NCBI RefSeq assembly: GCF_004421005.1
Contig: NZ_CP038026.1
Location: 1,736,001-1,800,000, forward strand
Source: Pseudoduganella plicata
Lineage (GTDB): Bacteria; Pseudomonadota; Gammaproteobacteria; Burkholderiales; Burkholderiaceae_D
Length of the DNA: 64,000 nt
Reading direction: 5' to 3'
Shown here: positions 1 to 64,000 of the stretch, piece after piece
Position numbering within the stretch: position 1 is the first letter of the stretch
How the letters are laid out: each line of letters begins with the position of its first letter
Notes under the pieces: generated by a model
Seen by the model: only the letters and a program-made list of their open reading frames with translations
What the model was told of the DNA's origin: nothing
Database searches by the model: none
Position numbers and translations under genes: made by a program

Positions 1-477
1 GGCAACGATGGCCAGCAGCAGGATGACGGCGGCGATTTCAAACGCATAGATGTACTGGGTGTAAATCAGTTTGCCCAGTTCCTTCGTGTTGCCGATGGTG
101 CCTGCCGCGGCCGGAGCCTGCGGACCGGCCACGCCGTAGACGCGCCACAGCACGGAAGCCATCTCCAGCACGATGATGCCGCCTACAACGGAAGCGACGG
201 GCAGGTAATTCCAGAACCCTTCGCGCAGGCGCGTGTTGTCGATGTCGATCATCATGACGACGAACAGGAACAGCACCATCACGGCACCCACGTACACCAG
301 CACGAGGACGATCGCCAGGAACTCGGCTTTGAGCAGCATCCAGATGCCGCCCGCCTGGAAGAACGCCAGCACCAGGAACAGTGCCGCCGTGACGGGGTTG
401 CGCGCCGTGATGACGCGCGCCGCGGCCACGACCATGATGGTCGCGAACACGTAGAACAATACGGTTATGAAGTCCAT
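1..477 (-). CDS. nuoJ: NADH-quinone oxidoreductase subunit J, truncated at the window edge
   Basis: Membrane subunit of proton-pumping complex I. The visible 159 codons begin MDFITVLFYVFAT and encode several hydrophobic helices, including a segment ending AIVLVLVYVGAVMVLFLFVV that is typical of NuoJ. The C-terminus lies beyond base 1. The gene follows nuoI by 29 bases on the same strand, as in the usual nuoA-N order, so nuoK-N presumably continue to the left of the window. The start is the ATG at 477, which fits the family N-terminus. Confidence 0.95.
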   Translation of the reverse strand, partial: MDFITVLFYVFATIMVVAAARVITARNPVTAALFLVLAFFQAGGIWMLLKAEFLAIVLVLVYVGAVMVLFLFVVMMIDIDNTRLREGFWNYLPVASVVGGIIVLEMASVLWRVYGVAGPQAPAAAGTIGNTKELGKLIYTQYIYAFEIAAVILLLAIVA

Positions 478-506
478 AAACTAATCCTGATCAGTATTGG
501 TGGCGA

Positions 507-995
507 TCAGCGGTACGCCGCGTCCGCCGCACGGGCGGCGGCAATGTCCGCTTCGTAGCGGTCGCCGACGGCCAGCAGCATCTCTTTGGTGTAGTACAGA
601 TCGCCGCGCTTCTCGCCGTGGTATTCCAGCACGTGGGTTTCCACGATCGAGTCGACGGGGCAGGATTCCTCGCAGAAGCCGCAGAAGATGCACTTGGTCA
701 GGTCGATGTCGTAACGCGTCGTGCGGCGGGTGCCGTCGTCGCGCTGCTCCGATTCGATCGTGATGGCCATTGCCGGGCACACCGCTTCGCACAGCTTGCA
801 GGCGATGCAGCGTTCTTCACCGTTCGGGTAGCGGCGCAGCGCGTGCAGGCCGCGGAAGCGCGGCGACATCGGCGTCTTCTCTTCCGGGTACTGCACGGTG
901 ATCTTGCGGGAGAACATGTACTTCCCCGTCAGCGCCATGCCCTTGATCAGTTCGGACAGCAGCAGGCTGCCGAAAAAGTCTTTTACTCGTTCCAT
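507..995 (-). CDS. nuoI: NADH-quinone oxidoreductase subunit I, 2x[4Fe-4S] ferredoxin
   Basis: Peripheral-arm electron carrier of complex I, passing electrons towards cluster N2. The 162-residue protein has two complete ferredoxin motifs: CIACKLC with Cys63, 66, 69 and 73, and CIFCGFC with Cys102, 105, 108 and 112. These eight residues ligate clusters N6a and N6b. Length and N-terminus ([10 protein letters not shown]) match betaproteobacterial NuoI. It sits 12 bases after nuoH in the same operon. Confidence 0.97.
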
Positions 996-1007
996 TTTGC
1001 GCTTCCC

Positions 1008-2087
1008 TTACTTCCAAATATTCCAGGACGTCTGCATCCAGCAGGCCACCAGCACCAGCCAGAACAGGGTCAGCGGAATGAATACCTTCCAGCCCAGACG
1101 CATGATCTGGTCGTAACGGTAACGCGGGAAGGTACCACGCACCCAGATGAACACCGAGACCAGCAGGAACGTCTTCAGGAACAACCAGAAGAAGCCGCCG
1201 AATCCGCCCCAGAATTCCAGGAACTTGAACGGGGCCTGCCAGCCGCCCAGGAACATGATCGAAGCCAGCGCGCCGATCAGGATGAGGTTGGCGTATTCGG
1301 CCAGCATGAACATCGCGTACGACATGCCCGAATATTCGACCATGTGGCCGGCCACGATTTCCGACTCGCCCTCGACCACGTCGAACGGGTGACGGTTGCT
1401 TTCGGCCAGGCCGCAGGTCAGGTAGACCACGAACAGCGGCAGCAGCGGCAGCCAGTTCCAGGACAGGAACGTCAGGCCCATGTCGGCGAACTGGCCGCGG
1501 CCCTGGCCGTTGACGATGTCGATGAAGTTCAGCGAACCGGACACCATCAGCACGACGACCAGCGCGAAGCCCATCGGGATTTCGTACGAGATCATCTGGG
1601 CCGACGCACGCATCGCGCCCATGAACGAGTACTTCGAGTTGGACGACCAGCCGGCGATGATGATGCCGTAGACTTCCATCGACGTGATCGCCAGCAGCAG
1701 CAGCAGGCCCGCGTTGACGTTGGCCAGCACGGCTTCCGGACCGAACGGCACGACCGACCAGGCCGCCAGCGCCGGCATGATCGTCATGATCGGGCCGATC
1801 ACGAACAGGCCGCGCACGGCCTTGGTCGGGATGACGATTTCCTTGAACAGCAGTTTCAGGGCATCGGCGATCGGCTGCAGCAGACCCATCGGACCCACGC
1901 GGTTCGGGCCGATACGGATCTGGATCCAGCCGATCAGCTTGCGTTCCCACAGCGTGGCGTAGGCAACCATGCCCATCAGCGGCAGCAGCACGCACAGCAG
2001 CTTGATCATCGTCCAGGCGAATGGCCAGACGGGACCCAGCAGCTCGGCGCCGCTGGTGTTGATGGTGTTGACGAATTCCAGCGCCAT
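1008..2087 (-). CDS. nuoH: NADH-quinone oxidoreductase subunit H
   Basis: Membrane subunit of complex I that forms most of the quinone chamber where the hydrophilic and membrane arms meet. The 359-residue product is a string of hydrophobic helices with the family signature [20 protein letters not shown] in loop 1 and the charged loop [20 protein letters not shown]. The start ATG overlaps the nuoG stop codon by one base, and a GGAGG ribosome site lies in the nuoG tail, suggesting translational coupling. Confidence 0.97.
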
Positions 2088-4417
2088 TATTTGGCCTCCC
2101 CTGCTTTAGCGACCGAGATGGGGCCGAACATGTCGCCCAACGTGGCCGTCGACACGTGCGCCGCCGGCACGCGCACGACGTTGGCCGGCAGCGACGGATC
2201 GATGCGGGCGGCCAGGATCGCCGAACCGGCGCCTTGCAGCACCTGCACCATGTCGTCGTTCTTTACGCCGATCTGTTCGGCCAGGGCCTTCGAGATGTGC
2301 GCTTTGGGCGGTGCCGCATCGGGCGTGGCCTGCAGCGGCGCCGAACGGCGCGCCAGCGCGTCCGAGAAGTAGATCGGCACGTCGGCGATGCGCTCGAGCT
2401 TGTCGCCGGCGCCGAACGAGGCAGCGGTCAAGGCCGCTTTCGTCGTGTTGGACAGCTTGTCCGACACGTCGGCCACGCCCTTGCCCAGCACTTCGTCGCG
2501 GATCGATTCCGAGGTTTCGTAGTCGAAGCCCGGCAGGCCGAGGATGTTGCCCAGCACGCGCAGCACCTTCCAGGCCGGACGCGCGTCGCCCAGCGGCTTG
2601 ACGGTACCGTTGAAGCTCTGCACGCGGCCTTCGCAGTTGACGAAGGTGCCGGACGTTTCGGCGAACGGTGCGATCGGCAGCAGCACGTCGGCGTAATCCG
2701 CGCCGTGCTTGAAGGCGGACATGACAACCACCATCTCGGCGCCGTTCAGCGCGGCCACGGCCTGGGCCGGGTTGACGGCGTCCAGTTCCGGTTCCGCATT
2801 CAGCAGCACGTAGGCTTTCTTTGGCACGGAGAACGCCGGGGCAGCCTTGGCAGCGGTAGCGCCGACCAGGTAGCCGCCAACCGTGTTGGCCGCTTCCGTC
2901 AGCACGCCCAGCTTGGCGCCGGTCGCGTTGGCGATCCACTGCGCGGCGGCGTGGATCTGCGACGCTTGCGGGTGATGCACGGCGGCGTTGCCCAGGAAGA
3001 CGGCTTTCTGTTCGCCAGCGATCAGCGAGGCGGCAACGGCCTTGGCGGCGTCGTTCGCTTCAATGGCTTCGAAGCCGGCAGGTGCGCCCTCGCCTTTCGC
3101 TTGCGCGACGGCGGAAACAATACCGGACAGCGCTGCCAGCCAGTCGGACGGCGCGGCGACGATGTTCGTGCCGACCTTGATCAGGCTGTCGTCACCGGAA
3201 GCGCCGATCAGGGAAATCCTTGCACCGTTCTTGGCGGCGGCGCGCAGGCGCGTGGCCAGCAGCGGGTGATCCTTGCGCAGGAACGAGCCGATGACCAGCG
3301 CGCCCTGCAGGTTCGACACGTCGGCAATCGGCATGCCCAGCCATGGCGTGACTTCGCCGTCCAGCGCGAAGTCGCTCTGGCGCAGGCGGAAGTCGACGTT
3401 CTCGAAGCCGACACCGGACGCCAGCTTTTTGAGCAGCGCCAGTTCCTCGACGGTCGAGTGCGCGGTCGCGTAAGCGGCGATCGCGTCGGCACCGTGTTCG
3501 TGCTTGATGTTCTTCAGGCCGTGCGCCACGTACTCCAGCGCCGTCTGCCAATCGACTTCCTTCCACTGGCCGCCTTGCTTGAGCATCGGCTGCGTCAGGC
3601 GCTCGGTGGAGTCCAGCGCTTCGTACGAGAAGCGGTCCTTGTCGGAAATCCAGCACTCGTTGATCGCTTCGTTTTCCAGCGGCAGCACGCGCTTGACCTT
3701 GCCCTGCTTGACCTGAACGATCAGGTTGGCACCGAGGCCGTCGTGCGGCGACACCGATTTGCGGCGCGACAGTTCCCACGTGCGGGCGCTGTAGCGGAAC
3801 GGCTTCGACGTCAGCGCGCCCACCGGGCACAGGTCGATCATATTGCCCGACATCTCCGAGCTGACCGCTTCGCCGACAAACGTCGTGATTTCCGAGTGCT
3901 CGCCACGACCCAGCATGCCCAGTTCCATGACGCCGGCCACTTCCTGGCCAAAGCGTACGCAACGGGTGCACTGGATGCAGCGGCTCATCTCCTTCATGTT
4001 GATGAGGGGACCGGCATCCTTCGGCACGACCACGCGCTTGTCTTCTTCGTAGCGCGAGTTGTTGCTGCCGTAGCCGACCGCCAGATCCTGCAGCTGGCAT
4101 TCGCCGCCCTGATCGCAGATCGGGCAGTCCAGCGGGTGGTTAATCAAGAGGAACTCCATGACGCTTTTCTGCGCCTGGACGGCCTTCTCGCTGTGCGAGC
4201 GCACGATCATGCCGGCGGAGACCGGCGTGGCGCAGGCTGGCAACGGCTTTGGCGCCTTTTCCACTTCGACCAGGCACATCCGGCAGTTCGCCGCGATCGA
4301 CAATTTCTTGTGATAGCAGAAGTGCGGGATGTACGTGCCCAGTTTGTTGGCAGCGTCCATCACCATGGAACCCGGTGGGACTTCTACCTTCTTGCCGTCA
4401 ATTTCGATTTCAACCAT
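2087..4417 (-). CDS. nuoG: NADH-quinone oxidoreductase subunit G
   Basis: Large peripheral iron-sulfur subunit of complex I, 776 residues from the ATG at 4417 ([13 protein letters not shown]). A GTG at 4426 is an alternative start three codons upstream. The N-terminus carries a [2Fe-2S] ferredoxin domain ([15 protein letters not shown]), a His/Cys4 cluster motif ([20 protein letters not shown]) and a further [4Fe-4S] motif (CIQCTRC). The remaining two-thirds is the molybdopterin-oxidoreductase-like domain, which in complex I has lost its cofactor role. It lies 9 bases after nuoF. Confidence 0.96.
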
Positions 4418-4426
4418 GATGATCAC

Positions 4427-5725
4427 TTAGAAAGCCGAGACAGGCACCAGGCAGTGCTTGTGCTCGACGTGATATTCGAATTCTTCGCGGAATTGCTTGA
4501 TGAACGCCCGCACCGGCATCGCCGCCGCATCGCCCAGCGCGCAGATCGTGCGGCCCTGGATGTTGTCGGCAATCGAGTTCAGCATGTCCAGGTCGCTCTG
4601 GCGGCCCTGGCCGTTCTCGATGCGGTGGATCATGCGGTACATCCAGCCCGTGCCTTCACGGCATGGCGTGCACTGGCCACACGATTCTTCGAAGTAGAAG
4701 TAGGACAGGCGTTCCAGCGCCTTGACCATGCAGCGCGTCTCGTCCATGACGATGACGGCGCCCGAACCCAGCATCGAACCCGCTTTCGCGATCGAATCGT
4801 AGTCCAGGTCGGTTTGCATCATGATCTCGCCGCGGATCACCGGTGCGGACGAACCGCCGGGAATGACCGCCTTGATCTTTTTGCCGCCACGCATGCCGCC
4901 GGCCAGTTCCATCAGCTTGGCAAACGGCGTACCCAGCGGCACCTCGTAATTGCCCGGACGCTCGACGTCGCCGGAGATCGAGAAGATCTTCGTGCCGCCG
5001 TTGTTCGGCTTGCCCAGCGCCAGGTAGTTCTCGGCGCCCAGGTTCAGGATGAACGGCACGGCCGCGAACGTTTCCGTGTTGTTGATCGTCGTCGGCTTGC
5101 CGTACAGGCCGAACGAGGCCGGGAATGGCGGCTTGAAGCGCGGCTGGCCTTTTTTACCTTCCAGCGATTCCAGCAGTGCCGTTTCCTCGCCGCAGATGTA
5201 CGCGCCATAACCGTGGTGCGCGTGCAGCTGGAAGCTGAAATCGGAACCGAGGATGCGGTCACCGAGGTAGCCGGCGGCGCGCGCCTGCTCCAGCGCTTCC
5301 TCGAAGCGCAGGTAGTCCTCGAAGATCTCGCCGTGGATGTAGTTGTAGCCCACGGTGATCCCCATCGCATAAGCGCCGATGGCCATGCCTTCGATCAGTG
5401 CATGGGGGTTGTAGCGGATGATGTCGCGGTCCTTGAACGTGCCCGGCTCGCCTTCGTCCGTGTTGCAGACGAGGTATTTCTGGCCCGGGAACTGGCGTGG
5501 CATGAAGCTCCACTTCAGGCCCGTGGGGAAACCGGCGCCGCCGCGGCCGCGCAGGCCCGACGTCTTCAGGTCGGCGATGATGGTTTCCGGCGCGATCTTG
5601 CCTTCCAGGATGCGGCGCAGCGCGGAATAACCGCCGCGCTTGACGTACTCTTCCAGGTGCCAGTTGTCGCCGGTCAGATCCTTCAGGATCAGCGGGTTGA
5701 TGTGACGGTCGTGCAGCGAGGTCAT
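4427..5725 (-). CDS. nuoF: NADH-quinone oxidoreductase subunit F, NADH/FMN-binding
   Basis: Catalytic entry subunit of complex I that oxidises NADH through FMN and passes electrons to a [4Fe-4S] cluster. The 432-residue reading begins [11 protein letters not shown] at 5725. Its ATG overlaps the nuoE stop codon as ATGA (5722-5725), so the longer upstream frame inside nuoE is not used. Visible motifs are the nucleotide-binding [10 protein letters not shown] (about residues 60-69) and the cluster motif [12 protein letters not shown] in the last quarter, followed by a fourth Cys in RTICALGD. Confidence 0.97.
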
Positions 5726-6198
5726 TTCTTCAGTTCCTCCACGAGGGCGTCGATCTTTTCCATGCTCATGAACGAGCACATGCGGTGGTTATTCACCAGC
5801 ATCACGGGTGCGTCGCCGCAGGCGCCCATGCACTCGCCCTCTTGCAGCGTGAATGCGCCGTCCGCGGTGGTGCCGCGGTAGTCGATGCCCAGCTTCTGCT
5901 TCAGGTGCTCGCCGGCCTTGACGCCGCCCGACAGGGCGCACGGCAGGTTGGTGCACACGGTGATCTTGTGCTTGCCGACCGGCTTCAGGTTGTACATGTT
6001 GTAGAAGGTCGCGACTTCCTGCACAGCAATGGCCGGCATGCCGATGTAGTCGGCGATTTCCTTCATCGTTTCTGGCGACAGCCAGCCCAGTTCTACCTGG
6101 GCGTGAGCCAGCGAGGCCATGACGGCCGACTGGCGCTGGTCGGCCGGGTACTTGGCCAACTCGCGGTCGATTTTTTTATAGCACTGCTCGGATAACAT
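5722..6198 (-). CDS. nuoE: NADH-quinone oxidoreductase subunit E, [2Fe-2S] subunit
   Basis: Thioredoxin-fold subunit of the NADH dehydrogenase module. The 158 residues begin [18 protein letters not shown] at 6198. The four cluster ligands are visible as Cys82 and Cys87 (CTNLPC) and Cys123 and Cys127 (CMGAC). The open frame extends upstream into nuoD, but the ATG at 6198, 16 bases past the nuoD stop, fits the family N-terminus. Confidence 0.96.
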
Positions 6199-6214
6199 AA
6201 TTCTTTCCGCCCTC

Positions 6215-7468
6215 TTAACGGTCGATACTGCCGAACACAATGTCTTGCGTCCCGATGATGGTGACCGCGTCGGCGATCATGTGGCCGCGCGCCATTTCAT
6301 CCAGGCTCTGCAGGTGAGCATAGTCCGGGGCACGAATCTTCATCCGGTACGGTTTGTTGGCACCGTCCGACACCAGGTAGATGCCGAACTCGCCTTTCGG
6401 GTGTTCGACGGCGGCATACGCCTCGCCTGGTGGCACGTGGAAGCCCTCCTGGAACAGCTTGAAGTGGTGAATCAGCGATTCCATGTTCGACTTCATGTCG
6501 ACGCGCGACGGCGGGGCGATCTTGCGGTTGTCCGTGATGACCGGGCCCGGGTTGTTGCGCAGCCACTCGACGCACTGCTTGATGATGCGGTTCGACTGGC
6601 GCAGTTCTTCCACGCGCACCAGGTAGCGGTCGTAGCAGTCGCCGTTGGTACCGATCGGAATATCGAAGTCCATCAGGTCGTACACTTCGTACGGCTGCTT
6701 CTTGCGCAGGTCCCACTGTATGCCCGAACCGCGCAGCATGGCGCCCGTGAAGCCCATCGCCAGCGCGTCTTCCGGCGACACGACGCCGATGCCGACCGTA
6801 CGCTGTTTCCAGATGCGGTTGTCCGTCAGCAGCGTTTCGTATTCGTCGACGTACGTCGGGAAACGGGCCGTGAACGCTTCGATGAAGTCCAGCAGCGAAC
6901 CCTGGCGGTGTTCGTTCAGCTTGTCGATTTCCTTCTTGCCGCGGATCGACGATGGGCGGTGCTGCGGCATCGCGTCCGGCAGGTCGCGGTAGACGCCGCC
7001 CGGGCGGTAGTAGGCCGCGTGCATGCGCGCGCCCGACACGGCTTCGTAGCAGTCGAACAGGTCTTCGCGGTCACGGAAGCAGTACAGGAACGGACCCATC
7101 GCACCGACGTCGAGCGCGTGCGCGCCCAGCCACATCAGGTGGTTCAGGATACGGGTGATCTCGTCGAACATCACGCGGATGTACTGCGCGCGCAGCGGCA
7201 CTTCCAGGCCCAGCAGGCGCTCGATGGCCAGCACGTAGCCGTGCTCGTTGCACATCATCGACACGTAGTCGAGACGATCCATGTACGGCACGGACTGCAG
7301 GTAGGTCTTCTGCTCGGCCAGCTTCTCGGTGGCGCGGTGCAGCAGGCCGATGTGCGGGTCGGCGCGCTGGATGACTTCGCCGTCCAGCTCCAGCACCAGG
7401 CGCAGCACGCCGTGCGCTGCCGGGTGCTGCGGACCAAAGTTCAGGGTGTAATTCTTAATATCAGCCAT
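6215..7468 (-). CDS. nuoD: NADH-quinone oxidoreductase subunit D, 49-kDa subunit
   Basis: Quinone-site subunit of complex I, derived from the [NiFe]-hydrogenase large subunit without its metal cysteines. The 417-residue protein starts [31 protein letters not shown], which includes the conserved HPAAHG loop near the quinone pocket, and ends IVFGSIDR, the usual family terminus. The start ATG shares one base with the nuoC stop codon. Length is normal for Betaproteobacteria. Confidence 0.97.
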
Positions 7469-8061
7469 TATTTCATCCCGTATTTTTCTTCACGGATCAC
7501 GCGCGGCACGTTTTCGCGCGGCTCGATCGTCACCGGCTGGTACATCACGCGCTTCTGCTCCGCGTCGTAACGCATTTCCGTGTAGCCGGACACGGGGAAG
7601 TCCTTGCGGAACGGATGGCCGATGAAGCCGTAGTCGGTCAGGATGCGACGCAGGTCGCTGTGACCTTCGAACAGGATGCCGTACAGGTCGAACGCTTCGC
7701 GCTCGTACCAGTTGGCCGAACGCCAGATATCGGTCACGGTCGGGATCAGCGGCAGTTCGTCGTCCGGGCAGAACACGCGCACGCGCACGCGCCAGTTGTT
7801 CTTCACGGACAGCAAATGCGAAACGGCCGCATAGCGCGGCCCTTCCCACGTGCCTTCCCCGTAGGTCGAGTAATCGACGCCGCACAGGTCGAGCAGCTGC
7901 TCGAAGCCCAGCGCGGGATTGTCGCGCAACGTCTGCATGACGTCGTGATAGTCGCCAGCCTTGACGACGAGAGTGATTTCACCCAGCGCGGCCGTGACGG
8001 CAACGCGTTCCCCCAGGGCGCTGGCCAGCGCGCCCTGCAATGCTTCCAGATGTGTAGTCAT
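7468..8061 (-). CDS. nuoC: NADH-quinone oxidoreductase subunit C, 30-kDa subunit
   Basis: Hydrophilic connecting subunit of complex I. The chosen start is the ATG at 8061 ([12 protein letters not shown]), giving 197 residues. The open frame runs further upstream, but there it only shadows the 3' end of nuoB. Family signatures include CGVDYSTYG, the block [30 protein letters not shown] (residue order as seen, here abbreviated from a longer block) and the terminal REEKYGMK. It lies 17 bases after the restored nuoB stop. Confidence 0.95.
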
Positions 8062-8078
8062 ATTTTTGCGCGCCCCGT

Positions 8079-8554
8079 TTAACGTGCGATCGTATTGGTG
8101 CGCCTGATCTTGTTTTGCAGCTGCAGGATGCCGTACAACAGAGCCTCGGCGGTCGGAGGACAGCCCGGCACGTAGATATCGACGGCACGATGCGATCGCA
8201 ACCGCGCACCACCGAATACGAGTAGTGATAGTAACCGCCGCCGTTGGCGCAGGTGCCCATGGAGATGACCCAGCGCGGCTCGGACATCTGGTCATAGACC
8301 TTGCGCAGTGCCGGCGCCATCTTGTTGCACAGCGTGCCGGCCACGATCATCACGTCGGACTGACGTGGCGACGGGCGGAACACGACGCCGAAGCGGTCCA
8401 TGTCGTAACGGGCCGCGCCCACGTGCATCATTTCGACCGCACAGCAGGCCAGACCGAACGTCATCGGGAACATCGACCCGGTACGCGCCCAGTTGATCAG
8501 CTTGTCGGCCGAGGTGGTGATGAAACCTTCGTTTAATACGCCTTCAATAGCCAT
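8079..8554 (-). pseudogene. nuoB: NADH-quinone oxidoreductase subunit B, single-base frameshift
   Basis: Subunit carrying cluster N2, the last electron donor to quinone. From [11 protein letters not shown] at 8554 the frame matches NuoB up to RGCDRIVP (residue 124), then goes out of frame into an Arg/Cys-rich tail that would end at 7979 inside nuoC. The correct continuation, [19 protein letters not shown] and onward to RTNTIAR-stop at 8079, is present in the next frame. Adding one G/C pair at 8183/8184 (plus-strand GACGGCAC to GACCGGCAC) restores 158 residues, the usual length. Cys37, Cys38 and Cys102 are in frame, but the fourth N2 ligand (expected Cys132 in PGCPP) is lost. A sequencing error is the likely cause; a true lesion would disable complex I. 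Confidence 0.9.
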
Positions 8555-8557
8555 GGC

Positions 8558-8917
8558 TTATTCCCAATCAAGGGCACCTTTCTTCCAGATATACCAAAAA
8601 CCGACAACGAATTCGGCGATGAAGATCATCATCGTAACGAAGCCCTGCCAGCCCAGTTCGCGCATGGAGACGCCCCACGGGAAGAAGAATGCAGTTTCCA
8701 GGTCGAACAAAATAAACAGGATTGCGACGAGGTAGTAACGCACGTCGAATTTCATGCGGGCGTCTTCGAAGGCTTCGAAGCCGCACTCGTAGGGGGACAG
8801 TTTCGCCGCGTCGGGCTTGTGCGGACCAAGCAGACGGCCAAGCACCTGGGGAACTACGCCGACACCGATGCCGACAAGGAGGAACAGAAGTACGGGGAAG
8901 TAATTTTCGAGGTTCAC
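8558..8917 (-). CDS. nuoA: NADH-quinone oxidoreductase subunit A
   Basis: Small three-helix membrane subunit at the quinone junction of complex I and first gene of the nuo operon. The start is taken as the GTG at 8917 ([16 protein letters not shown]), which gives 119 residues, the usual length. A longer frame starts at 8998 but adds an N-terminus not seen in the family. Signatures are [20 protein letters not shown] and [15 protein letters not shown]. The ribosome site in front of the GTG is weak. nuoB begins 4 bases downstream. Confidence 0.93.
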
Positions 8918-9094
8918 GGTAGGATCACAGCTGTTGTTGAACGATCGGTCAGGAGAGTGCTGCACCGGCAGGCACAGCCAACGCTCGACCCCAATCAAAC
9001 GCTGAGACCAGGATCAAACGACACATCCTCGTAAAAAAAACCAGCTTAGGCATGAGGGCAACTCAGGCGCCTTGTGCTGGCTTCTCAAATTCAT

Positions 9095-9178
9095 TGGTGC
9101 CGACGACGAGACTCGAACTCGTACAGCTTGCGCCACTACCCCTCAAGATAGCGTGTCTACCAATTTCACCACGTCGGC
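9095..9178 (-). tRNA. tRNA-Leu (GAG), anticodon loop one base short
   Basis: Read on the minus strand, the gene starts GCCGACGTGGTGAAATTGGT and ends with a complementary CGTCGGC acceptor strand, then A and an encoded CCA. It has a D arm, a long class II variable arm, and a T arm with GTTCGAGTC. The anticodon stem CTATC/GGTAG encloses only TTGAGG, six bases with GAG as the anticodon, where seven are expected. Four G follow TTGA where five would restore the loop (plus strand, four C at 9139-9142). Total length is 84 with CCA. Confidence 0.9.
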
Positions 9179-9275
9179 ATTAAGGCCGCTATTCTACTCT
9201 TCTTTACGCACTTTGTTAATGAAGTTTGTGCCAAATCAAAGCGAAAAAGCGGAATAAATCGAAGAACTCTTAGTT

Positions 9276-9728
9276 TTACTTCGGAACAGTGTTCGATGGC
9301 GCGCTGTTGGACGGCGCAGGCGCAGGCGCAGGCGTCGTCACGGCAGGTGCCGGCGCGGCCGGAGCCTGGGCGGCAGGCGCCGCTGGCGCCGTCGTTGCAG
9401 GTGCGACCGGTGCGTTCGCGGCAGGGATCGCGGCCGAGCCGGTCACGGGTGCCGTGATGTTCGACAGCACGCTCGTGCCGCCGGACGTGCGCTGCGTTGC
9501 CAGTGCGGACAGGCCCAGCGTGGCGGCGAAGAAGATCGCCGCGGCCACGGCCGTCGACTTCGACATGAAGTTCGACGAGCCCGTCGCACCGAACAGGGAG
9601 CCGGACGCGCCGGAGCCGAAGGCGGCGCCCATGTCGGCACCCTTGCCGTGTTGCAGCAGCACGAGGGCAATGATTGCCAGCGCGGAGACGACCTGTACTA
9701 CGACGACCAGATTGAACAAGGTGTTCAT
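9276..9728 (-). CDS. secG: Preprotein translocase subunit SecG
   Basis: Accessory subunit of the SecYEG channel. The 150-residue protein starts MNTLFNLVVVVQVVSALAII, has a first membrane helix to about residue 23, the family motif GKGADMGAAFGSGASGSLFG in the loop, and a second helix around residues 55-75. The last 60 residues are a long Ala/Pro-rich tail (repeated APA, PAP), longer than in enteric SecG but common in Burkholderiales. It lies between tpiA and tRNA-Leu, all on the minus strand. Confidence 0.95.
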   Translation of the reverse strand: MNTLFNLVVVVQVVSALAIIALVLLQHGKGADMGAAFGSGASGSLFGATGSSNFMSKSTAVAAAIFFAATLGLSALATQRTSGGTSVLSNITAPVTGSAAIPAANAPVAPATTAPAAPAAQAPAAPAPAVTTPAPAPAPSNSAPSNTVPK

Positions 9729-9780
9729 GCTATTCCAATTCTCAATATTGCTAGTTAAAAGTACCGCTTGGTAAAAAATC

Positions 9781-10530
9781 TCAGCCGGCCGCGTGCACGA
9801 TCGCGAGGAAATCCGCCACCTTCAGTGCCGCGCCACCGATCAAACCGCCATCGATGTCGCACTGCGCCAGCAAATCCTTCGCATTCTCCGGCTTCATGCT
9901 GCCGCCGTAAAGGATCTGCATGTTCGCCGCCGCCTGCGGATTGCGCTCGGCCACCTGCTTGCGCAGCATGGCATGCACTTCCTGCGCCATGGCCGGCGTG
10001 GCCGTCTTGCCTGTGCCGATGGCCCAGACAGGTTCGTACGCCAGCAGGATCTTCTCGACAGCGGACGCTTCCAGCACATCGAGCACGGCCTGCAGTTGCG
10101 CGCATACGACAATATTGGTGCGCCCCGCTTCGCGCTGCGCCAGCGTTTCGCCAACGCAGACGACCGGCGTCAGGCCGGCGTTCAGCGCCGCCAGCACTTT
10201 TTGCGCGACGACTTCGTTGTTTTCCTGATGGTACGCGCGACGCTCGGAATGGCCGCACAGCACATAGCGGCAGCCGAATTCGTGCAGCATCGATGCCGCC
10301 ACTTCACCCGTGTAGGCGCCGGCGGCATAGGCGGAAACATCCTGCGCACCCCATGCGACAGGCGTGCCTGTCAGCTCGGACTGGCATTGTGCCAGATAAG
10401 GCGCTGGCGCGCAGACGCCGCAATCGGTATTCCGGGCGGCGAAGCCTGCCACGATCCCGCGTAATAATACCGAATTCGCGGCAAGGCTGCCGTTCATTTT
10501 CCAGTTGCCGATGACCAGTTTGCGTCGCAT
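9781..10530 (-). CDS. tpiA: Triose-phosphate isomerase
   Basis: Glycolytic enzyme interconverting dihydroxyacetone phosphate and glyceraldehyde 3-phosphate. The 249-residue TIM barrel begins [15 protein letters not shown], which carries the catalytic Lys of NWKMN. The electrophilic His is in CGHSERR, and the catalytic Glu is in [17 protein letters not shown], which also forms the phosphate loop. The C-terminal GGSMKPENA and [10 protein letters not shown] complete the phosphate site. secG follows 52 bases downstream. Confidence 0.98.
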
Positions 10531-10640
10531 AGGGGAGTGATTATTCCGGGCGGGTTGATAAACAATAAACCCGCAATTGTAGCGTGGTCATCAAAGGCGG
10601 GTCAAACCTGCACACCACCCAAGCCCGACGCAACGGGCAC

Positions 10641-10682
10641 AGACACCTTTCCGCGGGTCTCGCGACCTGCGGAAAGGTGTCT
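10641..10682. repeat. REP-like 42-base palindrome between tpiA and qor
   Basis: Two perfect 14-base arms, AGACACCTTTCCGC at 10641-10654 and its complement at 10669-10682, flank a 14-base loop that itself contains GGTC/GACC complementarity. There is no T run on either side, so it is not a classical intrinsic terminator. It resembles the short intergenic palindromes scattered through Oxalobacteraceae genomes. Confidence 0.75.
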
Positions 10683-10737
10683 CATATTGGCGATCTCCTC
10701 GACGTTAACCCCGCTCCGCGCCAGCCTTGAACCGAAC

Positions 10738-11724
10738 TCACGGCTTGATCACCTGCAGCATGATCTTGCCGACGTGCGTGGAAGACTCCATCAGCGCGTG
10801 CGCGTCGGCCGCCTGCTCCAGCGGGAAGCTTTCGTAGATGACGGGCTTGATGCGCCCGTCCTCGAACAGCGGCCAGACTTTCTCGCGCAGCTGCCGCGCA
10901 ATCGCGCCCTTGAACGCAACCGAGCGCGGTCGCAGTGTGGAGCCGGTGATGGTCAGCCGGCGCCGCAGCACCTGTCCCATGTCCAGCGTGCCCCTGGAGC
11001 CGCCCAGCAGTGCGATGATGGCGATACGGCCGTCGTCGGCCAGGCAGTTGATCTCGCGTTCCAGGTAGTCGCCGCCGACCATGTCCAGGATGACGTCGAC
11101 ACCGTTGTCGCCCGTCAGCTGCTTGACGACGGCGGCGAAGTCCTCGTGGCGATAGTTAATGCCGCGCTCGGCGCCCAGCTGCTCGCAGGCACGCGCCTTG
11201 TCTTCGCTGCCGGCGGTCGCAAACACGCGATTGCCCAATGCACTGGCCAGCTGGATGGCGGTCACGCCGATGCCGGACGTGCCGCCCTGCACCAGCAGCG
11301 ATTCGCCGGCGCCCAGCCGGGCCCGGTCGAACACATTGCTCCAGACCGTAAAGTAGTTTTCCGGCAGCGAAGCGGCCTCCAGCGGCGACAGCCCGTGCGG
11401 CACCGGCAGGCACTGCTCCACGGGCGCCGTCACCACCTCGGCATAGCCGCCGCCCTGCACCAGCGCGCAGACCATGTCGCCGACCTTGAAGCCGGAGTTG
11501 GCCACGTCGCCGTCGATGATTTCGCCCGCTACTTCGAGCCCCGGCAGGTCCGACGCCCCCGGCGGCGGCGCATAGTTACCCTGGCGCTGGAACACGTCCG
11601 GCCGGTTGATGCCGGCCGCGTGCACCCGGATGCGCACCTCCCCGGCCTTTGCTTCCGGCATGGGCCGCTGGCACAGCTGCAAAACCTCGGGTCCGCCCGG
11701 CTTGGTGATCTCGATCGCGCGCAT
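10738..11724 (-). CDS. PIG3-type NAD(P)H quinone oxidoreductase
   Basis: Zinc-independent medium-chain dehydrogenase/reductase, 328 residues, of the quinone oxidoreductase (PIG3/TP53I3-like) group. The N-terminal GroES-like part includes VRIRVHAAGINRPDVFQRQG and the Rossmann part includes LLVQGGTSGIGVTAIQLA, where the nucleotide-binding Gly cluster is visible. No structural-zinc Cys cluster is present. The gene is co-oriented with tpiA, secG and nuo, an arrangement common in Betaproteobacteria. Substrate in vivo is unknown. Confidence 0.9.
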   Translation of the reverse strand: MRAIEITKPGGPEVLQLCQRPMPEAKAGEVRIRVHAAGINRPDVFQRQGNYAPPPGASDLPGLEVAGEIIDGDVANSGFKVGDMVCALVQGGGYAEVVTAPVEQCLPVPHGLSPLEAASLPENYFTVWSNVFDRARLGAGESLLVQGGTSGIGVTAIQLASALGNRVFATAGSEDKARACEQLGAERGINYRHEDFAAVVKQLTGDNGVDVILDMVGGDYLEREINCLADDGRIAIIALLGGSRGTLDMGQVLRRRLTITGSTLRPRSVAFKGAIARQLREKVWPLFEDGRIKPVIYESFPLEQAADAHALMESSTHVGKIMLQVIKP

Positions 11725-11846
11725 GGTTGTCCTTTCGTCAAAGGACTGATTCTAGCGCAGGGCGGTGGTTGCGGCAGGAGCGCACGCCAGCCGCGCGACC
11801 TCTTCGCCCGTCATTGTCGGGGCATTCCGCCGTTGCTGTCGTCGCC

Positions 11847-12113
11847 CTACCCTTTCGAGAAGACTCTGGTACTGGCGACCAGCGTAGCGCCGCAACTAGT
11901 CTTGTGTCCTTCATAGGCGACCGAAATACCATCAATAACGTGGTGCGGGTCGCCTTCGGCAACCGTGCAATTGTCATGGCCCTTCACCGGGCAACTGCAC
12001 ACATCGCCAACCCGGGCGACGGCGATACCGTCGACCGTAAAATGGGTCGCAGTCACCTTGACCACCTTGCCGCCGTGAGACGTACGGTCGCCAAGCCGGA
12101 TGACGTTGGCCAT
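11847..12113 (-). CDS. PAAR-domain protein, type VI secretion spike tip
   Basis: An 88-residue protein that is essentially one PAAR domain: MANVIRLGDRTSHGGKVVK, then CSCPVKGHDNC and HKTSCGATLVAS, with the Pro-Ala-Ala-Arg-like repeats and the Cys/His residues that bind the tip metal. PAAR proteins sharpen the VgrG trimer and can carry effectors. It is the last gene of the minus-strand order vgrG - lipase - immunity - PAAR, two bases after the immunity gene, so it is probably co-expressed with its own spike. Confidence 0.9.
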   Translation of the reverse strand: MANVIRLGDRTSHGGKVVKVTATHFTVDGIAVARVGDVCSCPVKGHDNCTVAEGDPHHVIDGISVAYEGHKTSCGATLVASTRVFSKG

Positions 12114-12115
12114 GA

Positions 12116-13513
12116 TCAGTTCTCCCGCTCGGGCGACTTCGTTGCCGCTGCGTTTGTCGCCGCCGCCTTGTCGTCATAGGCTACCAGCTTCCACACCGTC
12201 GCCGCGCTGAACGCGGGACGTTCGCCCCGGATTTTCTGCCACCAACTCTGCGGACCCGCCATGACCAACGGCGGCAACGTCTGGCCGGCCTTGAACTTCT
12301 CGCGACGGCCGCCCTGCGGCAGCCCCGTTTCGGTCGGTTCCCACCAGCCATCCTGCGGACACCGCTTGCCCGTCGCGGCAACCGCACCCAGAGGTTCGCG
12401 TGGCGTGGGGCTTCCGGCTGCGGTCGTGCCCGGCGCAGTGGTCGGGCGAACGCGGATGCTGCTGGTGATTCTGTCCCATACCGCGACCGCTTCGTCGTCG
12501 GTCAGGCTGGGTTTCACGGCGCCGGCGGCGTTGTCGGCGACGCCGGTTTGCATCTTGATATCGGCATAGGGTTTGTAGACATCCTTGAGTACTCCCTTCA
12601 CATCCATGACGAAATCGTGAATGCCGTGTACGCCTGGCTGGTCCGGCGAACGCGACAAGGCTTCCCATCCATTCGACCACTCGTGGATCTGACGCGGACC
12701 TCTACGAAAATATTTTGTCTTCAACAAAGGATGATTTGAGCTCTCCGCCGTATGCTCTTTCTCCAGCTTCTCAAGCTGCCACTCGAGGGTGTCGCTCTCG
12801 GCGTTGTATGGATTCGGTGGCGCAATGTAGATCGACAGATGGGTGTCTGGAAATTCTTTCAGGCGGAAGCCGATGCGAACATGTTCGATCGGGGGTTCTG
12901 CATCGGCGACAGCCTTATCTCGTAGGAACGAATACTCGAGGCAGTTGCCTGGCTCCATAGGTATCTCATGCTCCTCTCTCGAGCGCAGGCGCTGAGTGAT
13001 GCTCTTTATTTCCGCAACAGTCTCCGCCAGATCGTCCCGAAGCGGCCGAGCCGAGACTACTAAGCCGTCCTCTCCCCAACGATAGTAGCCTTTGATCTGC
13101 AATCCGTTAAGTGCATCAAATGATTCCAGGCCGGTGATGATCCTTCCCGGAGGCTGTATGGAGTCTTCCTCCGTGATGAACATAGAAATATTATCGTGAT
13201 ACAAGGCTTCAGTAGCCTTTAGTTCCTTAGAAAATTCCATCGCTTCCACCATCACTGCATTCGCCCCTCCTTGGTAAAAATCAATACCAAGCACCATGGA
13301 GGCGTGCCCCCAGGCAACGATAGCGGATTCGGGAACGTCAACCATAAAACGGCCAAAACAAACCGTTTTGGTTTTTTCAAAGGCGGTCTGCAGACGGGGC
13401 GTGAGGGCGGTCATATTTGGGGCTCCATACTGTGGCGAGCGGTAGTTGCAGGCGGTAAGGCTCACGCATGAAATGGCGAGAAAACCAAAGCTAACTGATC
13501 GAATCAAATTCAT
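12116..13513 (-). CDS. Tli4-family type VI immunity lipoprotein
   Basis: A 465-residue predicted lipoprotein with the signal MNLIRSVSFGFLAISCVSLTAC, whose lipobox ends at Cys22. The body resembles Tli4-type immunity proteins, which sit in the periplasm and block a cognate phospholipase effector. The last ~85 residues, after a Thr/Ala/Pro linker, form a separate small module starting GKRCPQDGWWEPTE. The gene overlaps the upstream lipase by 23 bases, with AAGGAAG as its ribosome site inside that gene, which suggests coupled translation of toxin and protector. Base composition is lower in GC than the neighbours in its 5' half. Confidence 0.8.
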   Translation of the reverse strand: MNLIRSVSFGFLAISCVSLTACNYRSPQYGAPNMTALTPRLQTAFEKTKTVCFGRFMVDVPESAIVAWGHASMVLGIDFYQGGANAVMVEAMEFSKELKATEALYHDNISMFITEEDSIQPPGRIITGLESFDALNGLQIKGYYRWGEDGLVVSARPLRDDLAETVAEIKSITQRLRSREEHEIPMEPGNCLEYSFLRDKAVADAEPPIEHVRIGFRLKEFPDTHLSIYIAPPNPYNAESDTLEWQLEKLEKEHTAESSNHPLLKTKYFRRGPRQIHEWSNGWEALSRSPDQPGVHGIHDFVMDVKGVLKDVYKPYADIKMQTGVADNAAGAVKPSLTDDEAVAVWDRITSSIRVRPTTAPGTTAAGSPTPREPLGAVAATGKRCPQDGWWEPTETGLPQGGRREKFKAGQTLPPLVMAGPQSWWQKIRGERPAFSAATVWKLVAYDDKAAATNAAATKSPEREN

Positions 13514-15278
13514 GTTTATCTTCCTTTACACACACCCACTTCGCCTGCTGGGCAATGCGAACGATACAATATAGCGTTGAAGCAATCACGTGCCTGTCCT
13601 TGCAACTGGACTGATGCTCATAGCCGGTTTGACGGAATACTCCCTTGAACTTGCCGCTTAGCAGCTGATAATCAGCCGATTTGGCGGGTACGGTCTGATC
13701 GCCAGGCGCGTCTGGCGGCAGCAACGTGGCATAGATCGACGCCGGCCGCCCAAAATTGAAGCGCTTCGAAAAAGGCGTATTGGGCTTATCCTTTTCCCAC
13801 CTCGCCACTTCGAGTTTGCCCTGCTTGGTGTCGTGCACGATGGGCCAGTCCCGCCAGCCGGTCGTATCGGCGCAGTATTCGCTGATTTCCCAGACCACTT
13901 CGCCGAAGCTCTGCCGTCCGGCATCCGCGCCATAATGCGCGTAACTGGTGGCGTGGAAAGTGCTGGATATCTTTCGGTGAAATCCTCGAGCAAGATCCAG
14001 ATAGTCGAATGTTCTTTTCAGCGTTCCGCCGCCTTCCCTCGGATCTAGCCCGCCCGGATTAATCCACTCCGGCCGCAGCAGCGAGTACCATTTGCCTTGT
14101 GTCTTATAAATTTCACTGTACGGATCGCCCTGCTTCGGCCACGAGTCGAGTTCCACCCCCATGTGCTGCACCCGCAGCCAGCCGTTTCCGTAAGCTTCAC
14201 TGGGCAACAGTTCCAGCCCGCCGCGCGAATTCGCCAGTACCGCCGTCACCTCGTCACCGTGATTGCCCGCCACCTTCGCACCAATACTTCCCTGTGGGCT
14301 ACTCACAAGGCCAGGATCTTCGAACCCGGCCCTGATCCGCTTATAGGCAGCCGGTGCACCGATTGCCGGCATCACGCCATGCACCATCCCGGCGACGCTA
14401 TCCTGCAACTTGCCAATTCCTGGGTGCACCAGGGCGCGCCCGACCAGTCCGCCCATCGAATGCGTCACGACGATAACCTGGTTGCACTCATAACCGCTTT
14501 TGGTGAGTTGCTTGATTACGCGGTTGATCCGCTCTGCTATCGCCCGGGCGCTGTCGCCGTTCGATTGCAACCAGTTATAGCCAAATGCGTAGACGGGAAA
14601 CCAGCAGCCAGTGGCGACCTCTTTCAGCTCCTTTTCGGTAAGGGGGGCTTGCGGCAGCTCCGGCACCGGTCGCCAGGCAGTGGTATCGGCATCAACCACA
14701 TCGCGCCATTCGCGCCGCAGCTGGCCATCAGCGAAGGTATTGTTGAGGCGCGATTCCATGCGCTGCAACAGCTCGCCGTAACTCTTGAAATATACTTCGC
14801 CCCAACCGCGGGATCTTGCCTTCTGCGTCGCCGTACGCCTCTCTTTCATCGTAGGGGGATCATCGACCAGAAAGGGGGAAGGGAAATCGCTGTCGAGCTT
14901 GACGTTATCGTGCCGCACGTCCCCACTGATGTCGGGCGGGCCTTTAGGATTGTAAATATCCACAGTGGTGCACAGTGGGTCGAGCGCCAGCTGGCGATCT
15001 CGCGGTTTTTCGTTCGACGCACCGTAGGCATCCGTGGCACCGAGATTATCCGGCCGCCACGCAATGTTGTTTTTCCTCTTCAGCAGCGCCTGGCGTTCCG
15101 CACTCATCCGCAGATTCGACCCCATAATCCCGGGCACGAAAATTATCGGCAAGACGCGCTTCGGCAGAAATCTCGCGCATTGGGGCTTCTTATCCTGTTC
15201 CGGCGTTGCAAAGCCTTCGGCCCTGCAAACCGCATCGCCGCTTTGCTCAGCCGGCAGCGCATGTTCTGCTTTGGTCAT
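13491..15278 (-). CDS. Type VI lipase effector, alpha/beta hydrolase (Tle family)
   Basis: A 595-residue alpha/beta hydrolase without signal peptide. An oxyanion segment RVLPIIFVPGIMGSNLR lies near residue 50, the nucleophile elbow VVTHSMGGLVG has Ser274, a likely acid is Asp527 in PGDQTVP, and a likely catalytic His is His555 in GYEHQSS. The THSMGG elbow (GxSxG variant with Thr first) is found in type VI phospholipase effectors. The neighbouring Tli4-like gene makes a Tle4-type assignment attractive but not proven. AAGGAG precedes the ATG. It is delivered, by inference, by the upstream VgrG. Confidence 0.8.
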   Translation of the reverse strand: MTKAEHALPAEQSGDAVCRAEGFATPEQDKKPQCARFLPKRVLPIIFVPGIMGSNLRMSAERQALLKRKNNIAWRPDNLGATDAYGASNEKPRDRQLALDPLCTTVDIYNPKGPPDISGDVRHDNVKLDSDFPSPFLVDDPPTMKERRTATQKARSRGWGEVYFKSYGELLQRMESRLNNTFADGQLRREWRDVVDADTTAWRPVPELPQAPLTEKELKEVATGCWFPVYAFGYNWLQSNGDSARAIAERINRVIKQLTKSGYECNQVIVVTHSMGGLVGRALVHPGIGKLQDSVAGMVHGVMPAIGAPAAYKRIRAGFEDPGLVSSPQGSIGAKVAGNHGDEVTAVLANSRGGLELLPSEAYGNGWLRVQHMGVELDSWPKQGDPYSEIYKTQGKWYSLLRPEWINPGGLDPREGGGTLKRTFDYLDLARGFHRKISSTFHATSYAHYGADAGRQSFGEVVWEISEYCADTTGWRDWPIVHDTKQGKLEVARWEKDKPNTPFSKRFNFGRPASIYATLLPPDAPGDQTVPAKSADYQLLSGKFKGVFRQTGYEHQSSCKDRHVIASTLYCIVRIAQQAKWVCVKEDKHEFDSIS

Positions 15279-15311
15279 GTATCGCTCTCCTTGTCGTCTC
15301 GATGCCTGCGC

Positions 15312-18062
15312 TCAGTCATCCAGGGCTTCGACGGTGTAGCGGCCGAACGGAATTGTGCTTTGAAACCGCTCCGTCAGACCGCTGCTGTCGGTACGTCCTT
15401 CGATCGTCCGGCCGTCTTCCGTCGTAATGCGATAGCGCTGGTTTTTCATCGGTTCGTCGGTACCGACCCATCGCAACACCGTTTGCTGATCGTGGTTTGC
15501 CGTGCTGGCGGGCAGCTTTACGTCCGGCAGCTCGCTGCTGCCGGGGCCCAGGTGAGCGAATTTAGAGGACTTGATCGTGTGGTCTCCACTGCTTTGCTGC
15601 GTGATGGCGCCGCCGCCCAGATCGACCTGGACGCCTTGCGCAACGAAGCGCAACTTCGGCGCCTGCAGCACGATTTCGTCGATGGCTGTCAACACGAGAC
15701 GTTTCGCCGAGGTCACTTCGATGTCACCGCCATGCGTCTGCAGTTCCAGCTTGCCGCTGGCCGCGATGAGCTTGATGCCGAGCCTGTGGGCAAACAGGCT
15801 GATGCTGTCGGACACCCGCGCCAGCAGCTTCTTGCCGACCGACAGCTGCGTGTTGCCCATGCTGACCAGATCAACCTGGGCTTGCGCACCGATCGCCACG
15901 TTGGCCTGGCTGCTCATCGCCAGACCTGCCGGCGCTGAAACCGCAACGACGGGCTTGCCGCCCTCGCCCGGTCCTTCGCGTTCAGTGTTGCTGCCGGCCT
16001 CCCATTGCTTCAGGTAACCCAGCAACTGTGCGAGACCCGTGCCGTCGGTATCGTCGGCATGATGGGTTTGCGACAACTCCGCCAATTGCTGCTGGACGCC
16101 GCGCAACGCTTCCACCAGGCCTGTCAACTCAGCCCTGTCCAGCTGTTTGCCGCCGGCCCCAGGGCGCCCCGCGGCGCTGATCAGGACGCCATGCGCGCCG
16201 CGTACCGCAACGGCCTGGTCGCTGCGCAGTTCGGCGCCCTCGCCACGCGCGTCACCCCTGCCTTCGCTGCGGGGATGCGTCAGCCAGCCCAGGTTCAGCT
16301 GGCTGTGACCGTGATCCGATGAGAGCTGGGCATTGATCTGGCCAGGGGTATCGTCCAGCCGTAGTTGATTGCAGCGGACACCCTGCACTTCCTTGCTCTT
16401 GATCCCCGCCAGGAACCGGTTCGCAGGCAGCGCGCCGGTGTGGCTGAACGCAGGCGGCGGCGCGGTACCGCCATAAACCCGCGCGACAATGATCGGCCGG
16501 TCGGGATCGCCGCCCAGGAAGTCGACAATGACCTCGTCACCGACTCGCGGCAGCGCTATCGCCCCCCAACGATCGCCGGCCCAGCTGCTGGCTACGCGTA
16601 CCCAGCCCGAGTCGCGGTCCGTATCGCTGGCGCCGGCATCTCCGGCGTGGCGGTGATCCTGTACCCTGGTGCCGGGAATTCGCACTTTGACTTCGCCATT
16701 CTCATTACAGTAGACCTCCTCGCCCGGCGGACCGACAACGATCGCGGTCTGTAATCGAGGTTGCGGCAGGTCCTTGCGCGCATCGAAAGCCGGAACGATC
16801 GGTATTCCCCTGCGGACGCAGGAAAACCAATTGGTATAGCGCATGTCGCGCTCCCGGCTGGCCTGCCGCAGGCCGTTATCGGCGGCTTCGCTGTGCCATC
16901 TGCTCAATGCAAACAGACGTTGGACGCGCTCGCTGAGCGCCTTGGGCAGATTGTTCTGCGCATCGATCTCGAGCTGGGTGATAACGAATTGGCGCTCCGC
17001 CTCCGGATGGGTATCGATCTCGGAATGGCCGGCCAGACCGATCCACTGGCCCACACGCAAAGCGCGAACGCTGCTTTCACCGTAAAAGCATTTCGACTCG
17101 AACTCGTGTCGCTGCATGCGCAGGTCGCCGAGCTTGCGGTAATGGTCGCCGTCGTCACCGGGGTGGGGCTCGTCGATCAGGTAGTCCTCCAGGCCGAGCG
17201 CGAACTGATTGCCGAGCTCACCCTGATCGATACACGATGGCGTTGCACTGGTGCGGAAACGCGCCGATGCGTGATCCCAGCTCGACCGCGTGACATTGCC
17301 GGGTTTGAGGGTACGCACCGGGTTCCAGGCTGTGACCGTGTCGTGCTCTTCCGTAGCGGCGTCCCGGTGATAGCGGATCGTGCCAGCGACGTTCTCTGCA
17401 AGGCTGCAGGCATCGTCGAACAGTACCAGCCGATGCACCGGCATGCTCGCGTCGGGCGAGTCGCTGGGCTGCCCAGGCTCGACGAACCACGCAATGCCGC
17501 GGCGCTTCCACAGCCTGCGCAGGAAATCGGCATCGGACTCGTTGTGCTGCATCGTGAATTCCCGCGCCGGATAGCTGCCGGTCACATGCGCCCAATCGAC
17601 CTCGAAGGCCCCTGCCAGCACAGCGTTGGTATCCCGCCATTCGTCGACCATAACTTTCGTGATCTCGAGTTCGTCGCAGTTGCGGAAAACGCGGGTATTG
17701 GTGCGATGCTCCATCATCGCCAGAGCGTCGCGCACCACCAGCTGATAGGTCGCCAGACCGCCATCGCTCTGCCCGGCCGCAGCCTGCGCGACGATGCCGC
17801 AGACGGCGCGAAGCTCGCCCCGATCGGTCACGAACTGCAGCTCAACCGGCGCTGCGATGAACTGTTTTAACGGCAGATCCGCACGAGGTGACACACACAA
17901 CAGCCGATATTCCAGCCCCCCGCACAAGGTTTCGGTTCCGCTCACATGCTGAACCAGCAGAACATCTTCCAAAGCCGCATTCGATTGAGACGTTTTCAGG
18001 CGGATAGGCCGATGGGCCCCGGAGAGTTCTACGATCGTCGCTGCCAGTTCCGTCAGATCCAT
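15312..18062 (-). CDS. vgrG: VgrG spike protein with C-terminal extension
   Basis: Type VI secretion spike, 916 residues from the ATG at 18062 (MDLTELAATIVELSG), chosen because AAGGAG lies 6 bases upstream; an upstream in-frame start at 18188 lacks this. N-terminal gp27-like part (roughly 1-370), gp5-like OB fold with GWVRVASSWAGDRWGAIALPRVGDEV and DPDRPIIVARVYG (about 480-560), then a DUF2345 needle extension (about 640-830). The final ~60 residues (RYRITTEDGRTIEGRTDSSG and onwards) look like a transthyretin-type beta domain, the kind that docks lipase effectors. No T6SS structural genes occur in the window, so this is an orphan VgrG island. Confidence 0.92.
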   Translation of the reverse strand: MDLTELAATIVELSGAHRPIRLKTSQSNAALEDVLLVQHVSGTETLCGGLEYRLLCVSPRADLPLKQFIAAPVELQFVTDRGELRAVCGIVAQAAAGQSDGGLATYQLVVRDALAMMEHRTNTRVFRNCDELEITKVMVDEWRDTNAVLAGAFEVDWAHVTGSYPAREFTMQHNESDADFLRRLWKRRGIAWFVEPGQPSDSPDASMPVHRLVLFDDACSLAENVAGTIRYHRDAATEEHDTVTAWNPVRTLKPGNVTRSSWDHASARFRTSATPSCIDQGELGNQFALGLEDYLIDEPHPGDDGDHYRKLGDLRMQRHEFESKCFYGESSVRALRVGQWIGLAGHSEIDTHPEAERQFVITQLEIDAQNNLPKALSERVQRLFALSRWHSEAADNGLRQASRERDMRYTNWFSCVRRGIPIVPAFDARKDLPQPRLQTAIVVGPPGEEVYCNENGEVKVRIPGTRVQDHRHAGDAGASDTDRDSGWVRVASSWAGDRWGAIALPRVGDEVIVDFLGGDPDRPIIVARVYGGTAPPPAFSHTGALPANRFLAGIKSKEVQGVRCNQLRLDDTPGQINAQLSSDHGHSQLNLGWLTHPRSEGRGDARGEGAELRSDQAVAVRGAHGVLISAAGRPGAGGKQLDRAELTGLVEALRGVQQQLAELSQTHHADDTDGTGLAQLLGYLKQWEAGSNTEREGPGEGGKPVVAVSAPAGLAMSSQANVAIGAQAQVDLVSMGNTQLSVGKKLLARVSDSISLFAHRLGIKLIAASGKLELQTHGGDIEVTSAKRLVLTAIDEIVLQAPKLRFVAQGVQVDLGGGAITQQSSGDHTIKSSKFAHLGPGSSELPDVKLPASTANHDQQTVLRWVGTDEPMKNQRYRITTEDGRTIEGRTDSSGLTERFQSTIPFGRYTVEALDD

Positions 18063-18246
18063 TGGGACTCCTTGGCGGGATCCGTCGATTGGACGGAACC
18101 GAATATATCGGCGCACAGATAATTTCCGTACGGCAATTAACGCAAGGCCTATTATGCAGATCGACAGGATGGGGATGTTGACACTCATCAGCCAGGGCCA
18201 ACGGGATGAGATACCGATTGAGATACGGGACGAGAGGCGGGGCGAT

Positions 18247-19002
18247 CTACACGAAGAGATACGCGGGCGCCAGTAAGGGCGCCCGGCAGAGGTGATGGCG
18301 ACCGGCGCGCGGAACGCTCAGCCGCAGGAAGCGGAACTCAAATGGCCGGGAAATGGCTTGCGAGTGCCCGGCCCAGGCATGCCGACTACCCTCCCCCGTC
18401 CGCGAACTGCGCGGCAACGGCTTCCCGGGCTTCCACGCGGCCGACAACGCCTGTCCCTCCTCGATCTGCTCCTCCGTCATCTGCTTGATGACGGAGGCGC
18501 GCTGTTCGGCGGCGTTGGCGTTGCCGCTGGCGGCGGCCAGGTTCCACAGCATGTAGGCCAGCACGTTATCCTGCGGCACGCCGCCGATGTGATAGCGGTA
18601 CATCAGGCCCAGCACCTGCTGCGCCTGGGCGTGGCCCTGCTCGGCCGCCTTGCGGAACCAGCTGACGGCCTGCTGGTGGTCCTGGATGACGGCGTTGCCC
18701 GTGTAGTACATGGCGCCGACGACGTATTGCGCGTCCGCCTTGCCCTGCACCGCCGCCTTGCGGTGCCAGGCCAGCGCCTGCTTGTAGTCCTGCTGCACGC
18801 CGCGGCCCATGTAGTACATCAGGCCCAGCAGATGCTGGGCGTCGGCGCTGCCGGCGCGTGCCAGCGGCAGGATTTCCTTGTAGGCCACCGCGTAGTTCCT
18901 GTTGTTGTACGCGGTAGCGCCTTCGACGAAACCGGCAAGTGCGTTCCCATGCAGGGCCAGCGCGATGCCGATCGCCACGATCAGTTGTCCGAGTTTTTTC
19001 AT
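18247..19002 (-). CDS. Sel1-repeat (tetratricopeptide-like) secreted protein
   Basis: 251 residues from the ATG at 19002, with a signal peptide MKKLGQLIVAIGIALALHGNALA and at least three Sel1 repeats of the form ADAQHLLGLMYYMGRGVQQDYKQAL. Such repeats form alpha-solenoid scaffolds, and no enzymatic role is implied. The canonical end for this protein type, SAAWKPGKPLP plus a few residues, is followed here by an extra ~45-residue Arg/Pro-rich tail, suggesting a lost stop codon. It follows the DUF2807 gene by 62 bases. Confidence 0.82.
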   Translation of the reverse strand: MKKLGQLIVAIGIALALHGNALAGFVEGATAYNNRNYAVAYKEILPLARAGSADAQHLLGLMYYMGRGVQQDYKQALAWHRKAAVQGKADAQYVVGAMYYTGNAVIQDHQQAVSWFRKAAEQGHAQAQQVLGLMYRYHIGGVPQDNVLAYMLWNLAAASGNANAAEQRASVIKQMTEEQIEEGQALSAAWKPGKPLPRSSRTGEGSRHAWAGHSQAISRPFEFRFLRLSVPRAGRHHLCRAPLLAPAYLFV

Positions 19003-19064
19003 TTGCAAGGTTTTTTACATTCGTTTTTGTTCTGCTTGTCTCTGAGGTCCGCCGCGCGTAACCG

Positions 19065-19838
19065 TCACTTCCAGCTGACGCGGCCCAGCCCATCGACGCT
19101 GACGTTGCGGTTGAGCGGCTTGCCGTAGACGATGACGGAGCCCAGTCCCGACAGGTTCAGGTCGAGGTTGGTGCGCGCGTTGACGGTGGCATTGCCGAGG
19201 CCGGAAAGGTCGATGCTGACGGAGCCGGCCTCGAACTGCTGCGCATTGAGCCCGCCCAGTCCGCCCAGCGACGCACGCAACAGGCGGCTGCGCCCGCCCA
19301 TCGTCACGTAACCGGCGCCGCGCAGGTCCAGCTCGACGCTGTCGCTGTCCCTGACCCACAGCTGCATGCTGCCCACACCGCCCAGGCTGGCACGCAGGCG
19401 TCGGTACTCCGAGGTCAGCTTCATGCTGCCGGCGCCGTCCAGCGTGATGTCCAGCTCGTCGCCCTTGAAGCCCGACACTTCGCTCGACCCCAGCCCCTCC
19501 GACACCAGCTCGCGCAGTTGTGGCAGCACCAGCTCGGCCCGCAGCGACGGCCGGTTCAGCCGGACGCCCTGGATGGCGGTGTCCAGCACCAGCGTGTCGC
19601 CGGACTGCTCCGCCGTCACCTTGTCGAGATAGCGCCGATCGCCGCTGATTCTCAAAGTGGCCACAGCCCCCTGGCGTACGCGCAGGTCGACGATACCGTC
19701 CAGCCGGACGCGGACGATGCGGTTGTCCACGGCCCGGTCTTCTCCCGCTTCCTGCGCCGCCACGAGTCCCGTGCACGAGCACAGTACCCACAACATCAGC
19801 GTCTGGATCAGCGGCAGGGGGCGAATTGGTGTGGTCAT
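19065..19838 (-). CDS. DUF2807-type secreted beta-helical protein
   Basis: 257 residues beginning MTTPIRPLPLIQTLMLWVLC, preceded by AAGGAG 6 bases upstream, with an N-terminal signal sequence cleaved near VAAQ. The mature part shows repeating blocks rich in Gly-Ala/Leu-Gly (SEGLGSSEVSGFKGD, LRGAGYVTMGG, LSGLGNATVN, LSGLGSVIVYG), the pattern of the DUF2807 putative auto-transporter adhesin/head-GIN fold. Function is unknown; an envelope location is inferred. It is divergent from the TonB receptor, about 390 bases apart. Confidence 0.8.
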   Translation of the reverse strand: MTTPIRPLPLIQTLMLWVLCSCTGLVAAQEAGEDRAVDNRIVRVRLDGIVDLRVRQGAVATLRISGDRRYLDKVTAEQSGDTLVLDTAIQGVRLNRPSLRAELVLPQLRELVSEGLGSSEVSGFKGDELDITLDGAGSMKLTSEYRRLRASLGGVGSMQLWVRDSDSVELDLRGAGYVTMGGRSRLLRASLGGLGGLNAQQFEAGSVSIDLSGLGNATVNARTNLDLNLSGLGSVIVYGKPLNRNVSVDGLGRVSWK

Positions 19839-20101
19839 GTGTTCTCCTTGTATGGCGGGGCTGGCCGGCGGGTGGCGCACGGCCGGCGGGCAACATTATC
19901 GATTGCGCCATCTTATCGGCCTCGCCGTCCCGTCGTACGGCAATTGCGACGAACTGCGGAAATACGTGACCGGACGCCGCAAAGGCGGTGCAGGACGCGG
20001 CATGGCAGCCGCTGTCGCGCAACTTTGCCGGCGACGCGAAAACCGCGCCTGATGCGCCTCCACAGGGCAATCCATTGCCCGGAAAGCGCTAGCCATCCCG
20101 T

Positions 20102-20122
20102 GTTTAGTAAAAGTGATTAAAC
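20102..20122. promoter_or_regulatory. 21-bp LacI-type dyad upstream of the TonB receptor
   Basis: GTTTAGT-N7-GATTAAAC variant: arms GTTTA.T and A.TAAAC with one mismatch. The same 21-bp element recurs at 28985-29005 and 29064-29084. Here it ends 23 bases before a TTGATC box. It is presumably bound by the LacI-family regulator encoded at 29238, by inference from position. Confidence 0.7.
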
Positions 20123-20145
20123 TGCGGCCCGTTTTTTCGAAGCGC

Positions 20146-20175
20146 TTGATCTTGTGTTTTTTGAAATGCAATACT
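20146..20175 (+). promoter_or_regulatory. Candidate promoter of the TonB receptor gene
   Basis: TTGATC at 20146-20151 is followed after 14 bases by ATGCAATACT (20166-20175), where TG plus AATACT looks like an extended -10. The same TTGAYC-N14/15-ATGCAA arrangement stands in front of the permease and regulator genes, at the same distance from the same dyad. The leader to the ATG at 20230 would be about 50 bases. Confidence 0.55.
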
Positions 20176-20229
20176 CGAACGGCTGAAAAAGAGGCCCGGC
20201 AGTGGCCTACATTCCAACGAGGAGACGAG

Positions 20230-22937
20230 ATGCATCCCACCAAGAGAAGCTTGATGAGCCTGGCCGTGGCCAGCGCCTGCAGCCTGTTTGCGCTGTCCGC
20301 TTTTGCCCAGGCCGGCGGCGCTGCGGCCGACCCCAATGCCACTCCCCCGCCGAAGCCCCGACCGGCGCACCGCGCAGTACACCTATATCGAGCGGCGACC
20401 AGATCCCCGAGGTCAAGGTCACGGCCACCCGGTATTCGACGTCGCTGCTGAAGACGCCGCTGGCCGTTTCCGCCTTCAGCCAGGAGCAGTTGAGCCGCAA
20501 GGGCGCGACCAGCCTGAAGGACCTGACGGGCGAGATTCCCAACGTCGTCATCCAGAGTACGGGCCTCGACTCGGCCGTGCAGATCACGATCCGCGGCATC
20601 ACGTCAACCAACTTCACGGAGACGGGCGACCCGGCCGTCGGCTTCCACGTGGACGGCATGTACTCGCCGCGGCCGCAGGGCGCACAGGCATTGATGTTCG
20701 ACGTGGACCAGGTCGAGGTGCTGCGCGGCCCGCAAGGCACCTTGTTCGGCCGCAACTCCACGGGCGGCTCCGTCAACGTCATCTCGGCCAAGCCCGACTT
20801 CTCGGGCAATTACGGCAAGGCCGAAGTCGACATCGGCAACTACCGCAAGAAACAGGTGACGCTGGTGCAGAACGTCAAGGTGAACGACCGGCTGGCCCTG
20901 CGCGGCACGTTCATGAAAGTCGAACGCGACGGCTACGCCAACCAGATGCGCGACCTGTCGGAAGCGAACGCGCCGCAACTGGGCTGGGTCCCGGACGGCA
21001 TCCCGGACGTGGACCAGCGCTTCAATAAACCGATCGGCAAGGACAAGTACTACACCAACCAGGACCAGTGGGCCGCGCGCCTGTCGGCACTGTACAAGGT
21101 GAACAACGACGTGACGCTGAAAGCGGCCTACGAACACTTCCAGGACGACGGTGCCGGCGGCGCGCCGTTCCGCGACTGCGAGGCTTCCGCCGGCACGCGC
21201 TACCAGTGCGCACCGGGCACGGGCAAGTGGGACCTGCTGGTCAACGTGCCGGGCCAGGTGGACATGCAGATCCGCACGCTGCGTACCGGCCTGTCGTGGA
21301 CCATCAACCCGACGACGACCTTCGACTACACGTTCCAGGTCGCGGACCAGAAGCGCTCCGAGATCACCGACGACGACATGGGCATGCAGCATGCGGCGCC
21401 GTTCCAGATCAATGGCGCGTATCCCAACACGCCTGAAGGCAACTGGGGCACGTGGCCGCTGACGGATTCGTTCCACCGCACGCTGTCGTCGCGCTACCTG
21501 TCGACGGTGCACGAGGCGCAGCTGAAGCAGACACTGGGCAATGTGCAGTATGTCGCGGGCCTGTTCTGGATGCACGAGCGTAACCGCATCGACTACGAAC
21601 AGACCCACACGATCCAGAAGCCCTACGGCGACGTAGGCTCGGTGCTGTACCACCAGCCCAACCGCCAGGTCGATGCGAAAGCCGTGTTCGCGCAGGCCGA
21701 CTGGAAGTTCATGCCGTCGTGGACCGGCACGTTGGGTGCGCGCTACAGCATCGACAGCAAGGAGGACAAGGGCGGCGAAGTGTATGGCGCCAACTGGAAG
21801 GGCGACCCGGCCTACTACAATGGCCTGTACAGCCAGGGCACGCCGGGTACGCCGGGCTTTCGCGTCCACAACGGCACCGACCTGACGGACGCAATGGGCG
21901 GCAGCGTCGCGGCCTACCACCTGTACGGCGCACCGACGTCGAACGACCACAAGGAAACGTGGCGCAAGGTGACGTGGCGCGTGGGCCTGCAGAAGCAGAT
22001 GACGCCGAACCAGATGGCCTATGCCTCCGTCTCGACGGGCTACAAGGCCGGCGGCTTCGCCGACAAGACGGACAGCTGCAACTACCATATGTGCGCCGAC
22101 GGCAAGCCGGGTGTCGTCACGTTCCTGCCGTACGGTCCGGAACAGGTGACGAACTTCGAACTGGGCTACAAGGGCAAGTTCCTGGACAACCGGCTGTCGC
22201 TGTCGGCCACGGCGTTCTGGATGAAGTACAAGGACATGCAGCTGACGGGCACCTACTTCATCAACCAGATCATCCCGGATAACGGCCTGCCCTGCCCGAC
22301 CGACCAGCCCAAGTGCGACGTGTACGAAGCCTGGCGCACGATCAACGTGGGCAAGGTGGACATCCCGGGCCTGGAACTGGAATGGGACTACCGGCCATGG
22401 CGCGGCGCCCGCTTCGGCGGCGGCATCGCCTACATCAACACGGACGTGCACGACTTCCGCGAATTCTCGGATGACTATCAGTGCGACGTGCGCACGGAAC
22501 TGGGCCTGCCACCCTGCCCGCCGATCTACAACGGGCCGGAAAAGGAACTGCAGGGCCGCCGCCTGTACAACATCGACGGAAACCACCTGCCGAACACGCC
22601 GAAGTTCCAGGTCAACCTGAACTTCTCGCAGGAGTTCTCGCTGCCGGGCGGGTTCCGCATCACGCCGTACGTGAAGGTGAACTGGCGCGACAAGGCCTAC
22701 TTCGACCTGCGCAACTCGGACTTCGGCACCGTCGGCCGCTTCCAGAAAGCCTACGCGATGACGGATGCGTCGGTGCGCCTCGATGCGCCGAGCGACAAGT
22801 GGCACGCGGAGCTGTACGTGCGCAATGTGGCGGACAAGCACGCCGCGCAGAACCGGGAGTCCGTGTTCGGCGGCTTCATGAAGGCTTACTACGTCGAGCC
22901 GCGCATGTTCGGTATTCGCGTGGGTGGCGAGTATTGA
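20230..22937 (+). CDS. TonB-dependent outer-membrane receptor, frame interrupted near the signal peptide
   Basis: Outer-membrane transporter, probably for mannan oligosaccharides. A good start with GAGGAGACGAG before ATG at 20230 opens a signal peptide (MHPTKRSLMSLAVASACSLF, cleavage after AFAQA), but that frame ends at 20451. The main barrel frame starts in a different phase around EAPTGAPRSTPISSGD and runs to 22937. One missing C in the C5 run at 20344-20348 would join them into about 902 residues. The plug includes VTATRYSTSLLKTPLAVSAF and VDQVEVLRGPQGTLFGRNST; the C-terminus RIGVRVGGEY-like ending is normal for a barrel. Possible meanings are a sequencing error, a pseudogene, or variable expression through the C run. 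Confidence 0.85.
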
Positions 22938-22952
22938 TGGTCTTGCGCGGTT

Positions 22953-22982
22953 GGGGACTGGCACCTGAACGTGCCAGTCCCC
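22953..22982. repeat. Perfect 12-bp stem palindrome, REP-like
   Basis: GGGGACTGGCAC at 22953-22964 and its exact complement at 22971-22982 flank the loop CTGAAC. It lies between the convergent receptor and esterase genes, so it may end transcription from both sides, although no T run follows on either strand. Its GACTGGCAC core resembles the repeats at 41317-41419. Confidence 0.75.
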
Positions 22983-22995
22983 GCTGCCTCAAGCC

Positions 22996-24054
22996 TTACC
23001 ACCCCATCACCTCCCGCAACTGCGGCACCAGGTCGTCGGCCATGCGCGCATGCTGCTCCCGCGTCGGATGCGCATCGGCCGCGTCGCCAGGATAGTGCCG
23101 CGAGACGACGCGCGAGACCCATGCATCGGCCACCCGCCGGACCGTCTCGTCGAGGTACGCGCGCAGTGCCGCCTTCTTCTCGCCATCCAGGATCGCCCCT
23201 TCCGTTAGCACGATGCGCGCCTGCGGATGATCGCGCCGCAACGTCCGCACCAGCCTCACGTACTCGCTGACGTAAGCCTCGCGCTCCGGTAACCCCTGAT
23301 TGAAATCGTTGGTGCCGATGGCGCTGACGATCAGGTCCGGCGCATAGCGCCGTTGATCCCAGCCTTCCGGCCGGCCCGGATCGGCAATGGCCAGCTCGTA
23401 TAGCCGTCCCAGATTGAACTCGTCCGTCCTGCCGTCCCAGCTGCGCACGAGGCCGCGGCCGCCGTGGCAGACAAGCTGCACCTGCCCGCCCAGCGCAGCA
23501 CCGGCCAGCATGCCGTACGAGACGCGCGGATTCCACCAGACGGGCTGCTTCGGCCCGGGCGGCGTACGTTCCAGCGCTTCGCCGCAGGTGACGGAGTCGC
23601 CCAGGAACAGCAGCCGGCGCGCCGGCAGCGCGGGTGGCGTGACGAAGCCGCCGTCGGTGGCAAAGCGCGTCAGCGTGACCGTGCCGTGCCACGTCTCGGA
23701 GCGATGAAGTACCTGCGCCGTGTGCACACCGGGCGGCAAGACATCGGCCAGCACATACCGCCGTGCCACCGGGTCCAGGTGCAACGTCCGCACGGCGCCA
23801 TCGACAACGACGTCCAGGTAGCTCCTGACGCCCGTGCTGGCGGCATCCATCGCAAGCGACGTGCCCTCGAAGCGCACGAAGAAGCTGACGCCGGGATAGG
23901 CGAAACGTACGGCGCCTGCGTCCGCGTCGACGGTGCGCCCCATCCGTACGATCCTCGCGTCGCCCGCGGACATTGATTCGGCCCCGTGAACGAGGCCGGA
24001 GAAACAAAAAAACGCGGCCAGGGCCGCGTTCATCGGATGCCTTATCGCTCGCAT
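22996..24054 (-). CDS. SGNH esterase, CE2-like two-domain acetylesterase
   Basis: 352 residues from the ATG at 24054, chosen because AGGA lies 8 bases upstream; the ATG at 24063 would add three residues. A signal peptide (MRAIRHPMNAALAAFFCFSG) is followed by a ~110-residue beta domain and an SGNH domain with FLGDSVTCGE (catalytic Ser block I), IGTNDFNQG (block III) and a terminal HPTREQH (His block V). N-terminal beta domain plus GDSVTCG is the pattern of carbohydrate esterase family 2. It is the last gene of the minus-strand permease-mannanase operon, so deacetylation of mannan is a reasonable job. Confidence 0.8.
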   Translation of the reverse strand: MRAIRHPMNAALAAFFCFSGLVHGAESMSAGDARIVRMGRTVDADAGAVRFAYPGVSFFVRFEGTSLAMDAASTGVRSYLDVVVDGAVRTLHLDPVARRYVLADVLPPGVHTAQVLHRSETWHGTVTLTRFATDGGFVTPPALPARRLLFLGDSVTCGEALERTPPGPKQPVWWNPRVSYGMLAGAALGGQVQLVCHGGRGLVRSWDGRTDEFNLGRLYELAIADPGRPEGWDQRRYAPDLIVSAIGTNDFNQGLPEREAYVSEYVRLVRTLRRDHPQARIVLTEGAILDGEKKAALRAYLDETVRRVADAWVSRVVSRHYPGDAADAHPTREQHARMADDLVPQLREVMGW

Positions 24055-24065
24055 CGTTTTCATCC

Positions 24066-24809
24066 TCACTGTTTGATCAGGCGGTCGATGTCGGGCCGCA
24101 TGGCGTCGCCCCAGATCCTGTAGCCTTCCTCCGTGAGATGCAGGTAGTCGGGCATGATCCGCGGCGAGATCGTGCCGTCCGCCTGGATGAATTTGCGGCC
24201 ATAGTCGCGGAAGAACACATGCTTGCCGTCGTCCAGCTTTGCCACGTCGCGATTGACCTTGACGACGTTCAGGCGGCGGGGGTGGTCGGGATTGGGTTCC
24301 ACTGGCAGCACGGCATTGAGCAGGATCTTCGCATCCGGATAAATCTGGCGCAGCGACGACACCACCGAGGCGATGCCGCGATAGACCTGGTCCGGCCCTT
24401 CGCCGCACAGGCCGAAGTTGTTGGTACCGATCAGCAGCACGACGACTTTCGGGCGCAGCCTGTCCATGCCGCCGTTCTGCAGGCGCCACAGCACATTGCC
24501 CGTGTGGTCGCCCCCGATGCCGAAATTCGCGGCTTTATAGTTGCCGAAGTGGCTGTCCCACTCGCTCCTGGGCCATCCTTCCGTGATCGAGTCGCCCAGG
24601 AACAGCACGTCGACATCGCCCTTGGCCGCCAGCGCGGTCTTGTCCTTGTTGATCCCGTTCCATCGCTCGATCGACATCCACGGGAACTCCACGCTGCGCG
24701 GTTCCACGTTGGTGGCGCACTGGCGCACCTGGCCCGGCACCTGATCCTGCGCACCCGCCGCAGCGGCGGCGCACAGCAACGCCAGCGCCGTCATCGTCTT
24801 CATCCGCAT
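24066..24809 (-). CDS. SGNH/GDSL esterase, single-domain
   Basis: 247 residues from the ATG at 24809, with GGAG upstream. It has the signal peptide MRMKTMTALALLCAAAAAGA and an SGNH fold closely like PAF-acetylhydrolase beta/gamma and related sugar acetylesterases: LFLGDSITEGWP (Ser), NFGIGGDHTGNVLWRL (Gly block), LLIGTNNFG (Asn) and DYLHLTEEGY (Asp-x-x-His). It is 11 bases from the CE2-like gene. The two esterases share only the core motifs and so are not recent duplicates. Deacetylation of galactoglucomannan oligosaccharides is inferred. Confidence 0.8.
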   Translation of the reverse strand: MRMKTMTALALLCAAAAAGAQDQVPGQVRQCATNVEPRSVEFPWMSIERWNGINKDKTALAAKGDVDVLFLGDSITEGWPRSEWDSHFGNYKAANFGIGGDHTGNVLWRLQNGGMDRLRPKVVVLLIGTNNFGLCGEGPDQVYRGIASVVSSLRQIYPDAKILLNAVLPVEPNPDHPRRLNVVKVNRDVAKLDDGKHVFFRDYGRKFIQADGTISPRIMPDYLHLTEEGYRIWGDAMRPDIDRLIKQ

Positions 24810-24885
24810 CCCTGTCTCCTTTGTTTTCATTGATGGGATAATTCTACTTCGATGCCACGCGGCGCGCGGTTCCAGCCGCGCCCCT

Positions 24886-24910
24886 GCGGGCCGGGTCTGA
24901 CCCGGCCCGC
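24886..24910. repeat. Palindrome with 11-bp arms, REP-like
   Basis: GCGGGCCGGGT at 24886-24896 pairs perfectly with 24900-24910 around a CTG loop. It sits in the 165-base gap between the GH27 and SGNH genes and could modulate mRNA decay within the operon. The core GGGTCTGACCC is typical of short palindromes in Oxalobacteraceae. Confidence 0.7.
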
Positions 24911-24974
24911 CACGATTCGTGCGGTTCTCCGGCCGCCGGCACTGCGACAGCCGCGATCCAGACCCTCACCCGCA

Positions 24975-26189
24975 TCAGGCGCCTTCCTGCGGCGTCAGGC
25001 GCAGCATCGTCACGCCATGCGCCGGCAGTTTCAGGGCCAACGGCTTCTTCGTGTCGCCCGTCCTCTGCTGCCACAGGTCGGACCAGCGGAATGCCGTCTT
25101 CTTCAGGTCCGCCGAACGCTTGCTGAGGTCATCGCTGAGCGGCTGCTTGTTCCAGTCATAGGCGCGTTCCAGCGTACGCTCGCCCCGGTTCAGGAACAGC
25201 ACGGCCCAGTCGTTGCCTGCCAGGGGCTTGATCCACACTTCCAGCGGCCCGTCCGTCAGCATGCGCAGCGCCTGCACGCCCAGCTTGTCCTGGTTCACTG
25301 CGATGACGTCCTTGTTCGTCAGGATCTTGCGCACGGACTCGGGCATGCTGCGCAGGTCGTTGCCCGAGATGAGCGGCGACGCCATCATCGACCACAGCGA
25401 GAAGTGCGACCGCTCTTCGTCCGGCGTGAGGCCATTACCCACTTCCAGCATATCGAGGTCGTTCCAGTGGCCCGGCCCCGCGTACTTGCGCAGCGCCAGC
25501 GACTTGTCGACGATCTTCATCACGCCGAACGTGGACCACGATCCCAGCGACACTTCACAATCCCAGCAGGCGTAGATGTCGCCCGTGGTCCGCCAGGAAT
25601 GGCCGACGTTGGGTGCCCAGTCCCAGGGCTTGTTGTCGCCCCATTCGCAGATCGACAGCAGGATGGGCCGGCCGGCCGCGCGCAACGCGTCGCGCATCGT
25701 CGTGTAGGCGCCTTCCGCGTTCAGCCCCTTCGTATCGCACCAGTCGTACTTGACGTAGTCCACGCCCCAGGCGGCGTACGTGCGCGCGTCCTGGTATTCG
25801 TGACCGCGGCTGCCGGGACGCCCGCCGCAGGTGGTGGCGCCTGCGTCCGAATACAGACCAAGTTTCAATCCGCGCGCGTGGACGTAGTCCGCCAGGGCCT
25901 TGATTCCGGACGGGAAGCGCGCAGGGTCGGCCTGGATGGTGCCGTCCTTGTCGCGCTGGCCGTGCCAGCAGTCGTCGATATTGACGTACCGGTAGCCGGC
26001 GTCCTTCATGCCCAGCCTGACCATCGCATCGGCCGTTTCGCGGATCAGTTCTTCGTTGATCTCGCAGCCGAACTTGTTCCAGCTGTTCCAGCCCATCTGG
26101 GGCGTGTCGGCCAGGCCTTCGAATTTCTGCGCGTGTGCCGGGCTGACAAGGACGGCCATCATGGCTGCGGCAATGAGTGACTTCTTCAT
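24975..26189 (-). CDS. GH27 alpha-galactosidase, secreted
   Basis: Removes alpha-1,6-linked galactose from galactomannan. 404 residues from the ATG at 26189 (MKKSLIAAAMMAVLVSPAHA signal peptide). Family 27 landmarks are TPQMGWNSWNKFGC, YVNIDDCW, LGLYSDAG, the nucleophile Asp149 in YVKYDW, the acid/base Asp204 in RTTGDIYACW, and GHWNDLDMLEVGN. A ~90-residue C-terminal beta domain follows. The start ATG overlaps the GH5 stop codon as ATGA (26186-26189), so the two hydrolases are translationally coupled. Confidence 0.95.
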   Translation of the reverse strand: MKKSLIAAAMMAVLVSPAHAQKFEGLADTPQMGWNSWNKFGCEINEELIRETADAMVRLGMKDAGYRYVNIDDCWHGQRDKDGTIQADPARFPSGIKALADYVHARGLKLGLYSDAGATTCGGRPGSRGHEYQDARTYAAWGVDYVKYDWCDTKGLNAEGAYTTMRDALRAAGRPILLSICEWGDNKPWDWAPNVGHSWRTTGDIYACWDCEVSLGSWSTFGVMKIVDKSLALRKYAGPGHWNDLDMLEVGNGLTPDEERSHFSLWSMMASPLISGNDLRSMPESVRKILTNKDVIAVNQDKLGVQALRMLTDGPLEVWIKPLAGNDWAVLFLNRGERTLERAYDWNKQPLSDDLSKRSADLKKTAFRWSDLWQQRTGDTKKPLALKLPAHGVTMLRLTPQEGA

Positions 26190-27505
26190 TTGCGCTCCAA
26201 CCCTTTCAGTCTGGCGGCCGTTTCGCGGATCAGCGCGATCGTGCTGGCATCCGTGTCGAACACGGAGTACAGACCCTGTTCCTCCTGCGGCGGATCGCCC
26301 ATCAGGTCGTTGCCCTCCTTCCACCAGTAGTCGGGATTGGCGGCGCGGCCGGCGCCGCCCCAGGCCCAGAAGTTGAAGCCGGCAATCGGGTCGCCCTTGG
26401 CGGCGCGCGTCGTGATGACGTTGAACACTTCACCGTAGAAGCGGTCGCGCACCGTCGTTCCCGCCTTGATGTCGAACGAAGCGCCGTCGCGGTCCATGCC
26501 GAATTCCTCCAGCACGATAGGCTTGCCCAGCTTTTTCGCATAGTCGATGTGCACGTTCAGATAGTGGCTGCTCTTTTCCATCGCGCCTTCCCACGTGGCC
26601 GCGACGTTCTTCGAATCGATCCAGCCCCAGTTCTTCGGCCACAGGTGGTACGTCAGGTAGTCGATGTGCTTTGTCTGGTGCGCCTTGACGAACAGGTCGG
26701 CGTCCTGGGCGGAGCCGGCCAGGCCTTCGCTGCCACTGCTGACGAGATGGTTTTTATCCAGGCTGTGGATGTAGGCGGCCGTGTCGGCGATCCATTTGAC
26801 GTACACCGCCTTTTCCTCGGCAGTGGCCTTGCCGTTGCCCGGACGCGGCTCGTTGGCAAGCTGCCACGACATCACGGTCGGATCGTCCGCATAGCGCTTG
26901 CCAGTGACCGTGTTGACCCGTTCGACGATCGTGCGGATCACGTTGCGGTACTCCTGCTGGGCCTTGTCGTTGCGGTAGAACCGCGCCGTCTTCGCCATGT
27001 AGTCGTCGTAGTCCTTCGTGATGTTCGGATCCAGCGCCTTGGTGCCCTCGAACCAGTTCAGGTACTGCGTCATGCCACCCGACCATTGCCAGAAATTGTT
27101 CAGGTAGATCACCACCGTCATGTCGCGTTTTGCCAGCTCGGCCACGAGGAAGTCCAGGCCGGCCAGCAGGTTTTCATCGTACCGTCCTGGCGCGGCCGTC
27201 GTGGCGGGGCGTACTGCGCTCGGCATGTCCGTCTTCTCCGAGACGGCCAGCACGCGCACGTTGTTGATGCCGGCCGCCTTCATCGTGTCCAGTTCCTTCA
27301 GCAGGCGTGCGCGGTTGCCGACATTGCTGGCTGCACCGAGGTAGGCGCCATACCAGAAATTGGCGCCGGCGATGTAGTAGCGCTGGCCACCCTTGGCGAA
27401 GTGGGTCTTGTCGACCTTTACAAAATTGTTGGTGGCGGCTGCCGCGTCCATCGGCACGGCGTGCAGCATCATCAGGCTTGCGACCAGCTTGATCATGGTT
27501 TTCAT
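26186..27505 (-). CDS. GH5 endo-beta-mannanase (subfamily 7-like), secreted
   Basis: Cleaves the beta-1,4-mannan backbone. 439 residues with a signal sequence (MKTMIKLVASLMMLHAVPMD). The TIM barrel shows the substrate block FYIAGANFWYG-like YYIAGANFWYG near residue 45, acid/base Glu219 in WQLANEPRPGNG and nucleophile Glu334 in VLEEFGMDRDG. It resembles the GH5_7 mannanases that act on (galacto)mannan. No carbohydrate-binding module is attached. It follows the permease gene by 72 bases and overlaps the GH27 gene by 4. Confidence 0.93.
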   Translation of the reverse strand: MKTMIKLVASLMMLHAVPMDAAAATNNFVKVDKTHFAKGGQRYYIAGANFWYGAYLGAASNVGNRARLLKELDTMKAAGINNVRVLAVSEKTDMPSAVRPATTAAPGRYDENLLAGLDFLVAELAKRDMTVVIYLNNFWQWSGGMTQYLNWFEGTKALDPNITKDYDDYMAKTARFYRNDKAQQEYRNVIRTIVERVNTVTGKRYADDPTVMSWQLANEPRPGNGKATAEEKAVYVKWIADTAAYIHSLDKNHLVSSGSEGLAGSAQDADLFVKAHQTKHIDYLTYHLWPKNWGWIDSKNVAATWEGAMEKSSHYLNVHIDYAKKLGKPIVLEEFGMDRDGASFDIKAGTTVRDRFYGEVFNVITTRAAKGDPIAGFNFWAWGGAGRAANPDYWWKEGNDLMGDPPQEEQGLYSVFDTDASTIALIRETAARLKGLERK

Positions 27506-27577
27506 TGTTGTCTCCTTGTTGGTTGTCGTTTGCTTACCCGCCAGGTCAGCGCCTGCGCGGGCGGATGGTGCCGCCTT

Positions 27578-28885
27578 CTAAGCCGCGCTGACGTTATCGG
27601 CGTACATCGCGGCATAGCGGATGCCGAAGTACAGGATGAACAGATAGCAGGCTGCCGGCACGAGGAACGACAGCTGCAGGCCGACGGTATCGGCCATGAA
27701 GCCCTGCGCGAAAGGCACGATGGCGCCGCCGACGATGGCCATGCACAGCACGCCGGAACCCTGCCCCGTCTGCGCGCCCAGCTTGTGCAGCGCCATGCTG
27801 AAGATCGTGGGGAACATGATGGAATTGAACAGGCCCACTGCGATCAGGGCCCACATGGCGACCTGGCCTTGCCCCAGCACGGCGATCAGCACCAGCACGA
27901 TAGTGGCGGCGGCGTTGAACGCCAGTGCCTTGCCGGGGCTGACCCGGCGCATCACGACAAAGCCGACGAAGCGGCCGACCATCGCACCGCCCCAATAGTA
28001 GCTGACGTATTTCGCCGCGTCGCCATGCGACAGGCCGGCGATGCGCGCTTCGCCCAGGAAGTTGATCAGGAAGCTGCCGATGGAGACTTCCGCGCCGACG
28101 TACAGAAAGATGCCAATGGCGCCCAGCAGCAGATGGCGGTGCTTCAACACCGACGGCTTGCCCTCGCCTGCCAGCTCGGGCAGACCGTCGTCGTGCGTGA
28201 TCGTGGGCAGGCGCACAACGGCGAACAGCACGGCCAGCGCCAGCAGCGCACCGGCAAGCGCCAGGTATGGGCCCTGCACGGCGGCGGCTTCCTGTGCCCG
28301 GTGGGCCAGCAACTCGGTGCCGGCCAGTTTCGCCGCATCGACGATGGCCGGGCCCTGCGTGAGGATCAGCATGCCACCCAGCGCCGGCGCGATGGTCGTG
28401 CCGAGGGAATTGAACGCCTGCGTCAGCGTCAGGCGGCTCGACGCCTGGGCCGGCGGCCCGAGGACGGTCACGAACGGATTGGCGGCGACCTGCAGCACCG
28501 TGATGCCCGCGGCCAGGACGAAAAACGCGAACAGGAACAGCCCGTAGCCGCTCATCGCCGCGGGATAGAACAGTGCACAGCCCACGGCGGCGACCACCAG
28601 GCCTGTGACGGCGCCGCGCTTGTAGCCGATGCGGCGGATCAGCATGCCCGCCGGCAGCGACACGATGAAATAGGCGCCGAAGAAACAGAACTGCACGAGC
28701 ATGGCCTGCACGTAGTTCAGGGTGTAGATGGCCTTCAGGTGAGGGATCAGAACGTCGTTCATCGACGTCAGCAGGCCCCACATGAAGAACAGGATCGTGA
28801 TGACGGTCAAAGGGAAAGCATGCGACTGCTGTGCGCTGGCGATCGGCGCATACGGGGCGTGCGCCGCCGGGCTGGATTGGTCCAT
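27578..28885 (-). CDS. FHS-family sugar MFS permease (FucP/GluP/NagP type)
   Basis: Inner-membrane proton/sugar symporter, 435 residues from the ATG at 28885 ([17 protein letters not shown]), chosen because of CAGGAG just upstream. The 12-helix protein has the family block [19 protein letters not shown] in helix 1 and [24 protein letters not shown] around helix 2 and loop 2-3. Related permeases carry fucose, glucose/mannose, galactose or N-acetylglucosamine. Here mannose or a manno-oligosaccharide is inferred from the linked genes. It is the first gene of the five-gene minus-strand operon. Confidence 0.9.
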
Positions 28886-28930
28886 CGTGTCTCCTGAGAT
28901 GTCCGCGGCTGCGGATTTTGTTGTGCGGCG

Positions 28931-29005
28931 ATTTTGCATGCGCCCCGCCCGGCCGGTCAAACGCTGCCGCTTTTTTGGGCGCAAGTTTAGCGGCGTTCAC
29001 TAAAC
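28931..29005 (-). promoter_or_regulatory. Permease-operon promoter with 21-bp dyad
   Basis: Read on the minus strand: dyad GTTTAGTGAACGCC-type element (28985-29005, arms GTTTAG and CTAAAC), then 24 bases, TTGACC (28955-28960), 15 bases, and ATGCAAAAT (28931-28939). The arrangement matches those at 20102-20175 and 29064-29138. The dyad centre would lie near -70, upstream of the -35 box rather than over it. Confidence 0.6.
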
Positions 29006-29010
29006 ACGCT

Positions 29011-29043
29011 CAGCATGCGCCTCGCGTCGCGGGGCGCATGCTG
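29011..29043. repeat. 11-bp hairpin between the two divergent operators
   Basis: CAGCATGCGCC at 29011-29021 pairs perfectly with GGCGCATGCTG at 29033-29043 around an 11-base CG-rich loop. It lies almost exactly midway between the dyads at 28985 and 29064. It could be a REP-like element, or a structure that isolates or links the two divergent promoters. Confidence 0.7.
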
Positions 29044-29063
29044 CCGCCGGGCGGGCCGCCGGT

Positions 29064-29138
29064 GTTTAGTAAATCCGACTAAACTTTTCCGCAAACGGCC
29101 TTCCACGTTTGACCGCGGCCGCGCGGCTATGCAAGACT
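29064..29138 (+). promoter_or_regulatory. Regulator-operon promoter with 21-bp dyad
   Basis: Perfect dyad GTTTAGT-N7-ACTAAAC at 29064-29084, then 24 bases, TTGACC (29109-29114), 14 bases and ATGCAAGACT (29129-29138). It is the best copy of the element and faces the LacI-type gene, so autoregulation is likely. Confidence 0.65.
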
Positions 29139-29237
29139 GTTGGCATAAGATCGGCGCATGCAGTAAAAAATACGCACCGTGCAATCACGACGGAGACGGA
29201 GGATATCCATGTTCAAGCTTTACGCGGGGAGGATTTC

Positions 29238-30260
29238 ATGACGGCCCCTGGCGGCGTCACGATCCGCGATATCGCCCGTGCCGCCGGCGTTTCGGCCGGT
29301 ACCATTTCGCGCGCGCTGAAGAATGAACCGGGCCTGACGGAATCGACGCGCCAGATGGTGCTCAGCACCGCGCGCGAACTGGGCTACGATTTCTGCAAAT
29401 TGCGGCCGAAACGGCTGCGCCGCCTCACCTTCCTGCTGCATCGCCAGCACAACACGGCGTCGAGCAGCCCTTTTTACTCGCCCGTGCTGCACGGCGCCGA
29501 GGAAGCCTGCCGCAAGCAAGGCATCGTGCTGTCGTTCATGGCCGTGGGCCCCGCCGACGGGCTGGCGGACCAGCTGCGCATCCATGCGCCGGACGCCATC
29601 GTCTGCGCCGGCTTTTTCGAGCCCGAGCTGCTGACGGCGCTGCGCGGCACGGGCAAGCCCATCGTGCTGATCGACATGAAACTTCGCGGCTACAGCTCCG
29701 TCAATCCGGACAATATGATGGGCGGCTACCTGGCAACGAAGCACCTGATCGACCGGGGCCGCGAACGCGTGGGCTTCATCTCCGGTTCACTGAGCCATTA
29801 CAGCATCCGCGAGCGGGCGCGCGGCTATCGCCAGGCCCTGTACGAGGCCGGCATTCTGGCCGACCCGCGGCTGGAAGCCGGCCTGCCCGATGGCGTGGAC
29901 CTGGAAACGGGCGCATGGGAAGCGACAGACACCTTGCTGGCCCTGCCGAAACCGCCGGACGCGCTGTTCTGCTACAACGACAGTGCGGCGCTGGTGGCGA
30001 TGCGCTGCTGCCTGGCGAAAGGGCTGAAGGTGCCGCACGATATTTCGATCGTCGGCTTCGACGACATTTCAACGGCCGTGCTGGGCCACCGGCCGCTGAC
30101 AACGCTGCGCATCAACAAGAAGGAGCTGGGCGCGATGGGTGTCGCGATGCTGCTGGACGGCCGCATCAACGAAGTGGAGGAAAGAATTTCACCCGTGGAG
30201 CTGGTCATCCGCGCCAGCACCGTATGCCAGGACGCGCCGCGACGACGAAGCACGCTTTGA
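29238..30260 (+). CDS. LacI-family transcriptional regulator
   Basis: 340 residues from the ATG at 29238 (MTAPGGVTIRDIARAAGVS), which has GGGGAGGA upstream. The open frame extends further 5' but that part has no family resemblance. The N-terminal helix-turn-helix VTIRDIARAAGVSAGTISRAL is followed by the hinge region and a periplasmic-binding-protein-like domain with VGFDDISTAVLGHRPLTTLRI. It heads the plus-strand operon and lies next to two of three copies of a 21-bp dyad, so it is the likely local regulator of mannan use. The ligand is unknown. Confidence 0.92.
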   Translation: MTAPGGVTIRDIARAAGVSAGTISRALKNEPGLTESTRQMVLSTARELGYDFCKLRPKRLRRLTFLLHRQHNTASSSPFYSPVLHGAEEACRKQGIVLSFMAVGPADGLADQLRIHAPDAIVCAGFFEPELLTALRGTGKPIVLIDMKLRGYSSVNPDNMMGGYLATKHLIDRGRERVGFISGSLSHYSIRERARGYRQALYEAGILADPRLEAGLPDGVDLETGAWEATDTLLALPKPPDALFCYNDSAALVAMRCCLAKGLKVPHDISIVGFDDISTAVLGHRPLTTLRINKKELGAMGVAMLLDGRINEVEERISPVELVIRASTVCQDAPRRRSTL

Positions 30261-30309
30261 TATCGGAGTCCGATGCCCCGGAGGACTCCTGCAAGGCGGA
30301 GGAACAACC

Positions 30310-30528
30310 ATGCCTGAAAGGCGGAAGCGATCAGGCAGGCAGCGGATGACGAAGGCAGCAGATCAGAAAGCAGCAGATCAAGAGAGCAGCAGATCAGACG
30401 CTGCAAATCGAGAAAGCAGTAGAACGGAAGGCAGTAGACCAACGCAGGAGCCCGTGACAGCGGGCGCCACTCACTCAAGAACGGACGATTCATGTTACCA
30501 GATTTTCATGCACGCGAAACGCTGCTGA
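30310..30528 (+). CDS. Possible 72-residue leader ORF overlapping the AGE gene
   Basis: ATG at 30310 is preceded by GGCGGAGGAAC, one of the strongest ribosome sites in the region. The encoded peptide (MPERRKRSGRQRMTKAADQK at its start) is hydrophilic and low in complexity, rich in Ala, Asp, Gln, Ser and Arg, and includes the tandem repeat at 30355-30399. It ends at 30528, 37 bases inside the isomerase gene in another frame. No family is recognised. It may be a coupled leader that helps start translation of the weakly initiated isomerase, or chance. Confidence 0.35.
   Translation: MPERRKRSGRQRMTKAADQKAADQESSRSDAANRESSRTEGSRPTQEPVTAGATHSRTDDSCYQIFMHAKRC
30355..30399 (+). repeat. Three imperfect 15-16 bp tandem repeats
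   Basis: GCAGCAGATCAGAAA, GCAGCAGATCAAGAGA and GCAGCAGATCAGAC follow each other directly in the gap between the regulator and isomerase genes, with a decayed further copy downstream (GAAAGCAGTAGAAC). The tract is purine-rich on the mRNA strand. Copy number could vary by slippage. Confidence 0.75.
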
Positions 30529-31697
30529 GGCATATCCGCCACACCCGCCAGTTCTACGATCCGCGCTCGGTGGATCCGACCGGCGGCTTCCATCACTTCT
30601 ATAAAGACGACGGCACCGTCTACGATGCGCACACGCGCCACCTCGTCAGCAGCACGCGCTTCATCTTCAACTACGCGATGGCTTACCGCCAGTTCGGCGA
30701 GGAAGCGGACCGCGGGCGGCTGCGCCACGGCCTGGCCTTCCTGCGCGACGTGCACCGCAATGCCGCCACGGGCGGCTACGCATGGGAACTGCAGTGGCAG
30801 GACGGGCGCAAGACCGTTACCGACAGAACCAATCACTGCTACGGCCTGGCCTTCGTGCTGCTGGCATATTCGCATGCGCTGATGGCCGGCGAAACGAGTG
30901 CGCGCGAATACGTGACCGAAACGTTCGACCTGATGGAGCAGCGGTTCTGGGAGCCGCAACATGGCCTGTATGCCGACGAGGCGAGCGCCGACTGGGTCGT
31001 ATCGGCCTACCGCGGCCAAAACGCCAACATGCATGCGTGCGAAGCGCTGATCGCCGCATACGAGGCCACGGGCGAAACGCGCTACCTGCACCGCGCCGAG
31101 ACATTGGCGCACAATATCGCCGTGCGCCAGGCCGGCCTGGCCGACGACCTGGTGTGGGAGCACTACCGCGCCGACTGGTCGGTGGACCCGGACTACAACC
31201 GCCACGACAGCACCAATATCTTCCGTCCCTGGGGCTACCAGCCAGGCCACCTGACGGAATGGGCCAAGCTCCTGCTGCTGCTCGAACGCCATGCGGCGTC
31301 CCTGGCGGGGCCGTCCGGCTGGCTGCTGCCGCGCGCCGTGCAGTTCTTCGACGCGGCGCTCGACAAGGCATGGGACAAGGAACACGGCGGCATCCACTAC
31401 GGCTTCGGCCCGGACGGCACCATCTGCGACGCCCACAAGTATTTCTGGGTGCAGGCGGAAAGCCTCGCGGCCGCGGCGCTGCTGGGCGCGCGCACGGGCG
31501 AGGCGCGTTTCTGGCACTGGTACGACCGGCTGTGGGCCTACAGCTGGGAGCATTTCGTCGACCATACCCATGGCGCCTGGTACCGCATCCTGGGCGCCGA
31601 CAACCGCAAGCTGACCGACGAGAAGAGCCCCGCCGGCAAGGTGGACTACCACACGATGGGCGCCTGCTACGAAGTGCTCAAGGTTCTGAAGGACTGA
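30492..31697 (+). CDS. AGE-family isomerase, probable D-mannose isomerase
   Basis: 401-residue member of the N-acylglucosamine 2-epimerase family, an (alpha/alpha)6 barrel. Family landmarks include VSSTRFIFNYAMAY, RTNHCYGLAFVLLAYSHAL, the block RPWGYQPGHLTEWAKLLLLL and the C-terminal HKYFWVQAES and DYHTMGACYE, which contain the His/Glu residues expected at the active site. Related YihS-type enzymes convert mannose to fructose. With a mannanase upstream and a PfkB kinase one base downstream, mannose isomerase fits better than cellobiose epimerase. The ribosome site is weak, which may explain the leader ORF in front. Confidence 0.88.
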   Translation: MLPDFHARETLLRHIRHTRQFYDPRSVDPTGGFHHFYKDDGTVYDAHTRHLVSSTRFIFNYAMAYRQFGEEADRGRLRHGLAFLRDVHRNAATGGYAWELQWQDGRKTVTDRTNHCYGLAFVLLAYSHALMAGETSAREYVTETFDLMEQRFWEPQHGLYADEASADWVVSAYRGQNANMHACEALIAAYEATGETRYLHRAETLAHNIAVRQAGLADDLVWEHYRADWSVDPDYNRHDSTNIFRPWGYQPGHLTEWAKLLLLLERHAASLAGPSGWLLPRAVQFFDAALDKAWDKEHGGIHYGFGPDGTICDAHKYFWVQAESLAAAALLGARTGEARFWHWYDRLWAYSWEHFVDHTHGAWYRILGADNRKLTDEKSPAGKVDYHTMGACYEVLKVLKD

Positions 31698-31698
31698 C

Positions 31699-32616
31699 AT
31701 GGCCCACTTCCCGGAATTCGTGTCGGCCGGCGAGGCGCTGACGGACCTGATCGTGACGGACCCGCAGCAGCAGCACTGGCTCAGCGTGACAGGCGGCTCG
31801 ACGTGGAACGTGGCGCGCACGATGGCGGCGCTCGGCCTGCCCAGCGCGTTCGCCGGCGCCATCAGCCGCGACGTGTTCGGCGATGCGCTGTGGCGCGCCA
31901 CCGAAGCGGCGGGCCTGGACACGCGCTTCACGCAACGTCTCGACAAGGCGCCGCTCCTCGCGGTCGTGCACCGGCTCGACCCGCCCACCTACTTCTTCAT
32001 CGGCGACGACAGCGCCGACCTGCACTTCGACGCCGCCCTGCTGCCCGACGGCTGGCGCACGCACTGCCGCTGGCTGCACTTCGGCGGCATCAGCCTGGCG
32101 CGCGAACCGCTGGCCTCGAAGCTGGTTGCGCTGGCGCGCGAAGCGAAAGCGGCCGGCATCGGCATCAGCTTCGATCCGAACTACCGCCGGCTGATGGACG
32201 AGCGCTACGATCCCACCTTGCGGGCGATGACGGCGCTGGCCGATGTCGTCAAGGTGTCAGAAGAGGACCTCGTCGGCCTGTTCCGGCATGACGACACGGT
32301 CGCGTCGTTCGCGCAGCTGCGCGAGTTCAATCCGGCGGCACGCTTCCTGTACACGAAGGGTGCCGAAGGAGCGTCGCTGCATATCGGCGCCGGGAGCTGG
32401 CAGGTTGCCGCGCCCGCCGTGCAGGTGCAGGACACCGTCGGCGCGGGCGATGCCAGCATCGCGGCCTTCGTCCACAGCCTGTTGCGCGAGGCTGGCCGTA
32501 CGCCCTTGCAGCATTTGCAGTGTGCCGTGGCGGCAGGGGCTGCGGCTTGCCTGGGCGCCGGGGCCACGCCGCCTTCGCTGGCGCAGATTGCGGAGTTGAT
32601 GGCAGCGATGGACTGA
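31699..32616 (+). CDS. PfkB-family carbohydrate kinase, probable fructokinase
   Basis: 305-residue ribokinase-like sugar kinase. N-terminal FVSAGEALTDLIV and the Gly block TGGSTWNVARTMAALG bind sugar, and the PfkB signature QDTVGAGDAS near residues 244-253 holds the catalytic base Asp251. Phosphorylating the fructose made by the preceding isomerase would feed fructose-6-phosphate to glycolysis. The start codon ATG follows the isomerase stop by one base. Sugar specificity is inferred only from context. Confidence 0.88.
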   Translation: MAHFPEFVSAGEALTDLIVTDPQQQHWLSVTGGSTWNVARTMAALGLPSAFAGAISRDVFGDALWRATEAAGLDTRFTQRLDKAPLLAVVHRLDPPTYFFIGDDSADLHFDAALLPDGWRTHCRWLHFGGISLAREPLASKLVALAREAKAAGIGISFDPNYRRLMDERYDPTLRAMTALADVVKVSEEDLVGLFRHDDTVASFAQLREFNPAARFLYTKGAEGASLHIGAGSWQVAAPAVQVQDTVGAGDASIAAFVHSLLREAGRTPLQHLQCAVAAGAAACLGAGATPPSLAQIAELMAAMD

Positions 32617-32681
32617 GGTCCGCTGCAACGTCGGGGCGATGCCTTATGATGGCGGCACGATCATCCCGCTGGAGTGCACGC

Positions 32682-34079
32682 ATGAAATTCGCCCTGACCT
32701 TCTCCGCCCTGCTGCTGTCCGGCGCCGCCCACGCGGCACCCGTCGATGCGGCCCGCCTGTACCAGACCCATTGCGCCCAATGCCACGGCGCCAACCTCGA
32801 AGGCGCCGCTGGACCCAGTCTGGTGGACCGGCAGTGGCTGTACGGCGCGCCCACCCGCGCCAACCTGGCGAAGGTGATCGCCAACGGCGTGCCGGCCAAG
32901 GGCATGCCCGCGTGGTCGCAGACGCTGTCGACAGCGCAGATCGCGCAGCTCGCTGCGTACATCGAACCGGGTGCGAAGCGTGTCGCTGCTGCCGCGTCGG
33001 CGACGCCCGTTGCGGTGTCGAAGCAGGACGGCGACCTGGCCCACCTGACACTGCCGAAAGGCTTTTCCATCGCCGTCTATGCCGAAGGTGTCGAGTCGGC
33101 ACGCTCGATGGCGGTGTCCGGCACCGGCATCGTCTACGTCGGCTCGCGCAAGGCCGGCAAGGTCTACGCCGTCGTCGACGGCAATGCCGACGGCGTAGCC
33201 GATAAAGTGGTCACCGTCGCATCAAGCCTGAACAACCCGATCGGCGTGACCCTGCTGAACGGCGCGCTGTACGTGGCCGAGATCGGGCGCGTCATCCGCT
33301 TCGACGATATCGACCGTACCTACGCGGCCAAGCCGGCGTACAAGGTCGTCAAGGCCGACCTGCCGGACGACAAATGGCACGGCGAGAAGGTCATCAAGGC
33401 AGGGCCGGACGGCAAGCTGTACATCCCCGTCGGTTCGCCCTGCAATACGTGTAATCGGGAGGACGAGGCCTACTCGAAGATCTGGCGCATGAACCCCGAC
33501 GGTTCCGGCTGGGAGATGTACGCGGGCGGCATCCGCAACACGGTGGGTTTCGCGTTCCACCCGGTGACGAAGCAGCTGTGGTTTACCGACAACGGCCCGG
33601 ACGAAATGGGCGACAACACGCCCTCATGCGAACTGAATGTGGCGCCGGAAAAAGGCATGCACTTCGGCTTCCCGTACTGCCACGGCGGCGTGTTCCCCGA
33701 CCCGCAATTCGGCAAGGCGAACAGCTGCGCGACCTACACGCCACCCGTGGCGAAACTGGGTCCGCACGTGGCGCCGCTGGGCCTCGCGTTCTATACCGGC
33801 ACGCAGTTCCCGCCACAGTACCGCAACGCCGTCTTCATCGCCGAACACGGGTCGTGGAACCGCACCCAGAAGATCGGCTACAAGGTCAGCCTCGTCACCC
33901 TGTACGGCAACCAGGAAGTCTCCACGACGACGTTTATCGACGGCTTCCTGCAGGGCGACGACGTGTCCGGGCGGCCCGTCGACATCGCGGTGCTGGCGGA
34001 CGGCTCGATGCTCATTTCCGACGACTATGCGGGCCGGATCTACCGCGTCAGCTATGACGGAAAGTCTGCTGCAAAATAA
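32682..34079 (+). CDS. Cytochrome c fused to a sorbosone-dehydrogenase-like beta propeller
   Basis: 465 residues from the ATG at 32682 (MKFALTFSALLLSGAAHA signal peptide; GGAG upstream). Residues about 20-95 form a small class I cytochrome c with CAQCH heme motif and an axial Met in GMPAW. The rest is a PQQ-dependent sugar (sorbosone) dehydrogenase-type propeller with GYVGSRKAGKVYAV-like repeats, GEKVIKAGPDGKLYIPVGSPCN, GGIRNTVGFAFHPVT and FIAEHGSWNR. It is predicted to oxidise a sugar or aldose periplasmically and pass electrons to its own heme. It ends the plus-strand operon, 65 bases after the kinase, though it may have its own promoter. Confidence 0.85.
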   Translation: MKFALTFSALLLSGAAHAAPVDAARLYQTHCAQCHGANLEGAAGPSLVDRQWLYGAPTRANLAKVIANGVPAKGMPAWSQTLSTAQIAQLAAYIEPGAKRVAAAASATPVAVSKQDGDLAHLTLPKGFSIAVYAEGVESARSMAVSGTGIVYVGSRKAGKVYAVVDGNADGVADKVVTVASSLNNPIGVTLLNGALYVAEIGRVIRFDDIDRTYAAKPAYKVVKADLPDDKWHGEKVIKAGPDGKLYIPVGSPCNTCNREDEAYSKIWRMNPDGSGWEMYAGGIRNTVGFAFHPVTKQLWFTDNGPDEMGDNTPSCELNVAPEKGMHFGFPYCHGGVFPDPQFGKANSCATYTPPVAKLGPHVAPLGLAFYTGTQFPPQYRNAVFIAEHGSWNRTQKIGYKVSLVTLYGNQEVSTTTFIDGFLQGDDVSGRPVDIAVLADGSMLISDDYAGRIYRVSYDGKSAAK

Positions 34080-34176
34080 TCAAGCCTCTGCTTAGTAACC
34101 CAATCTCCCGCACGGCGCACTATTTCCGGTGTGCCCGCGGGGCGCGACTTCCGGTAAGAGATTCTCCGCATTTTTG

Positions 34177-34205
34177 TTGCTGCGCATCAATTGTCCTGCT
34201 ATTCT
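34177..34205 (+). promoter_or_regulatory. Candidate sigma-70 promoter for the chemoreceptor
   Basis: TTGCTG at 34177-34182, a 17-base spacer, then TATTCT at 34200-34205 preceded by TGC, an extended -10. The 314-base gap 34080-34393 otherwise holds only a weak stem (34114-34135) after the dehydrogenase stop and a long C/G-rich leader; no gene is visible in it. Confidence 0.45.
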
Positions 34206-34393
34206 CACGCCTGAGCTAACGGACATCGCGGCGGCCCCATCCCCTCGCCCGCCCACCGCCTGCCTCGCCGTGCGCGACGGGTCCCGTCCGCCTGCCATCC
34301 GCGCCCGACCCCTGCGCACAGTCCGATGCGTGCGCATCGCCCCTAACACGCGCCAGGGCCCCCGAGGCTCTGCGTCTCACGGAAAGCTCCCCC

Positions 34394-36007
34394 ATGCTGC
34401 ACCGTTTAAGTATTCGTACCCGCCTGATCGCCACGATGGCCATCCTTGGCCTCATCATCGTCTTCATCGGCCTCCTCGGCATCTACGGCATGCGTTCCGT
34501 GAACGCGTCGCTGGAGGACGTCTACAGCGACCAGCTGCAATCGTCGATCGCGATTGCCGAAGCGAAGAATCACCTGAGCCGCGCACGGCTGGCGCAGGAC
34601 CGCGGCGTATTCCACCCCGAATCCCCCGATCTGGAAAAGCTGCTGGAAAGGGTGAACAGCTTTATCGTCAAATCGGATAACGCATGGCAGCGCTATATGG
34701 CGCTGGAGCAGGGTCCCGAAGAACAGACGCTGGCGGACGTAGTGGCGCAAACCCGCAAGGCAATGATCGAGCAGGGCCTGAACGCAATGTCCACGGCGCT
34801 GCGCAGCGGCGACAAGGCACGCATCGACCAGCTGGCAATGACGGACATGCAAAAGCTGTTCTCGGCCTTCAGTGACGCCTCCGACAAGCTCGATCAATAC
34901 CAGGTCGATGCGTCACGCGAGGAATTTGAAGCCAGCCAGAAGCTGTACGGTACCGTGCTGACGCTGTCGATCGGCGCCGTGCTTGGCGGCCTGGTGCTGA
35001 TGGTCGTGACCAGCGTTGTGCTGATGCGCGCCATCATGGCGCCGCTGCGCGAGGCGCTCGGCCATTTCGATGCGATGTCGTCTGGCGACCTGTCGCGCAC
35101 CGTGGACACCAGCCGTCACGACGAAATGGGTACGCTGCTGAAAGGCCTGGACGCCATGCAGCGCCAGCTGGCCGTTACCGTGACCGCCGTACGCGAAGGC
35201 AGCGGCTCGATCGCCGTGGCCAGCGCGGAAATTGCCGATGGCAACCTGGATCTGTCGCGCCGCACCGAACAGCAGGCGGCCAGCCTGGAGGAAACCGCGT
35301 CGTCGCTGGAAGAGCTGACCGCCACCGTGCGCCAGAACGCGGACAACGCCCGCCAGGCCAACCAGATGGTGGGCTCGGCATCGACGGTCGCGCAACAGGG
35401 CGGCCAGCTGGTCGCGCAGGTAGTCAATACGATGGGAACGATCACGGAATCGTCGCACAAGATCGTCGACATCATCGCCGTCATCGACGGCATCGCGTTC
35501 CAGACCAATATCCTGGCGCTGAATGCGGCGGTCGAAGCGGCCCGCGCGGGCGAGCAGGGTCGCGGCTTTGCCGTCGTGGCATCGGAAGTGCGCAACCTGG
35601 CGCAGCGCTCGGCCGCGGCGGCGAAGGAAATCAAGGCGCTGATCGACAGCTCCGTTGCCAATGTCAACACCGGTTCCGCGCTGGTGGATCAGGCAGGCTG
35701 CACGATGACGCAGATCGTCACCAGCGTGGCGCAGGTGGCGGACATCATGACGGAGATCATGTCGGCCAGCACGGAACAAAGCGCCGGCATCGACCTGATT
35801 CACAACGCTGTCGTACAGATGGACCAGGTCACGCAGCAGAATGCCGCGCTGGTCGAGGAAGCGGCGGCCGCCGCGGGCGCGCTGCAGGAGCAGGCTGCGA
35901 CGCTGGAAGAGACGGTCAGCGTGTTCCGCCTGCAGCAGGCAACCGCGCCGGCGGCTGCGCTGCGCCGGCCGGCGCCGGCATCTTCGGGACGCCTGGCGCT
36001 CGCCTGA
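34394..36007 (+). CDS. Methyl-accepting chemotaxis protein
   Basis: 537-residue chemoreceptor. It has a first membrane helix at about residues 13-33, a ~155-residue periplasmic four-helix (Tar-type) ligand domain, a second helix at about 188-212, and a HAMP domain ([20 protein letters not shown]). The cytoplasmic signalling hairpin has its tip [20 protein letters not shown], which binds CheA/CheW. Methylation-helix Glu/Gln pairs flank the tip. The C-terminus ([16 protein letters not shown]) lacks the NWETF-type pentapeptide. The ligand is unknown, but its place next to the mannan locus makes a sugar-related signal possible. Confidence 0.95.
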
Positions 36008-36024
36008 CGTCCGCGCAACAGCGC

Positions 36025-36630
36025 TTACGCTGCCGTTTGCTTGCGGCGGCGCCGCACGATGGCGCCCACCGCGCAAAGACCCGCGCCGAACATCGCATAG
36101 GTGGCCGGTTCAGGTACGGCTGAAACGCTGACAGCTATCGAGGTCTGCGTATTGGGCGTCCAGCGGAAGCCGTCGTAGCGGGTGATGCCTTCGCCCCACG
36201 TGTACTGGAAATAGCTGTAGGCTGCCTCACCGCTGGAGACGTAGCTGCCGGACGACGCCTCGAAATAGGTGCTGTGCTCCCAGGCCTCGAACGTCAGCGC
36301 GTTATCGCCGTTGTAGGAAAATTGATCCAGGCACCAGCTCGTCCCCATACCGTCCCGCCCGCAACGGCCATAGGTATCGATCAGATAATGGTCGATGGAG
36401 ATGTAGTCGAACGAGAAGGTCAGGATTTCATCGGCGTTGATTTGACCGTCTGTATTAGTGTCGTAGCCCACTGCCCGGAGCTGGCCGGTGCGCGCCGGAT
36501 CGAATTCGCCCGTGTTGTAGTCGGCAAGTCCCGTGTAGGTGGCAGTGATCGTATAGTACAGGGGCGCGGCCTGGGCCTGGGCCAGGACGCACAGCCCAAA
36601 CGATCCGGCTAAAGCGAGTTTCTTAAGCAT
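36025..36630 (-). CDS. PEP-CTERM sorting-domain protein with an EF-hand-like loop
   Basis: 201 residues from the ATG at 36630 (MLKKLALAGSFGLCVLAQAQA signal peptide; GGGGG ribosome site). The C-terminus VPEPATYAMFGAGLCAVGAI followed by RRRRKQ is a classical PEP-CTERM tripartite signal, recognised by an exosortase. Mid-protein, DTNTDGQINADE matches an EF-hand calcium loop. Aromatic and Gly/Ser/Tyr residues dominate the rest. Such proteins are exported and processed at the inner membrane, usually in exopolysaccharide-making bacteria. It is convergent with the chemoreceptor, 17 bases apart. Confidence 0.88.
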   Translation of the reverse strand: MLKKLALAGSFGLCVLAQAQAAPLYYTITATYTGLADYNTGEFDPARTGQLRAVGYDTNTDGQINADEILTFSFDYISIDHYLIDTYGRCGRDGMGTSWCLDQFSYNGDNALTFEAWEHSTYFEASSGSYVSSGEAAYSYFQYTWGEGITRYDGFRWTPNTQTSIAVSVSAVPEPATYAMFGAGLCAVGAIVRRRRKQTAA

Positions 36631-36710
36631 CTGTTTTCCCCCTTGGTTTATAGAGTTGATATTATTATGAAAGCTAATCAAGGACGCTCCCGCCCAGGAT
36701 AACCGACATA

Positions 36711-36733
36711 ATTAAATATATTAATTATTTAAT
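36711..36733. repeat. AT-only palindrome upstream of the PEP-CTERM gene
   Basis: ATTAAATA (36711-36718) and TATTTAAT (36726-36733) are perfect complements around a 7-base AT loop in an otherwise GC-rich genome. It lies about 80-100 bases before the PEP-CTERM start and 82 bases from the end of the convergent-side zinc-ribbon gene. It could be an UP element, a nucleoid-protein site, or a regulator site. Confidence 0.6.
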
Positions 36734-36814
36734 ATCTTGCCGTAAAGGGGATTTCGCGCGGACGCATGCCATTGCACCAGCCGCTGACAATGTGTGCCGT
36801 TCCCGCATCGCCGT

Positions 36815-37876
36815 CTAAACCTTTGCCACCTGCCCCACTTCCGCACCCGTCCCACACGAAAAGCAGAACCGCGTGAATGCATTGCGGCGCGTCGTGCATG
36901 CCACGCAGCGCTTGAACAAACCGATGCCGCAGTGCGGACAGAAATCGATCGCCGGATCCTTCAGATCGAGCGGGCGTTCGCAACCGGGACAAACGCCCTT
37001 GCCCATGCGGGTCAGCGCCGCATCGTAGTCGAGACTCAGGCTCTCGCGCCGCTCGGTATCGGGCAACGCTTCCACCGCTTTCTGGCGTTCGAGGTAGCGC
37101 TGCAGCGACACGATGGCCTGCCGCCCCACCAGCACCGTGATGAGGATGCCGACGACGTAACGCACATACCCGCCGTAACTGGGCAGATACGGCACCAGCT
37201 CGACAAAGAACGCGAACAGCGCGAAGAAGATGAAGCCCCAGACGAACGGCCACCACGTGCCGCGGCGCTTGTGCTTCCACATCCACGCGGCGACCAGCAG
37301 CAGCGGCAGTGTCAGCGCCAGGCGGTAGCCGAACACGCGCAGTTCGCGCCGTCGCTCGGCATCGTCATAGCGCTGCGTCGCGGCCTGCTCCAGCGTCTGC
37401 CATTGCACCTGCGCGCGGTGGTGCGCCTGTCTTGCGTCGAGGTGGCGTTGTTCCTGCACCTCGACCGCGCCAAGCGCCGTGCGTTCCGCGGCCTGCAGCT
37501 CGTCCAGCTGGCGCGTACGCTCGATCAGTTCCCGGTCCTGGTCCGGCCGCGCCGTGGCGTGCCGGGTAGCCCGCCAGTTGTTGAACGACTCGCGCGCCGA
37601 TGCCGTGTTGGCCTTCGCCATCTTGTGCCGCTGCTCGGCCTGCGCCAGCACCTCGCCGGCGTCGTTCATCGTCCTGAGCGCGGCCGCCAGCGCTTCGCGC
37701 GCCGGCGGACCTTCGCGCGGGTCGATGAAATGCTCCACGCTCAAGGGTTCTTCGACCAGGTTCAGGTTATCGACCACCTTACCGCCCAGGCCAATAAGAA
37801 AGAAGGCAAACGCCAGCGCCACCAGCCACAGGCCGCGCTGGAACCATTTTTCCGAAAGCCGCAGTGCCTTGCTCAT
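36815..37876 (-). CDS. Zinc-ribbon membrane protein with coiled coil, function unknown
   Basis: 353 residues. An N-terminal membrane helix (about 17-36) is followed by a long Ala/Glu/Gln/Arg-rich probable coiled coil (about 60-175), then three further hydrophobic segments (about 183-256). The C-terminus has two zinc ribbons: CPGCERP with CPHCG, and CVAC with CFSCG. The layout suggests an envelope scaffold whose ribbons face the cytoplasm. No enzymatic motif is recognised. Confidence 0.75.
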   Translation of the reverse strand: MSKALRLSEKWFQRGLWLVALAFAFFLIGLGGKVVDNLNLVEEPLSVEHFIDPREGPPAREALAAALRTMNDAGEVLAQAEQRHKMAKANTASARESFNNWRATRHATARPDQDRELIERTRQLDELQAAERTALGAVEVQEQRHLDARQAHHRAQVQWQTLEQAATQRYDDAERRRELRVFGYRLALTLPLLLVAAWMWKHKRRGTWWPFVWGFIFFALFAFFVELVPYLPSYGGYVRYVVGILITVLVGRQAIVSLQRYLERQKAVEALPDTERRESLSLDYDAALTRMGKGVCPGCERPLDLKDPAIDFCPHCGIGLFKRCVACTTRRNAFTRFCFSCGTGAEVGQVAKV

Positions 37877-37987
37877 ATTTACTCCGAGTTAATAGAAGTC
37901 CGGAGAATAGCATTGTTGCGCCGGCAATTTATCCATAGCGGTCGATACCTGGCGGAGAACGCAGGGCTGTCTGTGGCGACCGGGCAT

Positions 37988-38019
37988 AAAAAAGCCGCCA
38001 AGGCTTACACCCTGGCGGC
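37988..38019 (-). terminator. Intrinsic terminator of the rpsO-pnp unit
   Basis: On the minus strand GCCGCC and GGCGGC (with extra inner pairing AGG/CTT) form a stem around GTGTAAGC, followed directly by six T. It lies 45 bases past the pnp stop codon. Confidence 0.88.
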
Positions 38020-38063
38020 CAACAGTCCCGGGATCGCGGTCCCGGTCTGTTCTTTCGGCAGAT

Positions 38064-40178
38064 TTACGCTGCCGGTGCGGCTTCGTCCGCTGCCTTCATC
38101 GACAGCTTCAGGCGGCCGCGGTCGTCCGTTTCCAGGACCTTGACGCGCACTTGCTGGCCTTCTTTCAGGTAGTCGGCAACGGCGTTGACGCGCTCGTTGG
38201 CGATCTGCGAGATGTGCAGCAGGCCGTCCTTGCCCGGCATGACCTGGACGATGGCGCCGAAGTCGAGCAGTTTCAGCACGGTGCCGTCGTAGGTCTTGCC
38301 CACTTCGACCGATGCCGTCAGCTCCTCGATGCGGCGCTTGGCTTCCTGGCCGGCGGCGGCATCGACGGAAGCGATGGTGACCACGCCTTCGTCGCTGATG
38401 TCGATCTGCGTGCCCGTTTCCTCGGTCAGCGCGCGGATGACGGCGCCGCCCTTGCCGATCACGTCACGGATTTTTTCCGGATTGATCTTGATCGTGATCA
38501 GGCGCGGTGCGAAGTCGGACAGCTCCGTCTTCACGTGCGGCATCGCCTTCTGCATTTCGCCCAGGATGTGCTGGCGGCCTTCTTTTGCCTGGGCCAGTGC
38601 GACCTGCATGATCTCTTTCGTGATGCCCTGGATCTTGATGTCCATCTGCAGCGCCGTGATGCCGTTGGCGGTGCCGGCGACCTTGAAGTCCATGTCGCCC
38701 AGGTGATCTTCATCGCCCAGGATGTCGGACAGCACGGCGAACTTGCCGCCTTCCTTGATCAGGCCCATGGCGATGCCGGCGACGTGCGCCTTCATCGGCA
38801 CGCCCGCGTCCATCAATGCCAGGCAGCCGCCGCAGACGGAAGCCATCGACGACGAACCGTTCGACTCGGTGATCTCGGACACCAGGCGCACCGAGTAGCT
38901 GAACTCTTCCGGCGATGGCAGTGCGGCGACCAGCGCGCGCTTGGCCAGACGGCCGTGGCCCACTTCGCGGCGCTTTGGCGTGCCGACACGGCCCGTTTCG
39001 CCGGTGGCGAACGGAGGCATGTTGTAGTGCAGCATGAAGTCGTCGGTGTACTCGCCCATCAGCGCGTCGATCTTCTGCGAATCGCGGGCGGTGCCCAGCG
39101 TCGCGACGACCAGCGCCTGCGTCTCGCCGCGGGTGAACAGCGCCGAACCGTGGGTACGCGGCAGCACGGAAGTGCGGATCGCGATCGGACGCACGGTGCG
39201 CGTGTCGCGGCCGTCGATACGCGGCTCGCCGTTCAGGATCTGCGAACGGACAACCTTGGCTTCCATGTCGAACAGGATATTGCCCACTTCGACGGAGTCC
39301 GGAGCCTCGGTGCCTTCGGCGGCGGCCTGCGCGGCCAGGTCGGCGATCACTTCGGACTGCATCGAACGCAGCGCCTGCTGGCGTGCCTGCTTGTTCTTGG
39401 TCTGGTACGCTTCGTTGATCTTCGCTTCGGCGAACTGCGCGACCTTGGCGATCAGCGCTTCGTTCTTGGCCGGCGGGGTCCATTCGATTTCAGGCTTGCC
39501 GCCTTCTTCGACCAGCGCGTGGATGGCGTCGATCACGGCGCGCATCTGCTCGTGGCCGTAGACGACACCGCCCAGCATGACTTCCTCGGACAGCTGCTTG
39601 GCTTCCGATTCGACCATCAGCACGGCCGTTTCGGTACCGGCTACGACGAGGTCCATCTCGGACGTCTTCAGCTGCGTGGTGGTCGGGTTCAGGATGTACT
39701 GGCCGTTGGCGTAACCCACGCGGGCGGCGCCGATCGGGCCGTTGAACGGCACACCGGCCACGCACAGGGCGGCGGAGGCACCGATCATGGAAGCGATGTC
39801 CGGATCGATTTCAGGATTGACCGACAGAACGTGAATGATGACCTGCACCTCGTTCATGTAACCTTCCGGGAACAGCGGGCGGATCGGACGGTCGATCAGG
39901 CGGGAAGTCAGCGTTTCCTTCTCGGAAGGACGGCCTTCGCGCTTGAAGAAGCCGCCAGGGATCTTGCCGGCTGCGTACGTCTTCTCGATATAGTCGACGG
40001 TCAGCGGGAAGAAATCCTGGCCTGGCTTGGCGTCCTTGCGTGCCACGACAGTTGCCAGTACGACGGTGTCGTCCATCGACACCAGTACCGCGCCGGATGC
40101 CTGGCGAGCGATCTCGCCGGTTTCCAGGGTCACGGTGTGTTGGCCGTACTGGAAGGTTTTCGTAACTTTGTTAAACAT
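38064..40178 (-). CDS. pnp: Polyribonucleotide nucleotidyltransferase
   Basis: 3'-to-5' phosphorolytic exoribonuclease, a degradosome component in many proteobacteria. The 704 residues hold two RNase PH domains (first starting [22 protein letters not shown]; second with the phosphate-binding [11 protein letters not shown]), a KH domain ([20 protein letters not shown]) and an S1 domain ([20 protein letters not shown]). Length is usual. It lies downstream of rpsO, as in most proteobacteria, separated by 209 bases containing a terminator and further hairpins. Confidence 0.98.
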
Positions 40179-40327
40179 GGGTAATCCCTTTCTATTTGCC
40201 GACAGATTTTCAGGGGCTGTCGTTCACCTCACCACAGGCCGGCCGCCATGCGGCGCCCTGCCTTCTTGCTCCACTGACTTCCACGCCATCAGGATTCCTG
40301 ATAGCAATAAAACACGATCCAGAATGA

Positions 40328-40362
40328 CAAAATGCCCGCGTCAGCGAACTGGCGCAGGCATC
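40328..40362 (-). terminator. Probable terminator/processing hairpin between rpsO and pnp
   Basis: On the minus strand ATGCC.GCG.CAG and CTG.CGC.GGCAT pair around TTCG, followed by TTTG. The stem has three bulged or mismatched positions and a short T run, so read-through to pnp is expected. A second small stem (GCCGC/GCGGC) sits nearer pnp. In enterobacteria this interval carries an RNase III site that controls pnp; whether it does here is not shown. Confidence 0.6.
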
Positions 40363-40387
40363 TGGCTTTAACCGGGAATTGCAAAAA

Positions 40388-40657
40388 TTACTTACGCAGA
40401 CCCAGCTTGGCGATCAGATCGCGATAGCGGTTTGCGTCTTTGCCCTTCAGGTAGGACAGCAGGCTCTTACGACGGTTGACCATCATGATCAGGCCGCGGC
40501 GGGAGTGGTGATCCTTGCTGTGGGCTTTGAAGTGGCCGTTCAGTTCGTTGATACGTGCGGTCAGCAGGGCGACTTGCACTTCCGGCGAACCCGTATCGTT
40601 CTGGGCACGTGCATTGTCCGCGATGATGGCGGCTTTGTTGATGTTTTCTACAGTCAT
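40388..40657 (-). CDS. rpsO: 30S ribosomal protein S15
   Basis: Primary 16S rRNA-binding protein of the small subunit. From the ATG at 40657 ([16 protein letters not shown]) it has 89 residues, the usual length; the upstream extension in the same frame is rejected. Motifs include [22 protein letters not shown] and the rRNA-contact block [21 protein letters not shown]. An AAAGG site precedes the start. Confidence 0.98.
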
Positions 40658-40721
40658 GATAAACCTTTCACATGCGATGCACGGAGTGACGAACACCCCT
40701 GCGCATCGTGAACTACGATGA

Positions 40722-40749
40722 ATAATACGAAATGCTACGCTCCGGCCAA
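40722..40749 (-). promoter_or_regulatory. Candidate rpsO promoter
   Basis: On the minus strand TTGGCC (40744-40749), a 16-base spacer and TATTAT (40722-40727) lie about 65 bases before the S15 start. The -10 is five of six to consensus and the -35 is partial. The divergent lipoprotein gene begins 85 bases away. Confidence 0.5.
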
Positions 40750-40833
40750 ACGGCCAGACCCGGGAGTATAACTGAATTCGCGCGCCATGTACGGCCCAAG
40801 CCCTGCAATAATTCGTCTTTTACAGGAGTCACG

Positions 40834-41313
40834 ATGCATAAACTGATCGTTCTGCTAATTTCCGGCACCCTGCTGACGGCCTGCGCCGCTTTCGGACCGC
40901 CGCCTGCGCCGGGCGAGCCGATGGCGTCCGTGCAGGCAAAACTGGGCCAGCCCACCGCCCGCTTCCAGGTCGGCACCGACACCGTGGACGAGTACGGCGC
41001 CGGCTACTTCGGCCAGTTCACCTACATGGCCCGCTACGGCCCGGACGGCCGCCTGGTCAGCTATGAGCAGGTGCTGACGGACGCGAAATTCGCCACCATC
41101 AAGCTGGGCGTCGACAACAAGCAGACGATCCTGCAGACGTTCGGCCACCCCGCAGAAACGATGGGCCTGCCGCGGCGCAACCTGGAAGTCTGGAGCTACC
41201 GCTACAAGCAGTCGGGCGTGTGGGATGCGATGATGCACATCCATTTTTCGCCCGATGGCGTGGTGCGCGAGATGATGGCCGGGCCGGACATGCTGCGCGA
41301 AAAGCGCGACTGA
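40834..41313 (+). CDS. Small lipoprotein, SmpA/OmlA-like
   Basis: 159 residues from the ATG at 40834 with AGGAG 5 bases upstream. The signal MHKLIVLLISGTLLTAC has a lipobox ending at Cys17. The mature part has two similar ~60-residue halves (SVQAKLGQPTARFQVGTDTVDEYG and KQTILQTFGHPAETMGLPRRN), the pattern of SmpA/OmlA (BamE-like) folds that pack in the periplasm. Residues after the lipid Cys (AAF) would permit outer-membrane sorting. Specific role unknown. Confidence 0.85.
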   Translation: MHKLIVLLISGTLLTACAAFGPPPAPGEPMASVQAKLGQPTARFQVGTDTVDEYGAGYFGQFTYMARYGPDGRLVSYEQVLTDAKFATIKLGVDNKQTILQTFGHPAETMGLPRRNLEVWSYRYKQSGVWDAMMHIHFSPDGVVREMMAGPDMLREKRD

Positions 41314-41316
41314 GGC

Positions 41317-41419
41317 AAAACCGGTGACAGGCTCCATTTTTAGCGCCGCGCCACGGAAGTCAAAACCGGTGGCAGGCACCAAGTTTGCGGAACGGCACTG
41401 CAAAATTGGAGCCAGTCAC
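41317..41419. repeat. Cluster of three REP-like units
   Basis: AAAACCGGTGACAGGCTCCA (41317-41336) and AAAACCGGTGGCAGGCACCA (41362-41381) are direct copies with two differences. TGGAGCCAGTCAC at 41407-41419 is an inverted copy with one difference from the first. The first and third can pair into a long hairpin enclosing the second. The cluster fills the gap between the convergent lipoprotein and leuA genes. Confidence 0.8.
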
Positions 41420-41424
41420 TCCTG

Positions 41425-42990
41425 CTAACCCTGTCCCGTTTGCCCCACCTGCGGGTTGACGCGTTCCTTCGAGTGCAGCTTGTTCAGGCCGGCCAGATAA
41501 GCCTTGGCGGAAGCGACGACGATGTCCGGGTCGGCGCCCACGCCGTTGACGATGCGCCCCGCCAGCGACAGCCGCATCGTCACTTCGCCCTGCGACTGCG
41601 TGCCGGTGCTGATGGCGTTGATGGAGAACAGCACCAGCTCCGCGCCGGTTTGCGCCTGGCTTTCGATGGCGTTGACGATGGCGTCCACCGGCCCGTCGCC
41701 CGTGCCTTCGCAGGCGTGTTCCTGGCCGCCGACCGAAAACACCACGCGCGCATGCGGCAGCTCGCCTGTCTCGCTGCGCTGCGCCAGCGAGACGAAGCGG
41801 TAATGCTCGCCCTCCTCGCGCTCCTCGGCGGAGACGAGCGCCATGATGTCCTCGTCGAAGATCTCGGCCTTGCGGTCGGCCAGCTCCTTGAAGCGGGCGA
41901 ACGCCGCGTTGACGTCGGCCTCGGAATCGAGCTCGATGCCCAGCTCCTGCAGCCGTGCCTTGAACGCGTTGCGGCCGGACAGCTTGCCCAGCACGATCTT
42001 GTTGGCCGTCCAGCCCACATCCTCGGCGCGCATGATCTCGTACGTTTCGCGCGCCTTCAGGATGCCGTCCTGGTGGATGCCGGAGGCATGCGCGAACGCG
42101 TTGGCACCGACGACCGCCTTGTTGGGCTGCACCGGGAAGCCCGTGATCTGCGACACCATTTTTGACGCCGGCACGATCTGCGTCGTGTCGATGCCGCATT
42201 CAAGATTGAAGTAGGCGCCGCGCGTTCGCAGCGCCATCACGACTTCCTCCAGCGCCGTGTTGCCGGCCCTTTCGCCCAGGCCGTTGATCGTGCACTCGAT
42301 CTGGCGCGCGCCGCCGATCGTCACGCCGGCCAGGGAGTTGGCCACGGCCAGTCCCAGATCGTTATGGCAGTGCACCGACCAGATGGCCTTGTCCGAATTC
42401 GGAATGCGCTCGCGCAGCCGGCGGATCGTCGCGCCGAACAGCTCGGGCACGGCGTAGCCGACGGTGTCGGGGAAGTTGATCGTTGTCGCGCCCTCGTCGA
42501 TGACCGCCTCCAGCACGCGGCACAGGAAGTCTTCCTCCGACCGGCTGCCGTCCTCCGGGGAGAACTCGATGTCGTCCGTGTGCTGGCGCGCGAACCGTAC
42601 GGCCAGGCGCGCCTGCTCCAGCACCTGCGCCGGCTCCATGCGCAGCTTCATCTGCATGTGCAGCGGCGACGTGGCGATGAAAGTGTGGATGCGCTTGCGC
42701 GCGGCGGGTTCGAGCGCTTCGGCGGCGCGGGCGATGTCGCGGTCGTTGGCGCGCGACAGCGAGCAGACCGTCGATTCGCGCACCGTCGACGCGATCGCGC
42801 GGATGGCCTCGAAGTCGCCAGGCGAGGCCGCCGCGAAGCCGGCCTCGATGACATCGACACGCAGCTTTTCGAGCTGCCTGGCGATGCGGATCTTTTCTTC
42901 CTTCGTCATCGACGCCCCCGGCGACTGCTCGCCGTCGCGCAGGGTGGTGTCGAAGATGATCAGGCGTTCGCTTTGGCGGGGGATATCCAT
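41425..42990 (-). CDS. leuA: 2-isopropylmalate synthase
   Basis: First committed enzyme of leucine synthesis. 521 residues from the ATG at 42990 ([20 protein letters not shown]), with AAGGAG upstream. The longer open frame 5' of this overlaps the gap before pssA and has no family similarity. The catalytic barrel has [16 protein letters not shown] and the metal-site motif [10 protein letters not shown], and the C-terminal regulatory (LeuA allosteric) domain follows from about residue 390, so feedback by leucine is expected. It follows pssA by 46 bases, an arrangement frequent in Betaproteobacteria. Confidence 0.97.
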
Positions 42991-43036
42991 GAATCGCTCC
43001 TTGGTTGCCCGCCGCGGCGGATGAGTCAGAACGGAA

Positions 43037-43897
43037 TCAGCGGCGTTCGCTCTCGTCCACGGGTTCGTCGTCCACCTGGACGATGGACACCGGCTTGCCT
43101 TTTGCAAGCCGCACGAACAGCACGAGATAGCCGGACAGGCCGTACAGCACGAAGATCGGGAACAGCACTTTCGGCGGGTCGATCGAGACCAGCGCGAAGA
43201 ACAGCGCGATCAGGAACACGGCGATAAACGGTACCGATTTCCTGAAGTTGACGTCCTTGAAGCTGTAGAACGGCACGTTCGTCACCATCGACAGGCCGGC
43301 AAACAGGGCGATGGCCCACGACACCCACGACAGGTAGATGCCGTTCACCTCCAGGTCGACCATCATCAGCACGAAACCGGCGATCAGCGCGGCGGCCGAA
43401 GGGCTGGGCAGGCCCTGGAAGTAGCGCTTGTCGACCACTTCGATATTGGTATTGAAGCGTGCCAGGCGCAGCGCGGCGCCGGCGCAGTAGACGAAGGCGG
43501 CGATCCAGCCCAGTTTTCCGAGGCCGCGCAGCGACCACTCGTAGATGACGAGCGCCGGGGCGGCGCCGAACGACACCATGTCCGACAGGCTGTCGTACTG
43601 CGCGCCGAATTCGCTCTGGGTATTGGTGAGACGGGCCACGCGGCCATCCAGGCCGTCCAGCAGCATGGCGATAAAAATCGCCCACGCCGCGTGTTCGAAG
43701 CGCTGGTTCATCGCCATCACGATGGCATAGAAGCCGCAGAACAGCGCCCCCGTCGTGAAGGCGTTCGGCAGCAGGTAGATGCCGCGCGAGCGGGGCCGGT
43801 TGTCGCCGGCCTTGCGGGCGAATCTGCTGAACGGCGTGCGGCGCGGCGCTTTCGCGACCGTGTCGATCTTGGGCCTGCGACGAGGGAATTTAGCCAT
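43037..43897 (-). CDS. pssA: CDP-diacylglycerol-serine O-phosphatidyltransferase
   Basis: Membrane enzyme making phosphatidylserine from CDP-diacylglycerol and serine, the route to phosphatidylethanolamine. 286 residues with about eight hydrophobic segments. The CDP-alcohol phosphatidyltransferase motif DG-x2-DG-x-A-R-x8-G-x3-D-x3-D is seen as [10 protein letters not shown] followed by [13 protein letters not shown] charged N-terminus ([16 protein letters not shown]) precedes the first helix. No psd gene is adjacent in this window. Confidence 0.96.
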
Positions 43898-44015
43898 ACG
43901 GTTCCGTGGTTTCTGCGACGTTATTGTTCTGTTCGGGCCGGCGCTGAGCCGGCCGATGCGCCCCTATTATAGAGGAGCGTGCAACAGATCGTCGCCTGTC
44001 ACGGGTCCGGCCGGA

Positions 44016-44774
44016 TTACTTGAACCGCACCTTGCCCACGAGGCGCATGTCCAGGGTCGTTTCGCCCGGCTCGAAGCTCGGTTCGGCCACCTCGGCGCTG
44101 TCCTTCATCGACATCGCGCGCATCATGGCCGGTGCCGGTGCGTTTTCACGACCACCGCCGGCGTAGTTGCCCGAGCCTTCGAAGTCCACCGTGTCGAGCA
44201 CCGCGTCCGTCACGGGACGGCCCATCGCGGCGGCGACCGACGCGATGCGCTCGTTGAGCGCCTTGTACGTGGCGGCGATGCGCTGGTCGTCCAGCTTGCG
44301 CAGCGTGGCCGGGGTCAGGCCGAAGTTGATCGAGTTGAGCGTCAGGACCTTCTGCGCCGCCGCCACCGTTTTCGGCAGGCCGGTCAGGTTGGTCGTCTTT
44401 ACCTCGACATACTGGCCCACGCGCCACGCCGTCGGCAGGCGCGGCTTGCCGGGCGCCAGCGGCTGCACGGGACGGTCTTCCGGATAGACGGGATAGGTGT
44501 AGTAGCCCATCGTCTTCAGGCTGGCCTGCGGGTCCTGCGCCTTCAGGATGTCGAGGCCCTGCTTCATCTTCGTGTTGACGCGCGACGCCGCGGCGGCCTT
44601 GTCCTTGTCCTGCTCTTCGATCGCCAGCGTGGCGATGGCCAGATCGTTGGCCGCCCTGACTTCGCCGCTGGCCGGAATAATGACGGTGGTGCCTGTCGTC
44701 GGGACGGATTGGGCATAAGCGTGTGCGCTGCCCAGCACGAGCGCTGCGGCAATGGCGGTTTTCAGTACGGTCAT
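44016..44774 (-). CDS. SIMPL-domain (DUF541) periplasmic protein
   Basis: 252 residues from the ATG at 44774 (MTVLKTAIAAALVLGSAHAYA signal peptide) with AAGGAG upstream. The mature part begins with a beta strand IIPASGEVRAANDLAIATLAIEEQDKD, the hallmark of SIMPL/DUF541 proteins, followed by alternating alpha/beta elements (GQYVEVKTTNLTGLPKTVAAA). Family members such as YggE are linked to oxidative-stress tolerance or form oligomeric rings; a specific function is not evident here. Confidence 0.88.
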   Translation of the reverse strand: MTVLKTAIAAALVLGSAHAYAQSVPTTGTTVIIPASGEVRAANDLAIATLAIEEQDKDKAAAASRVNTKMKQGLDILKAQDPQASLKTMGYYTYPVYPEDRPVQPLAPGKPRLPTAWRVGQYVEVKTTNLTGLPKTVAAAQKVLTLNSINFGLTPATLRKLDDQRIAATYKALNERIASVAAAMGRPVTDAVLDTVDFEGSGNYAGGGRENAPAPAMMRAMSMKDSAEVAEPSFEPGETTLDMRLVGKVRFK

Positions 44775-44857
44775 CTGGTTCTCCTTGTGGCGGTATGGGT
44801 AGGATGTGCGCACTGTAACCGAAATTGCGACAGCCGCCCGACGCAGATGGTGAGTGT

Positions 44858-44875
44858 TTGTAACAGCCGTGTCAT
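44858..44875 (+). promoter_or_regulatory. Candidate Pho box (PhoB site)
   Basis: TTGTAAC-AGCC-GTGTCAT matches the PhoB direct repeat (CTGTAAC/CTGTCAT, 7-bp units, 4-bp spacer, 11-bp period) with one mismatch per unit. It ends 57 bases before the ATG of a PafA-like phosphatase. The adjoining ATGACAT makes a partial inverted third unit. Confidence 0.6.
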
Positions 44876-44932
44876 GATGATGACATCTCGCCGCTGCATG
44901 ATGGCGCCCTTCAATCCGACAACCGAAGACCG

Positions 44933-46582
44933 ATGCGATCCACGACTACCCTTGCCTGCACCGCCCTCCTCTCGCTCAGTGCCACTGCCATTGCCACCGC
45001 CACCGCCGCGCCGGCACCCGTCCCCGCCGCGCCGAAGCTGGTCGTCGTCATGGCCGTCGATGGCTTGCCGCAGGAACAGCTGCTGCGCTACCGCGGCCAG
45101 TTCGGCGACGGCGGTTTCAAACGCCTGCTGACGCAGGGCGCCATGTTCGGCGACGCCCACCAGGCCCACGGCACGACCGTCACGGCCGTCGGCCACAGCG
45201 CCATCCTGACGGGCGCCTACCCGTACCAGCACGGCATCGTCGGCAACAACTGGATCGATCGCGCGACAGGCAAGTCCGTTTACTGCACCGAGGACACGCG
45301 CTACCAGTACATCGGCGAGAGCACCAGGCCGGACGACGGCACGTCGCCGGCCCGGCTGCGGGTCGATACGCTGGGCGACCAGCTGCGCTACGCGACCGGC
45401 AACAAGTCCAGGGTGCTGGCCGTGTCCGGCAAGGACCGCGGCGCCATCCTGCTGGCCGGGAAGACGGGAACGGCGTACATGTACATGGAAGGCAGCGGCA
45501 ATTTCGCCAGCAGCACGTACTACATGCAGCAGCACCCGGCCTGGGTGCAGCGCTTCCAGGCGTCGAAGCCGCAGGACCGCTACTACGGCAAGACATGGCG
45601 GCCGATGCTGGCCGATGCCGACTACAGCATGGACGCCGGCGACACGCCGTTCGCGATCTCGTACTACAGCGAAAGCGGTGCGCCCGACGCGTCGTACTAC
45701 AAGCGCCTGAAGGAAGGCCCGTTCGTCGACGAGCTGACGCTGGACTTCGCCCGCGCCGCCATCGAAGCGGAGGGCCTGGGCGCCAACCCGGCCGGCGTGC
45801 CGGACCTGCTGGGCATGAGCCTGTCGGCGCACGACTACGTCAACCATGCGCACGGCCCGGAAAGCCGCATGTCGCACGACCACCTGCAACGCCTGGACCG
45901 CATGCTGGCAGGCTTCTTTACTTATCTGGACAAGAAGGTCGGCAGCGACAATTACCTCGTCGTGCTGACGGCCGATCACGGCTTCGCCAACAGCGCGGAG
46001 TTCTCGCAGCAGCAGCGCATCGATGCGGGCCGTGTCGACGGCAAGAAGCTGCTGAACGGGCTGCAGACCCACCTGGACGCCAGCTTCGGCGGCGGCAAGG
46101 TGGCCTTGACGGCGTCATGGCCGAACCTGTACCTGGAACAGGCCGCCCTCGACAAGGCCGGCATCAAACGTGCCGACGTCGAAACGGCCGCCAGCCGCTG
46201 GCTGCTGGCGCAGACCGGCATCGCCGACGTCTACACCCGCACGCGCTTCGAGGAAAGCGGCGCCACGGGCACGCGCATCGACCTGCTGCTGCGCCGCGCC
46301 TGGCACCGCAGCGAATCAGGCGACCTGGTGGTCGTACCGCGGGCGTACTGGGCGTTCGGCTCGGGCAGCAGCGGCGCCACGCACGGCACGCCGTATGCCT
46401 ACGACACCAGCGTGCCGCTGCTCATGATGGGCAAGCGCTGGATTGCGCCGGGCAGCTATGCGAAGTACACGGAGGTCGTCGATATCGCCCCGACCCTGGC
46501 GGCCGTCCTGGGCGTGCGGCCGCCGGCGGGCGCCGAGGGGCGCGTGCTGGTCGAGGCATTGCAGCGAACCGCACAACGCTGA
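44933..46582 (+). CDS. PafA-like alkaline phosphatase, exported
   Basis: 549 residues with signal peptide MRSTTTLACTALLSLSATAI. Member of the alkaline phosphatase/phosphodiesterase superfamily: VVVMAVDGLPQEQLLR provides the first metal Asp (Asp43), TAVGHSAILTG holds the probable Thr nucleophile (Thr84), and DLLGMSLSAHDYVNHAHGP and LTADHGFANS provide the remaining zinc ligands. The overall pattern resembles the calcium-independent PafA monoesterases of Bacteroidetes and others. A putative Pho box lies upstream, consistent with phosphate-starvation control. It is divergent from the SIMPL gene. Confidence 0.9.
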   Translation: MRSTTTLACTALLSLSATAIATATAAPAPVPAAPKLVVVMAVDGLPQEQLLRYRGQFGDGGFKRLLTQGAMFGDAHQAHGTTVTAVGHSAILTGAYPYQHGIVGNNWIDRATGKSVYCTEDTRYQYIGESTRPDDGTSPARLRVDTLGDQLRYATGNKSRVLAVSGKDRGAILLAGKTGTAYMYMEGSGNFASSTYYMQQHPAWVQRFQASKPQDRYYGKTWRPMLADADYSMDAGDTPFAISYYSESGAPDASYYKRLKEGPFVDELTLDFARAAIEAEGLGANPAGVPDLLGMSLSAHDYVNHAHGPESRMSHDHLQRLDRMLAGFFTYLDKKVGSDNYLVVLTADHGFANSAEFSQQQRIDAGRVDGKKLLNGLQTHLDASFGGGKVALTASWPNLYLEQAALDKAGIKRADVETAASRWLLAQTGIADVYTRTRFEESGATGTRIDLLLRRAWHRSESGDLVVVPRAYWAFGSGSSGATHGTPYAYDTSVPLLMMGKRWIAPGSYAKYTEVVDIAPTLAAVLGVRPPAGAEGRVLVEALQRTAQR

Positions 46583-46815
46583 CACGCCGCGCGATGCAGA
46601 GGGAGACGTCCGTCGTTCGGCAACGACGTCCCCTCCAGCGCCTTGAATAACCGAGCAATATCATAAGGTCTGGCCCGCAGGCGCACGCCGGTCCAACTGT
46701 CCCGTTGCCAGCACGATGCGCACTTTCCGGATCGTTGACGACGATCGTCGAATCGGCGCCCGGCACCAGCCGCCACGGGTGCTTGTGGACGGCGCACAAA
46801 CCGGACAGTAAGCCT
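46583..46815. other. Non-coding gap, no gene recognised
   Basis: 233 bases between the phosphatase stop and the stop of the convergent DUF2442-like gene. Frames here are open on both strands, but their translations show no ribosome site, signal, or family resemblance. No clear terminator stem with a T run is seen. Confidence 0.5.
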
Positions 46816-47400
46816 TCAGCCCGCCGCCGGCAAGCCGTTGGTCCGGCAGGCCTCGCCGACCAGCAGATCGAGCAGGCGCTCGGGGTCGTGTTGCAGCGCC
46901 TCGACCTGCGCGATCGCCCAGCCGCAGCCGGCCAGCTCGAAATGCCGGCGCCACCAGGGCCATGCCAGCAGCCCGGCCAGCGTCAAGGCGTTGCTGCCAC
47001 CCCGTTCCGCATGGCCGCCGCCGATCGATTCGCCGACCCGGAACGGTTTGCTGCCGAAGCGGGCCAGGCTGACTTCATAAACGTGATGGCGCCGGTCCTG
47101 CTCCGTCGGTGCGACATTCTGGTAGCACAGCCGCAGCACCTGGTGCTCGAGCGGGGCCCGGTCGACAGGTGCCGACCGGCGATACAGCGCCGGGGCGGTC
47201 ACGGTACCGCCCGCGGGCCACTCGATCGCCTCCGGCGAGAACGTGAAGCGCTTGGCGTGCTGCGGATAGGCCAGCTGTTCCCACCCGGTGTCGCGGCGCA
47301 GCTGCGACATGTCCAGCAGTCGAAATTCTCCACCCTCGAACTGCAGGATCATATGCCTGCCTTCGGTCGGCACGGCACGTTGCAAACGGATGTCCGTCAT
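46816..47400 (-). CDS. Uncharacterised protein, DUF2442-like N-terminus
   Basis: 194 residues from the ATG at 47400 (MTDIRLQRAVPTEGRHMILQ), with GAGGAG 3-8 bases upstream. The upstream part of the same frame overlaps ilvC and is rejected. The first ~85 residues (LQFEGGEFRLLDMSQLRRDTGWEQL; FTFSPEAIEWPAGGTVTAPAL) resemble the short DUF2442 fold. The rest, with YEVSLARFGSKPFRVGESIGGGHAERG, is not recognised. It follows the ilvC terminator, so it is probably transcribed mainly on its own. Confidence 0.7.
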   Translation of the reverse strand: MTDIRLQRAVPTEGRHMILQFEGGEFRLLDMSQLRRDTGWEQLAYPQHAKRFTFSPEAIEWPAGGTVTAPALYRRSAPVDRAPLEHQVLRLCYQNVAPTEQDRRHHVYEVSLARFGSKPFRVGESIGGGHAERGGSNALTLAGLLAWPWWRRHFELAGCGWAIAQVEALQHDPERLLDLLVGEACRTNGLPAAG

Positions 47401-47414
47401 GACTCCTCTTCCAA

Positions 47415-47440
47415 TAAAAAACGGCCCCGCAGGGCCGTTG
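47415..47440 (-). terminator. Intrinsic terminator after ilvC
   Basis: On the minus strand AACGGCCC-TGCG-GGGCCGTT is followed by a run of T (TTTTTTATT). The stem begins 20 bases after the ilvC stop, closing the ilvI-ilvH-ilvC operon. Confidence 0.93.
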
Positions 47441-47459
47441 AGCGAAACAGGCGGAACGC

Positions 47460-49020
<1,561 letters not shown>

Positions 49021-49021
49021 A

Positions 49022-50743
<1,722 letters not shown>

Positions 50744-51235
50744 GAAACATTCCTTTCAAGGTCCATAGGAGATTGAACGGATGCTCGAGCCTGACGAAAC
50801 CAGCCCCACAGTGCAGTACCCCCAAGCGTCCCTTCTTTCTGCGGTCACGCCGTCTGTTCCCCCAACCGTAGTGGGGTGCGGGACGGTCGCTGTAACGCAA
50901 CTCGTTTGGCTTGAGTTTCTGCAACGGTTGACTGACCTCTCGCGCTTGTGGCACGGGTCTGAGCAAACTGCTGACAAAGAGAAAGCGGGTCGGTCGCCAT
51001 GGCGTTGTGTGCCGATGGCAAAGACCAGGGAGCTTTGTGGTGTGCAAAGCGTTCCATACGGTACTGCGTCGCACCATTTTGGTCAAGAACAATCGCCTTT
51101 TTCACAGTTTTGTCCATTTCGCTGCCGCGTCCTGGTGCATAGGCGTGGCCAAATCTGTCAAAAACCTGCGGAAAACCGGCTTTTTTGCTAGGATGCGCTG
51201 GTTTAAGGACCTCAACGGCGCGCAACACCACCTCA
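50744..51235. other. 492-base divergent intergenic region, no gene seen
   Basis: This separates ilvI (minus) from the sigma-factor gene (plus) and must hold both promoters. It contains a short CCCCA/TGGGG stem near 50865-50882 and several open frames without ribosome sites or family resemblance. No leucine/isoleucine/valine-rich attenuator peptide was found on the ilv side. TAGGAT at 51189-51194 could be the -10 of the sigma gene, but no good -35 accompanies it. Confidence 0.5.
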
Positions 51236-51805
51236 ATGGCAACAGACAAAGAACTCTCCGACTTTCTCGAAAGCGTCGAGCGGCGTGCCTTCAAGCAGGC
51301 GGTGTATGCGGTGCGCAGGGACGAAGTGGCGCTCGACATCGTACAGGACGCGATGATCAAGCTGGCCGAGAAGTATGGCGACAAGCCCGCAGCGGAGCTG
51401 CCCATGCTGTTCCAGCGCATCTTGCAGAACACGATCCTTGACTTCTTCCGGCGCGAGAAAGTGCGCAATACCTGGGTCAGCCTGTTTTCCGGGCTGGGTA
51501 ATTCCCGGGAAGAAAATGAAGATTTTGATATACTGGAATCCTACGAGGCCGAACACGGCACCCAGGCAGCCGAATCCAGCGCCGACCAGGTCGAGCGCAT
51601 GCAGGTACTCCAGGTGATCGACGATGAAGTACAAAAGCTGCCGGCGCGTCAACGCGAAGCATTCCTTATGCGTTACTGGCAGGATATGGATGTGGCAGAG
51701 ACGGCGGCGGCGATGGGATGTTCCGAAGGGAGCGTAAAAACACATTGCTCACGGGCGACTCATACCCTCGCAGCATCGCTCAAAGCCAAGGGAATCAAAC
51801 TATGA
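51236..51805 (+). CDS. RNA polymerase sigma factor, ECF type
   Basis: 189 residues from the ATG at 51236 (MATDKELSDFLESVERRAFK). Region 2 covers FKQAVYAVRRDEVALDIVQDAMIKLAEKY through ILDFFRREKVRNTW (abridged), an acidic linker follows, and region 4 has LPARQREAFLMRYWQDMDVA with helix-turn-helix ETAAAMGCSEGSVKTHCSRA. A DUF3619 gene overlaps its stop as ATGA, as in many Betaproteobacteria, suggesting a sigma/anti-sigma pair. The target promoters are unknown. Confidence 0.93.
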   Translation: MATDKELSDFLESVERRAFKQAVYAVRRDEVALDIVQDAMIKLAEKYGDKPAAELPMLFQRILQNTILDFFRREKVRNTWVSLFSGLGNSREENEDFDILESYEAEHGTQAAESSADQVERMQVLQVIDDEVQKLPARQREAFLMRYWQDMDVAETAAAMGCSEGSVKTHCSRATHTLAASLKAKGIKL

Positions 51806-52206
51806 ACACCGAAGACATCAATTTCGCTTACCGCGTACGTCACGCCCTGAACGAACGGCTGGAAGACCTGCCCGCCTCGACCACGGACCGCCTGGCCGCT
51901 GCCCGCCAGGCCGCGCTGGCGCGCAAGAAAGCTCACGTGGAAGTGCGCGTCACGCGCACCGCGACCGCCACGGCCGGCGGTGGCGGCGGCATGTTTGCGG
52001 ACCCGATCGCCTGGCTCGGCCGTTTCAGCGTCGTACTGCCCCTGCTGCTGGTAGTCGGCGGCATGGTCGGCGTGTATCAGTACGAGCATCAGCAGTCGAT
52101 CGAAGAGCTGGCCGAGCTGGATGCGGCCGTGCTGTCGGACGAACTGCCCCTGTCGGCTTACCTGGACCACGGCTTCAACGCCTATCTTGAAACGCGCGAG
52201 CAATAA
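51802..52206 (+). CDS. DUF3619 membrane protein, probable anti-sigma partner
   Basis: 134 residues from the ATG at 51802, whose bases overlap the sigma stop codon. An N-terminal soluble part (residues 1-65; AYRVRHALNERLEDLPASTTDRLAAARQAAL, abridged) precedes one membrane helix (about 73-91; FSVVLPLLLVVGGMVGVYQY), with a short outside tail. The topology and the overlap with the sigma gene are those of a small anti-sigma factor, but no family ZAS motif is present. Confidence 0.85.
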   Translation: MNTEDINFAYRVRHALNERLEDLPASTTDRLAAARQAALARKKAHVEVRVTRTATATAGGGGGMFADPIAWLGRFSVVLPLLLVVGGMVGVYQYEHQQSIEELAELDAAVLSDELPLSAYLDHGFNAYLETREQ

Positions 52207-52208
52207 GG

Positions 52209-52988
52209 ATGGCGCGTAGGATGGCGCGGATCCCCGGTCGTACCTGGAAGCTGGCCGGCGCCGCGGCGCTGGCGCTTGTCGTCGGTGTCGGCGCCTATGT
52301 CGCACTGCGCGGATCCGGCACGCCCCAGCCCGGCAGCGCCGCATCGGCGGCCTCCATCCCCCTGCTGGCACCGACCGCCGCGGAAATGCGCTGGCAGGAC
52401 CTGACACCGGCACAGCAGCGCGCCCTCGAACCGTTGAAAAAAGGCTGGGATGACCTCGGCCCCGTGCGCAAGCAGAAATGGCTCGAGATCGCGGGCCGCT
52501 TCCACTCGATGAAACCGGCGGAACAGCAGCGCGTGCACGACCGCATGCGCGCTTGGGTCGACCTGACGCCGGAAGAACGCAAGGCCGTGCGCGAGAACTA
52601 CGCGCGGGCGCAGAAGATCATGGGCGGCAAGAAGGCAGCGCAGTGGGAACAGTACCTGCTGCTGCCGGAAGAGGAAAAACGCAAGCTGGCCGACGCCGCC
52701 GCCGCCAAGAAGCCGCAGGCCGCCAAGCCGCCGACTCCAAAACAGAACCTCGTCAGGACGCCGCAACCGATCAAGCAGCATCCGTCCGTGCTGCCGACGG
52801 TGCCGCCGCCACCGGTCGTTGCCGTACCGCCGACGCCGGCGGCGCAGCCTCCGGTCACCCCGACCGCACCCGCTCCCGCATCGCCTGCGGTGCCCGAGAT
52901 CGTCTATCCGCTGGAAGGTGCCGTCACGCCGGCCGCCATGGTGCCGCCGGCGCCGCCCCCTCCCGCCACCACCAATGCCGGCAAATAA
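52209..52988 (+). CDS. DUF3106 protein with Pro-rich tail
   Basis: 259 residues if the ATG at 52209 is used; the ATG at 52221 (MARIPGRTWKL) is equally possible and would shorten it by four. An N-terminal hydrophobic segment (about 14-33) is followed by a DUF3106 region with repeated blocks around WQDLTPAQQRALEPLKKGWDDL and MRAWVDLTPEERKAVRENYA, and then ~85 residues of Ala/Pro/Val repeats. Envelope location is likely; function is unknown. It belongs to the sigma operon. Confidence 0.85.
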   Translation: MARRMARIPGRTWKLAGAAALALVVGVGAYVALRGSGTPQPGSAASAASIPLLAPTAAEMRWQDLTPAQQRALEPLKKGWDDLGPVRKQKWLEIAGRFHSMKPAEQQRVHDRMRAWVDLTPEERKAVRENYARAQKIMGGKKAAQWEQYLLLPEEEKRKLADAAAAKKPQAAKPPTPKQNLVRTPQPIKQHPSVLPTVPPPPVVAVPPTPAAQPPVTPTAPAPASPAVPEIVYPLEGAVTPAAMVPPAPPPPATTNAGK

Positions 52989-53505
52989 TCCGGCAGTGGC
53001 GGGTGTTCCCAGCGTACGCCGTCGCCTGATGTCGATGGTGTACGAACTCCTGCTGGGCTTTGCCGTGCTGTTCCTGCCGTTTCTCGTGTTCGAGATGGTC
53101 GTCAAGGCCAGCCATGCCGAAGTCGTCGAGCACATGCGCCAGGCGCTGGCGTTCCTCGTGCTGGGGGCCTACTTCATCCATCAATGGACCCGCAAGGGCC
53201 AGACCTTGGCCATGCAGACATGGCGCATCCGCGTTGCCATGGCGGACGGCGCTACCGTCACGCCACGCGCCGCGACCGTACGCTACCTGCTGTGCTGGCT
53301 GTGGGTGCTGCCGGCCGCCATCGTCAGCTGGGCGTTCGGGCTGCACCAATGGCATGCGCTGATCGCACTGCTCGTCGGTATCGTGCTGTGGTCCCTCACC
53401 GCCTTCCTCGACCGCGACCGGCAGTTCCTGCATGACAGGATTGCCGGGACGCGGCTGGTGGCGCTGGCGAAGCCTGCCAGGAACGTCAAGGCCAGCGCCG
53501 CGTGA
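52975..53505 (+). CDS. RDD-family integral membrane protein
   Basis: 176 residues from the ATG at 52975, which overlaps the DUF3106 end by 14 bases. The first Arg-Asp pair typical of RDD is replaced by SVRRRLMSMVYELLLGFAVLF. Three to four membrane helices follow, with the family signature GQTLAMQTWRIRV and the terminal LDRDRQFLHDRIAGTRLV. RDD proteins include ion exchangers, but most are uncharacterised. Fourth gene of the sigma operon. Confidence 0.88.
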   Translation: MPANNPAVAGVPSVRRRLMSMVYELLLGFAVLFLPFLVFEMVVKASHAEVVEHMRQALAFLVLGAYFIHQWTRKGQTLAMQTWRIRVAMADGATVTPRAATVRYLLCWLWVLPAAIVSWAFGLHQWHALIALLVGIVLWSLTAFLDRDRQFLHDRIAGTRLVALAKPARNVKASAA

Positions 53506-53517
53506 TGTTGCCGGGTT

Positions 53518-53967
53518 TCATTGCAGCGGTCGCTGTACCGCCGTCTCTTTCGCACTGACCGCTTTCCCATCCGTCGTCGTTGGCACCATCACCGCCAGCG
53601 GCGTCCCGCTCGCCTTGTCCAGCAGCGCCGAGCGCGGCTCATCGTCTTCGAACAGGTGCCGCTCTCCCCACTGCCGCAGTGCGACGATGACTGTGAACAG
53701 ATCGCCCCCCTTTTTCGTCAGTACATATTCCTGGTAGACGCTGCCGTCGGTAGCGGGCTGCAATGACAGGATCCCATGTTCGACCAGCGTGCGCAGCCGG
53801 TCCGCCAGGATATTGCGTGCCATGCCAAGCCGGCGCTGGAAGTCGCTGAAGCGCGCCGCGCCGTCGAAAGCGTCGCGCACGATCAGCATTGACCAGCGGT
53901 CGCCGACGACGTCGAGCGTGCGGGCGACGGGACAGGTTTCGGCATTTGACTCTTTCTTGCGCGGCAT
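53518..53967 (-). CDS. HxlR-family transcriptional regulator
   Basis: 149 residues. The winged-helix domain has the family signature CPVARTLDVVGDRWSMLIVRDA with the conserved N-terminal Cys (here Cys12), then FSDFQRRLGMARNILADRLRTLV as recognition helices and VYQEYVLTKKGGDL as wing. Members of this family often sense aldehydes, quinones or oxidants through that Cys. It is divergent from an MFS exporter gene and likely controls it through the twin operator between them. Confidence 0.93.
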   Translation of the reverse strand: MPRKKESNAETCPVARTLDVVGDRWSMLIVRDAFDGAARFSDFQRRLGMARNILADRLRTLVEHGILSLQPATDGSVYQEYVLTKKGGDLFTVIVALRQWGERHLFEDDEPRSALLDKASGTPLAVMVPTTTDGKAVSAKETAVQRPLQ

Positions 53968-53980
53968 GATGATTCTCCTT

Positions 53981-54038
53981 GTGGTTGCATTTTAAAACCA
54001 ATATGCGTAAGCTTCCAGTGGTTTTGTTTTGCAACCAC
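53981..54038. promoter_or_regulatory. Twin inverted operator between hxlR-type and MFS genes
   Basis: Two 20-bp boxes, 53981-54000 and 54019-54038, are near-perfect inverted copies: outer arms GTGGTTGCA and TGCAACCAC match exactly, and inner arms AAAACCA and TGGTTTT match. Each box is itself a GGTT-N9-AACC dyad. Centre-to-centre spacing is 38 bp. The set fills the space between the divergent starts, as expected for HxlR dimers. Confidence 0.75.
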
Positions 54039-54049
54039 ACGGAGACCCT

Positions 54050-55276
54050 ATGACCCACCTCGCCGCTCCGCCGACAGTCCAGGCCTCGATGCCGTCGGGA
54101 CTGGTCGCGCTGTTCGCCGCCAGCAGCGGCGTCAGCGTCGCCAACGTGTATTACGCGCAGCCATTGCTGGACCTGATGGCGGCGGACTTCGGCATTCCCG
54201 TCGGCGCGGCTGGCGCCATCGTTACCGCGACGCAGGTCGGCAGCGCCCTCGCCCTGCTGCTGCTCGTGCCGCTGGGCGACCGCATGCCGCGACGACGCCT
54301 GATGCTGATGCAGCTGGGTGTCCTGTGCGTCGCATTGCTGTGCGCAGCCAGCGCGCGGTCGGCGGCGTTTCTCGTCGGTGCGATGCTGGTGGTGGGCATG
54401 CTGGGCACCGCCATGACGCAAGGGCTGATCGCGTATGCCGCCACCGCGGCGGCGGCGGGCGAGCGCGGACGAGTCGTCGGCGCGACGCAAGGCGGCGTCG
54501 TCACCGGCCTGCTGCTGGCGCGCGTGCTGGCCGGCGGCATCGCCGACCTGGCCGGCTGGCGGGCGATGTACCTGGTGTCGGCAGCGGCCATGCTGGGCAT
54601 CGGTGTGCTGCTGTGGTGGCGGCTGCCGCCGCAGCCGGCGCCTGTCCGCCCCCTGCCCTACGGCCTGCTGATCCGGTCGATGCTGGCACTGTTGCGCGAC
54701 GAGCGCGTCTTGCAAATACGAGGCGGCATCGCCTTCCTGATGTTTGCCGCCTTCGGCATATTCTGGAGCGCGCTGGTGCTGCCGCTGTCCGCGCCGCCGT
54801 ACGGCATGTCGCATACGGCCATCGGCGCTTTCGGCCTTGCCGGCGTGGTCGGCGTACTGGCCGCCAGCCGGGCCGGCCGGCTGGCGGACCGCGGACTGGG
54901 ACAGCGCACCAGCGGCGCCGCACTGGCGCTGCTCGTGCTGGCCTGGGTGCCGCTCGGGCTGGCGCTGACACCGTCGCTGGCGCTGGGCATGCCGGCGCGG
55001 GTGGCTTTGCTGGCGCTCGGCATTGTCGCCCTGGACCTGGCCGTGCAGGCGCTGCAGGTGCTCAACCAGAGCATGATCTTTGCCGTGCGGCCGGAAGCGC
55101 ACAGCCGCGTGGTCGGCTGTTACATGATGTTTTATGCGGCGGGGAGCGGGCTCGGCGCCGTGGCCGGCACCGCCATGTATGCGGTTGGGGGCTGGGCTGG
55201 CGTTTGCCTGCTGGGTGCCGGGGTCGGTCTGGCCGCGCTGGCGTTCTGGCGGATGACCCGCCATTGGACGGCGTGA
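54050..55276 (+). CDS. MFS transporter, drug/metabolite efflux type
   Basis: 408 residues from the ATG at 54050, with GGAG 6 bases upstream. Twelve predicted helices. The loop 2-3 motif reads VPLGDRMPRRRLMLM and helix 1 contains SVANVYYAQPLLDLMAADFG, a block typical of the NepI/YdhP-like and related efflux group. It is adjacent to and divergent from an HxlR regulator, so substrate-induced export is inferred. Substrate unknown. Confidence 0.9.
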   Translation: MTHLAAPPTVQASMPSGLVALFAASSGVSVANVYYAQPLLDLMAADFGIPVGAAGAIVTATQVGSALALLLLVPLGDRMPRRRLMLMQLGVLCVALLCAASARSAAFLVGAMLVVGMLGTAMTQGLIAYAATAAAAGERGRVVGATQGGVVTGLLLARVLAGGIADLAGWRAMYLVSAAAMLGIGVLLWWRLPPQPAPVRPLPYGLLIRSMLALLRDERVLQIRGGIAFLMFAAFGIFWSALVLPLSAPPYGMSHTAIGAFGLAGVVGVLAASRAGRLADRGLGQRTSGAALALLVLAWVPLGLALTPSLALGMPARVALLALGIVALDLAVQALQVLNQSMIFAVRPEAHSRVVGCYMMFYAAGSGLGAVAGTAMYAVGGWAGVCLLGAGVGLAALAFWRMTRHWTA

Positions 55277-55306
55277 CAGCCTTGCAGCCGGCGCCGGCGC
55301 CACCAC

Positions 55307-55627
55307 ATGACAGGGATGTGGAACGATGACGACAGCCCCAGCGAACCGTTATGCCCCCTGTGCGGCCGCCCGCTCGGCACGGCCAATATCGACCGTCACC
55401 ACCTGGTGCCGCGCACGTTCAAGGGCCGTGCCCAGTTCCCCATCCATAAAATCTGCCACCGCAAGATCCACTCCGTGTTCACGGAGCGCGAGCTGTTCAA
55501 GACGTATCACACGTGGGAAGCGCTGCAGGCGCATGACGAGATCCGCACGTTCATCGACTGGGTCGCGCGCAAGCCGCCGGAGTTTTATACGTCCACCGCA
55601 ACGTCGAATGCGAAGAAGCGGCGGTGA
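55307..55627 (+). CDS. Small HNH-endonuclease-like protein
   Basis: 106 residues (or 103 from the next ATG, 55316); no strong ribosome site separates them. The fold shows a zinc knuckle CPLCGRPL (Cys16, Cys19), DRHHLVPRTFKG with the tandem His31-His32 of an HNH site, and ICHRKIH (Cys50, His51, His55). The C-terminal part, FKTYHTWEALQAHDEIRTFIDWVARKPPEF, is conserved in a family of standalone small proteins (abridged). Whether it cuts DNA is not known. Confidence 0.8.
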   Translation: MTGMWNDDDSPSEPLCPLCGRPLGTANIDRHHLVPRTFKGRAQFPIHKICHRKIHSVFTERELFKTYHTWEALQAHDEIRTFIDWVARKPPEFYTSTATSNAKKRR

Positions 55628-55648
55628 GGGTACTCAACCCCAGAGGCA

Positions 55649-56329
55649 TCAAAACCGCTCGAAGCCCTGCAGATAACGCCACTCGCCAACCGCCAGCCCG
55701 CCCATCGACATCCGGCCGATGCGCAGGCGCTTCAGCGCGACGGGCGTCAGGCCGACAGCCTTGCACATCTTCTCGATCTGGCTGGGCTTCGGCCCCTTCA
55801 TGGCGAAGCGCAGCCGCTGCTCGTTCTGCCAGCTGACCTTCGTGGCGCCCCCGTTCAGTTGCGCCAGCCCATCCTCGACGATGCGGCCGCGCACGTCCAC
55901 GATGATTTCCTGTTCCATGCGCGCGCCCTCTTCCACCAGCTTGCGGGCGATGCGGTAGTCCTGCGTGAAGACGAACAGGCCGCTGGCATCATTATCGAGT
56001 GGCAACGCCGGCGTCAGGTTGTGCAGATGGCGCTTGAGGAAGCGCTCCTTCCGCGCCTGCGCGTTGCGCGCTTCCGGCGTCAGGCACGCCAGCGGATCGG
56101 CACCGGCAGGCTTGTTCAGCATGATCGTCACCGGCTCGATTTCCAGCAAGGTCGCATCCGGTGCCAGCGTCACCGCCTGCTCCGCCGCCACGCGTGCGCC
56201 GGCCTCTTCGACGACGGCGCCATCGACGAGCACGAAGCCGCCCTCGATATACAGCTCCGCCTCGCGGCGGGAACAGGGCAGCATGTCCGCCACCCGTTTC
56301 GAGAGGCGGATCGTGTTTTCGTCGGTCAT
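55649..56329 (-). CDS. rRNA pseudouridine synthase, RsuA/RluF-type with S4 domain
   Basis: 226 residues from the ATG at 56329 (MTDENTIRLSKRVADMLPCS). The long open frame upstream is antisense-like shadow over ltaE and is rejected. An N-terminal S4 RNA-binding domain (CSRREAELYIEGGFVLVDGAV) is followed by the synthase fold with its catalytic Asp in LPLDNDASGLFVFTQD. The rRNA target position is not predictable with confidence; RluF/RluE-like activity is plausible. It starts 2 bases after the ltaE stop. Confidence 0.88.
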   Translation of the reverse strand: MTDENTIRLSKRVADMLPCSRREAELYIEGGFVLVDGAVVEEAGARVAAEQAVTLAPDATLLEIEPVTIMLNKPAGADPLACLTPEARNAQARKERFLKRHLHNLTPALPLDNDASGLFVFTQDYRIARKLVEEGARMEQEIIVDVRGRIVEDGLAQLNGGATKVSWQNEQRLRFAMKGPKPSQIEKMCKAVGLTPVALKRLRIGRMSMGGLAVGEWRYLQGFERF

Positions 56330-56330
56330 A

Positions 56331-57338
56331 TTATTGTTGGAAATAGGTGGAGAACACGTCGGCCACGGTGCGCAGTTGCGCGCGCGTGACGTCGAGGTGG
56401 GTAACAAGGCGCAGGCGCGGCGCCATCGACACGCGGATATCGGCCGCAGCGAGCGCCTGGGCCAAACCGGCGCAGTGCGCGGCCGGCACGTCGACATAGA
56501 AGATGTTCGTTTGCGGCGAGCTGACAGCCAGGCCGTCGATCTTCGCCAGCTCGGCCGCGAGGAAGGCAGCATTGGCGTGATCCTCAGCCAGGCGCTCGAC
56601 GTTGTGCTGCAAGGCGTACAACCCGGCCGCAGCGACGATGCCGGCCTGGCGCATGCCGCCGCCCAGCATCTTGCGCCAGCGCTTGCCCTCTTCGATGAAG
56701 GCGCGCGAGCCGCACAGCACGGAGCCGACCGGCGCGCCCAGCCCTTTCGAGAGGCAGACCGAGACACTGTCGAAGCCGGCGACGGCGTCACACAGGCTGA
56801 CGCCCTGCGCCACGGCCGCGTTGCAGGCGCGCGCGCCGTCCAGGTGCGTCGCCAGCCCGCGCTCGTGCGCCAGCGCGGTCGCCGCCTTCACGTATTCGCG
56901 CGGCAGCACACGGCCGCCGATCGTGTTTTCCAGCGCCAGCAGCCTGGTGCGGGCGAAGTGGAAATCGTGCGGCTTGATCTGCGCGGCGATGTCGGCCAAT
57001 GCCAGCGAGCCGTCCGGCTGGTTCGCAATCGGCTGCGGCTGGATGCTGCCCAGGACCGCCGCGCCGCCGCCTTCGTAGCGGAACGTGTGCGCTTCCTGGC
57101 CGACGAGGTATTCATCGCCGCGGCCGCAATGGGCCAGCAGCGCGATCAGGTTGGTCTGCGTGCCGGACGGCGCGAACAGCGCCGCCTCATAGCCGAACAG
57201 CTCCGCCGCGTGCTCCTGCAGGCGGTTGACGGTGGGGTCGTCGCCATACACGTCGTCGCCGACAGGGGCGGACGCCATCGCGTCGCGCATCGCGGCCGAT
57301 GGCTGCGTTACCGTATCGCTGCGCAGGTCGATCGTCAT
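56331..57338 (-). CDS. ltaE: Low-specificity L-threonine aldolase
   Basis: PLP enzyme cleaving threonine or allo-threonine to glycine and acetaldehyde. 335 residues from the ATG at 57338 ([20 protein letters not shown]). Family blocks include [33 protein letters not shown], and the lysine-bearing [16 protein letters not shown] where Schiff-base Lys sits. [11 protein letters not shown] supplies the PLP-pyridine Asp. Its start overlaps the stop of the preceding methyltransferase gene as ATGA. Confidence 0.95.
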
Positions 57339-58237
57339 GGCGCGCTTTCCGCAGCCTGCGCCTGCTCGGCATAGAAGCGGTTGCCCAGCTCCTCCAGCCC
57401 GACCGTCTGCAGCACTTCCTGCAGCCGCTCGGTGGGACGGCGGCGCGGCAGGTTCTTGTACGTCGCGACGATCAGCTCGTTCTTCATCGAGTGCTCCCAG
57501 CCCACCAGTTCCGTCACGTTGACCTGGTAGCCGTGCGCTTCGAGCTGCAGGCAGCGCAGCACGTTGGTCACCTGGCTGCCGAATTCGCGCGTGTGGATCG
57601 GGTGGCGCCAGATTTCCGTCAGCGCGCTCCTGCCCAGGTCCTTGCCCTTGTTCTTGCGCAGCACGGACGCCACTTCGGCCTGGCAGCAAGGCACCAGCAC
57701 CATGTGTTTCGCATGCTTCTTCAGCGCGAAGTCGATGGCGTCGTCGGTGGCCGTGTTACAGGCATGCAGTGCCGTGACGATATCGACTTGTTCCGGCAGT
57801 TCGGCGGACGTCGTCGATTCGGCTACGGACAGCGGCAGGAACGACATGCCGGGGAAGTCGAACTTCGCGGCCAGCTCGCGCGAGCGCTGCACCAGCTCGT
57901 CGCGCGTCTCGATGCCGTAGATATGGGAATCGTCGTGCAGGCTCTTGAAGAACAGGTCGTAGAGGATGAAGCCCAGGTACGACTTGCCGGCGCCATGGTC
58001 GACCAGCGACACGGAACCCTTCTCACTGCGTACGTCCTGCAGCAGCGGCTCGATGAACTGGTACAGGTGATACACCTGCTTGAGCTTGCGGCGGCTGTCC
58101 TGATTGAGCTTGCCGTCGCGCGTGAGGATGTGCAGCTCCTGCAGCAGCGCGACAGACTGGCCCGGACGGATCTCGGGGATGTCGGACACGGTCGTCGGCA
58201 GCGACGCCGCCTTGGCATCGGCTTTATTGCGCTTCAT
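57335..58237 (-). CDS. SAM-dependent methyltransferase, METTL25-like
   Basis: 300 residues with a class I methyltransferase core: motif I region [20 protein letters not shown], motif [22 protein letters not shown], and [20 protein letters not shown] with the catalytic-strand acid. A Cys/Gln-rich [17 protein letters not shown] block follows. Proteins of this type, related to eukaryotic METTL25/RRNAD1-like methyltransferases, are uncharacterised; RNA or protein substrates are possible. It overlaps iscX by 14 bases and ltaE by 4, so it is co-translated between them. Confidence 0.8.
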
Positions 58238-58418
58238 CGATCCACGCCTGCTGGATGCCTTCCAGGATCTTTTCGCCGCCGCGCTTGTGGTCGTCGTCGA
58301 ATCCTTCCAGCGTCACGACCCAGTGGTGCAGGTCCGTGAAGCGGATCGACGCAGGGTCGATGTCCGGATATTTGTCGTACAGTGCTTCGGCGATTGCGGT
58401 GATGTCGGTCCACTTCAT
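58224..58418 (-). CDS. iscX: Fe-S assembly protein IscX
   Basis: 64-residue acidic helical protein that binds IscS and iron as a modulator of cluster assembly. The start is the ATG at 58418 (MKWTDITAIAEALYDKYPDI). Family residues include DPASIRFTDLHHWVVTLEGF and the end [11 protein letters not shown]. Last gene of the isc operon, 10 bases after fdx, and overlaps the downstream methyltransferase start. Confidence 0.95.
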   Translation of the reverse strand: MKWTDITAIAEALYDKYPDIDPASIRFTDLHHWVVTLEGFDDDHKRGGEKILEGIQQAWIDEAQ

Positions 58419-58428
58419 GGCACGTCCT

Positions 58429-58770
58429 TCAGTGGCTGCCTTCGCTGGCGTGGTTGATCGTGTATTTCGGGATCTCGACGACGAGATCTTCATCGGCCAC
58501 GATCGCCTGGCACGACAGGCGCGACTGCGCTTCCAGGCCCCATGCCTTGTCCAGCAGGTCTTCCTCCGTATCGGTCGCCTCGTTCAGCGACGCGAACCCT
58601 TCGCGCACGATCACGTGGCAGGTGGTGCAGGCGCACGATTTTTCGCAGGCGTGTTCGATATGGATGTCGTTTTCCAACAGGACGTCGCAGACGGACTTGC
58701 CTGCCTCCGTTTCGATGACGGCACCTTCGGGGCACAGCTTGGCGTGGGGCAGGATGACGATTTGTGGCAC
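58429..58770 (-). CDS. fdx: ISC-type [2Fe-2S] ferredoxin
   Basis: 113-residue adrenodoxin-type ferredoxin that donates electrons in iron-sulfur cluster assembly. Cluster ligands are Cys42, Cys48 and Cys51 (in ACEKSCACTTC) and Cys87 (in RLSCQAI). It starts MPQIVILPHAKLCPEG. It lies 36 bases after hscA within the isc operon. Confidence 0.97.
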   Translation of the reverse strand: MPQIVILPHAKLCPEGAVIETEAGKSVCDVLLENDIHIEHACEKSCACTTCHVIVREGFASLNEATDTEEDLLDKAWGLEAQSRLSCQAIVADEDLVVEIPKYTINHASEGSH

Positions 58771-58806
58771 TTGTTACCTCGGTTATCTTGTTTTGTTGTG
58801 GGCGGC

Positions 58807-60687
58807 TCAGGCCACCTGGTCCAGCGTGCGGCCGGCCAGCGCGCTGCGCACACTGCGGTCCATGCGGCGCGACGCGAATTCCTCGGTGCCGTGCGCCAGC
58901 GCTTCCACCGCTGCCTTGACGGCCAGATGGTCGACGGTGCCGGCCTGCGATTGCGCCAGGATCTCGCGGGTATGGATCATCAACAGGTCCACGGCCGTGC
59001 GTTCCTCGTTCGACAGCAGCGCCGCATCCTCGTCCAGCGCGGCCTGCGTGGCCAGCAGGATGCGTTCAGCTTCCACCTGTTCTTCGCGCAGTGCGCGCGC
59101 CTTCATGTCCACTTCGGCGGACGTGTACGAATCCTGCAGCATGCGCGCCACGTCGTCGTCGGCCAGGCCATACGACGGCTTGACGGTGATCGACGCTTCC
59201 ACGTTCGAGCGCAGCTCGCGCGCCGAAACGGACAGCAGGCCATCGGCATCGACCTGGTACGTGATGCGGATGCGCGCCGCGCCGGCCGCCATCGGCGGAA
59301 TGCCGCGCAGCTCGAAGCGCGCCAGCGAACGGCAGTCCGTCACCAGTTCGCGCTCGCCCTGCAGCACGTGCACGGCCAGCGCCGTCTGGCCGTCCTTGAA
59401 CGTCGTGAACTCCTGCGCGCGGGCGCATGGAATCGTCGAATTACGCGGGATGATCTTCTCGACCAGGCCGCCCATCGTCTCGATGCCCAGCGACAGCGGG
59501 ATCACGTCCAGCAGCAGCCAGTCGTCGCCCGGCGCGCGGTTGCCGGCCAGCAGATTGGCCTGGATGGCCGCGCCCAGCGCCACGACCTTGTCCGGGTCGA
59601 TGTTCGCGTGCGGGATCGTGTGGAAGTAGTCGCCCATGGCGCGCTGCACGTGTGGCATGCGCGTGGCCCCGCCGACCATGACGACGCCGTCGATATCGTC
59701 CGGGTCGATGTTCGCGTCGCGCAGTGCCTTTTTGACGGCGTTCATCGTCTTGGCGACGAGGTGCTTCGTGATCTCGGCAAACTTCTCGGCCGTGACTTTA
59801 AGGTGCACTTCATCGCCCGACGACAGGATCGCGTCGACTGTCACTTCGGCCTTCGTGGACAGCAGTTCCTTCGCCTCGCGGGCTTTTACCATCAGCACGG
59901 CCGTGTCCTCGTCGTTCAGCGGCGCCAGCTTTTCCTGCTCGTGGATCCAGCAGAACAGGCGGTGGTCGAAATCGTCGCCGCCCAATGCGGAGTCGCCGCC
60001 GGTGGACAGCACTTCGAACACGCCCTTGGACAGTTTCAGGATCGAGATGTCGAACGTGCCGCCACCCAGATCATAGACGGCGAACAGGCCTTCGGAGCCG
60101 TTATCGAGGCCATAGGCGATGGCGGCGGCCGTCGGCTCGGACAGCAGGCGCAGCACGTTCAGGCCGGCCAGCTGGGCTGCGTCCTTCGTGGCCTGGCGCT
60201 GCGCGTCGTCGAAATAGGCAGGGACCGTGATGACGGCGCCGACCAGGTCGTCGCCCAGTGCATCTTCCGCGCGCTGGCGCAGTGTGGCCAGGATCTGGGC
60301 GGAGGTCTCGACGGGGCTCTTCACGCCGGCGACGGTGCGGATCTGCACCATGCCGGGACCGTCGACGAAATCATATGGCAGGTTTTCCGCGTAGGCGATG
60401 TCCTTCAGGCCACGGCCCATGAAGCGCTTGACGGAGACGATCGTGTTTTTCGGGTCGGTGGTCTGCTCGGCCTGCGCCTTGCAGCCGATATGCGCGTGCC
60501 CGTTGGGCAGGTAGCGCACGACGGACGGCAGCAGCGCGCGGCCCTCCTCGTCGTTCAGCACTTCGGGAATGCTGCTGCGCACGGTGGCGACCAGCGAGTT
60601 CGTCGTGCCAAGGTCGATGCCCACGGCCAGCCGATGCTGGTGCGGCGCCGTCGACATGCCCGGTTCGGAAATTTGCAGAAGAGCCAT
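58807..60687 (-). CDS. hscA: Fe-S protein assembly chaperone HscA (Hsp70 class)
   Basis: Specialised Hsp70 that acts with HscB to release clusters from IscU. 626 residues beginning [10 protein letters not shown]. ATPase landmarks are [16 protein letters not shown] (phosphate 1), [15 protein letters not shown] (phosphate 2) and [14 protein letters not shown] (adenosine). The substrate-binding domain follows the linker [17 protein letters not shown] and ends with a helical lid. It lies 37 bases after hscB. Confidence 0.97.
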
Positions 60688-60724
60688 GTGAAACCTGTTG
60701 TTGTTTTAGGCTGCGATCGGGCGC

Positions 60725-61240
60725 TTATGCTTCGATCGCATCGAAGGCGAAGCGGACTTCTTCGCCGAATTTTTCGAGGAACATCAGGGCGCGCACACCC
60801 TGTGCAGCGGCCTGGTAGTCGGCGCCGTCGAGGTGGAGTTCGATCGCCGCCAGCTGCTCCTTGCGCGCGGCGCGCAGCTGCGCGTCCAGTTTGTCGAGCA
60901 GTTCGACATCCTTGCCGGCGCGAGCCTCGGCCAGCTCCTCGCGCCATTCCATCTGCTGCATCAGGAACGCCATCGGCATGGCCGTATTCGACTCCGTCTG
61001 CAGGTCCACGCCGTGCAGCTCGCACAGGTACCGGGCGCGCTTCTGCGGATTCTTCAGCGTCTGATAGGCCTCGTTGGCACGGGTGGCCCACTGCATCGCC
61101 ACGCGCTTTTCAGCGTCGGTGGCGCCCACGAAACGGTCGGGGTGCACCTGCGACTGGACATCGCGGTAAGCGCTGTCCAGCGCGTTGCTGTCGATGGCGT
61201 AGCGCTGCGGCAGGTGGAAAAGCTCGAAGTGATTTTGCAC
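60725..61240 (-). CDS. hscB: Fe-S co-chaperone HscB, J-domain protein
   Basis: 171 residues from a GTG start at 61240 (read as MQNHFELFHLPQRYAID). An N-terminal J domain with the HPD triad in QSQVHPDRFVG and a C-terminal three-helix domain that binds IscU. In operon order after iscA by 13 bases. The GTG start is the one that matches the family N-terminus. Confidence 0.96.
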   Translation of the reverse strand: MQNHFELFHLPQRYAIDSNALDSAYRDVQSQVHPDRFVGATDAEKRVAMQWATRANEAYQTLKNPQKRARYLCELHGVDLQTESNTAMPMAFLMQQMEWREELAEARAGKDVELLDKLDAQLRAARKEQLAAIELHLDGADYQAAAQGVRALMFLEKFGEEVRFAFDAIEA

Positions 61241-61253
61241 AGTAGCGTGAGAG

Positions 61254-61577
61254 TCAGATGCGGAAGCTTTCGCCGCAGCCGCAGGCGTCTTTTTCGTTCG
61301 GATTGTTGAACTTGAAGCCTTCGTTCAGGCCCTCGCGGGCGAAGTCCAGCTCCGTACCGTCGATATACGGCATGCTTTTCGGATCGACAAAGACCTTCAC
61401 GCCATGCGACTCGAACACGTGGTCGTCATTCGATACTTCGTCCACGTATTCCAGTTTGTATGCGAGACCCGAGCAGCCCGTCGTGCGCACGCCGAAGCGC
61501 AGGCCGACGCCCTTGCCGCGTCGTTCGATATAACGGTTGATGTGCTTCGCTGCTTTTTCGGTCAACGTGATTGCCAT
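61254..61577 (-). CDS. iscA: A-type Fe-S carrier IscA
   Basis: 107 residues from the ATG at 61577 ([20 protein letters not shown]) with AAGGAG 7 bases upstream. The three Cys ligands are in TTGCSGLAY (first) and DACGCGES (second and third). The longer open frame overlapping iscU is rejected. It is 44 bases after iscU. Confidence 0.97.
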
Positions 61578-61621
61578 ATCTTTGCTCCTTGCTGCTGCGT
61601 TGTTGCAGAGTTGCTGACTTC

Positions 61622-62005
61622 TTATGCCGAGTGCTTGGTCTTGTAGTCCAGCACGGCCGCCTTGATGGCGTCTTCGGCCAGGATCGAGCAGTGGATCTTC
61701 ACCGGCGGCAGCGCCAGTTCTTCCGCGATCTGGGTGTTCTTGATCGACAGCGCCTGGTCCAGCGTCTTGCCCTTGACCCATTCCGTCACGAGCGAGCTCG
61801 ATGCGATGGCCGAACCGCAGCCATACGTCTTGAATTTCGCGTCTTCGATGACGCCATCGGCGCCCACCTTGATCTGCAGCTTCATCACGTCGCCGCAGGC
61901 AGGCGCGCCCACCATGCCCGTGCCAACGCTGTCGTCGCCCTTTTCAAAGGCGCCCACGTTGCGGGGATTTTCGTAGTGGTCGAGAACTTTTTCCGAGTAA
62001 GCCAT
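61622..62005 (-). CDS. iscU: Fe-S cluster scaffold IscU
   Basis: 127-residue scaffold on which IscS builds clusters. Conserved ligands are visible in [11 protein letters not shown] (Cys and Asp), [11 protein letters not shown] (Cys) and [15 protein letters not shown] (Cys). The HscA recognition motif LPPVK is present as ALPPVKIHC. It follows iscS by 36 bases. Confidence 0.98.
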
Positions 62006-62041
62006 TTGGTGCTCCTGATTCTGTAATTGTTTCGCCAGCGC

Positions 62042-63307
62042 TTAGTGCGCCGCCCATTGGATCGAGTTGATATCGATCCCTTCCTTGAACATATCCCACA
62101 GCGGCGACAGTTCGCGCAGCTTGCCGACCTTTGACTTCATCAGTTCGACGGCGAAGTCGATGTCCTGTTCCGTCGTGAAGCGGCCGATCGTGAAGCGGAT
62201 CGAGCTGTGCGCCAGTTCGTCGGAGCGGCCCAGTGCGCGCAGCACGTACGACGGCTCCAGGCTGGCCGACGTGCAGGCGGAACCGGACGACACGGCCAGG
62301 TCTTTCACGGCCATGATCAGCGACTCGCCTTCGACGTAGTTGAAACTCACGTTCAGGTTGTGCGGCACACGGTTGTCCATGTCGCCGTTGATGTAGACCT
62401 CTTCGATTTCCTGCAGGCCGGAGGCCAGGCGGTCGCGCAGCGCCTTGATGCGCGCGGTCTCCTCGTCCATCTCGACCTTCGCCAGGCGGAACGCCTCGCC
62501 CATGCCGACAATCTGGTGCACCGGCAAGGTGCCCGAACGCAGGCCGCGCTCGTGACCGCCGCCATGCATCTGCGCTTCGATGCGCACGCGCGGCTTGCGG
62601 CAGACGTACAGCGCGCCGACGCCTTTCGGGCCGTAGGTCTTGTGCGCCGTAAACGTCATCAGGTCGATCTTCAGGTCCTGCAGGTCGATGGCGACCTTGC
62701 CCGTGGCTTGCGCCGCGTCGCAATGGAAGATGATGCCCTTGGAGCGGCAGAACGCGGCGATTTCCTTGACGGGCTGGATCACGCCGATCTCGTTATTGAC
62801 CAGCATGACGGAGACGAGGATCGTGTCCGGACGCACGGCCGCGGCCAGCTGTTCAACGGAGATCAGGCCATTGTCTTGCGGGTCCAGGTACGTGGCTTCG
62901 AAGCCCTGGCGCTCCAGTTCGCGCACGGTGTCCAGCACGGCCTTGTGCTCCGTTTTCACGGTGACGATGTGCTTGCCCTTCGTCTTGTAGAACTGGGCCG
63001 CGCCCTTGATCGCCAGGTTGTTGCTCTCGGTCGCGCCGGAGGTCCAGATGATTTCGCGCGGGTCGGCGTTGACGAGCGCCGCCACGTGGCCGCGCGCCTC
63101 TTCGACCGCCGCTTCGGCCGTCCAGCCGTACATATGGCTGCGCGAGGCGGGGTTGCCGAACTGCTCGCGCAGGTAAGGAATCATCTTGTCGGCCACACGC
63201 GGATCGATCGGCGTGGTGGCCGAGTAGTCCATGTAGATCGGGAAGTGCGGCGCGGTATGAAACTCGACCGGGGCTACCTTGGCGACGTTCTTTTCAGGGG
63301 CGTTCAT
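62042..63307 (-). CDS. iscS: Cysteine desulfurase IscS
   Basis: PLP enzyme that takes sulfur from cysteine for clusters and tRNA thiolation. 421 residues, with an N-terminal ~17-residue addition ([18 protein letters not shown]) before the usual start of the fold at [20 protein letters not shown] Lys lies in [13 protein letters not shown], and the persulfide Cys in [21 protein letters not shown] precedes the ATG. It lies 18 bases after iscR. Confidence 0.97.
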
Positions 63308-63325
63308 CTTGTTACTCCAAAGGGT

Positions 63326-63802
63326 TTAACCGAGTGCGGCGTGGTTGCGGTGCATGACCACGACATTCTGTTCGGCGTTTTTCTGTCTCTGCTGGTCGAC
63401 CAGGTCCTGCAGCGAGACCGAGTCCAGGTAATCGACCATCTTTTCGTTCAGCGTGGCCCACAGCTCATGGGTCATGCAGCGCGCGCCCGTGGCGTGGTCG
63501 GCGCCATGGCAGTTTTCCTTGCCGCCGCACTGGGTTGCATCGAGCGGTTCGTCGACGGCGATGATGATGTCGGCCACCGTCACCTTGTCGGCGCGGCGGG
63601 CCAGGCTGTAGCCGCCGCCGGGACCGCGGATCGACTCCACGATCTCGTGCCGGCGCAGCTTGCCGAACAGCTGCTCCAGGTAGGACAGCGAAATCGCCTG
63701 GCGCTGGCTGATGCCAGAGAGCGTGACGGGACCCTTGCCCTGGCGCATGGCCAGGTCGATCATCGCAGTCACGGCAAAACGGCCTTTGGTAGTCAGACGC
63801 AT
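63326..63802 (-). CDS. iscR: Rrf2-family Fe-S cluster regulator IscR
   Basis: 158 residues from the ATG at 63802 (MRLTTKGRFAVTAMIDLAM). A GTG one codon upstream is possible. The winged-helix N-terminus contains LSYLEQLFGKLRRHEIVES, and the cluster Cys are Cys92, Cys98 and Cys109 (CGGKENC then ATGARC). The third Cys is 11 residues from the second, against 6 in the E. coli protein, because of an insertion near HGADHATG. It is the first gene of the isc operon and would repress it in the cluster-bound form. Confidence 0.95.
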   Translation of the reverse strand: MRLTTKGRFAVTAMIDLAMRQGKGPVTLSGISQRQAISLSYLEQLFGKLRRHEIVESIRGPGGGYSLARRADKVTVADIIIAVDEPLDATQCGGKENCHGADHATGARCMTHELWATLNEKMVDYLDSVSLQDLVDQQRQKNAEQNVVVMHRNHAALG

Positions 63803-63875
63803 CACAACCTCGGTTGAGCTCAGCTCACTGTTGAATTCCGGTAAAAACTTGTGCTCGCAACTAAGTGAAAACCTT

Positions 63876-63901
63876 ATTAGTTGAACGATTTAGTCAAGTA
63901 T
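63876..63901 (-). promoter_or_regulatory. Candidate IscR type 1 site / isc promoter
   Basis: On the minus strand ATACTTGACTAAAT begins a 26-base partial dyad (left arm ATACTTGAC; right arm GTTCAACTAAT, imperfect) like the IscR type 1 consensus. TTGACT inside it could serve as the -35 of the isc promoter. It lies about 75-100 bases before iscR, which fits autoregulation. The 3' segment 63902-64000 shows no gene at the edge of the window. Confidence 0.5.
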
Positions 63902-64000
63902 AACAGAGTCCGTTCGGGCGTGCCGGAGGCGGCATTTTTTTGGGTGCGGTGCAGCAGAATGGAGGTGCGGAGCGAGCGGCGGGGTGAGACAGCCGGATAT

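Follow-up and report, generated by a model that had tools for sequence, protein, structure and literature searches.

Repression by promoter blocking is the role for which LacI-type proteins are best known, and the locus described here raises the question of what such a protein would do from a site lying well upstream of the −35 hexamer. The window, by which we mean the whole stretch of 64,000 nucleotides of Pseudoduganella plicata DNA that was analysed, contains a divergent pair of inverted repeats, or dyads, in the region that separates a permease gene from one of lacI type, with an outward gap of 24 bp from each dyad to a TTGACC hexamer. A protein bound at −80 to −60 would leave the −35 and −10 elements uncovered, so that contact with RNA polymerase fits this placement better than simple steric blocking.

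Layout of the dyads and promoters

The earlier note had described dyads at 29064–29084 and 28985–29005, each followed by 24 bp, TTGACC, 15 or 14 bp, and ATGCAA, and had assigned the genes on either side to a LacI-type regulator and a sugar permease. The layout is as described, the distance from TTGACC to ATGCAA being 14 bp for the lacI promoter and 15 bp for that of the permease, and the Pfam and NCBIfam matches agree with both gene assignments (Table 1). A third dyad, 9 kb away, is followed by 23 bp, TTGATC, 14 bp, ATGCAATACT and then the ORF of a TonB-dependent receptor.

These three are the only dyad matches in the window at up to three mismatches, against 0.28 expected, and as many were reached in one of 100 shuffles. 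No further operator was found in the window either at this threshold or with spacers of 4–11 bp at up to two mismatches. The whole genome (5,887,622 bases) contains 18 matches at up to three mismatches, the window's three having none or one and the other 15 having three; no place elsewhere in these 5.9 Mb comes within one mismatch. The possibility that the dyad is a general repeat was rejected on this whole-genome count and on the scans of other genomes.

Table 1. Predicted genes, operator dyads and promoter elements of the locus, in window coordinates
Feature	Coordinates	Strand	Remarks
Third operator dyad (predicted), GTTTAGT-N7-ATTAAAC	20102..20122	.	1 mismatch
T6 step between −35 and dyad, receptor promoter	20132..20137	+	function inferred
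−35 hexamer TTGATC, receptor promoter, 23 bp past dyad	20146..20151	+	relatives with equal gap
−10 region ATGCAATACT, receptor promoter: CAATAC (spacer 17) or AATACT (spacer 18)	20166..20175	+	
TonB-dependent receptor ORF, start codon uncertain	20202..22937	+	Pfam Plug, TonB_dep_Rec_b-barrel
CE2-type acetylxylan esterase/glucomannan deacetylase	22996..24489	-	Pfam CE2_N; NCBIfam AxeC2 above cut-off
alpha-Galactosidase	24975..26324	-	Pfam Melibiase_2; no NCBIfam match
Close relative of exo-mannosidase Man5A	26186..27505	-	phmmer to 1uuq Man5A, E 4.3e-168
MFS sugar permease (GluP/FucP type)	27578..28885	-	Pfam MFS_1 (longer ORF); NCBIfam gluP subfamily above cut-off
−10 region ATGCAAAAT, permease promoter: CAAAAT, spacer 18	28931..28939	-	promoter scan
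−35 hexamer TTGACC, permease promoter	28955..28960	-	
A6 step between −35 and dyad, permease promoter	28971..28976	-	function inferred
Permease-side operator dyad (predicted), GTTTAGT-N7-GCTAAAC read on minus strand	28985..29005	.	1 mismatch
lacI-side operator dyad (predicted), GTTTAGT-N7-ACTAAAC	29064..29084	.	0 mismatches; kept in orthologues
AAA step, lacI promoter, 14–16 bp before −35 (about −50), possible alpha-CTD docking site	29093..29095	+	function inferred
−35 hexamer TTGACC, lacI promoter	29109..29114	+	gap conserved
−10 region ATGCAAGACT, lacI promoter: CAAGAC (spacer 17) or AAGACT (spacer 18)	29129..29138	+	TATAAA sister promoters
LacI-family regulator, 340 aa	29238..30260	+	Pfam LacI 1.5e-11, Peripla_BP_3 3.9e-30
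AGE-superfamily epimerase, probably mannose isomerase	30492..31697	+	Pfam GlcNAc_2-epim; NCBIfam ManIsomPseudo best, below cut-off
PfkB-family sugar kinase, probably fructokinase	31699..32616	+	Pfam PfkB; NCBIfam fructokinase best, below cut-off

The regulator and its gene neighbourhood

The regulator combines a LacI-type HTH with a periplasmic-binding-like domain, which places it in the LacI family; no NCBIfam equivalog scored above its cut-off. The canonical operator of the family, typically though not universally, is an even palindrome with a central CG, which the 21-bp dyads of the window are not. The accessible part of one report puts at 4% the share of LacI-family regulators whose palindromes are non-canonical, measuring 17, 19 or 21 nt (PMC4052901), and a 21-bp dyad is thus compatible with membership of the family. 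To judge from the matches in Table 1, the neighbouring genes look like a galactomannan/glucomannan locus. The alpha-galactosidase is presumably of the GH27 type.

In the receptor gene, the ATG at 20230 opens a signal-peptide-like sequence (MHPTKRSLMSLAVASAC...) that resembles the N-termini of the relatives' receptors. This start is out of frame with the long receptor ORF, which suggests a frameshift or a misreading at the 5′ end of the gene.

Co-occurrence of the dyad and the regulator

Orthologues of the regulator (at least 78% identity) are present in 44 of the 74 genomes of the genus. The composite, a dyad followed after 10–40 bp by TTGAYC, was found in 41 of these 44 and in one of the remaining 30 (Fisher 4e-16, in a test that treats genomes as independent, which related genomes are not); the gap in that one genome, G062, is 32 bp. 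On the lacI side, all three misses (G006, G035 and G038) have a 22-bp dyad with a spacer of 8 and a gap of 24 bp; the strict dyad pattern misses 22-bp dyads. G060, counted among the 30 with an orthologue at 72%, also has a 22-bp dyad, with TTGACC 23 bp further on. Outside the genus, a LacI orthologue of 74–81% identity is present in all 23 dyad-bearing genomes of the family sample described below, as against none of 24 controls, hand-picked among dyad-less genomes of two genera, in which identity nowhere exceeded 63%. We conclude from the co-occurrence computed inside and outside the genus that the dyad goes with this LacI regulator. The best explanation is that it is the operator of the protein encoded at 29238–30260, whose binding we infer.

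Both 21-bp and 22-bp dyads (spacer 7 or 8) are seen at orthologous positions (L151, L161, L172, L165, L167–L171, L173–L176 and others). Spacer flexibility inside one orthologous group is called rare in the portion of the literature report available to us (PMC4052901).

A fixed distance between dyad and −35

The union of the genus scan (74 genomes) and a family sample (392 genomes drawn from a larger group and containing 55 of the 74) contains 125 places, spread over 65 genomes, where a dyad is paired with TTGAYC. Among the gaps of 10–40 bp allowed, 23 bp occurs in 46 places and 24 bp in 74, making 120 of the 125; the rest measure 22, 27, 30, 30 and 32 bp. The scan of related genomes for randomly placed dyads that the earlier note had proposed has thus returned non-random positions, and the site stands, as in a class I promoter, at a fixed phase upstream of the −35. 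Within the family sample the composite occurs in 53 of the 392 genomes and four of the 44 genera. In a class sample of 370 genomes (completeness at least 90), four genomes matched besides the window's own, with one match each at gaps of 16, 18, 33 and 37 bp.

Comparison of 51 orthologous loci (at least 77% identity; named loci or the window's own, partly from the same genomes as the G-numbered set) revealed both composites in 44, the lacI-side composite only in three, the other only in two, and neither in two (L182 and L185). When the −35 is relaxed, the lacI-side dyad is found 23 bp before TTGCCA in L177 and 22 bp before TTGCAA in L180. Across the 44 loci, each dyad is 23–24 bp away from its own −35, and the centre of the dyad lies 34–35.5 bp from the −35, the 21- and 22-bp variants included. 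The centres of the two dyads, meanwhile, are 28 bp apart in six loci, 76–80.5 bp apart in 33, and 42, 91, 96.5, 100 or 133 bp apart in the others. Because the first distance is kept while the second ranges from 28 to 133 bp, we conclude that each dyad serves its own promoter and that a loop joining the pair is unlikely.

Core promoter register and the A/T step

ATGCAA, the last element of the layout given in the earlier note, is not itself the −10 hexamer. Sister promoters with the same dyad gap have TATAAA 17–18 bp after the −35 hexamer; they mark the location of the −10, so that ATGCAA in the window straddles it. The −10 hexamers of the window start at or just after the C of ATGCAA, resulting in spacers of 17–18 bp. 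An alternative-sigma or short-spacer promoter was rejected, the 14–15 bp to ATGCAA forming part of this 17–18-bp spacer. In a promoter scan the sole promoter-like match was the permease promoter (TTGACC, 18, CAAAAT), and the lacI promoter failed the scan; the register is putatively that of sigma-70. The −10 elements of the permease and receptor promoters match the consensus at four of six positions and are not very weak, and that of the lacI promoter stays poor in the orthologues (two or three of six). The start positions, predicted and counted by hand, fall near 29144/29145 on the plus strand for lacI, 28924 on the minus strand for the permease and 20181/20182 on the plus strand for the receptor, and the dyad centre is accordingly predicted at −69 to −71.

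Of 58 non-redundant gaps between dyad and −35, 72% and 76% have A or T at the positions 15 and 14 bp upstream of the hexamer, as against 21–24% at 20 to 17 bp before it, and A alone accounts for 60% and 57% at −15 and −14 relative to the hexamer in 58 non-redundant promoters. None of 5000 within-row permutations reached the observed level, the test being confined to rows with a gap of 23 or 24 and less than 65% identity, treated as independent. The step falls at about −50, just downstream of the dyad, and is compatible with possible docking of the alpha-CTD of RNA polymerase. The alpha-CTD occupies about this position in class I complexes whose site is near −71.

Further promoters, paralogues and exceptions

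A set of 28 further dyad loci was assembled from the matches listed outside the lacI region, minus the window's own (L055–L079), with L080, L081 (ATGCA nearby) and L082 added. Each of these 4-kb loci has one dyad, among the matches listed, and a −35-like TTG hexamer (at least three of six) is found at a gap of 23 bp in 22 of the 56 flanks, the next most frequent gap being 29 bp with eight. Promoters with TTGATC and AATACT occur in the set. The AATACT class, which is receptor-type, amounts to 13 distinct promoters, all with a gap of 23 bp, one of which (L130) precedes a lacI-type gene; Pfam confirmed a receptor in the window and in L073. L055, L058 and L081 are receptor-type promoters with TTGAGC or TTGAGG, 17 bp and TATAAA, and a receptor plug was identified by Pfam in L055. 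Seven loci (L061, L064, L066, L068, L072, L077 and L078) combine the dyad with AGCGACA, TTGTTC at a gap of 23 bp and a TTAATGTTA-like sequence, and precede genes of the tryptophan-halogenase Pfam family, as seen in a Pfam run on L061. In Massilia-type genomes the module is present also at an unlinked GH2-type gene (Pfam on L118).

Among distant relatives of the regulator (L186–L215, 30 loci, 50–61% identity), 12 loci have GTTTA(C/G)TAAAA-N-GCTAAAA followed by 23–24 bp, TTGACG, 18 bp and TATAAA; no such dyad was found in 17 of the 30, and L206 has a dyad without the composite.

The distance is not uniform in every case. L057, L071 and L074 have TTGACG at 7 bp from the dyad, L057 additionally having TTGCCG at 24 bp and an ORF that gave no Pfam match, and L065, L079 and L082 have nothing −35-like at 22–24 bp. 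In L182 and L185, two of the 51 orthologous loci, a degenerate dyad lies shortly before the start codon with no TTG hexamer at 18–29 bp, a placement that looks more like repression.

Just upstream of the lacI-side dyad, 12 of the 51 orthologous loci (L171, L173–L176, L178, L179 and L181–L185) have a second LacI-type palindrome of even length, GAAATCGRTTTC, together with an AT-rich stretch. This palindrome may belong to another regulator, and the window is without GAAANCGNTTTC.

Mode of action

The computed geometry and its conservation suggest the following scheme. A dimer of the regulator would bind the dyad, its centre some 70 bp before each predicted start and on a fixed helix face, from where the A/T step at about −50 could seat an alpha-CTD of RNA polymerase. 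A sigma-70-type core would follow, consisting of TTGAYC, a spacer of 17–18 bp and an imperfect −10. The regulator would respond to a sugar derived from mannan or mannose, and the products switched on would be the outer-membrane receptor, the permease (perhaps with the genes behind it) and the regulator itself.

Keeping to a single strict distance at many promoters is more usual among activators. The single distance, fixed phase, A/T step and poor lacI −10 together point to contact with RNA polymerase, most likely for activation. Where the earlier note had held that an upstream operator fits activation or looping, polymerase contact draws support from the fixed phase, and looping finds no support in the 28–133 bp between dyads. 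On balance we think it probable, with some reserve, that a LacI-family dimer at about −70 makes contact with RNA polymerase and that its most likely role is class-I-type activation of the mannan genes and of its own gene. We advance more tentatively the stronger proposal that the protein, local and sugar-specific, acts on its targets, itself included, as an obligate class-I activator. The module involved would be composite and rigid, made up of the 21/22-bp dyad, the A/T step for the alpha-CTD and the −35, and would be shared with paralogues and across four Oxalobacteraceae genera.

A dimer at −70 might instead repress through contact: until released by sugar, it would keep the open complex from forming, in the manner of GalR bound to OE at galP1. 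Most known local LacI-type regulators are repressors. The cores of the same-gap paralogues are near-consensus (TTGACG, 18, TATAAA) and those of L055, L058 and L081 are also strong; such cores would need an activator less, and these promoters therefore count against activation. In the available text on GalR, the protein bound at −60.5 represses P1, on the same face as RNA polymerase, and activates P2, on the other face, acting through RNA polymerase (PMC4693257); position therefore does not give the sign, and −70 is about one turn further than −60.5. Against a contact repressor stand the lacI −10, which stays poor in the orthologues, the strictness of the single distance, more usual for activators, and the window itself, in which no further operator with a spacer of 4–11 bp was found at up to two mismatches. 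We judge contact repression rather unlikely, but it deserves more weight than the other alternatives. One of these, for which we see a slim chance, is a dual regulator that activates TTGAYC promoters and represses others having a downstream dyad, perhaps those of L182 and L185 or the Massilia-type upstream promoter-like stretch. The dyads of L182 and L185, near the start codon and without a −35 at the usual distance, would suit it, as would GAAATCGRTTTC and the AT-rich stretch in 12 of 51 loci, but that stretch is only a putative promoter and GAAANCGNTTTC is absent from the window.

Looping, in which the divergent dyads would be joined to each other or to the third and both promoters repressed, has in its favour that LacI-family proteins can loop (GalR, in the accessible part of PMC4693257), that both dyads share one intergenic region, and that their separation is 76–80.5 bp in 33 of 44 loci. 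In the other 11 loci, however, it is 28, 42, 91, 96.5, 100 or 133 bp; the 28 further loci have a single dyad each, among the matches listed; and three orthologous loci keep the lacI-side composite only. A search of the window at up to three mismatches found no second operator downstream of a start, as a GalR-type loop has. With no conserved distance or phase between operators in the 44 loci, looping between the divergent dyads was rejected, and we consider it highly improbable. Least probable of all is an anti-activator resembling CytR, acting at −70 beside or between CRP sites. CytR too sits upstream near −70, and CRP-like matches (one or two mismatches) occur in 13 of 51 orthologous upstream regions of 420 bp, but the other 38 have none, and the recurrent matches, near the lacI start codon (−37, six loci) or at about −372 (four loci), are away from the dyad and −35. 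This arrangement was rejected since CRP-like matches do not flank the dyad.

Relation to known systems

The earlier note knew of no description of such an arrangement. Upstream LacI-family operators in CcpA, GalR and AraQ/MalR1, as presented in the accessible parts of three reports (PMC3463425, PMC4693257, PMC6882875), mean that the arrangement belongs to a known kind, of which a local regulator with a rigid module is a variant. Among the matches listed in the open-licence literature, none dealt with this regulator or with such an arrangement in Oxalobacteraceae.

CcpA, of the LacI/GalR family, as a rule activates from sites upstream of the −35 in a manner dependent on helix face; the same text gives exceptions, lev being repressed from an upstream site and the study's own activated genes having sites at +88, −103 and +30 (PMC3463425). 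One CcpA site is placed 14 bp upstream of the −35 (PMC6882875). At ackA, pta and ilvB, CcpA is likewise a LacI-family protein bound upstream of the −35 and activating (PMC3463425, PMC6882875), but it is global, has a phosphoprotein co-regulator and works from various distances, whereas the window regulator is local with one distance of 23–24 bp. GalR at gal OE is likewise an upstream LacI-family dimer, described in the part available as acting via the RNA polymerase alpha-CTD (PMC4693257), as the window regulator would. GalR differs in having a second operator inside galE and looping with HU; for the window regulator no second site was found, and the centre is at about −70, not −60.5.

The sites of AraQ/MalR1 in Bifidobacterium lie 15–16 or 33–35 bp upstream of the −35, in the excerpt available (PMC6882875). 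They are LacI-type operators too, read as activating and spaced in helix steps (PMC6882875). For AraQ, activation was predicted from position, and the predicted activated genes were not significantly changed in the araQ mutant (PMC6882875). AraQ/MalR1 palindromes are of 20 bp at those two distances, as compared with 21/22-bp dyads at 23–24 bp here. Cra/FruR, of the same family with a different operator, is global, activates from an upstream position and has sites that are not at one fixed distance. It activates some genes and represses others, as stated in the part of the report available (PMC4052901). Class I CRP promoters, in the material available, likewise have an upstream site (−61.5) and an alpha-CTD contact of the type that the window regulator would make, but the protein family and operator are unrelated. 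Class I CRP sites occur also at −71.5.

An operator at a fixed distance appears unusual for a local LacI-type regulator such as this one of soil bacteria. With nearly all operators at one distance, these loci amount to a natural series of promoters, having weak and strong cores in equal geometry, on which the action of a LacI-family dimer on RNA polymerase, activation as against contact repression, can be tested. The dyad/−35 module is, moreover, a ready predictor of mannan regulons in Duganella, Pseudoduganella and Massilia.

Additional observations

At several of the paralogous loci L186–L212, an inverted repeat resembling AAACGC...GCGTTTATTAAAC lies between the promoter and the start codon of the paralogous lacI gene; it may form an RNA hairpin or serve as a second site. 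Elsewhere in the window, positions 12116–18188 encode parts of a type VI secretion system: a VgrG-type protein, a possible effector (PGAP1-like domain) and an immunity protein of the Tli4 family.
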